From assembly GCA_944349535.1 (NCBI GenBank), contig CALVNA010000003.1, forward strand, positions 1 through 53,074: 53,074 bases of DNA. Direction: 5' to 3'. The position numbers and the translations under genes are program-made. The stretch comes from an uncultured Clostridia bacterium. GTDB lineage: Bacteria; Bacillota; Clostridia; Christensenellales; UBA1242. Position 1 is the first letter of the stretch. The number at the start of each line of letters is the position of its first letter. The notes beneath the pieces are model-generated. The model did no database searches and was not told the DNA's origin. It worked only from the letters and a program-made list of their open reading frames with translations. This document shows positions 1 through 53,074 of this stretch, piece after piece.

Positions 1-1
1 C

Positions 2-274
2 AATGACTTTAAGCGTAAACAGCAGAAAGCAGCAAAAAGAGCTCAAAGAAAAGAAGATGCTAAAGAAGTTCTTTCTACTATTGGCAGAGGAGTTTTAAAA
101 ACTGTAAAAGCTGTGGTAAAAGGTGCAGCAATAGTGTTGTCAAGCATTGGAAAGGCTATATCAAAGATCGGGAAAGGAATTGTAAAGAAGATTGAACATG
201 TTAAACCTTTTGAACGAAAGAAAGAAGGTTTTAATAATTCAAATTCTGAAAATGAAGATTCGGAAATGGATTAA
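2..274 (+). CDS. C-terminal part of a lysine-rich hypothetical protein (5' end outside window)
   Basis: An open frame enters at the left edge and stops with TAA at 272-274, giving about 90 residues. The first 25 residues are very basic (KRKQQKAAKRAQRKEDAK). A glycine/valine/isoleucine-rich amphipathic stretch with repeated K-A-V-V-K-G and I-G-K-[AG]-I patterns follows, and the tail is acidic and asparagine-rich. I do not recognise the family. The alternation of Gly, Ile/Val and Lys could make a membrane-active or nucleic-acid-binding helix, but that is inference. It ends 74 bases before fusA, where rpsG would sit in a classical str operon, and it is not rpsG. Confidence 0.6.
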   Translation, partial: NDFKRKQQKAAKRAQRKEDAKEVLSTIGRGVLKTVKAVVKGAAIVLSSIGKAISKIGKGIVKKIEHVKPFERKKEGFNNSNSENEDSEMD

Positions 275-302
275 AATAAATTAATTTTTTATCAAAAGTG
301 CA

Positions 303-328
303 TATAACCACACTTTAAATTGGTTATA
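303..328 (+). promoter_or_regulatory. Hairpin in the fusA leader
   Basis: An 8-bp perfect inverted repeat, TATAACCA and TGGTTATA, has a 10-base loop and ends about 9 bases before the fusA ribosome binding site. No T-run follows, so it is not a standard terminator. It may be a 5' stabilising or regulatory hairpin, or chance in AT-rich DNA. Confidence 0.3.
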
Positions 329-348
329 AATCTAAAAGGAGAAAAAAT

Positions 349-2427
349 ATGGCAAACAATCTAGAACTTACTAGAAATGTCGGCATTATGGCTCACATTG
401 ACGCTGGAAAAACCACAACAACTGAGCGTATTTTGTATTACACCGGCAAAAGCCACAAGATTGGCGAAGTTCACGACGGCGCTGCAACCATGGACTGGAT
501 GGCTCAAGAGCAAGAGCGTGGTATCACTATCACTTCTGCATGCACAACATGTTCTTGGAAAGGTCACAAAATCAACATTATTGACACTCCTGGACACGTT
601 GACTTTACAGTTGAAGTTGAGCGTTCTTTGAAAGTGCTTGATGGTGCTGTTTTGGTGCTTTCTGCTCGTGACAAGGTTCAACCTCAAACTGAAACTGTTT
701 GGCGCCAAGCTACAAAATACAAAGTGCCAACAATCATCTATGTAAACAAAATGGACAGAGATGCAGCTGACTTCTTTGGCTGTGTTGAATCTATTCAAAG
801 AAGACTTAAAACAAACCCATTGCCAATCCAAATGCCAATTGGTGAGGCTGATACATTCACGGGAATTATCGACCTTCTTACAATGAAGGCTGAAATTTAC
901 AAGGATGACATGGGAACTCAAATTGAAATCACTGACATTCCTGCAGAGCTTAAAGCAAAAGCACAAGAAGAGCACGACAAAATGATTGAAAAAATCGTTG
1001 AAACTGACGACGCACTTCTTGAAAGATACTTTGAAGGTGAAGAAATTTCAATTGACGAGCTTAAAAAAGCCATCAGAAAGGCAACAATTGCAAAAACTTT
1101 AACACCTGTTCTTTGTGGTTCTTCATATAAAAACAAAGGTGTTCAAATGCTTCTTGATGCGATGGTGGAATATCTTCCAAGCCCACTTGATATCGAATAT
1201 ATCAAAGGTATCAACCCTGAAACTGGCGAAGAAGAGGACAGAGCTCCTGACGAAAATGCTCCACTTGCTGGTCTTGCATTCAAAATTATGACTGACCCTT
1301 ATGTTGGTGGACTTACTTTCTTCCGTGTTTACAGCGGAAAACTTACTGCAGGCTCTTATGTTTACAACTCAAACACAGGCAAAACTGAAAGAGTTGGAAG
1401 ACTTATCAGAATGCACGCAAACAACAGACAGGAAATCACAGAAGTTGGCGCTGGTGACATTGCTGCCATCGTTGGGCTTAAAGACACAATCACAGGACAC
1501 ACTCTTTGTGATGAAAAACATCCAATTCAACTTGAAAGCATGGAATTCCCAGAGCCTGTTATTCAGCTTGCTATCGAACCTAAAACAAAAGATATGCAAG
1601 AAAAAATGGCTCTTGCTCTTGCAAAACTTTCAAGAGAAGACCCTTCATTTAGAGTTACAACAAACCAAGAAACTGGCCAAACTTTGATTGCTGGTATGGG
1701 TGAACTTCACCTTGAAATCATTGTTGACAGACTTCTTAGAGAGTTTAAAGTTGAAGCTACTGTCGGAAAACCACAAGTAAGCTATCGTGAAGCTATCAAG
1801 AAGGCTGTTAGAGCTGAAGGAAAATTCATCAGACAGTCTGGTGGTAAAGGTCAATATGGTCACTGTATCATTGAGATGGAACCTCTTGCTCCAGGCGAAG
1901 GATATCAATTTGTTGATAAAACAGTTGGTGGCTCTGTTCCTAAGGAATATATCCAACCTATCAACAATGGTATCAATGAAGCTAGAATGAACGGTGTTCT
2001 TGCTGGATATGAAACTGTTGACTTTAAAGTTACTTTGGTTGACGGTTCTTACCACGAAGTTGACTCTTCAGAAATGGCCTTCAAGATTGCTGGTTCTATG
2101 GCTTTCCAAGAAGGTGCAAGAAATGCAGATCCAGTGCTTCTTGAACCTATCATGAAGGTTTCTGTTGAAGTGCCTGATGAATATCTTGGAACAGTTATGG
2201 GCAACCTCACTTCAAGAAGAGGTATGCTTACTGGAACTGAATCTTCTGCAGGTATTCAAATTGTTAACGCTGAAGTTCCTCTTGCTGAGATGTTTGGTTA
2301 TGCAACTGACCTTCGTTCTCAGACACAGGGCAGAGGCAACTATGTTATGGAACCTCTTAAATATCAAGAAGTTCCAAAATCAATCGCTCAAAACATTATT
2401 GGTGAAAGAGCAAAAAACAAGCAATAA
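349..2427 (+). CDS. fusA: Elongation factor G (translocase GTPase)
   Basis: This 692-residue protein is the normal length for bacterial EF-G, which drives ribosomal translocation and, with RRF, ribosome recycling at the expense of GTP. The G domain is clear: P-loop [13 protein letters not shown] near residue 17, switch [10 protein letters not shown]3 DTPGHVDF, and G4 NKMD. Domains III-V follow, including the domain IV stretch SGGKGQYGH and the C-terminal LTSRRG. An AAAAGGAG ribosome binding site lies just upstream of the ATG. It is followed after 147 bases by tuf, which has its own promoter. rpsL and rpsG are not immediately upstream, so the str operon order is broken on that side or lies outside the window. 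Identification is certain. Confidence 0.98.
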
Positions 2428-2512
2428 AATCTTAGCAGCTTTCTAGTGCAATACTTAGATTTTGGCTTATAAAAAAATTTGACAAAAATTTTAAAAAAAT
2501 TGAAAAATCATT

Positions 2513-2540
2513 TTGCTTTTGCAAAAAAATATGTTATGAT
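2513..2540 (+). promoter_or_regulatory. Sigma-A promoter of tuf
   Basis: -35 TTGCTT (2513-2518), 16-bp spacer, -10 TATGAT (2535-2540). It sits 34 bases before the tuf ATG, with AAGGAG at 2559-2564. It lets tuf be transcribed separately from fusA. Confidence 0.7.
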
Positions 2541-2574
2541 ATCGTAGTAAAACAAAAAAAGGAGATTTTTTAAA

Positions 2575-3777
2575 ATGGCTATTGGTGTTTATGAAAGAAA
2601 AAAACCACACGTAAACGTTGGAACTATTGGTCACGTTGACCATGGTAAAACAACTCTTACTGCTGCAATCACAATGTATTCAGCTGCTAAGGGTTACGCT
2701 CAAAAAATGAGATATGATGAAATCGATAAAGCCCCAGAAGAAAAGGCTAGAGGTATCACTATCAACACAGCTCACGTTGAGTATGAAACTGACAAACGTC
2801 ACTATGCTCACGTTGACTGCCCAGGACACGCTGACTATGTTAAAAACATGATCACAGGTGCTGCTCAAATGGACGGCGCTATCCTTGTTGTTGCTGCAAC
2901 AGATGGTCCTATGCCTCAAACAAGAGAGCATATCCTTCTTGCTAGACAGGTAGGTGTTCCTTACATCGTTGTATTTATGAACAAAACTGATCAAGTTGAC
3001 GATCCAGAACTTCTTGAACTTGTTGAAATGGAAATTCGTGACCTTCTTACTGAATACGGATTCCCAGGAGACAAAACTCCAATCATCAAAGGTTCTGCTT
3101 TGAAAGCTTTGGAAGCTGCTCAAGCTGGAAATGTTTCTGACCCATCTTGCGCTTGCATTCAAGAACTTCTTGACGCTCTTGATTCTTACATTCCTGAGCC
3201 ACAAAGAGAAACTGACAAACCTTTCCTTATGCCTGTTGAAGACGTTTTCACAATCACTGGTCGTGGAACTGTTGCAACTGGTAGAGTTGAAAGAGGAACT
3301 GTAAAAGTTGGCGACACTGTAGAAATCGTTGGACTTGGCGCTTCAAAACAAACTGTTATCACAGGCGTTGAAATGTTCCACAAGTCTCTTGACGCTGCTA
3401 TTGCTGGAGACAATGCTGGTCTTCTTCTTCGTGGAATTCAAAGAACAGACATTGAAAGAGGTCAAGTTCTTTGCAAACCAGGTTCAATCCACCCACACAC
3501 AAAATTCACAGCAGAAGTTTACGTTCTTAAGAAAGAAGAAGGTGGCCGTCACACTCCATTCTTCAATGGTTACAGACCACAGTTCTATTTCAGAACAACT
3601 GACATCACTGGTGTTATTGAACTTGAAAAGGGCGTAGAAATGGTTATGCCTGGCGACCATGTTAAGATGACAATCACTCTTATCAATCCTATCGCTATTG
3701 AACAAGGACTTCGTTTCGCTATCCGTGAAGGTGGCAGAACAGTTGGTTCTGGTGTTGTATCAACAATTGTTGAATAA
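2575..3777 (+). CDS. tuf: Elongation factor Tu
   Basis: At 400 residues this is a standard EF-Tu, which delivers aminoacyl-tRNA to the ribosome as a GTP complex. The GTPase motifs are GHVDHGKTT (P-loop), [12 protein letters not shown] (switch I), DCPGHADY (G3), NKTD (G4) and GSALKAL (G5). The catalytic His is in PGHADY. The two beta-barrel domains follow, with [13 protein letters not shown] and the C-terminal [10 protein letters not shown]. The usual NKCD of G4 reads NKTD, a tolerated change. It has its own promoter and is closed by a strong hairpin terminator. Confidence 0.98.
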
Positions 3778-3790
3778 TTTTGGTGAAAAT

Positions 3791-3822
3791 AAAAAATGGC
3801 TGAGAAAATCAGTCATTTTTTT
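3791..3822 (+). terminator. Rho-independent terminator of tuf
   Basis: A 12-bp stem (AAAAATGGCTGA with TCAGTCATTTTT, one G-U pair) has a GAAAA loop and runs into a T-tract. Confidence 0.85.
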
Positions 3823-3992
3823 GTTGCTTATTTTAAGAAAATTTATTTATAATTTTGATTAAAAAAAATCGAGATAAAGCTTTCAAAATCCAGCGATTTT
3901 TGTTGAAATTTGTTTTGTCAAATCGTTTTTTGGTTTTGCAAATTTATAAAAATTTTGAATAGGCAAATTTTCTTTTATCTTTTCTTTTTTTG

Positions 3993-4001
3993 TGCTATAA
4001 T
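3993..4001 (+). promoter_or_regulatory. Extended -10 promoter of the sepF operon
   Basis: TGC followed by TATAAT at 3996-4001 is a perfect extended -10 element 28 bases before the sepF ATG. No good -35 box is visible at 16-18 bp, which is acceptable with an extended -10. Confidence 0.55.
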
Positions 4002-4029
4002 AATAAAAACTAGTTCGGAAGGTGTTTTT

Positions 4030-4395
4030 ATGGGATTGATGGGCAAAATTTTTAAGGCTTTTGGCTTTGAAAGCGAAGAAAAAGGCAAACCAGAAAAAAA
4101 CAAAACTAAGGCAAGCTTTAAAATCAAGCATGGCAAAATCAAATCAAGAGCAGAAGAAATCGATGGAGTGCCTGTGTATTATCCAGAAAGCTATTTGCAA
4201 GTGCGAGATTTTGCTGAAATTTTAAAGAAAGGCAATCCTTGCATAATTTCAATCGAATATTGTGAAAAGGAACTTGCCGAGCGAATAATGACTTATTTTG
4301 AAGGAGTTTGTTTTGCGCTTTCTGCCACAAGACATGAGATTGAAGAAAACAAACTGTATTTATATTTGCCGGAGGGCATGGAAGTTGAAAAGTAA
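4030..4395 (+). CDS. sepF: SepF-type cell division protein
   Basis: This 121-residue protein matches SepF (DUF552). SepF binds the membrane through an N-terminal amphipathic helix and polymerises into arcs that tether and bundle FtsZ at the septum. The N-terminal MGLMGKIFKAFGF fits the membrane-binding helix. A lysine-rich linker follows, then the SepF core from about residue 55, with VRDFAEILKKGNPCIISIEY, an ALSATRHEI-like strand and a final YLPEGMEVE. The frame stays open upstream to 3910, but the ATG at 4030 follows GGAAGGTG and a -10 box at 3996, which fixes the start. It overlaps lspA by 11 bases. Confidence 0.85.
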   Translation: MGLMGKIFKAFGFESEEKGKPEKNKTKASFKIKHGKIKSRAEEIDGVPVYYPESYLQVRDFAEILKKGNPCIISIEYCEKELAERIMTYFEGVCFALSATRHEIEENKLYLYLPEGMEVEK

Positions 4396-5089
4396 ATTTT
4401 TTAAGACTGTTTTTGTTGCAATCATTGTTGTTGTGCTTGTTCTGGTGTTTGATATGCTTACAAAATATCTTTTGATTGGCAGTCTTATCCCAAATGTTGG
4501 AGATCAAGCCTCCTTTATTGAAGGTTTTATCAATTTTGTTCATGTTCAAAATGATGGTGCAAGTGGTGGAATTCTTGGCGGACAGACAGCTTTGCTTATT
4601 GTTATAACTTTGGTTTTGCTGGGTGTGCTGATTTGGTATTATCTTTTAAAGTTGAAAGACCAACAAAATAAATATTTGGCACTTTTGTCTGTTGCAATGG
4701 GCTTGATAATTGGAGGCTCACTTGGCAATTTATACGACAGAATAATTTTTGGCTACGTCCGAGATTTCATTAATTTTCAATTTATCAATTTCCCTGTATT
4801 CAATATTGCCGACAGTGCAATCACGATTGGGGTAATTTTGCTCGTTATTTATTTTATCTGCGAATATATCCTTTCAATCAAGAAAGAAAAGAAAATTGTT
4901 GAGCTTGAGCAAAAAGAAAATGTTACCATATCAAATAAAGAGTCAAAATTTAATGAAGAGCTTGCTGAATTTTTAGTTGACGCAGATAATAAGGATAAAA
5001 ATAAAGAAAATGCTGATAAAAACAGCGAAAAAAACAATAAAAAACAAAAAAAATCAAAAAATGAAGAAAAGCATAAGGAGAAAATTTGA
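4385..5089 (+). CDS. lspA: Lipoprotein signal peptidase II with a charged C-terminal tail
   Basis: LspA is the membrane aspartyl protease that removes signal peptides from diacylglyceryl-modified prolipoproteins. The protein has four transmembrane segments, the N-x-G motif QNDGASGGILGG, and the two catalytic-aspartate motifs NLYDR (Asp near residue 118) and FPVFNIADS (Asp near 143). I place the start at TTG 4385 because GGAGG at 4371-4375 is 9 bases upstream; the earlier in-frame ATGs lie inside sepF without a ribosome binding site. The protein is 234 residues against the usual 150-170. The extra 60 or so residues are a Lys/Asn/Glu-rich cytoplasmic tail. It overlaps the next gene by 4 bases. 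Confidence 0.9.
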   Translation: MKSKFFKTVFVAIIVVVLVLVFDMLTKYLLIGSLIPNVGDQASFIEGFINFVHVQNDGASGGILGGQTALLIVITLVLLGVLIWYYLLKLKDQQNKYLALLSVAMGLIIGGSLGNLYDRIIFGYVRDFINFQFINFPVFNIADSAITIGVILLVIYFICEYILSIKKEKKIVELEQKENVTISNKESKFNEELAEFLVDADNKDKNKENADKNSEKNNKKQKKSKNEEKHKEKI

Positions 5090-5982
5090 AAGGATATTTT
5101 ACAGTCGATGAAAATGAAAAGGGGAAAAGGCTTGATGTTGTTTTCAATCTTCATTATCCTGATTTTTCACGCTCGCATATCAAGACTTTGATTGATCAAG
5201 GCAGCATTTTGTTGCAAGATAAGCTTGTCAAATCGGGAGAAAAGCTGAAAACTGGTCAAAAAGTTTCTTTTGATTTTCAAGATACTGTTCCACTGCAAGC
5301 CAAACCGCAAAACATTGATTTTGAAATTGTTTATCAAGATCAAGATCTGCTTGTTGTCAACAAACCTCAAGGTTTGGTGGTGCATCCTTGCGCGTCAACT
5401 AAAGAGGGCACTCTTGTCAACGGGCTTCTTGAAAAAGTGAAAGATCTCAGCGGCATCAACGGTGTGTTAAGACCGGGGATTGTGCATAGACTTGACAAAA
5501 ACACTTCCGGCCTTATGCTTGTTGCCAAAAATGATATGGCACACCTATCACTTGCTGAGCAAATCAAAAATAAAACCTGCAAACGCAAATACATAGCTCT
5601 TTGTGAAGGTGTTTTCAAGGAAAGCGAAGGACATATTGAAAATTTTTTGGTGCGCAGCAAGTCTGATCGCAAAAAATATGCAGTTTCTTCAACTGGGAAA
5701 AAAGCAATAACCGATTTTAAGGTGATCAAAACCTTTGCAAACAAAACTCTGGTTGAATTTTCCTTACAAACAGGCAGAACTCATCAAATTCGAGTCCATT
5801 GCAAGTGGATGGGGCATCCAATCGTTGGAGATGATGTTTATGGCAAAGCAGAAAAAGACTTGAAAGGGCAGCTTTTGCATTCTTACTTTATCCAGTTTTG
5901 TCATCCGCGCACAAATGAAGCTATGCATTTTGAAGCGGCATTGCCAACCCATTTTCAAGAATATCTTGACAAGCTTAAGTGA
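5086..5982 (+). CDS. RluD/RluC-family 23S rRNA pseudouridine synthase
   Basis: This 298-residue enzyme isomerises uridines to pseudouridine in RNA, most likely 23S rRNA. An N-terminal S4 RNA-binding domain (about residues 12-75) is followed by the synthase domain with VVNKPQGLVVHP and the signature HRLDKNTSGLML (catalytic Asp 137), then GRTHQIRVH and GHPIVGDDVYG. The start is TTG at 5086, overlapping the lspA stop as TTGA, with AAGGAG at 5075-5080. The pair lspA-rluD is conserved in many Firmicutes. Its last 156 bases have been duplicated downstream at 6939-7094. The exact target uridine cannot be told, so no symbol is given. Confidence 0.92.
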   Translation: MKGYFTVDENEKGKRLDVVFNLHYPDFSRSHIKTLIDQGSILLQDKLVKSGEKLKTGQKVSFDFQDTVPLQAKPQNIDFEIVYQDQDLLVVNKPQGLVVHPCASTKEGTLVNGLLEKVKDLSGINGVLRPGIVHRLDKNTSGLMLVAKNDMAHLSLAEQIKNKTCKRKYIALCEGVFKESEGHIENFLVRSKSDRKKYAVSSTGKKAITDFKVIKTFANKTLVEFSLQTGRTHQIRVHCKWMGHPIVGDDVYGKAEKDLKGQLLHSYFIQFCHPRTNEAMHFEAALPTHFQEYLDKLK

Positions 5983-6002
5983 TAAAGCAACTAAAAAAGC
6001 TA

Positions 6003-6030
6003 TTGACAAATTGCAGAAAATTGATATAAT
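6003..6030 (+). promoter_or_regulatory. Consensus sigma-A promoter of the first WG-repeat gene
   Basis: TTGACA (6003-6008), 16-bp spacer, TATAAT (6025-6030). Both hexamers are perfect, predicting strong vegetative expression. AAGGAGAGAGG follows before the ATG at 6064. Confidence 0.9.
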
Positions 6031-6063
6031 ATAAGTATCATTGAAAGATAAAGGAGAGAGGAA

Positions 6064-6735
6064 ATGGATTTTAAACTTGTAAAAGAAAATGGAAAATATT
6101 TTTATAAAGGAACAGACGGCAAGTTGTATGGTGAAGGATATGATGATGCTTGGAGTTTCTACGAAGGCTATGCTAGAGTAAAAAAAGGTGGCAAATGGTA
6201 TTATGTTGACGACAAAGATTTTAATCTTCATGGCGAAGGGTATGATGATGCGGATGATTTCAGCGAAGGCTATGCTCCAGTAGAAATATATGGCAAATGT
6301 TATTTTGTTGACAAAAAAGACTTTAAGCTTCATGGCGAAGGGTTTGATAAGGCTTTCGTTTTCAGCGAAGGCTATGCTGAAGTAAAAAAAGGTGGCGTTT
6401 GGTATTGTATTAACAAAGATTTTCAGATTGATGATGAAGACAGCGCTTTACGAGTTGCAGAGCAAGATATTAAAAAAATAAATGAAATAGCACCAAAATG
6501 TTTTTTGAATGAAGGTTTTGCTAAAGCTTTAAATGAAGTTATATATAAGCATAACACTCAAAAAATTGAAGAAATGGTCTACAGCAGACTGCTTAAACTT
6601 AAAGAAGAAATGGAAGAACCTTATAAATTGATTGAAAGCAAGAAGCAGGAAGCAGAAAAACTTAAACAAGCAAAAACAGATGCAAAAGAAACTTTTGACA
6701 AACAGTTTGGGAACCCAGATGATGAAAAAGAATAA
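6064..6735 (+). CDS. WG-repeat protein, short paralogue
   Basis: This 223-residue protein starts with a degenerate unit (FYKGTDGKLY). Three WG/KWG-type beta repeats of about 33 residues follow, each built on F-x-EGYA-x-V-K-K-x-G-K-W-Y-Y-V-D-x-KDF-x-LHGEGY. From about residue 125 the rest is a helical, coiled-coil-like region rich in Lys and Glu (ESKKQEAEKLKQAKTDAKET). There is no signal peptide, so it is probably cytoplasmic. WG repeats are thought to mediate protein interactions, and no enzymatic function can be assigned. It has a perfect sigma-A promoter and is followed by a 35-residue gene. The gene at 7241 is its expanded duplicate. Confidence 0.85.
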   Translation: MDFKLVKENGKYFYKGTDGKLYGEGYDDAWSFYEGYARVKKGGKWYYVDDKDFNLHGEGYDDADDFSEGYAPVEIYGKCYFVDKKDFKLHGEGFDKAFVFSEGYAEVKKGGVWYCINKDFQIDDEDSALRVAEQDIKKINEIAPKCFLNEGFAKALNEVIYKHNTQKIEEMVYSRLLKLKEEMEEPYKLIESKKQEAEKLKQAKTDAKETFDKQFGNPDDEKE

Positions 6736-6768
6736 TTGAACAAAAAATTAAAGTTGAAATGAGCTAAT

Positions 6769-6876
6769 ATGAAAAAAGATAGTGAAGAGGAGCGATTGGA
6801 AGAGCTTAAAAAAAGTTTGCATGAACTAAACGATTTATATTTTGGCTCGAAGAAAGAACAAACAAAGAAAAAATAA
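6769..6876 (+). CDS. Small charged protein, 35 residues, copy 1
   Basis: This reads MKKDSEEERLEELKKSLHEL, then NDLYFGSKKEQTKKK and a stop. It is predicted to be a single amphipathic helix with a basic tail. Its reality is supported by the paralogue at 8782, which keeps 29 of 35 residues in the same position after the second WG gene, including the unbroken KSLHELNDLYFGSKKEQ core. The ribosome binding site of this copy is weak, whereas copy 2 has AAGGAG. It may be a partner of the WG protein's helical tail, which is inference. A strong terminator follows. Confidence 0.65.
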   Translation: MKKDSEEERLEELKKSLHELNDLYFGSKKEQTKKK

Positions 6877-6888
6877 ACAAGTTTTACA

Positions 6889-6927
6889 AAAAAAGAACAT
6901 ATTTAAATTGTCAATATGTTCTTTTTT
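6889..6927 (+). terminator. Terminator closing cassette copy 1
   Basis: A perfect 15-bp stem, AAAAAAGAACATATT with AATATGTTCTTTTTT, has a 9-base loop and ends in T6. Confidence 0.9.
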
Positions 6928-6938
6928 GTTTTGTGATA

Positions 6939-7094
6939 GGAGATGATGTTTATGGCAAAGCTGAAAAGAACTTGAAAGGGCAACTTTTGCATTCTTATTT
7001 CATCCAGTTTAGCCATCCTCGCACAAATGAAATTATACATTTTGAAGCGGCATTGCCAACCTATTTTCAAAAATATCTTGACAAGCTGAAGTAA
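6939..7094 (+). pseudogene. Duplicated 3' fragment of the pseudouridine synthase gene
   Basis: These 52 codons match the last 52 codons of the gene at 5086-5982 (GDDVYGKAEK at the start, YLDKLK and stop at the end) with a handful of substitutions such as Cys to Ser and Ala to Ile. The frame is intact, but there is no start, promoter or catalytic domain. It is a passenger of the tandem duplication and marks its left breakpoint at 6939. Confidence 0.9.
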
Positions 7095-7179
7095 AGCGGC
7101 AAGAAATTATTTTGAAAAATCATGTCTTCTATTTAATATATCAAACAGCCAAGAAAAGATTGTTGAGCAGCAAAAGCTC

Positions 7180-7207
7180 TTGACAAATTGCAGAAGATGG
7201 GTATAAT
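7180..7207 (+). promoter_or_regulatory. Consensus sigma-A promoter of the second WG-repeat gene
   Basis: TTGACA (7180-7185), 16-bp spacer, TATAAT (7202-7207). It is a copy of the promoter at 6003 with the hexamers and spacing preserved although bases around them have changed. Confidence 0.9.
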
Positions 7208-7240
7208 AAAAGTATCATAAAAAGATAAAGGAGAGAGAAA

Positions 7241-8746
7241 ATGGATTTTAAGGTTGTAAAAAGATATGGAAAATATTTTTATGAAGGATCAGACGGCAAG
7301 CTGTATGATAGTGTTTTCTCTTTCGGCGAAGGCTATGCCATGGGTTTTAAGTTTGTAAAAAGAGATGGAGAATTTTTTTATATAGGATCAGACGGCAAGT
7401 TGTATGATCGGGTTTCCTCTTCCGGCGAAGGTTATGCTGTAGTAAAAAAAGATGGCAAATGGTATTATGTGGACAAAGACTTTAATCTTCATGGCGAAGG
7501 TTATGATTTGGCTGACGATTTCATAGAAGGCTATGCTAGAGTAAAAAAAGATGGCAAATGGTATTATGCTGACGACAAAGATTTTAAGCTTCATGGCGAA
7601 GGGTATGATGATGCTTTGTCTTTCAACGAAGGCTATGCTAACGTAGAAAAAGATGGCAAATGGTATTTTGTAGACAAAGACTTTAAGCTTCATGGCGACG
7701 TGTATGATCATGCTTATGAGTTCCGCGAAGGCTATGCTGTAGTAAAAAAAGATGGCAAATGGTATTATGTTGACAAAAACTTTAAACTTTATGGCGAAGG
7801 GTATGATATAGTTAACGATTTCATAGAAGGCTATGCTGTAGTAAAAAAAGATGGCAAATGGTATTATGTTGACAAAAACTTTAAATTTTATGGCGAAGGG
7901 TATGATCATACTGGATATTTCATAGAAGGCTATGCTTCAGTAAAAAAAGATGGCAAATGGTATTTTGTTGATAAAGATTTTAAGCCTCATGGCGAAGGGT
8001 ATGATGATGCTAGCTATTTCATAGAAGGCTATGCTAGAGTAAAAAAAGATGGCAAATTCTATTTTGTAGACAAAGACTTTAAACTTCATGGCGAAGGGTA
8101 TGATTCGGCTGACGATTTCATAAAAGGCTATGCTAGAGTAAGAAAAGATGGCAAATGGTATTATGTTGACGACAAAGATTTTAAGCTTCATGGCGAAGGG
8201 TATGATGATGCTGGCTATTTCAGAGAAGGCTATGCTTTAGTAAAAAAAGATGGCAAATTCTATTTTGTAGACAAAGACTTTAAGCTTCATGGCGACGTGT
8301 ATGATCATGCTTATGATTTCTACAAAGGCTATGCTATAGTAGAAAAAGATGATGTAGATTATCATATTAACAAAAATTTTCAGATTGTAGATGAAGTTGC
8401 GGCTTTACGAGTTGCAGAGCAGGATCTTGGAATAATAAACGAAATAGCACCAGAGTGTTTTTTGGTTGAAGGTTTTTCTGAAGCTTTAGATGAAATTATA
8501 CATAAGCATTATACTCAAAAAATTAAAAAAACAACCAGCCCGGATGATGTGCTTAAAATTAAAGATGAACTGGAAAAGCTTAATAAATTGCTTGAAAGCA
8601 AAAAACAGGAAGCAAAAGAGCTTGAAATAAAACAAGCTGAATTAATTGAGCGCAAAAAACAGGAAGCAAAAAAACTTGAACAAGCAAGAACAGATGCACA
8701 AGAAACTCTTGACAAGCTGTTTGGCAACTTGAATGAAAAAGAATAA
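7241..8746 (+). CDS. WG-repeat protein, expanded paralogue
   Basis: This 501-residue protein has the same plan as the one at 6064: a degenerate N-terminal unit (here doubled, FYEGSDGKLY then FYIGSDGKLY), about 11 WG-type repeats of 32-34 residues to about residue 375, then the helical tail with two copies of ERKKQEAK/ESKKQEAK. The repeat consensus is EGYA-x-VKKDGKWYYVDKDFKLH-GEGYD. At the DNA level the repeats are close copies (for example GTAAAAAAAGATGGCAAATG recurs), which points to recent unequal recombination. There is no signal peptide. Function is unknown, and a scaffold or interaction role is inferred only from the repeat class. AAAGGAGAGAG precedes the ATG. Confidence 0.88.
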   Translation: MDFKVVKRYGKYFYEGSDGKLYDSVFSFGEGYAMGFKFVKRDGEFFYIGSDGKLYDRVSSSGEGYAVVKKDGKWYYVDKDFNLHGEGYDLADDFIEGYARVKKDGKWYYADDKDFKLHGEGYDDALSFNEGYANVEKDGKWYFVDKDFKLHGDVYDHAYEFREGYAVVKKDGKWYYVDKNFKLYGEGYDIVNDFIEGYAVVKKDGKWYYVDKNFKFYGEGYDHTGYFIEGYASVKKDGKWYFVDKDFKPHGEGYDDASYFIEGYARVKKDGKFYFVDKDFKLHGEGYDSADDFIKGYARVRKDGKWYYVDDKDFKLHGEGYDDAGYFREGYALVKKDGKFYFVDKDFKLHGDVYDHAYDFYKGYAIVEKDDVDYHINKNFQIVDEVAALRVAEQDLGIINEIAPECFLVEGFSEALDEIIHKHYTQKIKKTTSPDDVLKIKDELEKLNKLLESKKQEAKELEIKQAELIERKKQEAKKLEQARTDAQETLDKLFGNLNEKE

Positions 8747-8781
8747 TTGAGCAAAAAATTTCAAATTTAAAAGGAGCTAGT

Positions 8782-8889
8782 ATGAAAAAAGTTAGTGAAG
8801 AGAAGCAACTGGAAGAGCTTAAAAAAAGTTTGCATGAACTGAACGACTTATATTTTGGCTCGAAGAAAGAACAAGTAAAGAAAAAATAA
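8782..8889 (+). CDS. Small charged protein, 35 residues, copy 2
   Basis: This reads MKKVSEEKQLEELKKSLHEL, then NDLYFGSKKEQVKKK and a stop. It is the paralogue of the gene at 6769. The AAGGAGC ribosome binding site at 8771-8777 is well spaced from the ATG, and changes between the copies keep the frame and the charged-helix character. Too short for any family assignment, it lies 35 bases after the WG gene and just before the terminator. Confidence 0.7.
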   Translation: MKKVSEEKQLEELKKSLHELNDLYFGSKKEQVKKK

Positions 8890-8897
8890 CTAGATTT

Positions 8898-8936
8898 AAA
8901 AAAGAACATATTGACAATTTCAATATGTTCTTTTTT
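8898..8936 (+). terminator. Terminator closing cassette copy 2
   Basis: A 16-bp stem, AAAAAAGAACATATTG with CAATATGTTCTTTTTT, has a 7-base loop. It carries the copy 1 stem bases plus one extra pair. Confidence 0.9.
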
Positions 8937-8963
8937 GATTTTGTAAGTGGAATTTTGCCAATA

Positions 8964-9347
8964 TTATTCTTGTGGTGCTTGAAATTCTGTGATTCCGACA
9001 CGGCGTTTTTTTCTTTCAATTTCAATAAGATTTGAAAGAAGGTCACGAATTTTGTATGGATTTGCAATATGCATAAGATAAAAGTCTGGCATTGCAGAAT
9101 CATTGCTTTCAACTTTGATGGTTCCCGTTCCAAAAATTTTGTCTGCAAGTGAAGCGTGCAGCGTCAAGTCAAAGCATCTGTAAATGTTGACTTCATCAAT
9201 CACAGACGAAAGCAAACCTTTATGTCTGAAAAGTTTCACCCATTCGTTATCTTTTTTTACGATGTAATATCGTGTGAATGACAGCGGCATGCCCATAAAA
9301 CGCTTTCTATCATGCCATACAACTTCGCAATCTTTATCAAATTTCAT
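8964..9347 (-). CDS. Small PH-like (bacterial PH, YdbS/DUF304-type) domain protein
   Basis: This 127-residue protein has no transmembrane segment. The pattern of strands, with FTRYYIVKKDNEWVKLFRHKG, a central IYRCFDLTLHASLADKIFGTGTIKV and a final NPYKIRDLLSNLIEIERKKR helix, resembles the bacterial PH-like fold in which a beta sandwich ends in a helix. The G-T-G-T-I-x-V stretch and the N-P-x-x-[IV]-x-x-L motif before the terminal helix are typical of that group. Function is unknown. It is preceded on its strand by GAGG and a -35/-10 pair and stands alone. Confidence 0.6.
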   Translation of the reverse strand: MKFDKDCEVVWHDRKRFMGMPLSFTRYYIVKKDNEWVKLFRHKGLLSSVIDEVNIYRCFDLTLHASLADKIFGTGTIKVESNDSAMPDFYLMHIANPYKIRDLLSNLIEIERKKRRVGITEFQAPQE

Positions 9348-9378
9348 ATCGCACCTCTTGAAAACTTAATCTGGTTTC

Positions 9379-9407
9379 ATCTTACTATATTTTGCTGCAA
9401 ATGTAAA
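9379..9407 (-). promoter_or_regulatory. Putative sigma-A promoter of the PH-like gene
   Basis: On the minus strand TTTACA (plus 9402-9407) and TAAGAT (plus 9379-9384) are 17 bp apart, about 30 bases before the ATG. Confidence 0.45.
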
Positions 9408-9458
9408 GCGTTTTATAAAAAATCATCCAATAATATCTTAAAATTGACTTTTTATTGC

Positions 9459-9488
9459 AAAAAAGCGAGCATAGAGCCCGCCTTTTTT
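9459..9488 (-). terminator. Terminator of the cysteine-rich gene
   Basis: A GC-rich bulged stem lies between an A-run and a T-run (AAAAAAGCGAGC and GCCCGCCTTTTTT on the plus strand). It can act in both directions and lies just after the stop of the minus-strand gene at 9499. Confidence 0.65.
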
Positions 9489-9498
9489 AGCTTAAAAA

Positions 9499-9708
9499 TT
9501 ATTTGCCGCAATTTCCACAGCTGTTGCAGCCACCGCACAAAAGCAAAAGAATCACAAGTGTGCACGCGTCCATTCCGCAGCCGCTATTGTTGTTGCAGCC
9601 ACAGCCGCAAAGACTTTGCAAAATGATTATCCAAAGGATAAGTGAGCATGGATCGCAGCAACTGTTGCAGCCGCCAAATCCACCTTGGCATCCATTAAAG
9701 AAATTCAT
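9499..9708 (-). CDS. Cysteine/glycine-rich small protein (spore-surface-like)
   Basis: This 69-residue protein has 14 cysteines, many in CC, CGC and GGCNSC clusters, and two hydrophobic stretches (SLILWIIILQSL and LVILLLL). Its two halves look alike, as if a Cys-cluster/hydrophobic unit were repeated. AGGAGG lies 6 bases before the ATG. Such Cys/Gly-rich short proteins recur in spore formers, where comparable proteins can be coat or exosporium components cross-linked by disulfides. That role is inference, supported by the sporulation genes nearby. No sigma-E or sigma-K promoter is evident upstream. Confidence 0.7.
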   Translation of the reverse strand: MNFFNGCQGGFGGCNSCCDPCSLILWIIILQSLCGCGCNNNSGCGMDACTLVILLLLCGGCNSCGNCGK

Positions 9709-9907
9709 TTGTTCCTCCTATATTTCTTATGTAAGTTGAAAGGTTTTGCTTTCACATTAACATACTACGCAAGGAAAATAAAAAATGTGCCACATCCTGA
9801 AATAAAAAAACAAAAGCTGCCCACTTTCGTCAAACTAAGTCATTTTTTGACAGTATAGAAAACAGTTCTATCCACAAAATATTTTTGTAATATTTGCAGC
9901 AATTTTG

Positions 9908-9936
9908 TTGACTTAGCAGGTAAAATATTATAAAAT
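9908..9936 (+). promoter_or_regulatory. Sigma-A promoter of the large exported protein gene
   Basis: TTGACT (9908-9913), 17-bp spacer, TAAAAT (9931-9936), 40 bases before the ATG. Upstream, ATAGAA and TTCTAT (9855-9871) form a short inverted repeat that could be an operator; this is weak. Confidence 0.6.
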
Positions 9937-9975
9937 AGCATTGTTATAAAATTTATACTATAAAAGGATTTTGCA

Positions 9976-12900
9976 ATGAATAGAAAAAGCTTAAAACAGA
10001 AAAATATTTTTAAGAGTGCAGCATTTGGTGCAGCTCTTGTTTTATGTGGATCTTTTGTCCCTGTTGGTGCCATTCAGACTTTGGCTGCCGACTGGAACCA
10101 AAGCTCCAATCCTAGCAAAACTGATGGACAGATTGCTCAAAACACAAACCGAATTGAAGTTGATGCAAGCGGCGTTGAAACAACGGTTGCAAAGGGCGGA
10201 AAATTCACCATTCCAGCAGGACTTTACTATGGCGGCTCAACAACTGCTCATCTTATTGGAACTACTTCTTCAGAAGGCATCACTTCATCAAAAGTTGTTG
10301 CTCGCTATTCTAGCGGTGCAGTGGTTTATGATTCTTCCACGCAAGAAGGTGGCTTCCAGACAGGTGTGCAATTTGATGCAGACAGAGTTGGCAGATATGA
10401 AATTGAATATAGCGTGACTGATGGCGGCGTAACTTACACATACACACTTGAGCTTAATTGTGTTGTTGAAGATGTTACTTTCACTTTTGACACAAATGAC
10501 AAAAACATTGTGCCTTCAGTTTATGACCTTTCTTTGAGTGAAGCAAATGGATCTTACAAAGATATTGTTTTGCCTATTCCAACAATCACTGATGAAAAAG
10601 GCAACGAAATTCTTGATATTCCAGTGCATATTGACGGTGAAGAGCCAACTGAAGACGAATATATGACAATCACTCTTGATCAAGGCTATTCTGATGATGT
10701 CAAAGTCGCAAGGACTTCCGATGGCAAATATTACATCGACGGCGATTCTTTGAGCGAGGCAAACGGCAGCACTTTCAATATTGTTTACACTTTCTATCAA
10801 AATGGAGCTCCAATTGCTTCAACAACAAAGAGCTTCACGGTTGACGACAGCTACTACACAGATAGCAACAAAAATCCAGGTTATACGCTTACAATTTCAA
10901 AGGCAACTTCTGCGCCATCATCTGCAGTTGTTGGTGTAAAAACCTCTCTGCCATCAATCAATGCAGCAACTTCAGCCAGCGACACACCATCCAGCGAAAG
11001 TGTTACCGTCTCTTATGTTATCAATGTTTATCGCATGGAAAATGGTAACGTAGTTGAAACTATACAGGGGGCTATCGACGAAGATTATAACTTTACGGCT
11101 CCAAAAAATGGTGACTATAGAATTGAATATGTTGCAACAGATTTCTATGGCCATACTGCCACAAACAACTTTACAATCACCAATGTGCGTGATACTCAAT
11201 CTGCAACACCATATATTTACGATGCAGGGGATGAAAACGCAAAAAATGAAGATGGATCATATAAATCTGCGTTAAATTATGTAAAATCTAAAACTGAAAA
11301 TAGAAACATTGTGATTTTTGCAATCGGTGGGCATGATAATGCGGTTGCCGAGGATGAACTTAACCTTTATCGTGAAATCAGAAGCGGAACAAACAGTAAT
11401 GTCATCCTTTACGACATACAAGGATATGATCACTACAACCTTATCTTCAATGCACAAACAAATTCACAAGATAAAAGTGTTTACAGAGCAATCTATGATG
11501 ATAATGCTTACATCCGCAATCAAATGATTCTTGGTGGAGTTGTTGCAACAGATGACGACACAATCAAGAATTGGCTTAAAGAACACAACTATCTTATTGT
11601 AACAGATGGCCAAACTGATCCTATCACAGGAGAAGCGTTTGCATTTGCAGAAGGAGAAGCTCCAACCACTGAAGATGAGTGGAGTGCTTTGGGTTATGCT
11701 TGCATTGAGCCAAGCAGTAATCAAACTTTTGCAGTACAAATTTACTATGTTTACTACTATGCAGACGATAAAGTAAAAAACAACAATGCCGGCATGCTTG
11801 ACTATAGCTTTGAAATTGTTGACAATGCAGATGATTCAGCCGTTCCAACAATCCAATATCCAACTGAGCTTCAAAACTCATATCTTGGCGATGACATCAT
11901 TACTTTGACTGCTCCAACAGCTTCAGATGAAGGTGGCGACTCTTATGTTGATCTTCACACCGCTTACAGATATCTCGATTCAAGCAGACAACCAATCACA
12001 ACAGTTGGCGAAGAGATAAGATATGTGATCAATGAGGCTTCAAAAATAAACATCTCGTCTGACAGATGGTATGTCCAAGCGGACGGGAACAATGTTGTTT
12101 CATCTTCTGGTTGGACTATTCTTGAAGGGGAAGATGAATACGAAATTGATCTTTCAGAAAAACCAGAAGGGGCAGCTTATATCGAATTCTTCTCTTATGC
12201 CATTGATGATCAAGGCAATGTTGCTTTCTATGCACAACAAAGCTATGTTTCAAATATAGAAGACAGCGTTGCACCATTCTTGTATAGCGTCGTTTCAGCT
12301 CCAGAAGTTGATGGTGGATATATAAACGATAAAACAATTGTTTTGCCAACTCTGACTTACAAAGACAACTTGCCTCAATATATGACATCAGCTGTTGTTG
12401 TTTATCGCATTGATAAAAACACCCAAGAGCAATTTGTTGTTCATAGTTCTGGCATGAATTCTATGCCAAACGCTGGGACTGGCGATTATGTTCTTATGGC
12501 AGGCTCGTTCAATCCTTCTGTTGGCGGCACTTACATTGCTGCCGTGACAGTTACCGATGCAGGCAATCACTCAGTTACAACATACTTTACTTACCAAGTT
12601 GAAGAAATTCCAGTTGTGGAAGAGCCTGAAATCACAAATATAGGTCAAGAATCAAAAGAAATTGTTGTTGGACAGCCAGAACGACTCGATCCACCAAAAA
12701 TTTCTGTTTCTGAAAGTGATGAAATTGGCTATATCGGTTTTAATGCTTATTCAAGTGAAAATATTGCTAATGACTATATTATTTCAGTGGTTGAAGCAGA
12801 CAATAATGAATATGTTCTTGATCAAGGGACAGGCTATTTTACAGCCAATGAAAGCGGAACTTACACATTAGAATATACTGCATTTGTTATCAGCTATTCA

Positions 12901-14085
12901 ACAAAGGAGGAGTATTTCTCAACAGTTGAAGGTGGCGAAAACGGCAAACTCTTCTTGACAAAAGACAGCGGGGGACAAGATGTGCTTGCTTACAAAGCAG
13001 ACGGAACTGAAAACCTTGTTGGAGAAGGACAAGCCACTGCAGGCGAAACTTATTTGATCACAAGAACGGAATCAAACGGACAGTATGAACTGTCTGCAAA
13101 AACAAACCCTGCTGGATTCGATGGAAAAGAACTTGATTTGACAAGCTTGCCACAATACAGCAATGATACAAGCGTGGTTAAGCTTCATGTGGTTGAAAGC
13201 AAACCTATCACTTATATTTCTGGTAAAGTTGCAGTAAATCTTTATATGGATGACACTGCATATCCAAAAACGCAATATGGCGACCTTTCAAGCGAAGTTC
13301 TCATTAAAGAGCTTGTTGGAGATGTTGCTGGCGCAGGCAAGAAGGATTTAGAAAATTCAAATGTAAAAATATCTTTTGTTGAAACTGGCGGCACAACAAG
13401 AATTATTGACACAATTTCACTTGCAGATTGGACTGTGTCTGACGATAATGCTTATCTTAGACAGGATGGAAGAAATATTTACCTGAAACTTAATAGAAAT
13501 GGTCGATACACTATCACTTACACTCTCAAAGCAGTTAATCATATGGGAATGTCTGTTGGCAGTGAGCAAACTAAATCTTATACTCTTTCTGTTGGCGACG
13601 TGAGGGCTCCTGAACTTGATATTGACAACACAAACAATCAGTTTATTGCAGCAAGATATAATGTTGGCGACACTGTTGACATCAGAATTGCTGATGAATC
13701 ACTTGTTACTGTCAGTGATCCAGGTGGCTCAAGCAGAGATGAACTTCTTAAAAATCTTACAATCACTGTGAGAAACACAAGCACAAACTCTTCAGCTGTC
13801 ACCTTGAGCAATCAATCAGATGTTGAAGGGCAATATGCTTATTCTTATACAATTAAAGAAGAAGGCACTTATCAGATCTCAATTTCAGTGCGTGACGCAG
13901 CAGGCAACACAAGCCAAACAAGCAACTTCACTTTCACAGTTGGCGGCGAATCAACTGACCCTGTCAATGTTACAGAAGTTGTTGGTAAAGTTTTGATCGG
14001 AGTTGCAGCTGTTATTCTTGCTGGTGTTGTGGTTTACTTCATCGTTTCAAAAGTTAAAGAAAGCAAAGGCAAAAAAACTAAATAA
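9976..14085 (+). CDS. Large exported protein with Ig-like repeats and C-terminal membrane anchor
   Basis: A 1369-residue protein. Residues 1-38 form a signal peptide (basic start, hydrophobic core, LAA before DWN). The long middle is Ser/Thr/Asp-rich and beta-stranded, with recurring ends such as GRYEIEYSVTD, GDYRIEYVATD, GTYTLEYTAF and GTYQISISVRDAAGN that mark bacterial Ig/PKD-like domains of about 100-150 residues. Near residues 1334-1358 a single hydrophobic helix (VLIGVAAVILAGVVVYFIV) is followed by a Lys-rich tail. This holds the protein in the membrane without an LPxTG motif. It is probably a cell-surface adhesin or structural protein. It is monocistronic, with a promoter at 9908 and a terminator immediately after. 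Confidence 0.8.
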   Translation: MNRKSLKQKNIFKSAAFGAALVLCGSFVPVGAIQTLAADWNQSSNPSKTDGQIAQNTNRIEVDASGVETTVAKGGKFTIPAGLYYGGSTTAHLIGTTSSEGITSSKVVARYSSGAVVYDSSTQEGGFQTGVQFDADRVGRYEIEYSVTDGGVTYTYTLELNCVVEDVTFTFDTNDKNIVPSVYDLSLSEANGSYKDIVLPIPTITDEKGNEILDIPVHIDGEEPTEDEYMTITLDQGYSDDVKVARTSDGKYYIDGDSLSEANGSTFNIVYTFYQNGAPIASTTKSFTVDDSYYTDSNKNPGYTLTISKATSAPSSAVVGVKTSLPSINAATSASDTPSSESVTVSYVINVYRMENGNVVETIQGAIDEDYNFTAPKNGDYRIEYVATDFYGHTATNNFTITNVRDTQSATPYIYDAGDENAKNEDGSYKSALNYVKSKTENRNIVIFAIGGHDNAVAEDELNLYREIRSGTNSNVILYDIQGYDHYNLIFNAQTNSQDKSVYRAIYDDNAYIRNQMILGGVVATDDDTIKNWLKEHNYLIVTDGQTDPITGEAFAFAEGEAPTTEDEWSALGYACIEPSSNQTFAVQIYYVYYYADDKVKNNNAGMLDYSFEIVDNADDSAVPTIQYPTELQNSYLGDDIITLTAPTASDEGGDSYVDLHTAYRYLDSSRQPITTVGEEIRYVINEASKINISSDRWYVQADGNNVVSSSGWTILEGEDEYEIDLSEKPEGAAYIEFFSYAIDDQGNVAFYAQQSYVSNIEDSVAPFLYSVVSAPEVDGGYINDKTIVLPTLTYKDNLPQYMTSAVVVYRIDKNTQEQFVVHSSGMNSMPNAGTGDYVLMAGSFNPSVGGTYIAAVTVTDAGNHSVTTYFTYQVEEIPVVEEPEITNIGQESKEIVVGQPERLDPPKISVSESDEIGYIGFNAYSSENIANDYIISVVEADNNEYVLDQGTGYFTANESGTYTLEYTAFVISYSTKEEYFSTVEGGENGKLFLTKDSGGQDVLAYKADGTENLVGEGQATAGETYLITRTESNGQYELSAKTNPAGFDGKELDLTSLPQYSNDTSVVKLHVVESKPITYISGKVAVNLYMDDTAYPKTQYGDLSSEVLIKELVGDVAGAGKKDLENSNVKISFVETGGTTRIIDTISLADWTVSDDNAYLRQDGRNIYLKLNRNGRYTITYTLKAVNHMGMSVGSEQTKSYTLSVGDVRAPELDIDNTNNQFIAARYNVGDTVDIRIADESLVTVSDPGGSSRDELLKNLTITVRNTSTNSSAVTLSNQSDVEGQYAYSYTIKEEGTYQISISVRDAAGNTSQTSNFTFTVGGESTDPVNVTEVVGKVLIGVAAVILAGVVVYFIVSKVKESKGKKTK

Positions 14086-14124
14086 AACAAAAAAAGCTTG
14101 CTAAAAAGCGAGCTTTTTTGTTTT
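14084..14124 (+). terminator. Terminator after the exported protein gene
   Basis: AAAACAAAAAAAGCTTGC and GCGAGCTTTTTTGTTTT form a stem with one mismatch and a short A-rich loop, ending in T6. Confidence 0.85.
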
Positions 14125-14217
14125 GAATAAAATGAGAATGAATTTGTTTAATTTTTGGTGTCACAGCAGTGTTTGACAAAACCGTAAACAAAAATTTTTA
14201 GAAAAATCGCTTTTCTC

Positions 14218-14246
14218 TTGACTTTTATGTTAGATTATGGTATATT
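14218..14246 (+). promoter_or_regulatory. Sigma-A promoter of rplU-prp-rpmA
   Basis: TTGACT (14218-14223), 17-bp spacer, TATATT (14241-14246) with an extended -10 TGG. Transcription should begin near 14253, at the start of the L21 leader. Confidence 0.75.
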
Positions 14247-14250
14247 GAAA

Positions 14251-14328
14251 CAGTATCCGCTTGTGCAGGGTCTCTAAGTCCGTTTTGGCACCCGTTAAAC
14301 AGCGAGTTTGGTTAGAGGAGGTATAAAT
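14251..14328 (+). ncRNA. Ribosomal protein L21 leader RNA (cis-regulatory)
   Basis: The leader before rplU has the compact structured form of the Firmicutes L21 leader. It contains CAGTATCCGCTTGTGCAGGG, a central AAGTCCG, TTGGCACCC and a final TTAGAGGAGGT that holds the ribosome binding site. Pairings visible by eye are CGCT with AGCG, GGGT with ACCC, and CTCTAA with TTAGAG, the last of which would occlude the ribosome binding site. Such leaders are thought to bind L21 for autogenous control. No covariance test was possible, so the assignment rests on position and recognised sequence. Confidence 0.7.
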
Positions 14329-14637
14329 ATGTTTGCTATTGTTCAGACTGGTGGAAAACAATACAAAGTTTGTGAAGGCGACATCATTTCTGTTGAAAAA
14401 CTTGACAAAAATGTTGGCGAAAAATTGACTTTGGATGTTCTTCTTGTTTCTGACAACGGAAATGTTGTTGCAGGATCACCATCAGTGAAAGGCGCTGTTT
14501 GTGAAGCCGAAGTTATTTCTCATGGCAAAGGCGATAAAATTGTTGTTTTCAAATATAAGCCTAAGAAAAATGAGAGAAAAAAACAAGGCCATAGACAACC
14601 ATTCACTCAAATTAAAATTTTATCAATCAAAAAGTAA
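14329..14637 (+). CDS. rplU: 50S ribosomal protein L21
   Basis: A 102-residue L21, a 23S rRNA-binding protein of the large subunit. It starts [14 protein letters not shown], the L21 N-terminal signature, and ends with [20 protein letters not shown], the conserved basic C-terminal stretch. The start is the ATG at 14329 with AGGAGG at 14316-14321; an earlier in-frame start at 14308 lies inside the leader RNA and is not used. It is first in the conserved Firmicutes trio rplU-prp-rpmA. Confidence 0.97.
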
Positions 14638-14646
14638 GGTGTCGCT

Positions 14647-14970
14647 ATGACAACAATTACTTTTTACAAACAGAATAATCTCTATCTTGGATTTGAAGTG
14701 GCAGGACATACCGGCAAAGATGATTTTGGCAAAGATTTGCTTTGTTGCCAAATTTCAACAGTTGCTCAACTTGCGGTTGTCGGCATTGACGAAATTGAAA
14801 AAAAAGCGTCTTTTCGGCAAATTTGCGATGGTTTTTTGAAAATAATGGTTGAGCCAAAAGATGCTGCAAATGAAAAAATTCAATTTCTTTTGAAAACCTG
14901 CTTCGACAGCCTTAAATCTATTGTGGAAGATGAAAAGAAATTTGCAAAATTGGAGGTAAAAAATGTTTAA
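14647..14970 (+). CDS. prp: L27-processing cysteine protease Prp
   Basis: A 107-residue Prp (YsxB family). In Firmicutes this cysteine protease removes the N-terminal extension of L27, an essential step in those species where it was tested. The catalytic residues are visible: His21 in AGHTG and Cys33 in DLLCCQIS, matching the family pattern G-H followed by D-x-x-C-x-x-x-S. It sits between rplU and rpmA as usual and overlaps rpmA by 8 bases. The L27 encoded next has a matching cleavable extension, so enzyme and substrate are both present. Confidence 0.93.
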
Positions 14971-15238
14971 GTTTAATGCTCAACTTTTTGCTCACAAAAA
15001 GGGTGGTGGTAGCACTAAAAACGGCCGTGATTCTCAAAGCAAACGTCTTGGCGTTAAAGCTTATGGTGGACAAAAAGTAACTGCAGGCAGCATAATCGTA
15101 AGACAAAAAGGCACAAAAGTTTACCCAAGCACCAATGTTGGCATGGGAAAAGACTATACTTTGTTTGCTCTTTGTGATGGCATTGTTAAATTTGGACTTA
15201 GCAATGGCAAAAAAGTTGTTTCTGTTGTTGCAGAATAA
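14963..15238 (+). CDS. rpmA: 50S ribosomal protein L27 with Prp-cleavable N-terminal extension
   Basis: A 91-residue L27, whose mature N-terminus reaches the peptidyl transferase centre. The protein begins [10 protein letters not shown] followed by [14 protein letters not shown]. The first ten residues fit the Firmicutes extension (consensus like LNLQFFA) cut by Prp to expose the functional N-terminus. The remaining L27 body is normal ([17 protein letters not shown]). It overlaps prp by 8 bases, and a terminator follows directly. Confidence 0.97.
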
Positions 15239-15244
15239 GTTTTG

Positions 15245-15265
15245 GCAGGCTTGTCCTGCTTTTTT
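15245..15265 (+). terminator. Terminator of rplU-prp-rpmA
   Basis: GCAGG, CTTGT loop, CCTGC, then T6. Confidence 0.85.
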
Positions 15266-15291
15266 GTTGTGCAAACACATAAAGGTTGAAT

Positions 15292-16116
15292 ATGTTATAC
15301 AAAAAATTCAAAGACAAAATTGAAGTTTATGATAAGTCGCAATTTGAGCCGCAGCATATTTTGGAGTGCGGTCAAGTTTTTTGCTTTGAAAAAACTGATC
15401 GTGGATATGTTGTTTTTCCTAGTGAAAATTTTGCAGAAATTACAGAAAAAGATGATTGCTATCAAATTTCTACTTCAAATCCCGACTTCTTTGAAACTTA
15501 TTTTGATTTGAAAACAGATTATACTGCAATAAAAGACAGACTGTCCAGCACAAAGATTTTGAAAGAACCTATCAAATTTGGCTACGGCATAAGAATTTTA
15601 AAGCAAGATTTGTTTGAAACCCTTATTTCCTTTATTATTTCAGCTAATAACAATATTGGGCGAATCAAACTGATTTTAGGCAGGCTTCGAAAGCACTTTT
15701 CTTCATCAGTTTTGCCACCTTTTCCAACTTTCAAACAACTTTCATCTTGTTCTGTCGATTTTTTCAAATCGATCGGTTGTGGCTATCGCAGTCAATATCT
15801 TTATAATGTTTTAAGGCAAACCAGTCCGCAACAACTTGAGCAGTGGCAACGCTTAGACACCGATCAATTGCGAAAAAACTTGATTGCACTTTCAGGTGTC
15901 GGACCAAAAGTAGCTGATTGTGTGCTTTTGTTTGGGTATGGCAGAAAGGATGTTTTCCCGGTTGACACATGGATAAATCAAATGTATAACAAATTTTATT
16001 CGCCACTTTCCAGCAGAGAAAAAATACGAAACAACTTGGTTTCACAGTTCGGCAGTTTTTCCGGTTATGCACAACAGTATTTATTCTATTATCAACGCTC
16101 TTTCTTAAAGCAATGA
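15292..16116 (+). CDS. ogg: 8-oxoguanine DNA glycosylase/AP lyase (OGG1 type)
   Basis: A 274-residue bifunctional glycosylase that excises 8-oxoguanine and nicks the strand. It has the OGG1 N-terminal domain (ILECGQVFCFE) and the helix-hairpin-helix GPD motif LIALSGVGPKVADC. The catalytic Lys206 lies 19 residues before Asp225 in PVDTW, the same spacing as in human OGG1. The C-terminal GYAQQYLFYYQR also fits. The start is the ATG at 15292 with AAAGG six bases upstream; a TTG two codons earlier is the alternative. It stands between two terminators, so it may have its own weak promoter in the rpmA 3' region. Confidence 0.92.
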   Translation: MLYKKFKDKIEVYDKSQFEPQHILECGQVFCFEKTDRGYVVFPSENFAEITEKDDCYQISTSNPDFFETYFDLKTDYTAIKDRLSSTKILKEPIKFGYGIRILKQDLFETLISFIISANNNIGRIKLILGRLRKHFSSSVLPPFPTFKQLSSCSVDFFKSIGCGYRSQYLYNVLRQTSPQQLEQWQRLDTDQLRKNLIALSGVGPKVADCVLLFGYGRKDVFPVDTWINQMYNKFYSPLSSREKIRNNLVSQFGSFSGYAQQYLFYYQRSFLKQ

Positions 16117-16119
16117 CAT

Positions 16120-16147
16120 TCAACCATTTTTCATGGTTGATTTTTTT
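16120..16147 (+). terminator. Terminator of ogg
   Basis: An 8-bp stem, TCAACCAT and ATGGTTGA, with loop TTTTC and T7 after it. Confidence 0.9.
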
Positions 16148-16171
16148 GTTCGTGAATTCAAATTTTGGGTA

Positions 16172-16200
16172 TTTACAACCGGTCTGTAATGTGGTATAAT
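16172..16200 (+). promoter_or_regulatory. Sigma-A promoter of floA
   Basis: TTTACA (16172-16177), 17-bp spacer, perfect TATAAT (16195-16200) preceded by TGG (extended -10). The ATG is at 16225 after AAGGAGAG. Confidence 0.85.
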
Positions 16201-16224
16201 TGAAACATAAAAGGAGAGCAAAAG

Positions 16225-17262
16225 ATGAATTTTTCAATGCTAGCTGCTTTTGGTGCAGTTGAGATTACTTTTACAATTATCGGAGTGATTGCTTTGATTG
16301 CTTTAATCTTGTTTTTTATTATCGTGCCAGTCAAAGCATACTTTACCGCGTTGATATCAAAAGCCCATATTTCAATGGCAAAACTTACATCACTAAAAAA
16401 CTGCAAAGTTGATCCAATGCTGCTTGTTGAAGCAAATATTTTGGCAAAAAGACTGGGTGTTGAAATAAAAATCAACGAAATAGAGTCTGTTTTGCTTGCT
16501 GGAGGAAATGTCAAAGATATGTTGCAGGCAATGAAACTTGCCAAAGATGCTTCTATTTCTTGTCCATTCTCGCTTGCATCGGCACTTGAGCTCAAAACAA
16601 AAAAATCTCTTGAAATTGTTAAAAGTGCAGTTGAAAGCATAAGTGAAAATATCACTCAGATCAAAGCAATCACAAAAGACAACATTGAGCTTGTGATCGA
16701 GATAAACCTTACATTGAAAATCCAATTGCCAAAATATCTTTATGGTCTTTCAGTTGACAAAATTAAAGCATATGTGACAGAGCACGCAATCAAACATATT
16801 CCGCTTTATGACAAAGAACAAATTGTGACAAATCCACAGATCGTGCTGGAAGGAATTGATATGGCTGAGGCGGCTGCAAACACAGCTTATCAGTTGCATG
16901 AATGCCGCGTTTCAAACATTTCGATCAGTCGAAATATCGCAATGGAGATGGATGTAAAAAGGGCAGAGAAAGAAAGAGTGTATGCACAAATGCAAGCAGA
17001 TAGAATGAAGAATGCAGAAGAGATAAAAGAAATTCAATCTCGCACCAAAACCGAACAGACAAAAGCAAGCCTTTTGGAAGCAGAATCTCAAGTGCCACTT
17101 GCAATATCACAAGCAATCAAAGAAGGCAGGTTCTCTGTTATGGATTACTACAAATTGATGAATTTGCAAGCAGACACAGCGCTAAGGCGGAGCATTGTTT
17201 CTGGCAAAGATGATAGTTCTGATGGCTCTGCAGATGATGATATTTTTGGAGATGATGAATAA
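16225..17262 (+). CDS. floA: Flotillin-like membrane scaffold protein FloA
   Basis: A 345-residue protein of the FloA (YqfA) family, which forms membrane assemblies that organise raft-like domains. One N-terminal hydrophobic segment (about residues 10-37) leads into FFIIVPVKAYFTALISKA. Family landmarks follow: LAGGNV, a conserved central SPFH-like region, the Glu/Ala-rich helix (AMEMDVKRAEKERVYAQMQ), and a C-terminal EVPLA-like AESQVPLAISQAIKEGRFSVMDYYKLMN. The acidic tail ends in DDDIFGDDE. It is the first gene of the run that leads to era, as in B. subtilis, and its stop overlaps the next start (TAATG). Confidence 0.9.
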   Translation: MNFSMLAAFGAVEITFTIIGVIALIALILFFIIVPVKAYFTALISKAHISMAKLTSLKNCKVDPMLLVEANILAKRLGVEIKINEIESVLLAGGNVKDMLQAMKLAKDASISCPFSLASALELKTKKSLEIVKSAVESISENITQIKAITKDNIELVIEINLTLKIQLPKYLYGLSVDKIKAYVTEHAIKHIPLYDKEQIVTNPQIVLEGIDMAEAAANTAYQLHECRVSNISISRNIAMEMDVKRAEKERVYAQMQADRMKNAEEIKEIQSRTKTEQTKASLLEAESQVPLAISQAIKEGRFSVMDYYKLMNLQADTALRRSIVSGKDDSSDGSADDDIFGDDE

Positions 17263-17834
17263 TGGGAAATATGACGGCAATCATTGTTGTTTGTTCAGTC
17301 TGTGGGGCATTGATCTTGGTTTTGTTGTTTGCTTACAGAAAGATGTCAAAAAAAAGTTCAACCAGCAAACTTGACGAAGAAATCAATAAATACAAAAGGA
17401 TCAACGAAGGTTCTTATTTTGAAAATGCGAATGTTTCAACTGAGCAGAAAAACAAAAAACAACTAAAAAAGGGAAAAAAAGAGCAAAAAGCAGCTAAAAA
17501 AGCACAAAAACTTCAACAAAAGGTTTCAAATTCTGTCAATATTGACGATTTGGAAGACAAAGCTGAAGAATATGATCAAAATCAGGAAAGTTTTACGACA
17601 AAGAGAGATGAGAGTAATTTAAAGAATGTTGACGAGAAATATAATCCTTTTGAAGAACAAGAGAAGATCACTTCACAAAAAAAATATACTCGAGATGATT
17701 TTGACGATTTTATGAATGAATATTCATATTCTCGTGCAGCAGTAAACAAAAATCTTTTAAAACAAATGGAAAAATTGCCGCCAAAAGTTAAGGCGTTGGT
17801 GCTTGGCAACATATTCAACAGATTTGATGATTAA
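17262..17834 (+). CDS. Small membrane protein downstream of floA, unknown function
   Basis: A 190-residue protein with one N-terminal transmembrane helix (IIVVCSVCGALILVLLFAY). A cytoplasmic, Lys-rich, probably coiled region follows (KKQLKKGKKEQKAAKKAQK), and then an acidic stretch. The C-terminal 45 residues (DDFDDFMNEYSY to GNIFNRFDD) look folded and more conserved in type. It occupies the position of yqfB in Bacillus, but I see no clear similarity. Translation is coupled to floA by the TAATG overlap, suggesting a FloA-associated membrane protein, which is inference. Confidence 0.7.
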   Translation: MGNMTAIIVVCSVCGALILVLLFAYRKMSKKSSTSKLDEEINKYKRINEGSYFENANVSTEQKNKKQLKKGKKEQKAAKKAQKLQQKVSNSVNIDDLEDKAEEYDQNQESFTTKRDESNLKNVDEKYNPFEEQEKITSQKKYTRDDFDDFMNEYSYSRAAVNKNLLKQMEKLPPKVKALVLGNIFNRFDD

Positions 17835-17861
17835 GATGCACTTCTTGTTGCATCTTTTTTT
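17833..17861 (+). terminator. Terminator of the floA operon
   Basis: AAGATGCA and TGCATCTT with an 8-base loop, then a T-run. It separates floA from the sporulation genes. Confidence 0.85.
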
Positions 17862-17874
17862 ATCTTACCTTGAA

Positions 17875-17903
17875 TAATATTCTAGAAGTAAAACACATAT
17901 ATT
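17875..17903 (+). promoter_or_regulatory. Sigma-E-type sporulation promoter of yqfC-yqfD
   Basis: TAATATT (17875-17881), 14-bp spacer, CATATATT (17896-17903). This fits the mother-cell sigma-E consensus (KMATATT, 14-15 bp, CATACAHT) at every position except one in the -10. It lies 20 bases before the yqfC ATG with a GGGAG site between. yqfC and yqfD are sigma-E-dependent in B. subtilis. Confidence 0.75.
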
Positions 17904-17922
17904 TAATTTAAATGGGAGAAAT

Positions 17923-18186
17923 ATGTTTAATTTTTACGAAGAAATTAAAAGCCAATTAAAGAAAGCCCAACAAAACCTTTTAGCTTCTTACACCATGGTC
18001 AATCTTTCTGGAGCAATTTTGTATGTTGAAGGCCATCTTGGACTTACTGTGCTTTCGCCATCCTTGATTGCTTTTAAAATAAAAAAGGGAAGAGTTGAAG
18101 TGGAAGGTGAAGGACTTTTCTTAAGCGAACTGAGTCTGAATACTCTTAAAATAGAAGGCAAGATAAAAAGGGTGGAAGAATTTTGA
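17923..18186 (+). CDS. yqfC: Sporulation protein YqfC (YabP/YqfC family)
   Basis: An 87-residue protein of the YabP/YqfC family: a small mostly-beta protein found only in spore formers and expressed in the mother cell. The core LSGAILYVEGHLGLTVLSPSLI and KGRVEVEGEGLFLSEL, ending in a strand IEGKIKRVEE, is the family pattern. It sits directly before yqfD as in Bacillus and Clostridium and is preceded by a sigma-E-type promoter. Its biochemical role is unknown. The stop overlaps the yqfD start (TGATG). Confidence 0.88.
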   Translation: MFNFYEEIKSQLKKAQQNLLASYTMVNLSGAILYVEGHLGLTVLSPSLIAFKIKKGRVEVEGEGLFLSELSLNTLKIEGKIKRVEEF

Positions 18187-19334
18187 TGAAAAGATATAAC
18201 CGCTCTCATTTTAAAATAAAGTCATTAAATCAGGAAAAACTGTTCAATAAAATTTGCAAACAGTTTGAACTTTATAATATCAAACAACAGGAAAATTTTG
18301 TTCAATTTGAAGTTGACGAAACTGACGCCGACAAAGTGGAAAAATACTTGCTTGAAAGCAATACCACAATTGAACAAGTCAAGCATAATGGATGGAAAAG
18401 AAAATGCAAAAATTTTTTTAAAAAATGGGGTATCATTGCAGGAATTTTGTGCGGCATAATTTTTTATTGCTTGCAATATTCTTTTGTTTTCAGAATTGAT
18501 GTTTGGGGTTGTCAAAACATTGGGCAGCAAGAGATTGTCAAATTTGTAAATGATCAACTTATTTCGAATTTTAAGCCCAACATTGACACTGAGAAATTGG
18601 AGCTTGAGCTCAAAGATAATTTTGAGCAGATCAGCTCGGTCAGCGTTGCTATCATTGGGCAAAGTTTGGTTGTCAACATCCATGAAGCCGTTTTGCCAGA
18701 AGAAATGCAAGGCAGTTTTCAGCCCATAGTCAGCGATTATGACGGGATGATAACTCACATCAATTTGATTCAAGGCACACCGAATGTCAAGGTTGGTGAT
18801 ATTGTTCAAAAAGGTGATGTTTTGGTTTATCCTTATGTTGCTGACGGAGAAGGTCAAGTTATGCCAGTTTTGCCAAGAGCAGAAATCAAAGCGGATGTTT
18901 GGCTGAGTGAAAATGAAGTATTTTATGAGTATCAAATCAAACAAGAGCGAACTGGAAGAAAAATAGAATGCGGAACAATCACTCTTTTTGGTCTTGAAAT
19001 TTATTCCAATCTCAGCGACAACACATTTGAAAATTATGAGAGTGAAAAAACAAGTTTTTATTTGACTCAAAACAATATTTTGCCTTTCATTTACAGCAAA
19101 ATCACATTTTATGAGACAAAAACCATTGAGATAATTCGAAATTTCGAGGAAGAAAAAGTTGAACTTTTTGAAAAACTTCGTCAAAAAGTCTTGATTTCTG
19201 TCGCCGAAAATGAGATAATAAAAGATGAAATGGTGTCGGTGAAACAAGGTGGAGGTGTTTATTACATCAACCTTATTTTAACCGTTGAAAAAGACATAGG
19301 AGAAGGTTATGGTTATATCTTTCCACAAAGCTAA
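18186..19334 (+). CDS. yqfD: Sporulation membrane protein YqfD
   Basis: A 382-residue YqfD-family protein expressed in the mother cell during sporulation. A cytoplasmic N-terminus leads to one membrane helix (IIAGILCGIIFYCLQYSFVF, around residues 80-100). The sequence FRIDVWGCQNIGQQEI and a POTRA-like region follow. The extracytoplasmic part contains the barrel-sandwich-like ATHIN/VGDIVQKGDVLV pattern, here ITHINLIQGTPNVKVGD. I take the ATG at 18186, which overlaps the yqfC stop, over the TTG one codon earlier. It overlaps ybeY by 26 bases. phoH, which usually follows, is missing. Confidence 0.88.
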   Translation: MKRYNRSHFKIKSLNQEKLFNKICKQFELYNIKQQENFVQFEVDETDADKVEKYLLESNTTIEQVKHNGWKRKCKNFFKKWGIIAGILCGIIFYCLQYSFVFRIDVWGCQNIGQQEIVKFVNDQLISNFKPNIDTEKLELELKDNFEQISSVSVAIIGQSLVVNIHEAVLPEEMQGSFQPIVSDYDGMITHINLIQGTPNVKVGDIVQKGDVLVYPYVADGEGQVMPVLPRAEIKADVWLSENEVFYEYQIKQERTGRKIECGTITLFGLEIYSNLSDNTFENYESEKTSFYLTQNNILPFIYSKITFYETKTIEIIRNFEEEKVELFEKLRQKVLISVAENEIIKDEMVSVKQGGGVYYINLILTVEKDIGEGYGYIFPQS

Positions 19335-19791
19335 CTTTTTTTGCAAAAAACTGATTGAAAAGGTCTTTTCTGTCGCCTTGATTGCTACAGATAATTTTGA
19401 AATTGATTGCGAAGTTGATGTGTCTTTTGTGAGCGAAGAGCAAATCAAAAATTTAAACAAAACTTACAGGTCAGTTGATAAGATCACTGACGTTTTGTCT
19501 TTTCCTCAACTGCAAATCAAATATCCACAAAAGCTTGGCGAATTTGTTTCAGAGATTTCTCCTGATGGCTTGCTTAGACTGGGCGACATTGTCATCTGCA
19601 AGCAAAGAGCAAAAGCGCAAGCCAAACAGTTTGGGCATAGCTATAAAAGAGAGCTGGCTTTTTTGGCTTTGCATGGTCTTTTGCATCTTCTTGGCTATGA
19701 TCATATTGAAAAGGAAGATGAAAAAATCATGAATGATATGTGTGAAAAAATTCTTTCAAGTTTGAATATAAAACGAGGCGAAAATGTATAG
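19309..19791 (+). CDS. ybeY: Endoribonuclease YbeY
   Basis: A 160-residue zinc-dependent endoribonuclease involved in 16S rRNA 3' end maturation and ribosome quality control. The metal-binding signature H-x3-H-x5-H is exact: HGLLHLLGYDH. The region N-x-x-Y-R-x-x-D-K-x-T-D-V-L-S-F-P (NKTYRSVDKITDVLSFP) and the GDIVIC strand are also standard. It starts inside the end of yqfD and ends 8 bases inside era, so the three genes are translationally linked. Pairing with era fits a shared role in small-subunit maturation. Confidence 0.95.
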   Translation: MVISFHKANFFCKKLIEKVFSVALIATDNFEIDCEVDVSFVSEEQIKNLNKTYRSVDKITDVLSFPQLQIKYPQKLGEFVSEISPDGLLRLGDIVICKQRAKAQAKQFGHSYKRELAFLALHGLLHLLGYDHIEKEDEKIMNDMCEKILSSLNIKRGENV

Positions 19792-20620
19792 TTTTGGATA
19801 CGTTGCCGTTATTGGCCGTGCAAATGCAGGAAAAAGCAGCTTGGTCAACGCTTTGGTGGGGCAGAAAGTTGCCATTGTGACCAACAGACCACAGACAACT
19901 CGCGACAATATTTTGGGGATTTTAAATGGAGAAACTTATCAAGTTGTGCTGGTTGACACTCCTGGTGTGCATCGAAGCAAAAACAAACTTGACAAATCGA
20001 TGATGAAAAATGTGCGAAGTGCAATTTCTGGGGTGGATCTTATTTTGTATCTTGCGGATGGAAGCAAAATCTTTGATGAAGAAGAGCAGCGATATTATCA
20101 AAACTTGCCATCGCCAAAAGTGCTTGTGAAAACAAAAGTTGACAAGAAAAACATTTCGTCTTTTGAAAGCGACTTTGAAGTTTCATCACTCTCCGGGCAG
20201 GGGCTTGAACAGCTTAAAAATTTTATCATCGACAAGATGCCTAAAAGCCAAGTCAAAAATTTTATGTTTGATCAAGATTATTATACCGACAAAAGTGTCA
20301 GATTTATTATTGCAGAAGAAATCAGACAAAACGCCTTAAATATTTTATCCGATGAAATTCCGCATGGCATTGCAGTTGTGATTGAAAGATTTGAAGAAAA
20401 ACCTGATATTGTTGTGATAGATGCAACGCTGATTGTTGAAAAAGAAAGGCATAAAGGCATCGTGATCGGCAAAATGGGCAAGACTCTTAAACAGATTGGA
20501 CAAAACGCTAGAAGCTTTGCTCAAGAGCTTTTGGGCAAAAAAGTTTTACTGAAAATTTTTGTCAAGGTTGACGAAGATTGGCGCAACAAAGAAAACAGTT
20601 TAAAACAATTTGGTTATTAA
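19784..20620 (+). CDS. era: GTPase Era (16S rRNA/30S assembly)
   Basis: A 278-residue Era, which binds the 3' end of 16S rRNA and times 30S assembly. GTPase motifs: P-loop GRANAGKSSLVN, switch I with RPQTTRDN, G3 DTPGVHR. The G4 motif, normally NKxD, reads TKVD (VLVKTKVDKK). The C-terminal KH domain shows IPHGIAVVIERF and the RNA-binding GxxG loop in VIGKMGKTLKQIG. It is a little shorter than the usual 300, mainly between G4 and G5. It is the last gene of the cluster; recO does not follow. Confidence 0.95.
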   Translation: MYSFGYVAVIGRANAGKSSLVNALVGQKVAIVTNRPQTTRDNILGILNGETYQVVLVDTPGVHRSKNKLDKSMMKNVRSAISGVDLILYLADGSKIFDEEEQRYYQNLPSPKVLVKTKVDKKNISSFESDFEVSSLSGQGLEQLKNFIIDKMPKSQVKNFMFDQDYYTDKSVRFIIAEEIRQNALNILSDEIPHGIAVVIERFEEKPDIVVIDATLIVEKERHKGIVIGKMGKTLKQIGQNARSFAQELLGKKVLLKIFVKVDEDWRNKENSLKQFGY

Positions 20621-20645
20621 AATCGCATATTTGCGATTTTTTTAT
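20620..20645. terminator. Bidirectional terminator between era and murB
   Basis: AAATCGCA and TGCGATTT with a short loop, then a T-run. It lies between the convergent genes era and murB and overlaps the murB stop region. Confidence 0.8.
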
Positions 20646-21508
20646 TTTATAATTTCAACATCATATTCAAGTTCAATTCCAAAATTTTCTTTCACTTTTC
20701 TTTTTGCAAGGTCTATAAGAAAATCAAAATCTTCAAATGTTGCATTGTTTTGGTTGAGAATGAAATTTGCGTGTTGTTCTGAAATTTTCGCTCCGCCATG
20801 GCACTGTCCTTTAAGACCGCACTTGTCAATCAACAGCCCGGCGCTTTGAGTTGTTGTATTTTTGAAAGTGCATCCAAAACTTCTGCCAAAAGGCTGTGTT
20901 TGTTTTCTTTTCGAACAAACTTCAAGGTATGTTTTTTGAATTTTGCAAGGATCAGTTGTTTTAAGCTTGAAGTTTGCAGATATGATTATTTCTGGATGAT
21001 AAAACCGGTTTTTCAAAAAAAATGAATTATGATAACCTTTTTCAATTTTGTTTTTGCTTATAGTTTTGATTTTGTTATCTTGAAAAACAGTCAAATTTTC
21101 CAGGTTATCGAAAATGCTTTCGCCATAACAGCTGGCTCCACTTGCGATTGCTCCACCAATATTCCCTGGAATTGAAGCAAGTTTTTCAAAACCACTTAAG
21201 CCGTTTTTCAGACAAAATTGATAGGCGTCAAACAAGGTTGTTGATGAAGAAAATTTGACTAAATTATCTCTTTTCGACATTTTTTTTGCAATTTTTCTGG
21301 TTGAAATCACGAAAAAAGGATGGAAATCATCACTAAAAAGCAAATTCGTTCCATTTCCAATCACTTTGAAGGGAAGGTTTTTATCATAAAGCTTTTTCAG
21401 GAGCTTGATAAATTCTTCATTTGTTTTTGGCATAAAAATTCCAAGGCAACTGCCGCCTATTTTTACACTTGTTATTGCTGCAAGTGAAGTTTCAACATTT
21501 CTATTCAT
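20642..21508 (-). CDS. murB: UDP-N-acetylenolpyruvoylglucosamine reductase
   Basis: A 288-residue flavoenzyme that reduces UDP-GlcNAc-enolpyruvate to UDP-MurNAc, the second committed step of peptidoglycan precursor synthesis. FAD-binding motifs include KVIGNGTNLLF and ASIPGNIGGAI. The usual catalytic Ser that protonates the substrate is replaced by Cys213 in FGCTFKN; Cys at this position is known in some MurB proteins. The compact type II form without the extra loop fits. The ATG at 21508 is taken as the start. No ribosome binding site is visible, and a -10 box ends 5 bases upstream. It is divergent from murC. Confidence 0.92.
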   Translation of the reverse strand: MNRNVETSLAAITSVKIGGSCLGIFMPKTNEEFIKLLKKLYDKNLPFKVIGNGTNLLFSDDFHPFFVISTRKIAKKMSKRDNLVKFSSSTTLFDAYQFCLKNGLSGFEKLASIPGNIGGAIASGASCYGESIFDNLENLTVFQDNKIKTISKNKIEKGYHNSFFLKNRFYHPEIIISANFKLKTTDPCKIQKTYLEVCSKRKQTQPFGRSFGCTFKNTTTQSAGLLIDKCGLKGQCHGGAKISEQHANFILNQNNATFEDFDFLIDLAKRKVKENFGIELEYDVEIIK

Positions 21509-21513
21509 AGTCA

Positions 21514-21543
21514 AATATATGAAAGATCTTCTTTCAGTGTTAA
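21514..21543 (-). promoter_or_regulatory. murB promoter placed for a leaderless transcript
   Basis: On the minus strand TTAACA (plus 21538-21543), 18-bp spacer, TATATT (plus 21514-21519). Only 5 bases separate the -10 from the ATG, so transcription would start at or next to the start codon. Confidence 0.5.
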
Positions 21544-21568
21544 AGCACCTTTTTTCGTTATTGGCACA

Positions 21569-21574
21569 TATAGT
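21569..21574 (+). promoter_or_regulatory. murC -10 box placed for a leaderless transcript
   Basis: TATAGT ends 6 bases before the murC ATG at 21581, so the A of ATG is a likely transcription start. No Shine-Dalgarno sequence precedes the ATG and the -35 is poor. Confidence 0.4.
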
Positions 21575-21580
21575 GTTTAT

Positions 21581-22933
21581 ATGGATTTTATTGATATTGC
21601 AAAAGAATTACATATTTTGGGTATTGGTGGGATCAGTCTTTCCGCTTTGGCTGTGATATTAAAAGAAGAAGGCAAAGTTGTAACAGGCTATGACAGAGAG
21701 GTCTCGCCAATCACGCAAGCCCTTCAAGAAAAGGGCATTTTGGTTGTCAATCAATTTGATGAAAAATTGATAGATCAGGCAGACATTGTGGTTTATACAA
21801 GTGCTCTGCCAAAAGATGAGCCGCATCTTGCATATGCAATAAAAAAAGGCAAAATAATATTATCAAGATCTGAGCTGCTTGGTCAGCTTGCAAAAAAATA
21901 CTTCACCATTTCAATAGCTGGCAGCCATGGAAAAACAACTGCAACTTCTATGATCGGTTATATGTTTTTTCTTGCAGGCAAAGATCCCACCATTCATGTT
22001 GGTGGCATAATGAAAAACTTTGGCAGCAATGTTTGCGTTGGTAAGGGGAAGTATTTTATCACAGAAGCTTGTGAATATAAAGACAGTTTTTTAAGCCTCG
22101 CAAGTGATATAGGGGTTGTGTTGAATGAAGATCCTGACCACTTAGATTATTTTAAAACTAAGGAAAATTATTATAAATCTTTTGAAAAATTTGCAAAAAA
22201 CACAAAAAAAGGTGGAATTTTGATTGTAAATTATGATGATCCTTTTTCGCGTGGCTTAAAAAGCGGCAACACATTGTCATATGCGATCAAAAGCAAAGCC
22301 GATGTGCAGGCTAAAAATATTTGCAGAAAAAATGGTCTTTTAAGTTTTGATCTTTTTTACTTAGATTTAAATTTTGGAAATTTTAAGTTGAAAATGATTG
22401 GTCTGCATAATATCTACAATGCTCTTGCAACTATTGCTGTTGGCATTGCCTGCTCAATACCACTTGAAACAATTAAGACTGCTCTTTTGCAGTTTGAAGG
22501 TGTCGATCGGCGGCTAGAATATATAGGACTGGTCAAAGGAGCAGTGGTTTTGCATGATTATGCACATCATCCAGATGAAATCATAGCAACGATTAAAGCG
22601 GTAAAGAGCAACACTAATGACAGATTGATTTGTGTTTTTCAGCCACATACTTTCTCGCGAACTCGTGATTTGTATTATGAGTTTTGCCGCTGCTTTGCTT
22701 GTTGTGATGAAGTTTGGCTTTTGCCAATCTATTCTGCCAGAGAAAAACCTATACCAAAAATAACATCAAAGTTTTTGGCAAAAGGAGTTTCAAAATATAA
22801 TAAAATTGTAAGATATTTCTCAAATTTTGAAAAATGCTATGCTTTTATAAATAAAACAGCCAAAACAAACACAACTTTTTTAATTATGGGTGCAGGAGAT
22901 ATTTTTAATCTTGCTTATCGATTCAAAAAATGA
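21581..22933 (+). CDS. murC: UDP-N-acetylmuramate--L-alanine ligase
   Basis: A 450-residue ATP-dependent ligase that adds L-Ala to UDP-MurNAc, the step right after MurB. Features in order: N-terminal nucleotide-binding HILGIGGISLSALA, P-loop GSHGKTT at 114-120, the conserved EACEYKDSFL and NEDPDHLDYF, then DRRLEYIG, HDYAHHPDEI and FQPHTFSRT. Length and motifs are normal for MurC. It faces away from murB across a 72-bp region, so the two genes may be expressed together. No ribosome binding site is visible upstream of the ATG. Confidence 0.96.
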   Translation: MDFIDIAKELHILGIGGISLSALAVILKEEGKVVTGYDREVSPITQALQEKGILVVNQFDEKLIDQADIVVYTSALPKDEPHLAYAIKKGKIILSRSELLGQLAKKYFTISIAGSHGKTTATSMIGYMFFLAGKDPTIHVGGIMKNFGSNVCVGKGKYFITEACEYKDSFLSLASDIGVVLNEDPDHLDYFKTKENYYKSFEKFAKNTKKGGILIVNYDDPFSRGLKSGNTLSYAIKSKADVQAKNICRKNGLLSFDLFYLDLNFGNFKLKMIGLHNIYNALATIAVGIACSIPLETIKTALLQFEGVDRRLEYIGLVKGAVVLHDYAHHPDEIIATIKAVKSNTNDRLICVFQPHTFSRTRDLYYEFCRCFACCDEVWLLPIYSAREKPIPKITSKFLAKGVSKYNKIVRYFSNFEKCYAFINKTAKTNTTFLIMGAGDIFNLAYRFKK

Positions 22934-22956
22934 TAAGCGCATGGCTTATCATTTTT
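22926..22956. terminator. Bidirectional terminator between murC and the transglutaminase-like gene
   Basis: AAAAATGATAAGC and GCTTATCATTTTT with loop GCATG. It is symmetric and serves both convergent genes. Confidence 0.88.
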
Positions 22957-24700
22957 GGTTGTCGGCATTGATTTGATCAATGACTTGTTTAACTTTTTTG
23001 AGCAATGCAAAATATTCTTCTGAGAAATATCTTTCTTTGTCTTTTGATTGATAAATTGCATTTACCATTTCTTCTGCAGTGTAGGAGCAATCAATAAGCG
23101 GTTTTATATTCTTTTTGTCCAAATATTCACGCATTTCAGATTTAGGTTCAGATCTTTTTGATTTATTTTCAAATTCCGCTTTAATTGCATCGATATTCAG
23201 CAAATTCAGCCAGCTAGATTTGCATGACTGTGAAGAAATGGATAAATAACTAAGGCACGTCCTTTCAATCATAGCTGCAAGTTTTTCAAAAGCAATTGGT
23301 TGATCTGTTCTGTTCATCATGTTTAAGTATGCCGAAATAATAGTTTTGTGTTCAATTGGATGACAAATTCCATCATGATTCATAATAAAATTGTTTGTTT
23401 CCGAAATTTGTTTGTCGATTCTCGTTTTCAGTTTGACGTTTGGAAGGGCTCTTTTTTGTCTAGCTATTTCTTTCATTTCATCGTCGAAGCAGAAACAAGT
23501 TTGGTCAATGCGCGATTTTGGTATGCTGATAAAAAAGATTGAATCACGATCGTATAAAGCATCACTAAATCTGAGTAAAATTCCAGCAAAATCAGCAATG
23601 TCTGCAACGCCAGCAGCTTTTGAGTTTGCGGTCAGATCGATGGCATAAGTTCCTTTGACTTTGTAATATTTGTCAACAATATTCACCAAGTTGAAACAGT
23701 GTCCGTAAAAGGCTTCTTCTGTCGGGACAAATTCTGCTGAAAGTTTTTTGCTGTGCAGAACATCGACAGCAATTTTAAACATGGAAGCAAAACCAGCGCA
23801 AGTAATTAGCTTTTTATCAGAAAACGCTCCAATTATGCTATGCTCACCATCGCAAAAGCCCTCTTGCCCATTGTACCGAAAATGATCAGCAATTTTCATA
23901 TAAATATACATAACAGCTTCAAGTGGAGAAAGCTTTTTGTTTGCAATCACAATTCGCGTCTCTTCCACAAATTGATTTGCTTTTTTCACATCTTCAAGGT
24001 CCCAAAGCTGCTTATATGCTTCTAAGCTTGTTGGAAAGTATAACAGCTCACAGAATCTAAGTTCACAATCAGCTTGGTTGTCTTTGTTGTAATATTCAAG
24101 TTTTTCTTGAAGTTTTGACAAACATTGAAGCTGCTCTTGAGTGTAGTAATATTCTATTTTTGAATCTATTGATTTGTCAGAAGATGCAACCATAATTTTT
24201 ATTTCAGGGCAATTATGGCTGTAAATATTATCACAAAGTTTGATGATCTTATTGACATATTTTTCAGAAATGTTGTTTGCGTCAATGGCAATATTGATTT
24301 GTTTTCCTGTTTCAATTTTTTTCTTCAGTTCAAGCAAATTTTGTCTTTCAAGTAATAATTTTTCGATTTTTTTGTCAATTTTGTTGCATTTTGATTCATT
24401 ATTCGTTGCTTTGTATCGCTCAAATCGCTCTTGACATTTTTTTATTGTCAGAGAATTTTCTGCAATTTGACTGTAAAGGGGATGCATATAATCTTGACTT
24501 GCCCAACTTTCAAAAAAATCTTTTTCTGTCATATTGTCAAAAAACAAAATCCAGTTTTCATCACACAAAAGAATGGGATGCAGTGCTATTGTTTGCCAAT
24601 CAGATAAAAACTTTCTTTTGTCTTCGGTCGAAAGTTCTTTAAAACCTTTGTAGTGTCTGTAACCATAATTAAAATCATATTTGCTAAATCTTTTTTTCAT
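22949..24700 (-). CDS. Transglutaminase-like superfamily (cysteine peptidase fold) protein
   Basis: A 583-residue protein without signal peptide or membrane segment. The central part holds a transglutaminase-like catalytic triad in order and spacing: Cys301 in TCAGFASMF, His334 in YGHCFNLVNIVD, and Asp355 in YAIDLT. These correspond to the family pattern C-x-G-[FY]-A, H-x-[WF]-N and D. The N-terminal third is charged and helical, with a Lys/Glu coiled stretch near residues 95-130; the C-terminal third is unassigned. The family includes proteases and amide-bond-processing enzymes, and the substrate here is unknown. It has its own consensus-like promoter and is monocistronic. Confidence 0.7.
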   Translation of the reverse strand: MKKRFSKYDFNYGYRHYKGFKELSTEDKRKFLSDWQTIALHPILLCDENWILFFDNMTEKDFFESWASQDYMHPLYSQIAENSLTIKKCQERFERYKATNNESKCNKIDKKIEKLLLERQNLLELKKKIETGKQINIAIDANNISEKYVNKIIKLCDNIYSHNCPEIKIMVASSDKSIDSKIEYYYTQEQLQCLSKLQEKLEYYNKDNQADCELRFCELLYFPTSLEAYKQLWDLEDVKKANQFVEETRIVIANKKLSPLEAVMYIYMKIADHFRYNGQEGFCDGEHSIIGAFSDKKLITCAGFASMFKIAVDVLHSKKLSAEFVPTEEAFYGHCFNLVNIVDKYYKVKGTYAIDLTANSKAAGVADIADFAGILLRFSDALYDRDSIFFISIPKSRIDQTCFCFDDEMKEIARQKRALPNVKLKTRIDKQISETNNFIMNHDGICHPIEHKTIISAYLNMMNRTDQPIAFEKLAAMIERTCLSYLSISSQSCKSSWLNLLNIDAIKAEFENKSKRSEPKSEMREYLDKKNIKPLIDCSYTAEEMVNAIYQSKDKERYFSEEYFALLKKVKQVIDQINADNQK

Positions 24701-24717
24701 AAGTTAATCCTAAAAAT

Positions 24718-24745
24718 ATTATAACTGCTTTCTTAAAATAGTCAA
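24718..24745 (-). promoter_or_regulatory. Sigma-A promoter of the transglutaminase-like gene
   Basis: On the minus strand TTGACT (plus 24740-24745), 16-bp spacer, TATAAT (plus 24718-24723), followed by AGGA before the ATG. Confidence 0.75.
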
Positions 24746-24831
24746 TAGGCTTTTTTAAAATTTCCCGAGATTTTTTAGTTCCTTATATATAACTTAAATA
24801 ACATATATATCTAAGAAAATATTTATTAGTA

Positions 24832-24860
24832 TTGACTTTTTCTTGTCTTTATGCTAAAAT
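24832..24860 (+). promoter_or_regulatory. Sigma-A promoter of the ABC/giant-surface-protein operon
   Basis: TTGACT (24832-24837), 17-bp spacer, TAAAAT (24855-24860) with extended -10 TGC. The next clear terminator downstream is at 39207, so one transcript of about 14.3 kb is possible. Confidence 0.75.
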
Positions 24861-24883
24861 CTTTTCGGTTTTAAGGGGAATTT

Positions 24884-26008
24884 ATGTTAGAAATTGTAGG
24901 GCTCACAAAAAGATATAAAAATTCAAATTTCTATTCTGTCAAAAATCTTAACCTGACACTTAACGAAGGCGAGATTTTTGGTTTTCTTGGAAAAAACGGT
25001 GCAGGAAAAAGCACGACCATCAAATGCTTGACGGGGATTCTGCCTTTTGATGAAGGAACAATCAAAGTTTGTGGTTATGACATTCAAAAAAATCCAATTG
25101 AGGCAAAACTTAACATTGGCTATGTGCCAGACAACCACGCAGTTTACGAAAATCTGACTGGCAGAGAATATGTCAACTATATGGGAAATATTTACAGAGT
25201 GCCAAAAGACATTATCAAAGAGCGAATTGAAAAATTTGCCAATTTATTCAGCATGAGCCATGCTATTGACAACCAAATTCGTTCTTATTCACATGGTATG
25301 AAACAAAAAATCTGCATTATTGCAGCACTTATACATAACCCTAAATTTTGGGTGCTCGATGAGCCTTTAATGGGTCTTGACCCACAAAGCACATTTGAAA
25401 TCAGAGAATATATGAAAGAGCACAAAAGACAGGGCAATTGCGTGTTCTTCTCATCACACAACATCGACATGGTTGAAAAACTTTGTGATAGAGTTGCGAT
25501 CATGAATCGCGGACAATTGATGGAGATTATCGATGTCAAAAAGTTTATGGCGGAAAGTTCCGTTCCGCTTGAAACTTACTTCTTGAATATGACCAAAGAC
25601 AGCAAGGCAAAAGTGATCAAATTTGAAGACAAGAAAGAGACTAAGAAAAAAATTAAAGCTGAAAAAATAAAAAACAAAAAAGAAATTCGAGCTCTTCAAA
25701 AACAAACAAAAGAGCAGAATGCTATGCAAATCAAAGCCATAAAAGAGAAAGAACGCCAAGCAAAACAAGAAAAGCTGGCTTTGCAAAAGGAATTGAAAGA
25801 AAAAAACGCACAGCAGCTTCAAGTGGTCAAAGAAAAACAGCGTTTGGCAAAAAAAGAAATTCAGACCATCAAAACAAAAGAAAAAGATTTGAAGAAAGAG
25901 CTTGACGCACAATACAAGCAGAATGTAAAAGCTCAGTTTGAACTTTTGAAAGGAAAAAGCTTTTCTGTCAGCGATGAGCAAAATCAAAGTGTAGAGAAGA
26001 AACAATAA
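24884..26008 (+). CDS. ABC transporter ATPase with a long charged coiled-coil tail
   Basis: A 374-residue protein. Residues 1-235 are a normal ABC-2-type ATPase: Walker A GKNGAGKS at 36-43, signature YSHGMKQ at 135-141 (in place of LSGGQ), Walker B WVLDEPLMGLD and the H-loop SSHN. From about 245 to 350 it continues as a strongly charged Lys/Glu/Gln helix (for example KEKERQAKQEKLALQKELKE), far beyond the usual 230-300 residues, and predicted as a coiled coil. It should energise the permease encoded next. The tail may dock another protein. It is the first gene of the operon with the giant surface proteins. Confidence 0.9.
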   Translation: MLEIVGLTKRYKNSNFYSVKNLNLTLNEGEIFGFLGKNGAGKSTTIKCLTGILPFDEGTIKVCGYDIQKNPIEAKLNIGYVPDNHAVYENLTGREYVNYMGNIYRVPKDIIKERIEKFANLFSMSHAIDNQIRSYSHGMKQKICIIAALIHNPKFWVLDEPLMGLDPQSTFEIREYMKEHKRQGNCVFFSSHNIDMVEKLCDRVAIMNRGQLMEIIDVKKFMAESSVPLETYFLNMTKDSKAKVIKFEDKKETKKKIKAEKIKNKKEIRALQKQTKEQNAMQIKAIKEKERQAKQEKLALQKELKEKNAQQLQVVKEKQRLAKKEIQTIKTKEKDLKKELDAQYKQNVKAQFELLKGKSFSVSDEQNQSVEKKQ

Positions 26009-26029
26009 ACGATTGAAAATGGAGATAAA

Positions 26030-27643
26030 ATGACTCAATTTTTGACTCTTTTAAAACTTGAATTTTTAAATCGTGCACCAAAAATAAGAGTGAAGGGGCA
26101 TATTTTTTCCAAAATTTTAAAATATCTGATCACCATTCTTGGCATTGTGGCAGTTGGTGGTGCTTTACTCTATGTTTTCAACAGTTTAATTTCAGTCTGT
26201 GTTGAAGCGGACCTCTCTCAAGAGTTTATTGTTTATTACAGCTGCCTTGTGCAGATCGTTCAGCTGTTTTTTGGTCTTAGTTTGACAACAAAGACGCTTT
26301 TTTATAATTCTGATTCAGACCTTTTAAAACTGCCGCTTAACGGAAAAACAATATTTCTTGCAAAGATCACATATCTTTTCATTTACGAATTTATTTTTAC
26401 AACTTTTTTGACTTTGCCTGTTTTTATTATCTATGGCATTCAAACCATGCAGGGTGCTTTGTTTTACATCATGCTTTTGCCAAACCTTATCTTCTTTCCA
26501 GTGATTCCGTTTTTGACAGGCGTGTTACTGTCTGTTCCTGCAATGTATGTGGTTGGTTACCTTAAAAACAAGTTTGTGGTTATGCTCTTTCTTTACATTA
26601 TTTGTGTTGCTGCAGGCTTTACCGTTTATACTTATGGTTTGAGATTTTTTATGGATGTTTTAAGTTCTTCTGATATTTCCTCAATTCTTCAAAGTCAGGT
26701 AGTGATAGACATAAAGTTTATTGCAAACTTTCTTTACACACCATTGCTGTTCAAAAACAGTTTGTTGTTCTACCGTTTTTGGCCAAGTGCTATTGTAAAT
26801 TTAACTATAGTTCTTATTCTCGCCTTTTTTGTTTATCTTTTTGCACAAAAGTCATATCTTAATATTTTGCTCAAAAATATTGAGAGTGGAGGCAGCATTT
26901 ATCACAACAAAACACAGATCAAAGAAAGATCGGTTTCAAAAGCTCTTTTCTTCAGAGAGTTTCTTTCTATCTTCCGTTCAGTGAACTACTCTTTTCAATA
27001 TCTGACTATAGTCATCACAACGCCACTTATGGTTTTCTTCTCAAGTCAAATTGCTTCAAATATAGGGGTTGAACAAGTTGGAGCAGGCATTTTGCCTGGC
27101 ATTGCTGTGCTTGTTCTTTTAATGTTTTTAAGCATGGGAACATCTTTTGCCGCAACTTCAATCACGCGAGAAGGCGGAAATTTTTTCCATACAAAGATAA
27201 TCCCTGTTTCATTTACAAAACAAATTGTGGTAAAATTTTTGATGTATGTGTTCGTTTCAATTCCATCAATAATCATAAGCTGTTTAGTGCTTGCTTTTGC
27301 TGGTTTCCTTTCTTATACAGATGTTATGCTGATTGCTCTTGCTGTTTGCATGATTGTGATTGGCTCAATTGCAAATTCCATCAATCTTGATATAAAGCGT
27401 CCGCAGTTTATGTTTCTTGATGGCAAAGAAATTACAAATTCAAACGGAAACATCAATGCAAGCATCACCATCGGTTTTGTGATTGCAGTTTTAATGGGCA
27501 TTGGGGCAATCGCAGTTTCAATGTTTGTGTCTGTTCCTGCCATTTACATTGTTCTGTTTGGTTTTGGTGTGCCGTTTATGGCAATTGAATTGTTTGCACT
27601 TTTCTTCAAACTTGAAAAGAGATATAGGAGCATTGAAGCATGA
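26030..27643 (+). CDS. ABC-2-type transporter permease
   Basis: A 537-residue polytopic membrane protein with about 11-12 hydrophobic segments in two blocks. A large loop around residues 280-310 (SGGSIYHNKTQIKERSVSKA) separates them. This fits the large single-chain permeases that pair with ABC-2 ATPases. The first cytoplasmic residues (LLKLEFLNRAPK) and the SDLLKLPLNGKTIFLAK loop, a likely coupling element, match that group. It follows the ATPase by 21 bases, and its stop overlaps the start of the giant Ig-repeat gene (ATGA). Export rather than import is likely, since no solute-binding protein is present; the substrate is unknown. Confidence 0.85.
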   Translation: MTQFLTLLKLEFLNRAPKIRVKGHIFSKILKYLITILGIVAVGGALLYVFNSLISVCVEADLSQEFIVYYSCLVQIVQLFFGLSLTTKTLFYNSDSDLLKLPLNGKTIFLAKITYLFIYEFIFTTFLTLPVFIIYGIQTMQGALFYIMLLPNLIFFPVIPFLTGVLLSVPAMYVVGYLKNKFVVMLFLYIICVAAGFTVYTYGLRFFMDVLSSSDISSILQSQVVIDIKFIANFLYTPLLFKNSLLFYRFWPSAIVNLTIVLILAFFVYLFAQKSYLNILLKNIESGGSIYHNKTQIKERSVSKALFFREFLSIFRSVNYSFQYLTIVITTPLMVFFSSQIASNIGVEQVGAGILPGIAVLVLLMFLSMGTSFAATSITREGGNFFHTKIIPVSFTKQIVVKFLMYVFVSIPSIIISCLVLAFAGFLSYTDVMLIALAVCMIVIGSIANSINLDIKRPQFMFLDGKEITNSNGNINASITIGFVIAVLMGIGAIAVSMFVSVPAIYIVLFGFGVPFMAIELFALFFKLEKRYRSIEA

Positions 27644-30600
27644 AAAAATTGATGATATTTTTGATGGTTGCAATACCACTCGTAATAATTATCCTAGTCA
27701 ATTTCACTGTCGAAGTTGTGGTTGGCAACGTTTCTATTGCAGTGGACAGAATTGAACTTGATCGCACAGAAATCACTGCAAATATTGACGAAACCATTTC
27801 ACTTGAAGCAACAATTTATCCTAAAAATGCAACAAACCAAGAAATTATTTGGGAGAGCACAAATGAACAAGTTGCAAGAGTTGACCTAGATGGCAACGTT
27901 TCTTTTGTTGGCTTTGGCAATGGATATATCACTGCAACAACTGCCGACGGAAACAAGATGGCAAGCTGTTATTATTATGTTACGGACAGCAGGGTACATA
28001 GTGTCAAATTAACAACTCCTAAAGCTGAATTGCATGTAGGAACAAATGTTCAATTAGATGTTGAAATTGTGCCATATGAAGCTGAAAATAAATATGTAAC
28101 TTTTTCGTCATCGGATGAAGAAATTGCTCGAGTTGATCAAAATGGGCTTGTTACTGGTTTGAAAGTGGGTTATGTTACCATCACAGTTACAACAGAGGAT
28201 GGGCAGTATAGCGATTTTGTCAATCTTGCTATCACAAATCCGGTGGAAGATATTCAGTTAAACAAAACATACGATGTGACTGGAGAACCAAATTATTCAA
28301 TTGGTTATCAAATTATGCCAAGCACTGCAACAAACACAAATATAATTTGTGTAATTGATGATGAGAGTGTTGCAACAGTTAACAATCTTGGACAAGTTTC
28401 TTTTCTTAAAGCTGGAACTGTTGAAGTTACGTTGACAACTGTCGATGGCGGATTTAGCAAAACTATGACTATAGTTTATACTGCAGGTTATGCTCAGAGT
28501 TTGCAACTTGAAAAATATTCAATCACAGCAATGATTGGTGATGCTGCTCAGGTTATTGAATACTCTACTATGCCGAATTATCTTGCAAGCACGCAAGTCA
28601 CCTTTTCTTCTTCAAATGAGGATGTCGCTTTTGTGAGAGGTGGCTATCTTTACTTTGTCGGCGGAGGAAGTGCTACGATAACAGTATCAGTCGAGAAAGC
28701 GGCTGGTGAATATATTTCTGAGCACATAATTGTTTATGTTGAAAGCCCTGCGACGGGCATCTTAATTGAAGATGTTGTAACAGCTGAAAAAACTGTTCAA
28801 CTTCAGCCAAGTTCATTCCCTGAAAACTCAACAAACAACAAATTCTTTTATCATACAAGCTCGAATGAAGTTTCTGTCAACGAGAACGGTCTGGTAACTT
28901 TCTTGACCTACAATCCAACAACGGCTGAAATTACAATCTATGCAAATTCAGACTACAGCAATGTTTCCACCACTGTTTCTGTTGAATACACTGCAGGAAA
29001 AGCCAAAACTTTTGAATTGTCCGAAGAAAAAATCACAATGTTGTATGGCTCATCTGCGGCAATAGGATATACAATTTTCCCAAGCAATGCAAATGCCAGC
29101 GCAGTGCAGGTTGAAGTGCTGAGCCAAAAAAACAATTCTGGCAGCGGCGATGTTGTTGAAATTTTGCCAGACGGCACTTTACGAGGGATTGGTGGTGGCA
29201 AGGCTCAAGTGCAAGTTTCACTTGTTTTGCTTGGTGGAGAAAAAGTTTCTCATACTCTTGAAGTCGAAGTATTACGCCACATTGACGATATAGATATACA
29301 TGTTGAGCTTGAACAACAAAACGGAGAATACGTAACAGCTGTCAACACTGTTTCATTTGCTGCTTCAATCAGCCCTGCTGATGCAAGTGACAAAACGATC
29401 ACATGGTCGCTTAATGACAGAAATATGGGTGTTATTCTGGGCGAAACTTTCATGTTCAATCAATCGGGAGTAGTCACACTGATTGCAACAACTTCGTCTG
29501 GCTATCAAGAAAGCGTGCAAATAAGATATACCGGTTCATACCCAATTTCTGCGGAAGTGGGGATGGTGGTTGATGGCAATATTGAAACTATGCCACAAAT
29601 GATCAATGTTGGGGATGAAATTGAAGTTGCTATCAAAGAAGTGTTCCCATCAGACACGATCAATAAAAATATTTCACTTTCAGTTTCAAATCAGCAAACA
29701 TCAAGTCTGTTGGGAAAAGTTTTGGAGATAAACGGAACAACTATTCAAGCTGTGGCAGGCGGACAGGCAACTTTGACTGTTCGTGTTTCAACAACGGTTA
29801 TTCTGACTTTTGAAATCACTGTATATCAAAAAGTAGAATCTATTGAGGTGACGCCTTCAAATATTCAAACCACAAATTCAAGTTTAACTTTGCAAGCAAA
29901 TGTTTCTCCTATTGATGCAACAAACAAAGGGGTTACCTATCAAGTTTTAACTCCAGAAATTGCATATATCGACGGCGATACCCTTTATTTCAAACAAGAC
30001 GGTGTTGCTCAAATTCTTGCAATAAGCCAAGATAATCAAGAAATAACTTATCAATTTACTATCGAAAAGATTGCTAAGGGCACAGGAGTGGTTGACCCGA
30101 CAGAAGATGAAATTGAAATGTTTGTCGGCGATAGCAACAAACTTGATTTCTCATCTCAAGGCATCAGTTATGACAATTTGGAAATCATGTTTGCTCAAGA
30201 CGCTGACACAAGCGTCATTGAAATCAACGGCGACACCATTGTTGCTTTGACAAGCGGACAAACCCAAATCATTTGCATTTTATATGATGCGTTTGGCTCT
30301 CCACTTAATTCATATCAAATCACTGTTACAGTAAAACAACTTGTTGAAAACATTATCTATGTTGGGCAGCTTGAAGAGTATAACGGTTACCTTACAACCG
30401 CAAAAGATGTTATCAGCCTTGACTTTGCAGCATTGCCAGAAGAAGCAACTGATGTTGACCTAAGCTATCGCATCATAAGTATCCACGACTTAGACGGAGT
30501 TGCAGCCGATAATATTGCCGCTATTGACAGCAGCTCTAACACACTTAAGTGGTTTAGCTCTGGTGCTCTGACACTTGAAGTCTCTTCAGCTGATGGAAAC

Positions 30601-33600
30601 ATAACCAAAACCTTCAGGTTCAAATACACCGGAGGAGACCCCCTTGCTGCTGAGATTAACATAAGCAGAGAAATTTCGCTCAATGTTGGAGAAAGCATTA
30701 CAATCGAGGTGCTTAAGTGGACACCAAGCGACACTGTTAATAAACAAATTTTGATCAGAGAGACAAATCATACAACAGGTGTCAATGTTATCAGTATCGA
30801 TAGCCAAAATTTGACAATTACTGCTTTAAGTGGTGGATTTAGCAATATTCGTATTGAGCTCTCAAATGGCTTGACGCAGGATATTACCATCAATGTTATC
30901 AAAAAAGTCACTTCAATAGTTGTAAGTGAAGAAAATATCGTCACGGCTTCAAACACTGCAGTCATCAATGCAACAGCATATCCAAGCAGTGCAACAAACA
31001 AAACACTTTCCTATCAAATTGAAAAGGTTGATTTTGCAACTCTTGATGGCAACACGGTGACTTTCACATCGGCTGGAACTGTTGTTGTAACAATTTCCAC
31101 TATGGATGGAAGCGATATTTATAAACAAGTTACTGTTACAAGCACTATGGGCTATCTGCATAGCATCGATTTGAATGTAACAACTCGAACTATTTCAAAA
31201 AGAGCTTCTTTCTCACTTTATGTAACTCAAACCTATCCATTTGATGCAACAAACAAAGATGTTCAATTTAAAATTCTTTCTCAGACTGCAGCTGATGAAA
31301 GCCAAAATGATGTAATTTCGATCACCCAAAATGGTTCGACAATTCTTGTTCACGGTCTTTACGGTGGAAGTGCGATTGTAAGGGCTTATAGCTATAACAG
31401 CTTGGGTGAAGAAGTTTATACAGATTGTGTTGTAACGGTAAGCAGCCCCGTTGAAAGTATTGAAATTGATTTTGTCAGCGAAATAGAATTTTATCGTAAT
31501 TATTATGTTACAAGTCAAAACCAAATTTTCTTTAATGAAATTGTAAAACCTTTTGATGCCACAAATAGAGATTTTGTTTACACAATTTCTGATCCAACCA
31601 AAGCTACAGTGGAAGATGGAGTTATCACTTTCCATCAAATTGGCACTGTGACGGTAACATTCACTAGTGCAGACAGAACAAATGGCGAAATCTCGGTATC
31701 TTATATCTTCTCTTATGCAGGCGACACTCTGTTGGAAGCAAGTTTGAATTTAGATCCTTTTGACAATGGTGTTCTCAGATTAAATGCAGGCGAAGAAGTA
31801 ACCCTCACACTCAACAACTGGGTGCCAAAAGATAATGTAAATGTTTCCATTATTTTGAATAATCTTTCTGAAGAGAGAAATGATTCGTCAAAAGCTGTTC
31901 TCAGCTTTGAAAATGGAGTGCTCAAAGCATTAAATGGAGGAGAGGCAACATTTGAGCTTATGGCAAACAATATCTCTCTTGGCTCGTTCAAAGTGATAGT
32001 GACTCGTCAAGCAAGTGATATTTGGGTTGAAAACGAGCAGATTTATGTTTCTTCTGCTGGCTATCAAATTAATGCTCAAGTTCTTCCAACTGACACATCA
32101 AACAAAGAACTTATTTATCAAACAAACAATCCATCTATTGCCACTGTTGATGAGTTTGGTGCTGTTTCATTCAGTGGTTATGGAGTAGTTGTGATAACTA
32201 TAATCCTTGAAGAGAATCCATCTATTTCAAAACAAATAACTATTGAATATACACGAGAAATAAAGGATATTTCTTTCAGCCAGACAAAAGATGCAATGTA
32301 TGAAAATGATTATGTTGTCCTTACAGTTGAGCCGCAGCCAATATATGCGGAGGGGTATTCATACTCCTTCTCACTCAGTGATCCTTCGGTTGCAACTATT
32401 GAACAAATTGACGATTTGCAGTGGAGATTGAGAGGAATAAAGGCGGGAGAAGTTGTTGTAACTCTTTCAGTTGATGGAACAGAAATTTCTTACAGCCATA
32501 CATTCACATTTTACACAAAAATCACAGACTTGAGGTTGGAACTAGACAATGAAGGGAACGATGCCTATGGGTTTGGTGGCTATAGGGTGTTTGCAAACAA
32601 ATTTGTCGATTCTTCAGGCAAATTGACCAATCAGTTTGTTATGAATTTTTCAACAAGTCCAAGCGATAAAGATTATTCAGATCTCATTGAATGGTCATCA
32701 AGCAATGACCAAATTGCAATAGTAGATCAATATGGAAGAATTACTTTCAAAGGAACTGGGGTTGTAACTATCACAGCTTCACAAATTCCTCCTTATGAAA
32801 ACGCAAATGTAGTTTGGGATTCATACACCTTCTATATTGTTGAAGGCATCAATGTTTATAACTTCGAACAATATAAAGCTGCAATAAGTGAACTAGAAAA
32901 GACGAACGCAAACAAGACAGACAATTTCAGTGCTCTTGTGCTTCACGGCGATATTATCATGCAGCAAAATTCTCTTAGCCATGCTTTGAATTACAATATT
33001 TATGGCAATGGTTATATGATTGATTTTTCAAATGACTCAAATTACGAAAAAATCAACATAACTCGAAGCAATCTTGTGATTGACAATGTCGTGCTGCGAG
33101 GAAACACTTTCTCAGGCGAAGGTGCTTTGTCGCAGCTTGAGAATAAAGGCAAAATACTGAAAATTAGCGGCAATGTAAAAAATGTTTTAATTTACAACAC
33201 TATCATTGAAAACGCCCATATATTGGCTGAAGTTATCAGTTCGCAAGCTTACTTTCAAGGCTGTATTTTGAGAAATTCTTTCTCAGGCGGACTTGTTTTG
33301 GCACGAACAAAAGATGACAAAGTCGCACCTAATGTTATCGTTGAAGATTGCATTTTGTCAAACAGTCTGTTCAGTTGCATATTGTTTAAACCAGACACTT
33401 CAAGTCAACTTGAAGGTTATGAAAGCAAATTGACTTTGAAGGGTGATGTGCGAATTTATAACTGGCTTACACTTGATGAATTTGAAGGAAGCTCAATACT
33501 AGGCTTTTTTGAAGAGTATGGCTTGAGTAATGTGGGTGATGATATTATCAACAAGATTAAGGATGCTATAAGAACTAAATACAGCCAATACAAATACACT

Positions 33601-33936
33601 TATAAAGGTGAAGACTATTATATGTTTGGGATCTTGCAATTTTACGCATCTGTTTACAACATGTTCACCTTCCAAAGCAATGGTATTATTGACAGAAGCG
33701 GACTCAACTCAAACTTCAATTATGCAGATTGTAAATTGGACGAAACCATACCAATCATAGGTGATATATCTGGCGATTTGGAGGTTGATTTGTTGACGTT
33801 CTACGGATATGATGAAACTGATCCTGAAGAAGATAGACCTAAACCATTTATTGCACCAAATGATACTTACGAAGCCAATCCAGTGATTTTGGGCGAGATC
33901 AGACAACCACGCAGAGATAGCGAGCTTGGATTTTAA
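27640..33936 (+). CDS. Giant N-terminally anchored surface protein with Big_2-type Ig repeats
   Basis: A 2098-residue protein. Residues 5-28 form an uncleaved-looking membrane anchor or signal (MIFLMVAIPLVIIILVNF). From about 35 to 1730 there are roughly 19 bacterial Ig-like (Big_2) repeats of about 85-90 residues. They are recognised by P-x-[DS]-A-T-N-K-x-[IV]-x-[YW] (for example PIDATNKGVTY, PFDATNKDVQF) and by G-x-[IV]-x-[FA]-x-x-x-G-x-V-x-[IV]-x-x-T. From about 1737 to 1960 the repeats give way to a parallel beta-helix-like region (LVIDNVVLRGNTF, KNVLIYNTIIENAHI, PNVIVEDCILSNS), and the last 100 residues are unassigned. There is no sortase motif. It is translationally coupled to the permease by an ATGA overlap. 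Confidence 0.85.
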   Translation: MKKLMIFLMVAIPLVIIILVNFTVEVVVGNVSIAVDRIELDRTEITANIDETISLEATIYPKNATNQEIIWESTNEQVARVDLDGNVSFVGFGNGYITATTADGNKMASCYYYVTDSRVHSVKLTTPKAELHVGTNVQLDVEIVPYEAENKYVTFSSSDEEIARVDQNGLVTGLKVGYVTITVTTEDGQYSDFVNLAITNPVEDIQLNKTYDVTGEPNYSIGYQIMPSTATNTNIICVIDDESVATVNNLGQVSFLKAGTVEVTLTTVDGGFSKTMTIVYTAGYAQSLQLEKYSITAMIGDAAQVIEYSTMPNYLASTQVTFSSSNEDVAFVRGGYLYFVGGGSATITVSVEKAAGEYISEHIIVYVESPATGILIEDVVTAEKTVQLQPSSFPENSTNNKFFYHTSSNEVSVNENGLVTFLTYNPTTAEITIYANSDYSNVSTTVSVEYTAGKAKTFELSEEKITMLYGSSAAIGYTIFPSNANASAVQVEVLSQKNNSGSGDVVEILPDGTLRGIGGGKAQVQVSLVLLGGEKVSHTLEVEVLRHIDDIDIHVELEQQNGEYVTAVNTVSFAASISPADASDKTITWSLNDRNMGVILGETFMFNQSGVVTLIATTSSGYQESVQIRYTGSYPISAEVGMVVDGNIETMPQMINVGDEIEVAIKEVFPSDTINKNISLSVSNQQTSSLLGKVLEINGTTIQAVAGGQATLTVRVSTTVILTFEITVYQKVESIEVTPSNIQTTNSSLTLQANVSPIDATNKGVTYQVLTPEIAYIDGDTLYFKQDGVAQILAISQDNQEITYQFTIEKIAKGTGVVDPTEDEIEMFVGDSNKLDFSSQGISYDNLEIMFAQDADTSVIEINGDTIVALTSGQTQIICILYDAFGSPLNSYQITVTVKQLVENIIYVGQLEEYNGYLTTAKDVISLDFAALPEEATDVDLSYRIISIHDLDGVAADNIAAIDSSSNTLKWFSSGALTLEVSSADGNITKTFRFKYTGGDPLAAEINISREISLNVGESITIEVLKWTPSDTVNKQILIRETNHTTGVNVISIDSQNLTITALSGGFSNIRIELSNGLTQDITINVIKKVTSIVVSEENIVTASNTAVINATAYPSSATNKTLSYQIEKVDFATLDGNTVTFTSAGTVVVTISTMDGSDIYKQVTVTSTMGYLHSIDLNVTTRTISKRASFSLYVTQTYPFDATNKDVQFKILSQTAADESQNDVISITQNGSTILVHGLYGGSAIVRAYSYNSLGEEVYTDCVVTVSSPVESIEIDFVSEIEFYRNYYVTSQNQIFFNEIVKPFDATNRDFVYTISDPTKATVEDGVITFHQIGTVTVTFTSADRTNGEISVSYIFSYAGDTLLEASLNLDPFDNGVLRLNAGEEVTLTLNNWVPKDNVNVSIILNNLSEERNDSSKAVLSFENGVLKALNGGEATFELMANNISLGSFKVIVTRQASDIWVENEQIYVSSAGYQINAQVLPTDTSNKELIYQTNNPSIATVDEFGAVSFSGYGVVVITIILEENPSISKQITIEYTREIKDISFSQTKDAMYENDYVVLTVEPQPIYAEGYSYSFSLSDPSVATIEQIDDLQWRLRGIKAGEVVVTLSVDGTEISYSHTFTFYTKITDLRLELDNEGNDAYGFGGYRVFANKFVDSSGKLTNQFVMNFSTSPSDKDYSDLIEWSSSNDQIAIVDQYGRITFKGTGVVTITASQIPPYENANVVWDSYTFYIVEGINVYNFEQYKAAISELEKTNANKTDNFSALVLHGDIIMQQNSLSHALNYNIYGNGYMIDFSNDSNYEKINITRSNLVIDNVVLRGNTFSGEGALSQLENKGKILKISGNVKNVLIYNTIIENAHILAEVISSQAYFQGCILRNSFSGGLVLARTKDDKVAPNVIVEDCILSNSLFSCILFKPDTSSQLEGYESKLTLKGDVRIYNWLTLDEFEGSSILGFFEEYGLSNVGDDIINKIKDAIRTKYSQYKYTYKGEDYYMFGILQFYASVYNMFTFQSNGIIDRSGLNSNFNYADCKLDETIPIIGDISGDLEVDLLTFYGYDETDPEEDRPKPFIAPNDTYEANPVILGEIRQPRRDSELGF

Positions 33937-33950
33937 AAAAGGAGAAGAAT

Positions 33951-36900
33951 ATGAAAGTTAAGAGTTTTTCATTGAAAATAACTGCTTTGCTAATAACTCT
34001 TTTTAGCATATTCTTTTTCGCTGGCCTATATATGACTGGCAATGGGGCTAATGCGGTCATTCAAGGAATTTCTGGCAATCAATTTATTTTGACAGCTTCG
34101 ATTGGCAACACAACAGGGCATTATTTTCGAGATAACGCAAACAATTCAACACTTTCGAATGCAGATTCTTCTGATGAGGGTGGAGAGTATTATTCAATTG
34201 TGCCCTCGTCAGGTCTTTTGCTTGGCAAAACAAGTTCTGGCTATGGCTCAGTTATCACAACAAGCGATATGAATGCTTTGATTGAAAAAGGTGTTCTTTA
34301 TGCAAGAGCAGAGTTTAGTTTTAAAGCAAACAATGACAACGCTCAGTCAAATATTGAAGTGGCTTTGTCGCAGGGCGATAATTCACAGACTATAACTACT
34401 TCATACAACAATGGTCAATCAACAGCTTACAGCACAGAACTTTTAAAACTGTCTGCAGATGAAGGCTCTGAGATTAGGTTTAGTTTTACCACTTTGTCTT
34501 CAACTTCTGTAGGATCTTATTCTAGTTTCATTTTGTCAAAACCTACAATAAAATTTTACACAAAAATCAACAGTCTTGATTTCTCAAATCAAGATCAGAT
34601 TGTTTCAGCAGGCGGAATTATTGAGCTTAATGCTACAAATGACATTTTGCAAATCAACAACACAACTGGCAATCTTCTTAGTTACAGCAAGATCAATCAC
34701 GACATTGAATATAAATTTATTGCGGGCTCAGAATACGCAAAAATAGTTGGAGATTATCTTCACATAGACAGCGACGCACCAGAAGGAGCAGAAATTGTCT
34801 TACAAGCAGAGTGTCGTGAAAATTCTTATGATAACACTTATATTGCAAGCGAAGAAGTGACTTTTACTGTTTCATACTCTCAAGTGGAGGTGAAAGTGAA
34901 GACCGATTTTGACAATCCGCCAACAATCACTGGCGAAGGTGTTTATACGCAAGGCAGAAGAATCTTTTTGAGAATTGACACAAACAAAAGCTCCAATTCA
35001 AGATTCAATTTCGAAGGATGGTATGTCAATGACATTCTTCAAAGCACTCAAGCAACTTTAAATTATGTTGTTAATGCTGGAGATGAAATTTATGCCAAAC
35101 TGACCAAGGATATAACAATCGACTCAATTGAAGTTGCAGACAAGATTTATGATGGAACAACAAATATTGATTCAAAAAGCATTACTTATCACTTTAATGG
35201 TGTTGAAGAAGGGCATGAAGTATCGCTTGGTGGTATTGAAATTGCCTTTGCTAATGCAAGTGCCGGTCAGGATAAAGCAATTTCTATTACTGGCATGGAA
35301 AATATGACATTGACGGGGACAAATGCCTCTTTGTATGTGCTTACAAGTCGCACAGTCTCTTCAGCAACCGGAAATATTATAAAACGAGATGTTACTTTGA
35401 CACCAACAACTCTTTCAAAATATTATGGAGACAGAGAGCCTGCTCTTGCATATGATTCAAAAGGTCTTGTTGATGGGCAAACTCTTTATGGCAGTTTATT
35501 GCGAGAGGTCGGCGAAGAAGTTGGGGAATATTTAATTAGCTTGGGCAGTATAGCAACAGATACGAGAAATAGCAACTATAACATCTCGATGGCTGAAGGA
35601 GAGTTTTATTTTAAGATAGAAAAGAGGCCTCTGACAATTTCCAACCTTTTTGTAGAAGATAAAGTTTACGATAAAACTACTAATGCCGTTTTAAGTGATT
35701 ATTCAGTTTCAAACATTGTGGGAAATGAAGACGTAACAGTTGAAATTGTTGGTCAATATGAAGACTGTAATGCTGGCTACGGCAAAACAGTCAACATCAC
35801 TGCTTCAGTTCAAGGTCAAGATAACGAAAATTATATTTTGCCGGAGCTTGAAGTTTTGACTGGAAATATTATTCAAAAATCCATTATAGTGAAGGCGAAT
35901 GACGCTACTGTAGTTTTTGGGGACGAGCTTGATTTGACCTATTCGGTTGAAGGTCTTTTAGAAGGCGACTTCTTGCAAGGCGAATTGCAAATTGAAGATT
36001 TAAATGTTGGGCTTCACACCATAACACTTGGAAATTTAAGTAATGAAAATTATTCAATCACTTATCAATCAGCAAACTGCCAAATAACGCCAAGAGATGT
36101 TTATATCACAGCTGAAGCTAAAACAAAACAGTATGGCGACGTTGATCCAGCTTTGACCTTTACCATAGAAAATGCTGTTGAAGGTCAAGTGTTAAACGGC
36201 AATTTGACAAGAGAGGCAGGTGAAGAGCTTGGCTCCTACCAAATTGGCCAGGGCACACTTTCAAATTCGAATTATACAATTCATTTTACTTGTGCATCGT
36301 TTGAAATTTTACAAAGAGATATAACTGTTCAATTTTCATTTTCAGATAAAACCTACGACGGCACCACAAATGTTTCATATCAAGCAAATTTCATAAATGC
36401 GCTTTCATCTGATGATTTTTCTATTGAAATTGACGCAGCTCTTAAAAGCAAAGACGCTGGGCAGGTTTCTGTTATTATAGAAGGCCAGCCAAAAGTGAAA
36501 CTAAGTGAGCAAAGGGTGAATCTAGGTGACAAGCTTTCAAATTACAACTTTACTTTTGAACAGCTCAACGATATTGTTCAGATTGAAAAGAAGCCAGTTA
36601 ATATTGTGATAGAATCTTTAAGCAAGACTTATGGAGATCAAGATCCGGAAATCAGCTATCAGGCGGAGGGTGTTGTTGAAGGCGAAACTTTGACCGGCAA
36701 ACCGCAGCGTAATGCTGGAGAAAGTGTTGGAGAATATTTGATCTATCTTGATGAGCTGAACAATCAAAATAACCCAAATTACATTATCACATATCTTTCA
36801 TCAGAAGCTGTTTTGACTGTTTTGCCAAGAGAAATTCAAATCGTTATGGACAACTTATCTAAATTTTATGGCGATGCCGACCCAGAATTCTCTTTTACAT

Positions 36901-39221
36901 TACAAGGAGCTCTTCAATTTGACGATGCCATAGAAGATCTTTTTGATGGTCAAATTGTAAGGCAAAGTGGCGAAATAGTTGGTATATATCAACTTTCAAT
37001 CGATGGTGTAACAAATGAAAACTATAACATAGTTTTTCAAAATGCTAATTTTGTCATCAATAAACGCCCTATAACAGTGATTGCTGATGATGCCACAAAA
37101 ATTTATGGCGACGAAGATCCTTCGTTTACCTATACTGCAACAAACCTTGTTGATGGCGAAAGCATAACTTTATCAGTCAAAAGGCAGTATGGCGAGAATG
37201 TAGGCGACTACGCAATGGTGCTTGAGTCATCAAATGATGCAAGATATTCAATCACTTTTGTGCCAGGGATTTTAACCATTTTGCCAAGCGAAATCACGCT
37301 TAGGGCGGAAGATAAGGTTAAAGTTTATGGGGATGAAGATCCTTCATATAGTGTCATTATTGTTGATGGTCTGCTTAAAAACAATGATGTGCTGGCAAAC
37401 ATTGCAAATGGGCAGATGGAAAGAACTGCTGGAGAAAATGTTGGGCAATATGTTATCAGTCAAGGGTCTTATAATTTGGGTGATAACTATAAAATAAAAT
37501 TTCAGACGGGAAGTCTTGAAATTGTTCAGCAGTCAATCACTGTTTCGGCAAATCAAACAAACAAACAATACGGCGATGCCGATCCTGTGATTGGATACAC
37601 CATAACATCTGGTAGCCTGAAGTTTAGTGACGATTTTGTTGGTGCACTAACAAGGCAACCAGGCGAAACTCTCGGATCTTACACCATAGAGCAAGGGTCG
37701 CTCTCTTTGAGTGAAAATTATATCCTTGAATTTGTTTCAAATGATTTTGTTATTGAAAAAAGACAAATTACTATCATTCCTTCGGTCTCGTCAAAGATTT
37801 ACGGAGAGGCGGAGCCTGAGTTAACTTATCAAATCGTGGTTGGGTCGCTTGTAAATGGCGAGAAATTGGAAGGAGAAATTTATCGTGATAAACCAACAAC
37901 TGCTGCTGATCCACACCTATACGAAAATGTTGGGTCTTACAGAATTTACTCTACTTTAAATCACGAAAATTATGAAATAACATTTGGCACTCATTATTTT
38001 GAAGTTGAACCAAGAGTGATTGAAATTCATGCGGAAAACGCAAGCAAAGTTTACGGACAAGAAGACCCAGAACTTGTTTATACTATTATCAACGAAGAGG
38101 ACATCTTGTCAGGGGATGTTTTGCAGGGATCTATCAGCCGTGTTTCTGGAGAAAATGCTGGAAATTATGATATAAGAAGCAGTTTAACTCTTGGTAGAAA
38201 TTATACAATAAATTTTACGAGAGGAATTTTCACAATTCTTCCGATTGAACTTGTTGTAAGAACAGAAAATTATGTTAAAACTTATGGTCAGATGGACCCA
38301 GTCTTTACCTATCAAATTGTTGAAGGAGAGCTCATCAATTCTGATATTCTTTATGGTTCGATCACTCGTGAGCAAGGCGAAGATGCTGGTGTTTATAAGA
38401 TGCTTTCAAGTCTTTCAAACATCAACTACAATATAACTTTGGAAGAAGCTTATCTTGTCATTGAAAAGAAGGATGTTTATATGCTGGCAAGTGTTTACGA
38501 CAAAATTTATGACGGAACTGATGTTGCTCAGATAAAAACACCGGTCGTTTCTGGCCTTGTTGATAAAGATGTATCCCTTTCTTATGATAGAAATAACTGT
38601 GCAAGATTTGCAACTTCGCAAGTTGGCGATAACATCCCTGTTTCCTTCCATGACATAGTGCTTGTTGGGGATAAGGCAGGCAATTACAATTTGATTCTGC
38701 CGACTGATGTTACTGGTTCAATCACATACAAAGAAGTCATTTCAGAAAATGAAGAAGTCATCATTGAAGCACTTGACAGTGCAGTGCTCTATCAAGGCAC
38801 AATGCTTAATGTCAACAATTTTGAAATTGCCAGAGAGGATATGGGGCTGAATAAATATCAAGTCATCACAGGCTTTGCAATCAGACTTGAGCGGGATGGG
38901 CAAAATATTGATTTGAATGGCACAATATCATTGACCATAAAACTTGATTCGGCTTTTGCTGACAGAAACAATATATACGTGTATCACAAAACAGAAAGCG
39001 GACAGTATGTTTTGGTCAACAGCGAAAATGAAGATGGCTTGATCAAAATCAACATTGATGAGCTCGGCGAATTTGTGCTTATGACCGATAATGATGCATG
39101 GATTGATGTTGTGGCATATGTATGTATTGGCGTTCTTGGTTTGTTCGCGATATGCTATGTGATCTATCTTGTTCGTAATCGAAAAAACAAGAAAAATTTT
39201 GACGAAAAAAAATCTTCTTAA
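33951..39221 (+). CDS. Giant surface protein with MBG and YDG repeats and C-terminal membrane anchor
   Basis: A 1756-residue protein. It has a signal peptide (to about residue 35, NGANA), a beta-rich N-terminal region, and a Listeria-Bacteroides-like repeat with FEGWYVND near residue 360. At least 11 MBG-type units follow, marked by K-x-Y-G-D-x-D-P-x-[FL]-x-Y (for example KIYGDEDPSFTY, KTYGDQDPEISY). Four YDG-type units are marked by K-x-YDGTT. A C-terminal folded domain at about 1590-1710 precedes one membrane helix (VVAYVCIGVLGLFAICYVIY) and a basic tail. There is no LPxTG motif. A GGAG site precedes the ATG, and it starts 15 bases after the preceding gene. It is probably a fibrous adhesin, displayed by or with the ABC system. 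Confidence 0.87.
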   Translation: MKVKSFSLKITALLITLFSIFFFAGLYMTGNGANAVIQGISGNQFILTASIGNTTGHYFRDNANNSTLSNADSSDEGGEYYSIVPSSGLLLGKTSSGYGSVITTSDMNALIEKGVLYARAEFSFKANNDNAQSNIEVALSQGDNSQTITTSYNNGQSTAYSTELLKLSADEGSEIRFSFTTLSSTSVGSYSSFILSKPTIKFYTKINSLDFSNQDQIVSAGGIIELNATNDILQINNTTGNLLSYSKINHDIEYKFIAGSEYAKIVGDYLHIDSDAPEGAEIVLQAECRENSYDNTYIASEEVTFTVSYSQVEVKVKTDFDNPPTITGEGVYTQGRRIFLRIDTNKSSNSRFNFEGWYVNDILQSTQATLNYVVNAGDEIYAKLTKDITIDSIEVADKIYDGTTNIDSKSITYHFNGVEEGHEVSLGGIEIAFANASAGQDKAISITGMENMTLTGTNASLYVLTSRTVSSATGNIIKRDVTLTPTTLSKYYGDREPALAYDSKGLVDGQTLYGSLLREVGEEVGEYLISLGSIATDTRNSNYNISMAEGEFYFKIEKRPLTISNLFVEDKVYDKTTNAVLSDYSVSNIVGNEDVTVEIVGQYEDCNAGYGKTVNITASVQGQDNENYILPELEVLTGNIIQKSIIVKANDATVVFGDELDLTYSVEGLLEGDFLQGELQIEDLNVGLHTITLGNLSNENYSITYQSANCQITPRDVYITAEAKTKQYGDVDPALTFTIENAVEGQVLNGNLTREAGEELGSYQIGQGTLSNSNYTIHFTCASFEILQRDITVQFSFSDKTYDGTTNVSYQANFINALSSDDFSIEIDAALKSKDAGQVSVIIEGQPKVKLSEQRVNLGDKLSNYNFTFEQLNDIVQIEKKPVNIVIESLSKTYGDQDPEISYQAEGVVEGETLTGKPQRNAGESVGEYLIYLDELNNQNNPNYIITYLSSEAVLTVLPREIQIVMDNLSKFYGDADPEFSFTLQGALQFDDAIEDLFDGQIVRQSGEIVGIYQLSIDGVTNENYNIVFQNANFVINKRPITVIADDATKIYGDEDPSFTYTATNLVDGESITLSVKRQYGENVGDYAMVLESSNDARYSITFVPGILTILPSEITLRAEDKVKVYGDEDPSYSVIIVDGLLKNNDVLANIANGQMERTAGENVGQYVISQGSYNLGDNYKIKFQTGSLEIVQQSITVSANQTNKQYGDADPVIGYTITSGSLKFSDDFVGALTRQPGETLGSYTIEQGSLSLSENYILEFVSNDFVIEKRQITIIPSVSSKIYGEAEPELTYQIVVGSLVNGEKLEGEIYRDKPTTAADPHLYENVGSYRIYSTLNHENYEITFGTHYFEVEPRVIEIHAENASKVYGQEDPELVYTIINEEDILSGDVLQGSISRVSGENAGNYDIRSSLTLGRNYTINFTRGIFTILPIELVVRTENYVKTYGQMDPVFTYQIVEGELINSDILYGSITREQGEDAGVYKMLSSLSNINYNITLEEAYLVIEKKDVYMLASVYDKIYDGTDVAQIKTPVVSGLVDKDVSLSYDRNNCARFATSQVGDNIPVSFHDIVLVGDKAGNYNLILPTDVTGSITYKEVISENEEVIIEALDSAVLYQGTMLNVNNFEIAREDMGLNKYQVITGFAIRLERDGQNIDLNGTISLTIKLDSAFADRNNIYVYHKTESGQYVLVNSENEDGLIKINIDELGEFVLMTDNDAWIDVVAYVCIGVLGLFAICYVIYLVRNRKNKKNFDEKKSS

Positions 39222-39237
39222 TTTAAGAAGATTTTTT
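39207..39237. terminator. Bidirectional terminator ending the surface operon
   Basis: A near-perfect palindrome, AAAAAATCTTCTTA and TAAGAAGATTTTTT. It includes the stop codon of the giant gene and lies between two convergent genes. Confidence 0.9.
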
Positions 39238-39238
39238 A

Positions 39239-40513
39239 TTAGTCAGCTTCAGCTTCTTCAAAGCAGTCCTTTTCAATAACTTTTGCCGACATCTTTGTTT
39301 GGCTTTCTTGTTGATTTTCCTGCTCGTTTTCCGTTTCTTGAAAATTTATCAAAATATCATTGATGGTTTTTAAAGATTGATTGATTGTCAGGTTAGTTTG
39401 AGAAAACAGATTGCTCGCTTCGTCATTTTCGTCATTTAATTGTGCTATAAATGCTTTTGTTGGCGAGGAGTAGTTTAAATCTATCTCAGGGGTGGAACTG
39501 ATATCGGAAGCCCAAATGGTAACGCTTCCATCATTGTTGTAAACAGGAATTTTGTATATGATTGATCCGTCGTTTGCTGTGGCCCACTGAGTGTCTCCCA
39601 CATACAAAACATCATTTCCGCGATCGTTTAAGACTGCCATGATTTCTTGAGCATCTTCATTCATAGCAGTTATGTTAAAAAGTCCGCACATATCAGGGTT
39701 TTGCAAGTATTTCAGAAGTTCGTTTAACTTGTTGATATCAGACATTTGATCGGTTGAAAGTGTAAAATTTTGATCGGCATAAAATTGCATATCATAGGTT
39801 GCTTTATTTTTTGTTACAAATTTAAGGCTTACAAGATAGTTTGTAAACGTGCCATTTTGAATTACATCATTAAGTTGGAAGCTGGAAATCGACATAATTT
39901 CTGCCACTTGTTCGGTAATTCCAAAATTTGATGAATCCTGGGCAATATATGCTTTTATTTGATTCAGAGCCTCTTGCTTTTCTTCATCAGTTACAGGAAA
40001 AGGTTTGATATTCCCTGAATTGTCAGTTTCAAAGTCATTTTCGTTTGAATTGTCAATCGTTTCGCTTGTAGTGAAATCATTAACTGTTGTTCTGTCTCCA
40101 TTTGATAAATTCAGATAAATCGCGTTACCATTTTTCGCAAGTCCAATACAAATCAGGACTAATGCAATTTTTTTGATCAGCCCAGAAGCAACGATGGTTT
40201 TGTTAGATTTTTTTTGTGGAGCAATGTATTTTCCTTTTTTAACATTTTTGTTTTCTTTTTTAGTTTTTTGATCTTTTGCTGGTTTAAAGTCGTTTTTGTT
40301 TGAGCCTTCAATCAACACTGGAGTGAAATCATTAAGTTTTTTTGAAAGATAGGCAGGATAAAGTGGTAAATTTAAAGTGTAATTGGTTTTTATTTTCCTT
40401 GTTTTAAGTTTACCTTTATTTTCTTTAGGTTTACCAAAAAAATTTGAAAGCTTTTGCTTCAAATTATTGTCATTTGCAGAATTTTTGCTTTGTGTTGTTT
40501 GTTTTTGGCTCAT
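39239..40513 (-). CDS. Single-pass membrane protein with extracytoplasmic domain, unknown function
   Basis: A 424-residue protein with a basic, disordered cytoplasmic N-terminus of about 105 residues (many KKxxK and PK stretches). One membrane helix follows (TIVASGLIKKIALVLICIGLA), then an outside domain of about 290 residues containing a plausible NTF2-like or globular alpha/beta region (EEKQEALNQIKAYIAQ, NYLVSLKFVTKNKATYDMQF). The tail is acidic and Gln/Glu-rich. This type II topology is common in cell-envelope factors. I do not recognise the family. A -10 box ends 6 bases before the ATG and no ribosome binding site is visible, so the mRNA may be leaderless. It converges on the surface operon. 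Confidence 0.7.
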   Translation of the reverse strand: MSQKQTTQSKNSANDNNLKQKLSNFFGKPKENKGKLKTRKIKTNYTLNLPLYPAYLSKKLNDFTPVLIEGSNKNDFKPAKDQKTKKENKNVKKGKYIAPQKKSNKTIVASGLIKKIALVLICIGLAKNGNAIYLNLSNGDRTTVNDFTTSETIDNSNENDFETDNSGNIKPFPVTDEEKQEALNQIKAYIAQDSSNFGITEQVAEIMSISSFQLNDVIQNGTFTNYLVSLKFVTKNKATYDMQFYADQNFTLSTDQMSDINKLNELLKYLQNPDMCGLFNITAMNEDAQEIMAVLNDRGNDVLYVGDTQWATANDGSIIYKIPVYNNDGSVTIWASDISSTPEIDLNYSSPTKAFIAQLNDENDEASNLFSQTNLTINQSLKTINDILINFQETENEQENQQESQTKMSAKVIEKDCFEEAEAD

Positions 40514-40519
40514 GCTTTG

Positions 40520-40548
40520 ATTTTAGCATATTTTGTCAAATAAATCAA
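40520..40548 (-). promoter_or_regulatory. Promoter placed for a leaderless transcript of the 40513 gene
   Basis: On the minus strand TTGATT (plus 40543-40548), 17-bp spacer, extended -10 TGC, then TAAAAT (plus 40520-40525). Only 6 bases separate it from the ATG at 40513. Confidence 0.6.
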
Positions 40549-40565
40549 GACACATTGGTCAAAAA

Positions 40566-40604
40566 AATAAACAAACCAAAAGAAAAATTAAAGGTTTGTT
40601 TATT
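40566..40604 (-). terminator. Terminator of the Old Yellow Enzyme gene
   Basis: AATAAACAAACC and GGTTTGTTTATT form a 12-bp stem. On the minus strand it runs into T7. Confidence 0.8.
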
Positions 40605-40616
40605 GTATAAATAAGT

Positions 40617-42671
40617 TTACAACTTTTCAGCAACATCCCAAGCACGCCAAACAACAGTGCGAAGGTTGCCAACTTTCAAAGCGTCACCTACAATATGCAC
40701 ATGCCTTGAAGCTTTGGCAAGTGGAGCAGGGTTGTAACCAACTGAAACAATCACAGTGTCAGCTTTTACTTTTTTCTGTGAGCCGTCTTTTTCTGTGACA
40801 ATCACATAATTTTTTCCAATCTGACTGACATAGCTTTCAAGGTAAACAGGAATATTGTTGTGCTTGAAATAATCTCTCAAAAACGATGAATTTGCAAGGC
40901 AAAGCCCACGCATTGCCATCAAATCATTTTTGGCTTCAACAATAACAGGTTTTTTGCCGTCAAGAGCAAGTTGGTATGCTATTTCGCAGCCTGTCAAGCC
41001 GCCGCCTATGATGACAACATTTTCTTTTGCCTTTTCTGGATTGTTTAAAAAGTCTATTGCTTCAATAGCTCTTTCAATGCCTTGAATTTTGAGCTTTTTG
41101 GCAGTTGAACCTGTTGCAATCACAATTTCATCGGCTTTGATTTGTTTTAAGTCCGTGATGTTGGTGTTAAGTTTTACTTCAATTTTCAGTTTGTCAATCT
41201 GTCTGCGATACCAATTTAAAAGCATTCTATCACGCTCTTTAAACGACATTTTGCCTGCAGGAATAAACACGCCGCCAAGCTGCGATGATTTTTCATAAAT
41301 TGTTGCTTTGTGCCCACGCATTGCCGCCACTCTTGCCACTTCCATTCCGCCAACTCCGCCGCCAATGATTGCAATCTGTTTGCATTTTTTTGCTGGCTTG
41401 AGATCATATTTTCCGCCATCCATTGTCATAGGGTTGAGTGCACATCTTGACATATGTTTTGAGTCTTGCATTGCTTGGTCATTTGCCACACCTTTATAGT
41501 GAGCCATTGTCAAACAAGCGTTGTGACAGTAAATGCAAGGTTGAATGTCTTCTGGTCTGTTTTCAATAATTTTTGTTACCCAGTGGCTGTCTGTCAAGAA
41601 TTGTCTTGCAACGCCCATTGCGTCAATTTTGCCCGCTTTGATTGCTTTGGCTGCATCTTCAACTTCCATTTTACCAGCACAAACAACAGGAATGGAAACC
41701 TCTTTTTTGATTTTGCTCGCATCCTCAAGATTGCAGTTTTTTGGCATATAAAGTGGTGGGTGTGCCCAGTACCAAGCATCATACGTTCCGTTGTCGGTGT
41801 TGAGCATATCATAGCCGGCATCCTGCAAATATTTAGCAGCCTTTTTGCCTTCTTCTATGTCTCTTCCAATATCTTTAAACTTTTCGCCAGGCAAGATGCC
41901 TTCGCAAAAGTCTTTGGTTTTGCTGACTGCTGAAAAGCGTAGGCTGACAGGGTAGTCCTGCCCACATTCTTTTTTGATTTCCTTTACCACTTCGGTGGCA
42001 AAACGATATTTGTTTTCCCAGTTCCCACCATATTCATCTGTGCGTTTGTTTGTATAGTCCAAAGTGAATTGATCAAGCAGATAACCTTCGTGAACAGCGT
42101 GAATTTCAACACCATCAACACCGGCATCTTTGCAAAGTTTTGCGGTTTTTGCAAAGGCATAAATCATTTTTTCGATTTCTTTTTTGGTAAGAGCTCGGCA
42201 AGTGTAGCCTTCAAGCCAGCGAGAAGGAAGTTTTGAAGGGCTGGCGCAAAGATAAGGCAGGTCGATAATAGGTTTTAAAACTTTTGATAAAATTTTTGAT
42301 TTGATGATTGATTTCATTGAGTTGGGAATAGAAAATGAGCGACCAAAGCCAGCGGTGAGTTGAACGAATAATTTCGCTCCCGTTTTATGAAATTCTTGCA
42401 TATAATCTTTCAATTTTTTGAAAGTGCGTTTTGATTTATAAAGCCATTGTCCACCGATTAAATTTTTTAGCGGAGCAATACCTGGAATAACCAAGCCGAC
42501 ATTATTTTTTGCAACATCCATAAAAAAATCGCAGGCATCTTTGTCTAAATGATGAGGCTCCATCCATCCAAAGAGTGAAGTCCCGCCCATTGGACAGAGA
42601 ACTATCCTATTTTTGATTTCCACATTACCAATTTTCCAAGGTGAAAAAAGTGGTTCAAGTTTTTTATTCAT
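40617..42671 (-). CDS. Old Yellow Enzyme family NAD(P)H:flavin oxidoreductase (2,4-dienoyl-CoA reductase-like)
   Basis: A 684-residue iron-sulfur flavoprotein. Residues 1-370 form the FMN-binding TIM barrel (LFSPWKIGNVEIKNRIV, VEIHAVHEGYLLDQF, YGGNWENKYRFA). The 4Fe-4S ligands are in CIYCHNAC with a further Cys in SRCALNP. Next come the FAD-binding GGGVGGMEVARVAAMRGH and the NAD(P)-binding GGGLTGCEIAYQLA. This three-part plan is that of 2,4-dienoyl-CoA reductase, enoate reductases, BaiCD/BaiH bile acid enzymes and trimethylamine dehydrogenase. The substrate cannot be told from the sequence; an activated C=C bond is likely. AAGGAGATGG precedes the ATG. It is transcribed alone between its terminator and divergent eno. 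Confidence 0.9.
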   Translation of the reverse strand: MNKKLEPLFSPWKIGNVEIKNRIVLCPMGGTSLFGWMEPHHLDKDACDFFMDVAKNNVGLVIPGIAPLKNLIGGQWLYKSKRTFKKLKDYMQEFHKTGAKLFVQLTAGFGRSFSIPNSMKSIIKSKILSKVLKPIIDLPYLCASPSKLPSRWLEGYTCRALTKKEIEKMIYAFAKTAKLCKDAGVDGVEIHAVHEGYLLDQFTLDYTNKRTDEYGGNWENKYRFATEVVKEIKKECGQDYPVSLRFSAVSKTKDFCEGILPGEKFKDIGRDIEEGKKAAKYLQDAGYDMLNTDNGTYDAWYWAHPPLYMPKNCNLEDASKIKKEVSIPVVCAGKMEVEDAAKAIKAGKIDAMGVARQFLTDSHWVTKIIENRPEDIQPCIYCHNACLTMAHYKGVANDQAMQDSKHMSRCALNPMTMDGGKYDLKPAKKCKQIAIIGGGVGGMEVARVAAMRGHKATIYEKSSQLGGVFIPAGKMSFKERDRMLLNWYRRQIDKLKIEVKLNTNITDLKQIKADEIVIATGSTAKKLKIQGIERAIEAIDFLNNPEKAKENVVIIGGGLTGCEIAYQLALDGKKPVIVEAKNDLMAMRGLCLANSSFLRDYFKHNNIPVYLESYVSQIGKNYVIVTEKDGSQKKVKADTVIVSVGYNPAPLAKASRHVHIVGDALKVGNLRTVVWRAWDVAEKL

Positions 42672-42804
42672 ATTCCATCTCCTTTTGATATATTTTAATT
42701 CATTTTATCTTATACTACAAACATTTTTAAAATATTTTTCATTTTATTTTTATTTTTTAGTTGCTTTGTGTAAAATAAAATTGTGAGAAATAAAGGAGCA
42801 AATA

Positions 42805-44109
42805 ATGAAAACACTTAAAATCAAAAAAATCCATGCAAGACAAATTTTGGATTCTCGGTCTAATCCTACCATTGAAGTTGATTTGACGCTGGAAAATGGT
42901 GTTATGGGCAGGGCCGCTGTGCCATCAGGTGCATCGACAGGTGCTTTTGAAGCGGTTGAGTTGCGAGATAATGATAAGAATTTTTATAACGGTAAATCAG
43001 TAATGCAAGCAGTAAAGAATGTGAATTCTGTGATTGCCAAGGCTGTTTGTGGCATGAATGTGTTTGACCAAAAAGCTATTGATGAAAAGATGATCAAACT
43101 TGATGGAACGGTAAACAAAGCAAAACTTGGTGCAAATGCTATTTTGGGAGTTTCGCTGGCTGCGGCGACGGCGGCTGCCAAAGCGGAAGGAAAAAGTTTG
43201 TTCCGCTATCTTGGCAGTGGCAAAATTCTTCCGGTGCCGATGCTTAATATTTTGAATGGTGGTAAACACGCAGACAACAATTTGAATTGCCAAGAGTTTA
43301 TGATAATGCCAGTTGGTGCAAAAAACTTTTCACAAGCACTTGAGTGGTCTGTCTGCATTTATCAAAACTTGAAAAAAATTTTAAAAGAAAAAAAGCTCTC
43401 AACAGGGGTAGGCGATGAAGGCGGCTTTGCTCCAAATCTTGAAAATGACGAGCAGGCATTAAAACTTCTTGTGCAGGCAATTGAGGTTTCGGGTTTTAAA
43501 AAAGGAGAACAAGTTGCCATTGCAATCGATGTTGCATCAACTGAAATGTTTGATGAAGCTGAAAAAATAGGGCAAAAGGGAAAATATTATTTCTGGAAAA
43601 CTGGAGAAATTTTCTCAGCTGACAAACTGATAAAACGCTATCAAGAATGGATAAAAAAATATCCTATTGTTTCGATTGAAGATGGACTAGCTGAAGAAGA
43701 TTGGCAGGGCTGGCAAAAACTTACGCAGGCTTTGGGCGATAAAATTCAACTCGTGGGAGATGACCTTTTTGTAACCAATCCAAGCAGACTTGAAAAAGGC
43801 ATCAAACTTAATGCTGCAAATTCAATACTTGTCAAAGTAAATCAAATTGGCACATTAACTGAAGCGGTCAAAGCTGTTAGGCTTGCTCAAAAAAGTAATA
43901 TGAGCGCAGTTGTTTCACACAGAAGCGGCGAAACTGAAGATAGTTTTATCGCTGACTTGGTGGTAGCGCTAGGTTGCGGACAAATCAAAACAGGTGCCCC
44001 TTGTCGAAGCGAAAGGGTGGCAAAATATAATCAGCTTTTGCGTATAGAAGAAGAGCTTGGCAAAAAAGCAATTTATCTGGGGCTTTCTGCTCTAAAAATA
44101 AAAAATTAA
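42805..44109 (+). CDS. eno: Enolase
   Basis: A 434-residue enolase that converts 2-phosphoglycerate to phosphoenolpyruvate in glycolysis. Recognisable stretches are [16 protein letters not shown], the mobile loop [59 protein letters not shown] and [15 protein letters not shown], with the expected metal ligands and catalytic Lys ([10 protein letters not shown]). AAAGGAG precedes the ATG. A TAAAAT at 42771 may be its -10, but no convincing -35 is present. A terminator follows immediately. Confidence 0.98.
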
Positions 44110-44132
44110 GCACTTAGTTTTAAGTGCTTTTT
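44108..44132 (+). terminator. Terminator of eno
   Basis: AAGCACTTA and TAAGTGCTT with a 4-base loop, then T-rich sequence. Confidence 0.85.
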
Positions 44133-44135
44133 ATT

Positions 44136-44163
44136 TTGCATTTGGCTTTTTTTGTGATAAAAT
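44136..44163 (+). promoter_or_regulatory. Sigma-A promoter of the DUF4011-type helicase gene
   Basis: TTGCAT (44136-44141), 16-bp spacer, TAAAAT (44158-44163). AAGGGGAAG follows just before the ATG at 44187. Confidence 0.6.
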
Positions 44164-44186
44164 ATTTTTGAAAACAAGGGGAAGAA

Positions 44187-47100
44187 ATGAGAAGCATCTA
44201 TACATATTACAAAGAACGATTGATAGAAATTAGCGGAAAAAATAGAAGTTTATACTTAAAAAATTTCAACAAAAAAAATGGTTATGATGTTGGAAAACTT
44301 TTATATCAAAATCAAGAGAGTGTTGCCGAACTTGTTGACAATCTTTGGAATGGCAAAACCTCTTCTTTTGAACTTATAAGTAAAGATAAACTTGAATATT
44401 TTATTAAAAATTTGAAAATTGATGACAGCCAAGTGGATTTGACGGATACTCAGGCTAGGCAGAAATTTGAAAGACAAAAAAGAGAACAGGCAAAGAAGAG
44501 TTTGGAACAGGAAATCAAAAATCTTATTGCCTTGAAAAGAGAGATTGAAGAGATTGAAAAAGAGACTGGAAGAAGCGAGCTTTATCTATGCTATCCTTTT
44601 GTGTTTGGCAATGTCAAAAATTATACTTTCAGAGCACCACTTTTGATGTTTCCAGTTGAAATTGATATTGAAGGGGACAATTATGCAAGCATAAGGCTAA
44701 AGCAAGCAGAGCCAGTTCAGCTTAACAAGGCACTTCTTTATGCATTTGCTGATGCAAAAAGATTGAATCTTGAAGATATTGAAACTGAATTTGATTGTTT
44801 GAAAAACAGGTTTTCATCACTACAAAAGCTGCTTGACTATCTTGCCGGTTTTGGCATAAAAATCTCGGCACCACAACGCAAAAACATATTTCCTTTTGAC
44901 AGATACTCTGAGCCAAAGCATAATCAAGCTCCAGAGATCAAAAATCTGTGCCTGCTGGCCAGGTGCTCGCTTGCAAATTCAATCTATAATGATTATGCAA
45001 AGCTAGAAAAACGCCACCTTGCAAACGAGTCAATAAATCAGCTTTTAAACAGAAAAGTGAAAAAATTTAAGTCTGGCAAAGCTCAAGATTTGTTTCTTAT
45101 CAACAATGTTGACTATGCTCAAGAGCAAGTTGTGAGAAAAGTCAATGATAGTGGAAACATGGTTATCTACGGTCCTCCAGGGACAGGAAAGAGTCAAACC
45201 ATCGTCAATGTTATTTCCGATGCTATGGCAAAAGGGAAAAAAGTTTTGGTTGTTTCTCAAAAGAAAGCTGCTTTGGATGTTGTTTTCAATCGTTTGGGAG
45301 TGCTCAACAACAGGGCAATGTTTGTTGTGGATTCAGAAAAAGAAAAGCGTGGTTTTTATGAGCGTTGCCTTTTGACTCATCAACAACTTGTAGATTTCAA
45401 AATAGATGAAGATGTATTCAAAAAATTTGACGAACTTTCTGTTGCACTTGCTCAAGAAGAGGCAAAACTCAAAGCGATAAATGATTGTCTCACAAGCAAA
45501 ACACCTTTTGGACTTTCGCTGCAAGAAATGTATTATAATTCCTTTAAGATTGGCAAACATTCGGTTGAATATTCAATTTATCAACAGATGCTTGGCAGCA
45601 AGAAGTTGCTATCACTAAATTTCGAGCAGTTAAGTCAAGCACTTAGCGTTTTAGATGAAGAAAATAAAACGCAACTTTATTATAACTTCATTGAAAACAA
45701 AAAGAAAAATCCTTTTATTGATCATTTAAATCTGCAAGCTGGACTTCATGTGATTGCTCAGGCTCAGTCAAAACTGGCACAACTTTCTTCAACAAGGCAG
45801 GCATTGTTTGATGGAGCTCAATACAAATACAGCAGACAGATTTTGACATATTTTAGCAAAATTCAAGACAAAACAAATTACAATGCCCTTAAAAAGATGG
45901 TGGCAAAGCTTGAATATCCTGCTTCAAGCAAATTTTTGAATTTGTCTCATATTGTTTTCCCACTTTATCCTTTTGCAAAAGCGGCAATGCATAAAAAGGA
46001 GAAAATAGTTGAAAAAGAATTTGAAAAAACAGTTGAGGCACTTGATGAATATCTTGCCGATTATCAGTTTTTGAAGGATGTTTTGAGTCAAGAAGGTTAT
46101 CTTATGGCTCTTGATGGTCTTTTAAGCGGAAACAGCAATGTTTTGAAACTTCTATTAAATGCTGTTGAAAATTATATTGGCAATCAAGACATAAATCAAA
46201 CTTTGAATAATTTGACCGAAAATCAAAAATTTGTGCTCAATTTCGCATATAAACATGCAAACTCTTATTCAAAATATTTGGAAATTTTAAACAAATTGTT
46301 GCCGCTAAGGATTTATCATGAAATTTTGACTTATGAAGAAAAAATGAAAAATGAGCTTGCTGGGGCGGTGGATTTTGAAAATATACGAGCAAGAATTGTT
46401 GCACTCAAAAAAGATCAAAACGCTCTTTCAAAGCAGATTTCTTTGCAAAGTTTTGTCAAAGACTATCAAGCAATGATTGATGGCAGTGTGGCTTCTAAAG
46501 ACTTTTTGTATCAAATTTCAAAAAAACAAAATTTCTGGAGCATAAGAAAGATGATGGAGGTGTATGGCGACTATCTTTTCAAAATGTTCCCTTGTTGGCT
46601 TTTATCGCCTGAAAATGTTTCATCAATTTTACCTCTTGAAAAAAATATGTTTGATATCGTGCTGTTTGATGAAGCTTCGCAAGTTTTTATTGAGAACACA
46701 ATTCCTTCAATATTCAGAGGAAAATGTGTGGTTGTTGCAGGAGATGCAAAACAACTGAGACCAACAACAACCTTTATGAAACGATACATGGGTGCAAACC
46801 TTGACGATGTTGACCTGTCAACGCAAGCTGCACTTGAGGTTGAAAGTTTGCTAGATCTTGCTGTTTCAAGATTTAACAGCGCAAACATAACCTATCACTA
46901 TCGAAGCAAAAATCAAGAGCTGATCGACTTTTCAAATAAAGCTTTTTATAGCGGTAATTTGCAGATCGCTCCAAATGTTTCAAAAAATCTAAAACAAAAA
47001 CCAATTGAAAGAATATTGGTTGATGGGAAATGGTCAGATCGTAAAAATATGGCGGAAGCCAAAAAGGTTGTTGAGCTTACAAAACACATTTTGAAAACAA

Positions 47101-47957
47101 GAAAAAACAACGAAACAATCGGAATTATAACTTTCAACTCTGATCAAGAAACACTGATTGAAGATCTGTTTGACAAAGAGTGCTTCAAAGACGAAAGTTT
47201 CAGGGTTAAATTTATCAAAGAAACCAGCAGAAAAGAAAATGATGAAGATGTCAGCTTGTTTGTCAAAAACCTTGAGAATGTTCAGGGGGATGAGAGAGAT
47301 ATAATCATCTTCTCAATCGGCTATGCAAGAAATGAGTTTGGCAAAGTCAATGCTTCATTCGGTTCGCTTTCCAACGAAGGCGGCGAAAACAGGCTCAATG
47401 TTGCCATCACCAGAGCAAAACAAAAAATCTATGTGGTAACAAGCATTGAACCAGAAGAACTTAAAGTGGATGGTGCAAAGTTTGCAGGTCCAAAACTTTT
47501 GCGAAGTTATCTTGCTTATGCAAGGGCTGTTTCAAAGGGAAAAACGGACGAAGTTCGTTCAATTCTTGACAGCTTCAACGATCGCATTCTCAAAACTAAC
47601 AAATTGATTGGGCTTAAGCCGCTTGAAGAGCAGATTGCACATAAACTTTCAAAACTTGGCTATGACTGCCAAGTCAACCTAGGAAATTCTGACAGCAAAG
47701 TTTCGGTTGCAATTTATGATAAGAAACTTGACAGATATATCTTAGGTATTGAGACTGATCAAACGGCAATCAACAGCAGCCCTTCAGTCCTTGAGCGAGA
47801 TGTTTATCGCAACGAATTTTTGAAATCTCGTGGCTGGAAGATTGTTAGAGTTTGGAGTAGAGATTGGTGGCATAACTATAAGGGTGTGACATCTATGATT
47901 GTTAAAGAGATTGAAAAGCAAAGAAAAATGCTTGAAAAAAGTGCAAAAAAAGTGTAA
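44187..47957 (+). CDS. DUF4011-type superfamily 1 helicase with C-terminal restriction-endonuclease-like domain
   Basis: A 1256-residue protein in three parts. The N-terminus resembles DUF4011 (ERLIEISGKNRSLYLKNF, later FRAPLLMFPVEID). An SF1 helicase core follows: Walker A GPPGTGKS at 329-336, Walker B DEAS at 828-831, motif III AGDAKQLRPT, and motifs V/VI in NVQGDERDIIIFS and RLNVAITRAKQ. About 490 residues, partly coiled, separate motifs I and II. The last 110 residues match the Vsr/MTES_1575-type nuclease fold (GIETDQTAINSSP, ERDVYRNEFLKSRGW, VRVWSRDWW). DUF4011-helicase-nuclease proteins include the anti-phage gene hhe; DUF3320 is not seen here. A housekeeping repair role is equally possible. 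Confidence 0.82.
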   Translation: MRSIYTYYKERLIEISGKNRSLYLKNFNKKNGYDVGKLLYQNQESVAELVDNLWNGKTSSFELISKDKLEYFIKNLKIDDSQVDLTDTQARQKFERQKREQAKKSLEQEIKNLIALKREIEEIEKETGRSELYLCYPFVFGNVKNYTFRAPLLMFPVEIDIEGDNYASIRLKQAEPVQLNKALLYAFADAKRLNLEDIETEFDCLKNRFSSLQKLLDYLAGFGIKISAPQRKNIFPFDRYSEPKHNQAPEIKNLCLLARCSLANSIYNDYAKLEKRHLANESINQLLNRKVKKFKSGKAQDLFLINNVDYAQEQVVRKVNDSGNMVIYGPPGTGKSQTIVNVISDAMAKGKKVLVVSQKKAALDVVFNRLGVLNNRAMFVVDSEKEKRGFYERCLLTHQQLVDFKIDEDVFKKFDELSVALAQEEAKLKAINDCLTSKTPFGLSLQEMYYNSFKIGKHSVEYSIYQQMLGSKKLLSLNFEQLSQALSVLDEENKTQLYYNFIENKKKNPFIDHLNLQAGLHVIAQAQSKLAQLSSTRQALFDGAQYKYSRQILTYFSKIQDKTNYNALKKMVAKLEYPASSKFLNLSHIVFPLYPFAKAAMHKKEKIVEKEFEKTVEALDEYLADYQFLKDVLSQEGYLMALDGLLSGNSNVLKLLLNAVENYIGNQDINQTLNNLTENQKFVLNFAYKHANSYSKYLEILNKLLPLRIYHEILTYEEKMKNELAGAVDFENIRARIVALKKDQNALSKQISLQSFVKDYQAMIDGSVASKDFLYQISKKQNFWSIRKMMEVYGDYLFKMFPCWLLSPENVSSILPLEKNMFDIVLFDEASQVFIENTIPSIFRGKCVVVAGDAKQLRPTTTFMKRYMGANLDDVDLSTQAALEVESLLDLAVSRFNSANITYHYRSKNQELIDFSNKAFYSGNLQIAPNVSKNLKQKPIERILVDGKWSDRKNMAEAKKVVELTKHILKTRKNNETIGIITFNSDQETLIEDLFDKECFKDESFRVKFIKETSRKENDEDVSLFVKNLENVQGDERDIIIFSIGYARNEFGKVNASFGSLSNEGGENRLNVAITRAKQKIYVVTSIEPEELKVDGAKFAGPKLLRSYLAYARAVSKGKTDEVRSILDSFNDRILKTNKLIGLKPLEEQIAHKLSKLGYDCQVNLGNSDSKVSVAIYDKKLDRYILGIETDQTAINSSPSVLERDVYRNEFLKSRGWKIVRVWSRDWWHNYKGVTSMIVKEIEKQRKMLEKSAKKV

Positions 47958-47960
47958 AAT
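47932..47960 (+). promoter_or_regulatory. Sigma-A promoter of ndk inside the helicase 3' end
   Basis: TTGAAA (47932-47937), 17-bp spacer, TAAAAT (47955-47960). It allows ndk to be expressed independently of the helicase. Confidence 0.6.
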
Positions 47961-47977
47961 ACAAAAAAGGAGAGAGT

Positions 47978-48430
47978 ATGGAACAAAAAATTCAAACTTC
48001 ATATGTTATGGTAAAGCCAGGTTTTGCAAATTATGAAATGGTGATTGATGAGATTGAAAAAAGATTGTATGGTGCTGGTTTAAAAATTACAGAAGAAAGC
48101 TATATTTCTTACGATCGAGAAATGGCAAGGCAACATTATTATGAGCATGTGGGTAAAGATTTTTATCAGAAGCTTGAAGATTACATCACAAGCGACAAAG
48201 CATATGGCATGATTGTTGAAGGCCAAGATGCTATTGCAAAAATCAGAGCTATGGTCGGCTCAACAATGAATCCAAAAAAAGGCACCATCAGATTTGATAT
48301 CCCTGCAATGCTTGGTCGCAAACCGACCACTCCTGCAAATGTAGTGCATGCATCAGATAGCGTAGAAGCTGCGCAAAAAGAGATTCAGATTTTTAAAAAT
48401 TATTTAGAAAAATTGCAAACAGAAAGATAA
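47978..48430 (+). CDS. ndk: Nucleoside diphosphate kinase
   Basis: A 150-residue enzyme that balances NTP and dNTP pools by phosphate transfer through a phospho-histidine. The N-terminal YVMVKPGFANYEMVIDEIEKR corresponds to the family's MVKPDGV, and the active site NVVHASDSVEAAQKEI contains the phosphorylated His124. The region between them (YYEHVGKDFYQKLEDYI) is also typical. It differs from standard Ndk in the Kpn loop (GSTMNPKKGTIRFDI) and has a slightly longer C-terminus, but the catalytic residues are present. AAGGAGAG precedes the ATG. Confidence 0.93.
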   Translation: MEQKIQTSYVMVKPGFANYEMVIDEIEKRLYGAGLKITEESYISYDREMARQHYYEHVGKDFYQKLEDYITSDKAYGMIVEGQDAIAKIRAMVGSTMNPKKGTIRFDIPAMLGRKPTTPANVVHASDSVEAAQKEIQIFKNYLEKLQTER

Positions 48431-48432
48431 AC

Positions 48433-48499
48433 AAAAATGACAATAACAACATCTTTGATAGCATAAAAATATGATTTCAAAGCAGTTATTGTCATTTTT
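48433..48499 (+). terminator. Terminator of ndk with an extended branched stem
   Basis: A perfect 15-bp outer stem, AAAAATGACAATAAC (48433-48447) and GTTATTGTCATTTTT (48485-48499). The 37-base interior can form a second helix (CTTTGA with TCAAAG). It lies between convergent ndk and fkbM and may serve both. Confidence 0.75.
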
Positions 48500-48503
48500 A
48501 TTT

Positions 48504-49457
48504 TCATTGCTGGCACAACTCAGGTGTTTTTTTTGGCAGGGCAATAAGCACTATTTCAGTTGCATAAAGCGGACCACCATAATATCGCAAATAAAAACTA
48601 TATTCTTTTTGAAAGTGGTGGATAAGTTTTGGAATTTTAAATAAATCAGTGTTGTTATGATAGACTGAAACGAGAAGCAAAGGTTTATCGTTTTTCAAAT
48701 GTTCTTTACAGCCCTTTATTGCTTTGATTTCTCCGCCTTCAATATCCATTTTCAACATTCCGATCTTTTCGTGGATTTGTTCATCTAAAGTTGTTGTCTC
48801 AATTTTGATTTTGCCATCCGAGCATACTTGATTTGCAGAAGAAGAAAAAGTATTTTCCTTTAAATACTTTATTTCACTTTTGTCAGAGACCGCCTTGCCT
48901 ATACAACAAATATTTGAAAAAGCAGACAAATTTTGTTTGATTTGCTCAAGAGATTGCGGCGTTATATCAAAGCAATAGATCTTTTTATACTTTTCTCCGT
49001 AAGACTGGATAAAATCTAAGGTTGAATCTCCGCTGTATGCGCCTACGTCAACAAAAGTTTGGTTTTCAAATTTGGGAATAATGTCAAGATCAAAATAATG
49101 TTTAAAAATATTTTCAGTAACTAGTGGAAGAGAAGCAAAATCGAAATTATAGAAATTATTCAAAATTGCAAATAATGTTTGTTTTGACCTATAATCTTGC
49201 AGCTTTCTGTAAAGCCATACATAATCCTTGTAATGTTTTTTAAAAACCTGAGCTTTTAAAAATAAAAATTGATAATTGCCATTTTTTAAATCCAAATCTC
49301 CCCAGTAGTCAAATTGTTTAAAAAAACTTTCAAAAGATTCTTGCGTTTGAAAAGGAATTTGTTTGAATTTATCATACATATGCGTATAAAGAGCAATTTC
49401 GTCTTTATTTTTAAATTCTTCAATTAAAGCATAGAAATTTTTATCTATATAATTCAT
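48504..49457 (-). CDS. FkbM-family methyltransferase
   Basis: A 317-residue SAM-dependent methyltransferase. The SAM-binding motif is FVDVGAYSGDSTLDF, followed by YCFDITPQSLEQIKQNL, the conserved acidic TTLDE, and the FkbM signature LKMDIEGGEIKAIKG. The first 120 residues are helical and unassigned. FkbM enzymes methylate sugar or lipid hydroxyls, often in surface polysaccharide loci; no such genes adjoin it here, so the acceptor is unknown. The ATG at 49457 with GAGG five bases upstream is preferred over a GTG two codons earlier. Confidence 0.85.
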   Translation of the reverse strand: MNYIDKNFYALIEEFKNKDEIALYTHMYDKFKQIPFQTQESFESFFKQFDYWGDLDLKNGNYQFLFLKAQVFKKHYKDYVWLYRKLQDYRSKQTLFAILNNFYNFDFASLPLVTENIFKHYFDLDIIPKFENQTFVDVGAYSGDSTLDFIQSYGEKYKKIYCFDITPQSLEQIKQNLSAFSNICCIGKAVSDKSEIKYLKENTFSSSANQVCSDGKIKIETTTLDEQIHEKIGMLKMDIEGGEIKAIKGCKEHLKNDKPLLLVSVYHNNTDLFKIPKLIHHFQKEYSFYLRYYGGPLYATEIVLIALPKKTPELCQQ

Positions 49458-49612
49458 TTTCACCTCACAAAATGATATATTAAAATTTTTATCAAAAGTT
49501 TAATGATATCTGAACCAAAAATTTTGCAAACGAATAAATTGAAATTGAAGAGAAAAAACTTTTGCTCTTCATTTACATAAATTTTCAAAAAAAATCAAAA
49601 TTTTAGGCAAAA

Positions 49613-49639
49613 ACCTTTTGTCTGTTTTTTCCATAGTAT
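49613..49639 (+). promoter_or_regulatory. Sigma-K-like late sporulation promoter
   Basis: AC (49613-49614), 17-bp spacer, CATAGTAT (49632-49639). This fits the sigma-K pattern AC-N17-CATAnnnT. A 7-bp hairpin (TTGGTGA with TCACCAA, 49643-49662) follows at the expected transcript start, directly before the AAAAGGAG of the collagen-like gene relic. Confidence 0.6.
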
Positions 49640-49673
49640 GCATTGGTGAGCGAAATCACCAAAAGGAGAAAAC

Positions 49674-49912
49674 ATGTTTAATTGTTGTAGTAATAATTGC
49701 AGGCCCAATTTTATTCCTGTAAGTTTTGTAACAACTCCATCAGTTACAGGTCCTGCAGGTCCACAAGGTCCAACAGGTCCGAGGTGACTCTTGAAGTTGT
49801 TTTGGAGCTTAAAGCTGGAAATGTTGTTAAGTTTAAGCAAACCGGTGCGTCAATGGGTTGTTCTCTTGGGAATATGAAGGTAAATATTCAGAAAATGAAT
49901 ATCGGAGAATAG
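49674..49912 (+). pseudogene. Collapsed collagen-like (BclA-type) spore-surface protein gene
   Basis: A good ribosome binding site leads to an ATG and a 37-residue frame, MFNCCSNNCRPNFIPVSFVT, then TGPAGPQGPTGP and a stop at 49787. The G-x-P triplets are the start of a collagen-like region. In another frame the downstream bases encode VVLELKAGNVVKFKQTG and a few more residues to a stop at 49912, which resembles the C-terminal beta-sandwich end of such proteins (leucine-rich strand, LxAGDxV). An internal deletion with frameshift has evidently removed most of the gene. The sigma-K-like promoter supports a former exosporium or coat role. Confidence 0.7.
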
Positions 49913-49919
49913 AAACAAA

Positions 49920-50086
49920 AGAATGTCATCTTCAAAAGTTGAAGGGTTGACACAATATTTGCCTTTTTTAGATTTTAGCAGTGAGTGATACATCAAAATT
50001 GGCAGCTCCACACAATTTTCTTCAGCATAGCTGGCTTTTTGTGGAAGAAGTAAGGGCAGTATTATGAAAATCACAGCTAGAAACAT
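49920..50086 (-). pseudogene. 5' fragment of a polysaccharide deacetylase gene
   Basis: On the minus strand a signal peptide (MFLAVIFIILPLLLPQKASYA) is followed by ELPILMYHSLLKSKKGKYCV and NPSTFEDDI. That is the characteristic start of secreted polysaccharide deacetylases (PILMYH, then P-x-x-F). The similarity stops there, at about 49922, ten bases from the end of the collagen-like relic. The NodB catalytic domain is absent. It is a truncated gene ending at a deletion junction. Confidence 0.65.
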
Positions 50087-50236
50087 CAATCTTTTCAGGT
50101 GATTAATGTTTGCAAAATGACAAATTTTATGACAATATAAACAAAATCTATTTGAAAGCTTTTCTAAAAAATTTGTCTAATTTGTCAAATGGGATTCTGT
50201 CTGCTCTGTCATATAAGTCGATATGCTCTGCATGGC

Positions 50237-50413
50237 TGTGGAGTGATTGGCAAGATTGTCCGAGTTTCTGTTGAAGACAAAGTATTAAAAAATGGTCAAG
50301 TTGACATATCTCTCTTAGAAGCCATCGCTTTTGATCCTTACACACACGGTTATTGCAGAGTTCAACAGCGGGTGGGCAATGCTTTTAAAGATGAACTTGA
50401 ACTAAAAAAATAA
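50237..50413 (+). pseudogene. 3' fragment, probably of a flavin reductase-like protein
   Basis: The last 59 codons of an open frame encode GVIGKIVRVSVEDKVLKNGQ, then VDISLLEAIAFDPYTHGYCR and VGNAF, ending in a stop at 50413 and followed by a terminator. This resembles the C-terminal end of flavin reductase/flavoredoxin proteins (xVVxVSVDexVL...GxID...LxPIxFDP...Y...G...G.AF). No start, promoter or FMN-binding part lies upstream, where the sequence is AT-rich and non-coding. The family call is moderate; the truncation is clear. Confidence 0.5.
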
Positions 50414-50437
50414 TCTGCTTTATTGCAGATTATTTTT
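50408..50437 (+). terminator. Terminator after the flavin reductase relic
   Basis: ATAATCTGC and GCAGATTAT with loop TTTATT, then T-rich sequence. Confidence 0.85.
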
Positions 50438-50519
50438 ATTTTATTCATAAAAAATCAAGTTCTTATTTGAAATAATTTTTTTGTTTGAACCTGTCAGCTC
50501 TTGCTTTTTGATTTAAGCG

Positions 50520-50547
50520 TTGACTTTTGTTTAAAATCATGTATAAT
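50520..50547 (+). promoter_or_regulatory. Sigma-A promoter of the Nudix gene
   Basis: TTGACT (50520-50525), 16-bp spacer, TATAAT (50542-50547). The transcript would start near 50554, after the upstream in-frame ATG at 50527, which rules that start out. Confidence 0.8.
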
Positions 50548-50586
50548 AAATTTACTGAAAATTTTCAGCAAAAAGGAGGGGAAAGT

Positions 50587-51105
50587 ATGGAAATTATTGA
50601 TTTGTATGACGAAAATAAAGAGCTGACAGGCGAAACACTAGTTCGAGGAGAGCCTATGCCACAAGGCAGATACAAATTGTCTATTCATATATGGATCATG
50701 AATAGTGAAGGCAAAGTATATATTCAAAAAAGAGCTGCTGAAAGAAAAATTTTCCCAAACAAGTGGGAAAATCCTGGTGGCGGTGCCACTGTTGGACAGA
50801 CCAGTGAACAAAGCTTTGTAAGAGAGTTTGAAGAAGAGCTGGGGATTTCTCCTGATTTAAAAAACTCGAAGCTGATTTTAACCATAAAAAGAGAAAAAGA
50901 CTTTGTTGATATGTGGTTTGTCAAACAAGATTTTGATATAGCCAAACTTAAATTGCAAAAGGAAGAAGTTTGTGCTGCAAAATGGGCAACCTTTGAAGAT
51001 ATTAAAGAAATGATTGAAAAAGGAGAGTTTTGTCCAACGATCAATCAAAGCTTAGAACCATTTTTGCAGTATATCTCTACTCACAGCCAAGCAAAAGAGT
51101 GTTAA
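50587..51105 (+). CDS. Nudix hydrolase
   Basis: A 172-residue Nudix protein, a family that hydrolyses nucleoside diphosphates linked to other groups or acts as isopentenyl-diphosphate isomerase. The N-terminal MEIIDLYDENKELTGETLVR resembles the YfcD/Idi-like subgroup. The Nudix box is GGATVGQTSEQSFVREFEEE followed by LGI, matching G-x5-E-x7-R-E-U-x-E-E-x-G-U with Gln at the first Glu position. The metal-binding REFEEELG is intact. AAGGAGGGG lies before the ATG. The substrate is unknown. Confidence 0.88.
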   Translation: MEIIDLYDENKELTGETLVRGEPMPQGRYKLSIHIWIMNSEGKVYIQKRAAERKIFPNKWENPGGGATVGQTSEQSFVREFEEELGISPDLKNSKLILTIKREKDFVDMWFVKQDFDIAKLKLQKEEVCAAKWATFEDIKEMIEKGEFCPTINQSLEPFLQYISTHSQAKEC

Positions 51106-51136
51106 ATCGCTAAGTATCAGATCTTAGCGATTTTTT
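51104..51136 (+). terminator. Terminator of the Nudix gene
   Basis: AAATCGCTAAG and CTTAGCGATTT with an 8-base loop and a T6 run; the stop codon lies in the stem. Confidence 0.88.
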
Positions 51137-51269
51137 AAATTTAAAATAGTTTAAATCGCTCGCTGCTTTTTGTGATAATAAATTAAAAAAAATAGAAAGA
51201 ATTAAAGAAGAAAAACTTTAACATTTATGTAATTGAGCGGCAAACACAAAGAAAATGATGTTGTCAATA

Positions 51270-51399
51270 AAAAAACTCGCATATAAGCGAGTAATACTGG
51301 AGCTTTTCAGTGAGCGGGAGCGAACGCTGAGCGGCTCCAGTGCAAACGGAAGTTTGCCTTGTGCGAGAGCACAAAAAAACTTGCCATAAGGCAAGTTTT
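51270..51399. other. Array of five hairpins in a non-coding stretch
   Basis: No gene lies between 51137 and 51445. The first half is plain AT-rich sequence. The second half packs five helices: ACTCGC/GCGAGT (51275-51292), ACTGGAGC/GCTCCAGT (51296-51341, with an inner AGCG/CGCT), GCAAAC-GGAA-GTTTGC (51342-51357), TTGTGC-GAGA-GCACAA (51359-51374), and AAAACTTGCC-ATAA-GGCAAGTTTT (51376-51399). Two loops are GNRA tetraloops, a hallmark of folded RNA. On the minus strand the first and last helices run into T-tracts and would work as terminators. This could be a structured RNA, a mobile repeat, or tRNA-terminator debris. Confidence 0.55.
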
Positions 51400-51409
51400 A
51401 CTGGAGCTT
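51295..51409 (+). repeat. 11-bp direct repeat TACTGGAGCTT flanking the hairpins
   Basis: TACTGGAGCTT occurs at 51295-51305 and 51399-51409, each time directly after a terminator-like hairpin. On the minus strand it reads AAGCTCCAGTA, the 3' end of a tRNA followed by its terminator. Confidence 0.6.
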
Positions 51410-51442
51410 ATGATGGGGACTTGAACTCATGACCTCAGCGCA
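51402..51442 (-). pseudogene. Relic of a tRNA gene 3' half
   Basis: On the minus strand the sequence GAGGTCATGAGTTCAAGTCC continues with CCATCATAAGCTCCA. It has a T-arm with TTCAA and an acceptor 3' strand ending in CCA. The T-stem ATGAG/CCCAT has one A-C mismatch and the loop is one base too long. The anticodon and D arms are missing: the expected upstream bases lie in the small gene at 51446. It is a degenerate fragment, not a working tRNA. A minus-strand terminator follows it (51376-51399). Confidence 0.5.
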
Positions 51443-51445
51443 AGG

Positions 51446-51688
51446 ATGAAGCAAAATGGCTTTTATATTAAAAAATTTTTCAACATAAAAAGACAAGCGA
51501 TGCTTGCTGTTAAGTTTGGAAAAAATGGAAAACTTGTTGAAAAGGCTTTTCAACTGTTTAAGCAAGTCGCCATAAAAAAAGTGGCAGCGCAAGAAGGAAT
51601 TGCGTATGCGGCTTTTTCTGCTAGCATCAAAAAACATTCCAAAAAAAGCAAGGATGATGGCAAACCAAAAATTCCTGAAGAGTATTGA
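51446..51688 (+). CDS. Small basic protein of unknown function
   Basis: An 80-residue frame, Lys-rich, with a helical middle (GKLVEKAFQLFKQVAIKKVA) and a hydrophilic end (KKSKDDGKPKIPEEY). I do not recognise it. The start is uncertain: the ATG at 51446 has no ribosome binding site and overlaps the tRNA relic, and a later ATG at 51500 is possible. It may be the 3' end of a larger gene broken by the same event that cut the tRNA. The frame is closed by a 16-bp stem terminator, which supports past or present transcription. Confidence 0.45.
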   Translation: MKQNGFYIKKFFNIKRQAMLAVKFGKNGKLVEKAFQLFKQVAIKKVAAQEGIAYAAFSASIKKHSKKSKDDGKPKIPEEY

Positions 51689-51733
51689 TAAAAAAGAAGG
51701 CTAAAGCTTTTTTGCAAAGCCTTCTTTTTTATC
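51687..51733 (+). terminator. Strong terminator after the small gene
   Basis: A perfect 16-bp stem, GATAAAAAAGAAGGCT and AGCCTTCTTTTTTATC, with a 15-base loop. Confidence 0.88.
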
Positions 51734-51741
51734 AATATCGT

Positions 51742-51770
51742 TTGGTTTTAATATAAATTTGCGTTATACT
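51742..51770 (+). promoter_or_regulatory. Sigma-A promoter of the GNAT gene
   Basis: TTGGTT (51742-51747), 17-bp spacer, TATACT (51765-51770). GAGGGGGGG follows before the ATG at 51788. Confidence 0.6.
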
Positions 51771-51787
51771 TTTCTTGTGAGGGGGGG

Positions 51788-52603
51788 ATGAAAAAAGCAA
51801 TTCTTGAACAAATGCTGTGTGATTGCCAAATAGGCATGTATTTTGACGGCGTAAAAAAGTTGTCAAATGGCTTTGTGGTCTATTCAAATTTTATCAAAGA
51901 TGAAAATTGGAATTTTATCGCAGGGTTAAAGGCAAAAAGCGTTAAAGAGTTTGACCATCTCATCAAACAAGGTGGCGACTTTTTGGCTGGGCAAGGCAAA
52001 AAAATGTGTTTTTCGCTTTCTCCACTTGCTTCAATCAGTTTGGCAGTCAGAAAGCATATTGAAAAAAACTTTCAAAAAGTGGACGAAGATGTTTTTCTTC
52101 TGTGCAAAAAAATTGCAAAGGTAAGGCCGCTGGGAGAGGACTATACATTCAAAAAAATTGACAACTCCCGCCAGAGAGAGCTGTTTGTTCAGACCTTTCG
52201 CAGCAGCAAACAGCAAACTTTGCCGGGCGACACCTATAAGCCGCTGGGAGAAGAATATTTCCAGGCGCTTGACCACTCCTTTGACAAACGCGGTCAGTGG
52301 CAGTTTGTGCACTATCTAAGCCTTTTCAAAGAAAAACCTGTTGGCATGGTCTCATTATGCAAAAAAGGTGAGTTTTGCGGCATATTTGGCGCGGGCACTT
52401 ATGTCAAACATAGAGGCAAAGGGGTGTTTTCAAACCTTTTTAAATTTATTTACGACGAGCAAACAAAACTTGGCGTGAAATACTTCTTCTGCACCACAAA
52501 AGCCAATTCATACAACCATAAATTTTACAACAAACTGGGGTTTAAAGACTGCTTTTTACTTGAGAGATGGATGGAAAAAAAGAGAGGAAAAGATGGAGAA
52601 TAA
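51788..52603 (+). CDS. GNAT-family N-acetyltransferase
   Basis: A 271-residue protein with a two-part layout. The N-terminal 130 residues are a degenerate domain (FIAGLKAKSVKEFDHLIKQG). The C-terminal 140 residues are a GNAT acetyltransferase with the acetyl-CoA motif A around VKHRGKGVFSNLFKFIYDEQ and motif B in NSYNHKFYNKLGFK. The substrate is unknown; the layout resembles two-lobed GNATs acting on small molecules. Its 3' end overlaps the next gene by 11 bases, so the two are translationally coupled. Confidence 0.82.
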   Translation: MKKAILEQMLCDCQIGMYFDGVKKLSNGFVVYSNFIKDENWNFIAGLKAKSVKEFDHLIKQGGDFLAGQGKKMCFSLSPLASISLAVRKHIEKNFQKVDEDVFLLCKKIAKVRPLGEDYTFKKIDNSRQRELFVQTFRSSKQQTLPGDTYKPLGEEYFQALDHSFDKRGQWQFVHYLSLFKEKPVGMVSLCKKGEFCGIFGAGTYVKHRGKGVFSNLFKFIYDEQTKLGVKYFFCTTKANSYNHKFYNKLGFKDCFLLERWMEKKRGKDGE

Positions 52604-53074
52604 AAAAAATTTCAACTGGCTTGAAAAACTTGTAAGAAAAAGTTTTGGGCAAGAGTATAAACTTGAGGTGTTCTATCAAGGCGACGACGTTTTTGCGGAT
52701 GAAGCGCAAATTTTTTTGAAAGTGCCGTTTAGCAAAATTTACACAAAAGTGCAGTTTTCTTCTTTTTTGCAACTTAGGCAGCAAATTGAAGAGTTTGGCA
52801 AAGAGCAAACATGGAAGGCTGTCAAAGAATATCTAGAAGACAAGGCTTTGGTGCTTAATCTTGACCCGCTTTTGCTGCCAGCTGTCAAACTTTGCATAGA
52901 AAAAAATGATTGTTCAACCACTTTGGTGCAGCGAGAATTTGGCATAGGCTACCCGCGTGCGGCAAGAATTGTTGATCAAATGATAGAGCTTGGATTTGCA
53001 AGCGGCGAGTGCCCAAGAAAGATGCTTGTTTCATCCGAAAAAAAAAAAAAAAAATTTTCAGATGTCTCTTGGCC
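52593..53074 (+). CDS. Protein with an FtsK-gamma-like DNA-binding domain (3' end outside window)
   Basis: The ATG at 52593 opens a frame that runs off the right edge (160 residues visible). The N-terminal 100 residues are unassigned alpha/beta. From about residue 105 the sequence KLCIEKNDCSTTLVQREFGI, then GYPRAARIVDQMIELGF and CPRKMLV, matches the winged-helix gamma domain of FtsK/SpoIIIE. That domain reads KOPS/SRS-type DNA. Here there is no translocase motor upstream, so it is a short protein carrying the domain alone. A run of 17 A at 53038-53054 encodes five Lys in frame and is a likely slippage site. It overlaps the GNAT gene. Confidence 0.7.
   Translation, partial: MENKKNFNWLEKLVRKSFGQEYKLEVFYQGDDVFADEAQIFLKVPFSKIYTKVQFSSFLQLRQQIEEFGKEQTWKAVKEYLEDKALVLNLDPLLLPAVKLCIEKNDCSTTLVQREFGIGYPRAARIVDQMIELGFASGECPRKMLVSSEKKKKKFSDVSW

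Follow-up and report, generated by a model that had tools for sequence, protein, structure and literature searches.

An ABC transporter and two giant repeat proteins, encoded one after another in an uncultured bacterium, appear to form one system, a conclusion well supported by comparison of related genomes. We somewhat favor a specific form of it: a single envelope machine in which an ABC exporter has a dedicated external subunit, an Ig-repeat rod, that was elaborated within the genus. The genes for the transporter, for the two giants (BIG and MBG) and for a fifth protein lie in a window of 53,074 nucleotides (the whole stretch of DNA analyzed), with these features:

24832..24860, + strand: promoter-like site TTGACT-17-TAAAAT, 5' of the ATPase gene (a sequence match)
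24884..26008, + strand: ABC ATPase, 374 aa; ABC_tran 2.5e-29
26030..27643, + strand: ABC permease, 537 aa; 10-12 hydrophobic segments across orthologues
27640..33936, + strand: BIG, 2098 aa, single-pass and N-anchored; Big_2-type Ig repeats with a beta-helix domain last; Big_2 3.8e-63
27640..27726, + strand: N-terminal anchor helix of BIG with Pro13 (codon 27676-27678), the proposed docking helix
32407..33933, + strand: C-terminal Ig and beta-helix domain of BIG, common to short partners
33951..39221, + strand: MBG, 1756 aa; 11 MBG_2 and 4 YDG stretches
about 39210..39237, no strand assigned: perfect AT-rich hairpin with a T-run, between convergent stops, read from the sequence; likely terminator
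39239..40513, - strand: fifth gene, convergent, 424 aa

The genes for ATPase, permease, BIG and MBG are contiguous on the + strand, in that order, with the hairpin at their end. The ATG of BIG overlaps the TGA of the permease, and MBG starts 14 bases past the BIG stop; these coordinates confirm the run of four genes described in an earlier note on this DNA. That note had also proposed a promoter-to-terminator unit. Its downstream end stood, as the hairpin at 39210-39237 is likely a terminator, judging from its sequence. Its upstream end did not fare as well: the region holds 56 promoter-like sites against 49.3 +/- 6.7 by chance, which is no excess, and one promoter for the whole unit is therefore only plausible. 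A terminator scan returned none at the internal junctions; it demands three G-C pairs, also misses the hairpin at 39210, and hence may overlook AT-rich ones. The host, a gut bacterium, has a genome of about 1 Mb and is represented by an assembly that is 84% complete. Within this genome, all 6 Big_2 matches above cut-off and all 11 MBG_2 matches fall in BIG and MBG.

Orthologues of the permease, BIG and MBG were found in the identical 17 of 101 related genomes, and the fifth gene gave strong matches in those same 17. Since 15 of the 17 unit-bearing genomes supplied the fifth-gene profile, the independent part of this result is two more strong matches and none strong in the other 84. Gene order agreed in 17/17 genomes, with the unit split by contig ends in G021, G028 and G050 and the BIG-MBG junction of G028 unreadable. 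The co-occurrence check that the earlier note had suggested, four genes in one order, was thus borne out. The conserved locus extends to the fifth gene, just outside 24832-39237: a homologue was present in 15/15 loci covering that side (leave-one-out E <= 2.6e-26). Neither this gene nor the relation of BIG to shorter partners, discussed below, appears in the earlier note. Such joint presence and absence makes it probable that the genes work as a single machine.

Genes can also be kept together by travelling together, and a mobile island whose five genes do not act together is a reading we consider highly unlikely. Presence is patchy: an RpoB tree of 29 genomes requires 7 changes (6-7 over bootstraps). 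Its clustering on that tree is weak: shuffled presence averaged 9.8 changes and was as low in 30/500 shuffles. This tree includes 13 hand-chosen unit-less genomes and lacks G024, which gave no match; RpoB was used instead of enolase, which was discarded as a species marker with a match in only 27/63 genomes. On the permease tree the G055 and G046 cassettes fall among those of other 'Lapin' MAGs, and their RpoB lies in another clade. Such a distribution would suit an island, but a Pfam scan of 13 window proteins turned up no integrase or transposase, the genes retain their order and spacing, and the pairing of the ABC genes with a Big protein is much older than the five-gene unit.

That older pairing emerged from a species-wide permease scan, in which the best 80 of 135 confirmed relatives were kept, representing 79 loci; the pairing counts cover those 79. 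A partner was scored as an N-anchored single-pass ORF near the permease end, of 250 aa or more or cut by a contig end, and most such ORFs also match Big profiles. It followed the permease in 34/34 readable loci with an identity of 42% or higher and in 38/41 with one of 29-33%, for 72/75 with both groups together. The counts are not independent, as the pairing apparently reflects one inherited ancestral event. On a tree of 93 permeases, a branch with support of 98 has a partner in 59/62 on one side and 0/31 on the other, which suggests one gain and one loss; the pairing looks like a single ancestral event inherited by many, on a deep tree that is unsure, with long branches. Twenty regions, hand-picked from permease hits and partly for a Big match, enter the proline, alignment, Big_2 and tree counts; most other distant permease hits were left unread.

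Further out, the partner is absent: it was found in 0/26 class-level ABC pairs outside the order (the best-scoring loci there, with about 1.5 kb of flank each) and, inside the order, in neither six distant pairs (L099-L101, L106-L108) nor one nested clade (L161, L176, which equals L095, and L178). Because the ABC pair stands without giants among distant relatives, the comparison shows the giants to be an add-on to an older two-gene exporter, which is not proof that they are unrelated to it. The observation by which the earlier note would have its claim of one surface system refuted, ABC pairs lacking the giants, was thus made among distant relatives; nearer the window the claim is well supported by the same 17/101 genomes, the shared order, the tight spacing and repeated joint gain or loss.

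Partners outside the genus mostly measure 800-1,040 aa, and even among genus members the length spans 132 to more than 3,300 residues. The BIG profile matches both ends of 27/27 short partners tested (the best-matching of 47), with about 1,250 extra BIG residues between. Big_2 was detected in 39/39 partners of 700-1316 aa and Pfam Beta_helix in 3/39, and three mini-partners of 132-141 aa consist of the helix and about one Ig domain. These matches mark BIG as an extended version of a protein that is a widespread neighbor of the transporter (alignment A3 used 57/67 sequences, and alignment A4 72/75). The window itself has the features by which we define the family: a permease directly followed by a single-pass N-anchored Big_2 protein with the helix proline and the shared C-terminal domain.

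Conservation within BIG is highest at the membrane end (0.57-0.66 over residues 1-120) and about 0.2-0.45 beyond residue 420, except for 0.53 at 1681-1740; one incomplete row depresses the later values by about 1/17. Pro13 of the anchor helix is invariant in 17 genus sequences and in a 39-sequence alignment, and a proline at positions 11-15 occurred in 71/76 partners versus 7/135 controls. The five misses were the three mini-partners, L105, in which it is displaced, and L146, whose start is apparently over-extended. As far as these sequences tell, the proline is not essential to every pairing, since it is missing in the mini-partners and displaced in L105.

The features above also bear on a reading in which the ABC pair and the giants are co-regulated and mechanically independent, with an exporter of a small molecule, lipid or peptide expressed alongside adhesins under the same condition. 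We take this possibility seriously while thinking it less probable than a single machine. It accommodates the ABC pair standing alone in the 26 class-level loci examined, and a second surface protein that differs by lineage (MBG, BspA-type LRR, MBG_2 or an unclassified lipoprotein); Ig repeats and beta-helices are, moreover, frequent in adhesins. It does not readily account for an N-anchored partner after nearly every readable permease among the best 79 loci, or for conserved features concentrated at the membrane end. BIG spans 2047-2156 aa across 24 complete loci, and the lengths of BIG and MBG are near-constant (coefficient of variation 1.2% each, 24 loci), whereas those of typical repeat adhesins are not. 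Raw BIG and MBG lengths correlate (Spearman 0.92, n=14; 0.87, n=24); a 'molecular ruler' of matched lengths was rejected, with independent contrasts on the permease tree giving r 0.06, p 0.79.

The ATPase has Walker A, signature, Walker B and H-loop motifs (PF00005 2.5e-29). It matched TIGR01188 at 4.1e-66, under that model's cut-off, and the GldA model at 8.2e-56, where 189.7 bits against an equivalog cut-off of 402.6 place it outside GldA. Its charged C-terminal tail is not conserved; complete orthologue ORFs measure between about 238 and 380 aa, and the tail was rejected as a docking element on its length of ~0 to about 140 residues among orthologues.

The permease had no Pfam match at E 0.01; PF16949 was reached at E 0.05, below cut-off. 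Likeness to PF16949 (ABC_tran_2) permeases comes from 7/22 permease relatives that match at 0.1 or better (best 3.8e-10). The L098 homologue consists of two overlapping ORFs, each with about six hydrophobic segments. The structure model is almost wholly helical, with no large external domain, and its fold matches are weak throughout (best E 0.05; NosY E 0.44), including the mycobacterial efflux pump 8k1m (E 0.2), which has a permease chain of similar length. A difference from PF16949 permeases and 8k1m lies in the partner: across the 26 class-level loci, no anchored Ig protein came after the permease. As sequence search returned no solved homologue and the fold matches are weak, we infer, rather than observe, an ABC-2-like exporter class.

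MBG matches MBG_2 (1.3e-151, 11 stretches) and YDG (2.4e-39, 4 stretches), and has an apparent cleavable signal peptide and a C-terminal membrane anchor with a basic tail. The anchoring proposed in the earlier note, BIG by an N-terminal single pass and MBG by a C-terminal membrane helix, was recovered, as was its statement that neither giant has a sortase motif: no LPXTG-like motif occurs in the final 60 residues of BIG or MBG in 14/14 complete pairs, and the 84%-complete genome has no PF04203 match, which sets the giants apart from the sortase-anchored class. The fifth protein comprises a basic N-terminal part, one membrane helix and an extracytoplasmic part, and neither Pfam nor NCBIfam gave a match to it at E 0.01.

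In the single envelope machine that we favor, ATPase and double-length ABC-2-like permease would form a motor in the membrane, with BIG as the transporter's dedicated extracytoplasmic subunit. Its uncleaved, proline-bearing N-terminal helix and first Ig domain would dock on the permease, and its Ig chain would carry the beta-helix head outwards. Within the genus the rod would have grown two- to two-and-a-half-fold in length. MBG, which is fixed by its C-terminal end and so runs the opposite way, and the convergently encoded single-pass protein would have joined as constant partners, both presumably contacting the rod. Changes that ATP drives in the permease may be transmitted to the rod, or may control how a substrate is delivered along its length. 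A bolder version, which we regard as rather improbable, is an ATP-powered surface rod: the ABC motor would move, tension or feed an Ig rod of ~2,000 residues that crosses the cell wall, with the oppositely anchored MBG and the fifth protein as sliding or capping partners.

Among the nearest known systems, NosDFY has a similar layout, in which an ABC-2-like core of ATPase and permease is served by its own periplasmic beta-helix protein. An outside beta-helix is predicted here too: the single-chain AlphaFold2 model of the BIG C-terminal domain (pLDDT 92.8, pTM 0.91) has many short strands in a beta-helix-like order, a match to Pectate_lyase_5 below cut-off and weak fold matches to beta-helix enzymes among the best 50 of 456. 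NosD is absent from those best 50. The present permease differs in being a double-length chain, and BIG in its Ig repeats, which NosD is not known to have. The gliding system GldA-GldF-GldG of Bacteroidota likewise combines an ABC ATPase, a permease and an auxiliary membrane protein and is linked to giant surface adhesins; our ATPase falls far under the GldA cut-off, however, and GldG is not known to be an Ig-repeat protein. With FtsEX-EnvC, MacAB and YbbAP-TesA, which are type VII ABC systems working by mechanotransmission, the machine would share its principle: the energy of ATP hydrolysis is used on an extracytoplasmic partner (PMC12646458). The permease is of another kind, its helical model having no large external domain.

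A further reading, which we judge quite improbable, borrows from LolCDE: the ABC pair would extract, release or display a neighboring surface protein, MBG or a lipoprotein. In L092, L098, L102-L104, L153, L155 and L162 the ABC-Big unit does adjoin a large protein whose sequence shows a lipobox-like pattern or whose N-terminus resembles that of lipoproteins, but many such units show no such neighbor. Since MBG brings a signal peptide and a membrane anchor of its own, the general secretion route ought to be enough for it. LolCDE, moreover, belongs to the type VII ABC systems (PMC12646458), and the present permease is unlike that class.

The gene set is described nowhere in the titles and abstract beginnings of the open-licence PMC literature searched. 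ABC transporters with dedicated outside partners are known; the same titles and abstract beginnings yielded none in which an ABC-2-like exporter is paired with an Ig rod tethered to the membrane and so variable in length. If the surface-rod reading were true, a bacterium with a genome of ~1 Mb would have an energized appendage independent of sortase. Should the partner prove to be a genuine subunit, its proline helix together with the first Ig domain would provide a handle on how an exporter is linked to a wall-crossing structure, and the locus would give a first role to two giants and to the fifth gene, which belongs to no known family.

The four genes described in the earlier note were present as claimed: an ABC ATPase, recognized by Pfam search and the positions of its ABC motifs; a 537-residue permease; BIG, a 2098-residue protein of Big_2 repeats behind an N-terminal helix with no evident cleavage site; and MBG, a 1756-residue protein with an apparent signal peptide, 11 MBG_2 and 4 YDG stretches, and a C-terminal membrane anchor. 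The start of BIG indeed overlaps the permease stop (ATGA), 14 bases separate the BIG stop from the MBG start, and the proposed terminator is a perfect hairpin with a T-run at about 39210-39237. The promoter-like site at 24832 does fit its pattern, although sites of this kind are not enriched. The genome itself is an 830-kb MAG, 84% complete.

A fifth gene adjoins this unit:

39239-40513, minus strand, 424-residue single-pass protein, convergent and directly downstream

Its product belongs to no known family by Pfam and NCBIfam searches. A homologue occupied the same position in all 15 loci that cover that side, the window included (leave-one-out profile E <= 2.6e-26). Across 101 related genomes the fifth-gene profile gave strong matches (E <= 2.7e-50) in 17, and these same 17 hold an orthologous permease (at least 43% identity), BIG and MBG (both E 0), in keeping with the earlier proposal that transporter and giants belong together. 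Fifteen of the 17 carriers had gone into that profile, so the independent part of this agreement is two more strong matches (G021 and G056, on other contigs) and none strong in the other 84 genomes; one weak match (2.1e-4) fell outside the carriers, in G047. All 17 carriers belong to the window's genus. The four gene searches found a partial set at orthologue level in none of the 101 genomes, while the permease, BIG or MBG singly gave weaker, paralogous matches elsewhere.

The permease has a wider association. A permease-profile scan of 84,980 species genomes confirmed 135 relatives, and the best 79 loci of these were all examined. At 42% identity or more, an N-anchored single-pass protein (the partner) was encoded immediately next in 34 of 34 readable loci (three more lay at contig ends); at 29-33% identity a partner came next in 38 of 41 (one more lay at a contig end). 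In the three loci that differ (L161, L176, L178) the next gene is what we take, by motif, to be a patatin-like gene. Complete partners in the 29-33% group were mostly 800-1,040 residues long, and Big_2 was found in 39 of 39 of a set of 700-1316 residues; the extremes were mini-partners of 132-141 residues in three same-genus genomes, one of which reaches the Big_2 cut-off, and, in one same-genus genome, a partner of 3,317 residues (L089). A profile of the genus giants matched an N-terminal and a C-terminal part, the latter between about 1510 and 2072, in each of 27 short partners, these being the best-matching 27 of 47; for L094 the N-terminal match begins only at position 107. Because both ends of the short partners are matched, about 1,250 residues of repeats in the middle of BIG are extra, and BIG is a stretched form of the partner family.

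It is the membrane end of BIG that stays constant. Identity among BIG orthologues is highest in residues 1-120, and Pro13 of the helix does not vary across 17 genus sequences and 39 shorter partners. Of 76 partners, 71 have a proline at positions 11-15; among the other N-anchored proteins of those loci the count is 7 of 135. Five partners lack it: the three mini-partners, L105, where the proline is at 7, and L146, whose start is probably over-extended. We infer that a docking element could take this form, a conserved kinked helix next to a membrane protein of many helices.

ABC pairs without giants, which the earlier note named as refuting its one-system reading, do exist among distant relatives. 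In a class-level sample the wider permease profile matched at E 1e-30 in 116 of 291 genomes, six in the window's own order. Among class-level loci outside that order, the gene after the permease matched no Big profile in any of the best 26, and six distant pairs inside the order (L099-L101 and L106-L108) likewise have no partner. In a tree of 93 permeases, a branch with support 98 divides 62 permeases, 59 with a partner, from 31 with none. The three partner-less permeases among the 62 form one clade, as do the genus cassettes (support 100). The simplest history of the pairing is one gain and one loss; long branches make the deep branching order uncertain.

The second giant, by comparison of these loci, is exchangeable between lineages. 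In the five-gene unit of the genus it is MBG; L098 has an MBG_2 protein beside the ABC pair and partner (the ABC-Big unit), and L092 and L102, and by position L103 and L104, an unclassified protein. Three loci carry a BspA-type LRR protein of more than 2,100 residues, truncated where the locus ends, with a 191-204-residue two-helix protein between it and the ABC-Big unit:

L153, 14914-21645, BspA-type LRR protein
L155, 9479-15973, BspA-type LRR protein
L162, 5522-12145, BspA-type LRR protein

Other loci have further Big-partner copies or no such neighbour at all. The MBG_2, unclassified and BspA-type neighbours are putative lipoproteins, judged by a lipobox-like pattern or by how their N-terminus looks. 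That the ABC pair handles the neighbouring surface protein strikes us as improbable.

Separately, L103 (13035-15404), L104 (2238-4547) and L105 (13802-16045) each encode an ABC ATPase joined in one protein with a membrane domain that matches TMEM164 (PF14808), adjoining permeases with a mini-partner or anchored Big protein. L093 encodes a 3201-residue protein (4975-14580) with 26 MBG_2 stretches and RCC1 repeats, about 35 kb from an ABC-Big unit on the same contig.

Other proteins encoded in the window include:

7241-8746, plus strand, 501-residue WG-repeat protein, 9 stretches
9976-14085, plus strand, 1369-residue protein, Big_13-like stretch close to the C-terminus
22949-24700, minus strand, 583-residue protein, no Pfam or NCBIfam match at E 0.01
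44187-47957, plus strand, 1256-residue protein with DUF4011, AAA_11/AAA_12 and MTES_1575 nuclease domains

The 583-residue protein, presumably transglutaminase-like from its Cys-His-Asp pattern, has a homologue upstream of the cassette in at least six other genomes (L072, L109, L110, L114, L123, L125). The 1256-residue protein is possibly defence-related.

An RpoB tree was built from 29 genomes of the genus, 16 carrying the unit and 13, hand-picked, lacking it. Presence of the unit takes 7 joint gains or losses on this tree (bootstrap range 6-7), where shuffling gives a mean of 9.8. The cassettes of G055 and G046 (L084, L085) cluster with those of other MAGs whose isolate names begin Lapin, and their RpoB lies in another clade; this disagreement suggests transfer of the unit, or else mis-binning (listed contamination 6% and 3%). 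A mobile island seems a very improbable account of the locus. An enolase search of these small genomes gave a match at E 1e-30 in just 17 of 39 of the same genus (27 of 63 overall), so many of the former may lack it.

The C-terminal 509 residues of BIG were predicted confidently (pLDDT 92.8) and the model reads as an Ig domain leading into a beta-helix. Its fold matches were weak, with intimin and Big_2 domains at the top (E 0.001) and beta-helix carbohydrate enzymes next. The permease model (pLDDT 80.8) has weak fold likeness to CcmB, a mycobacterial efflux pump, NosY and PmtCD (E 0.05-0.6), consistent with an ABC-2-like exporter. With BIG anchored at its N-terminus and MBG at its C-terminus, their distal ends would be able to meet; an apparent matching of their lengths was lost after phylogenetic correction.

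ABC systems with partners outside the membrane are already known as a kind; this family, whose Ig rod is stretchable and which is elaborated here to five genes, was not found in the literature searched. That the giants are co-regulated adhesins is a possible but rather doubtful reading. We lean towards reading the locus as an ABC exporter that has its own dedicated subunit outside the membrane, in which ATP-powered movement of the permease would either be transmitted along the rod or serve to pass a substrate to it.
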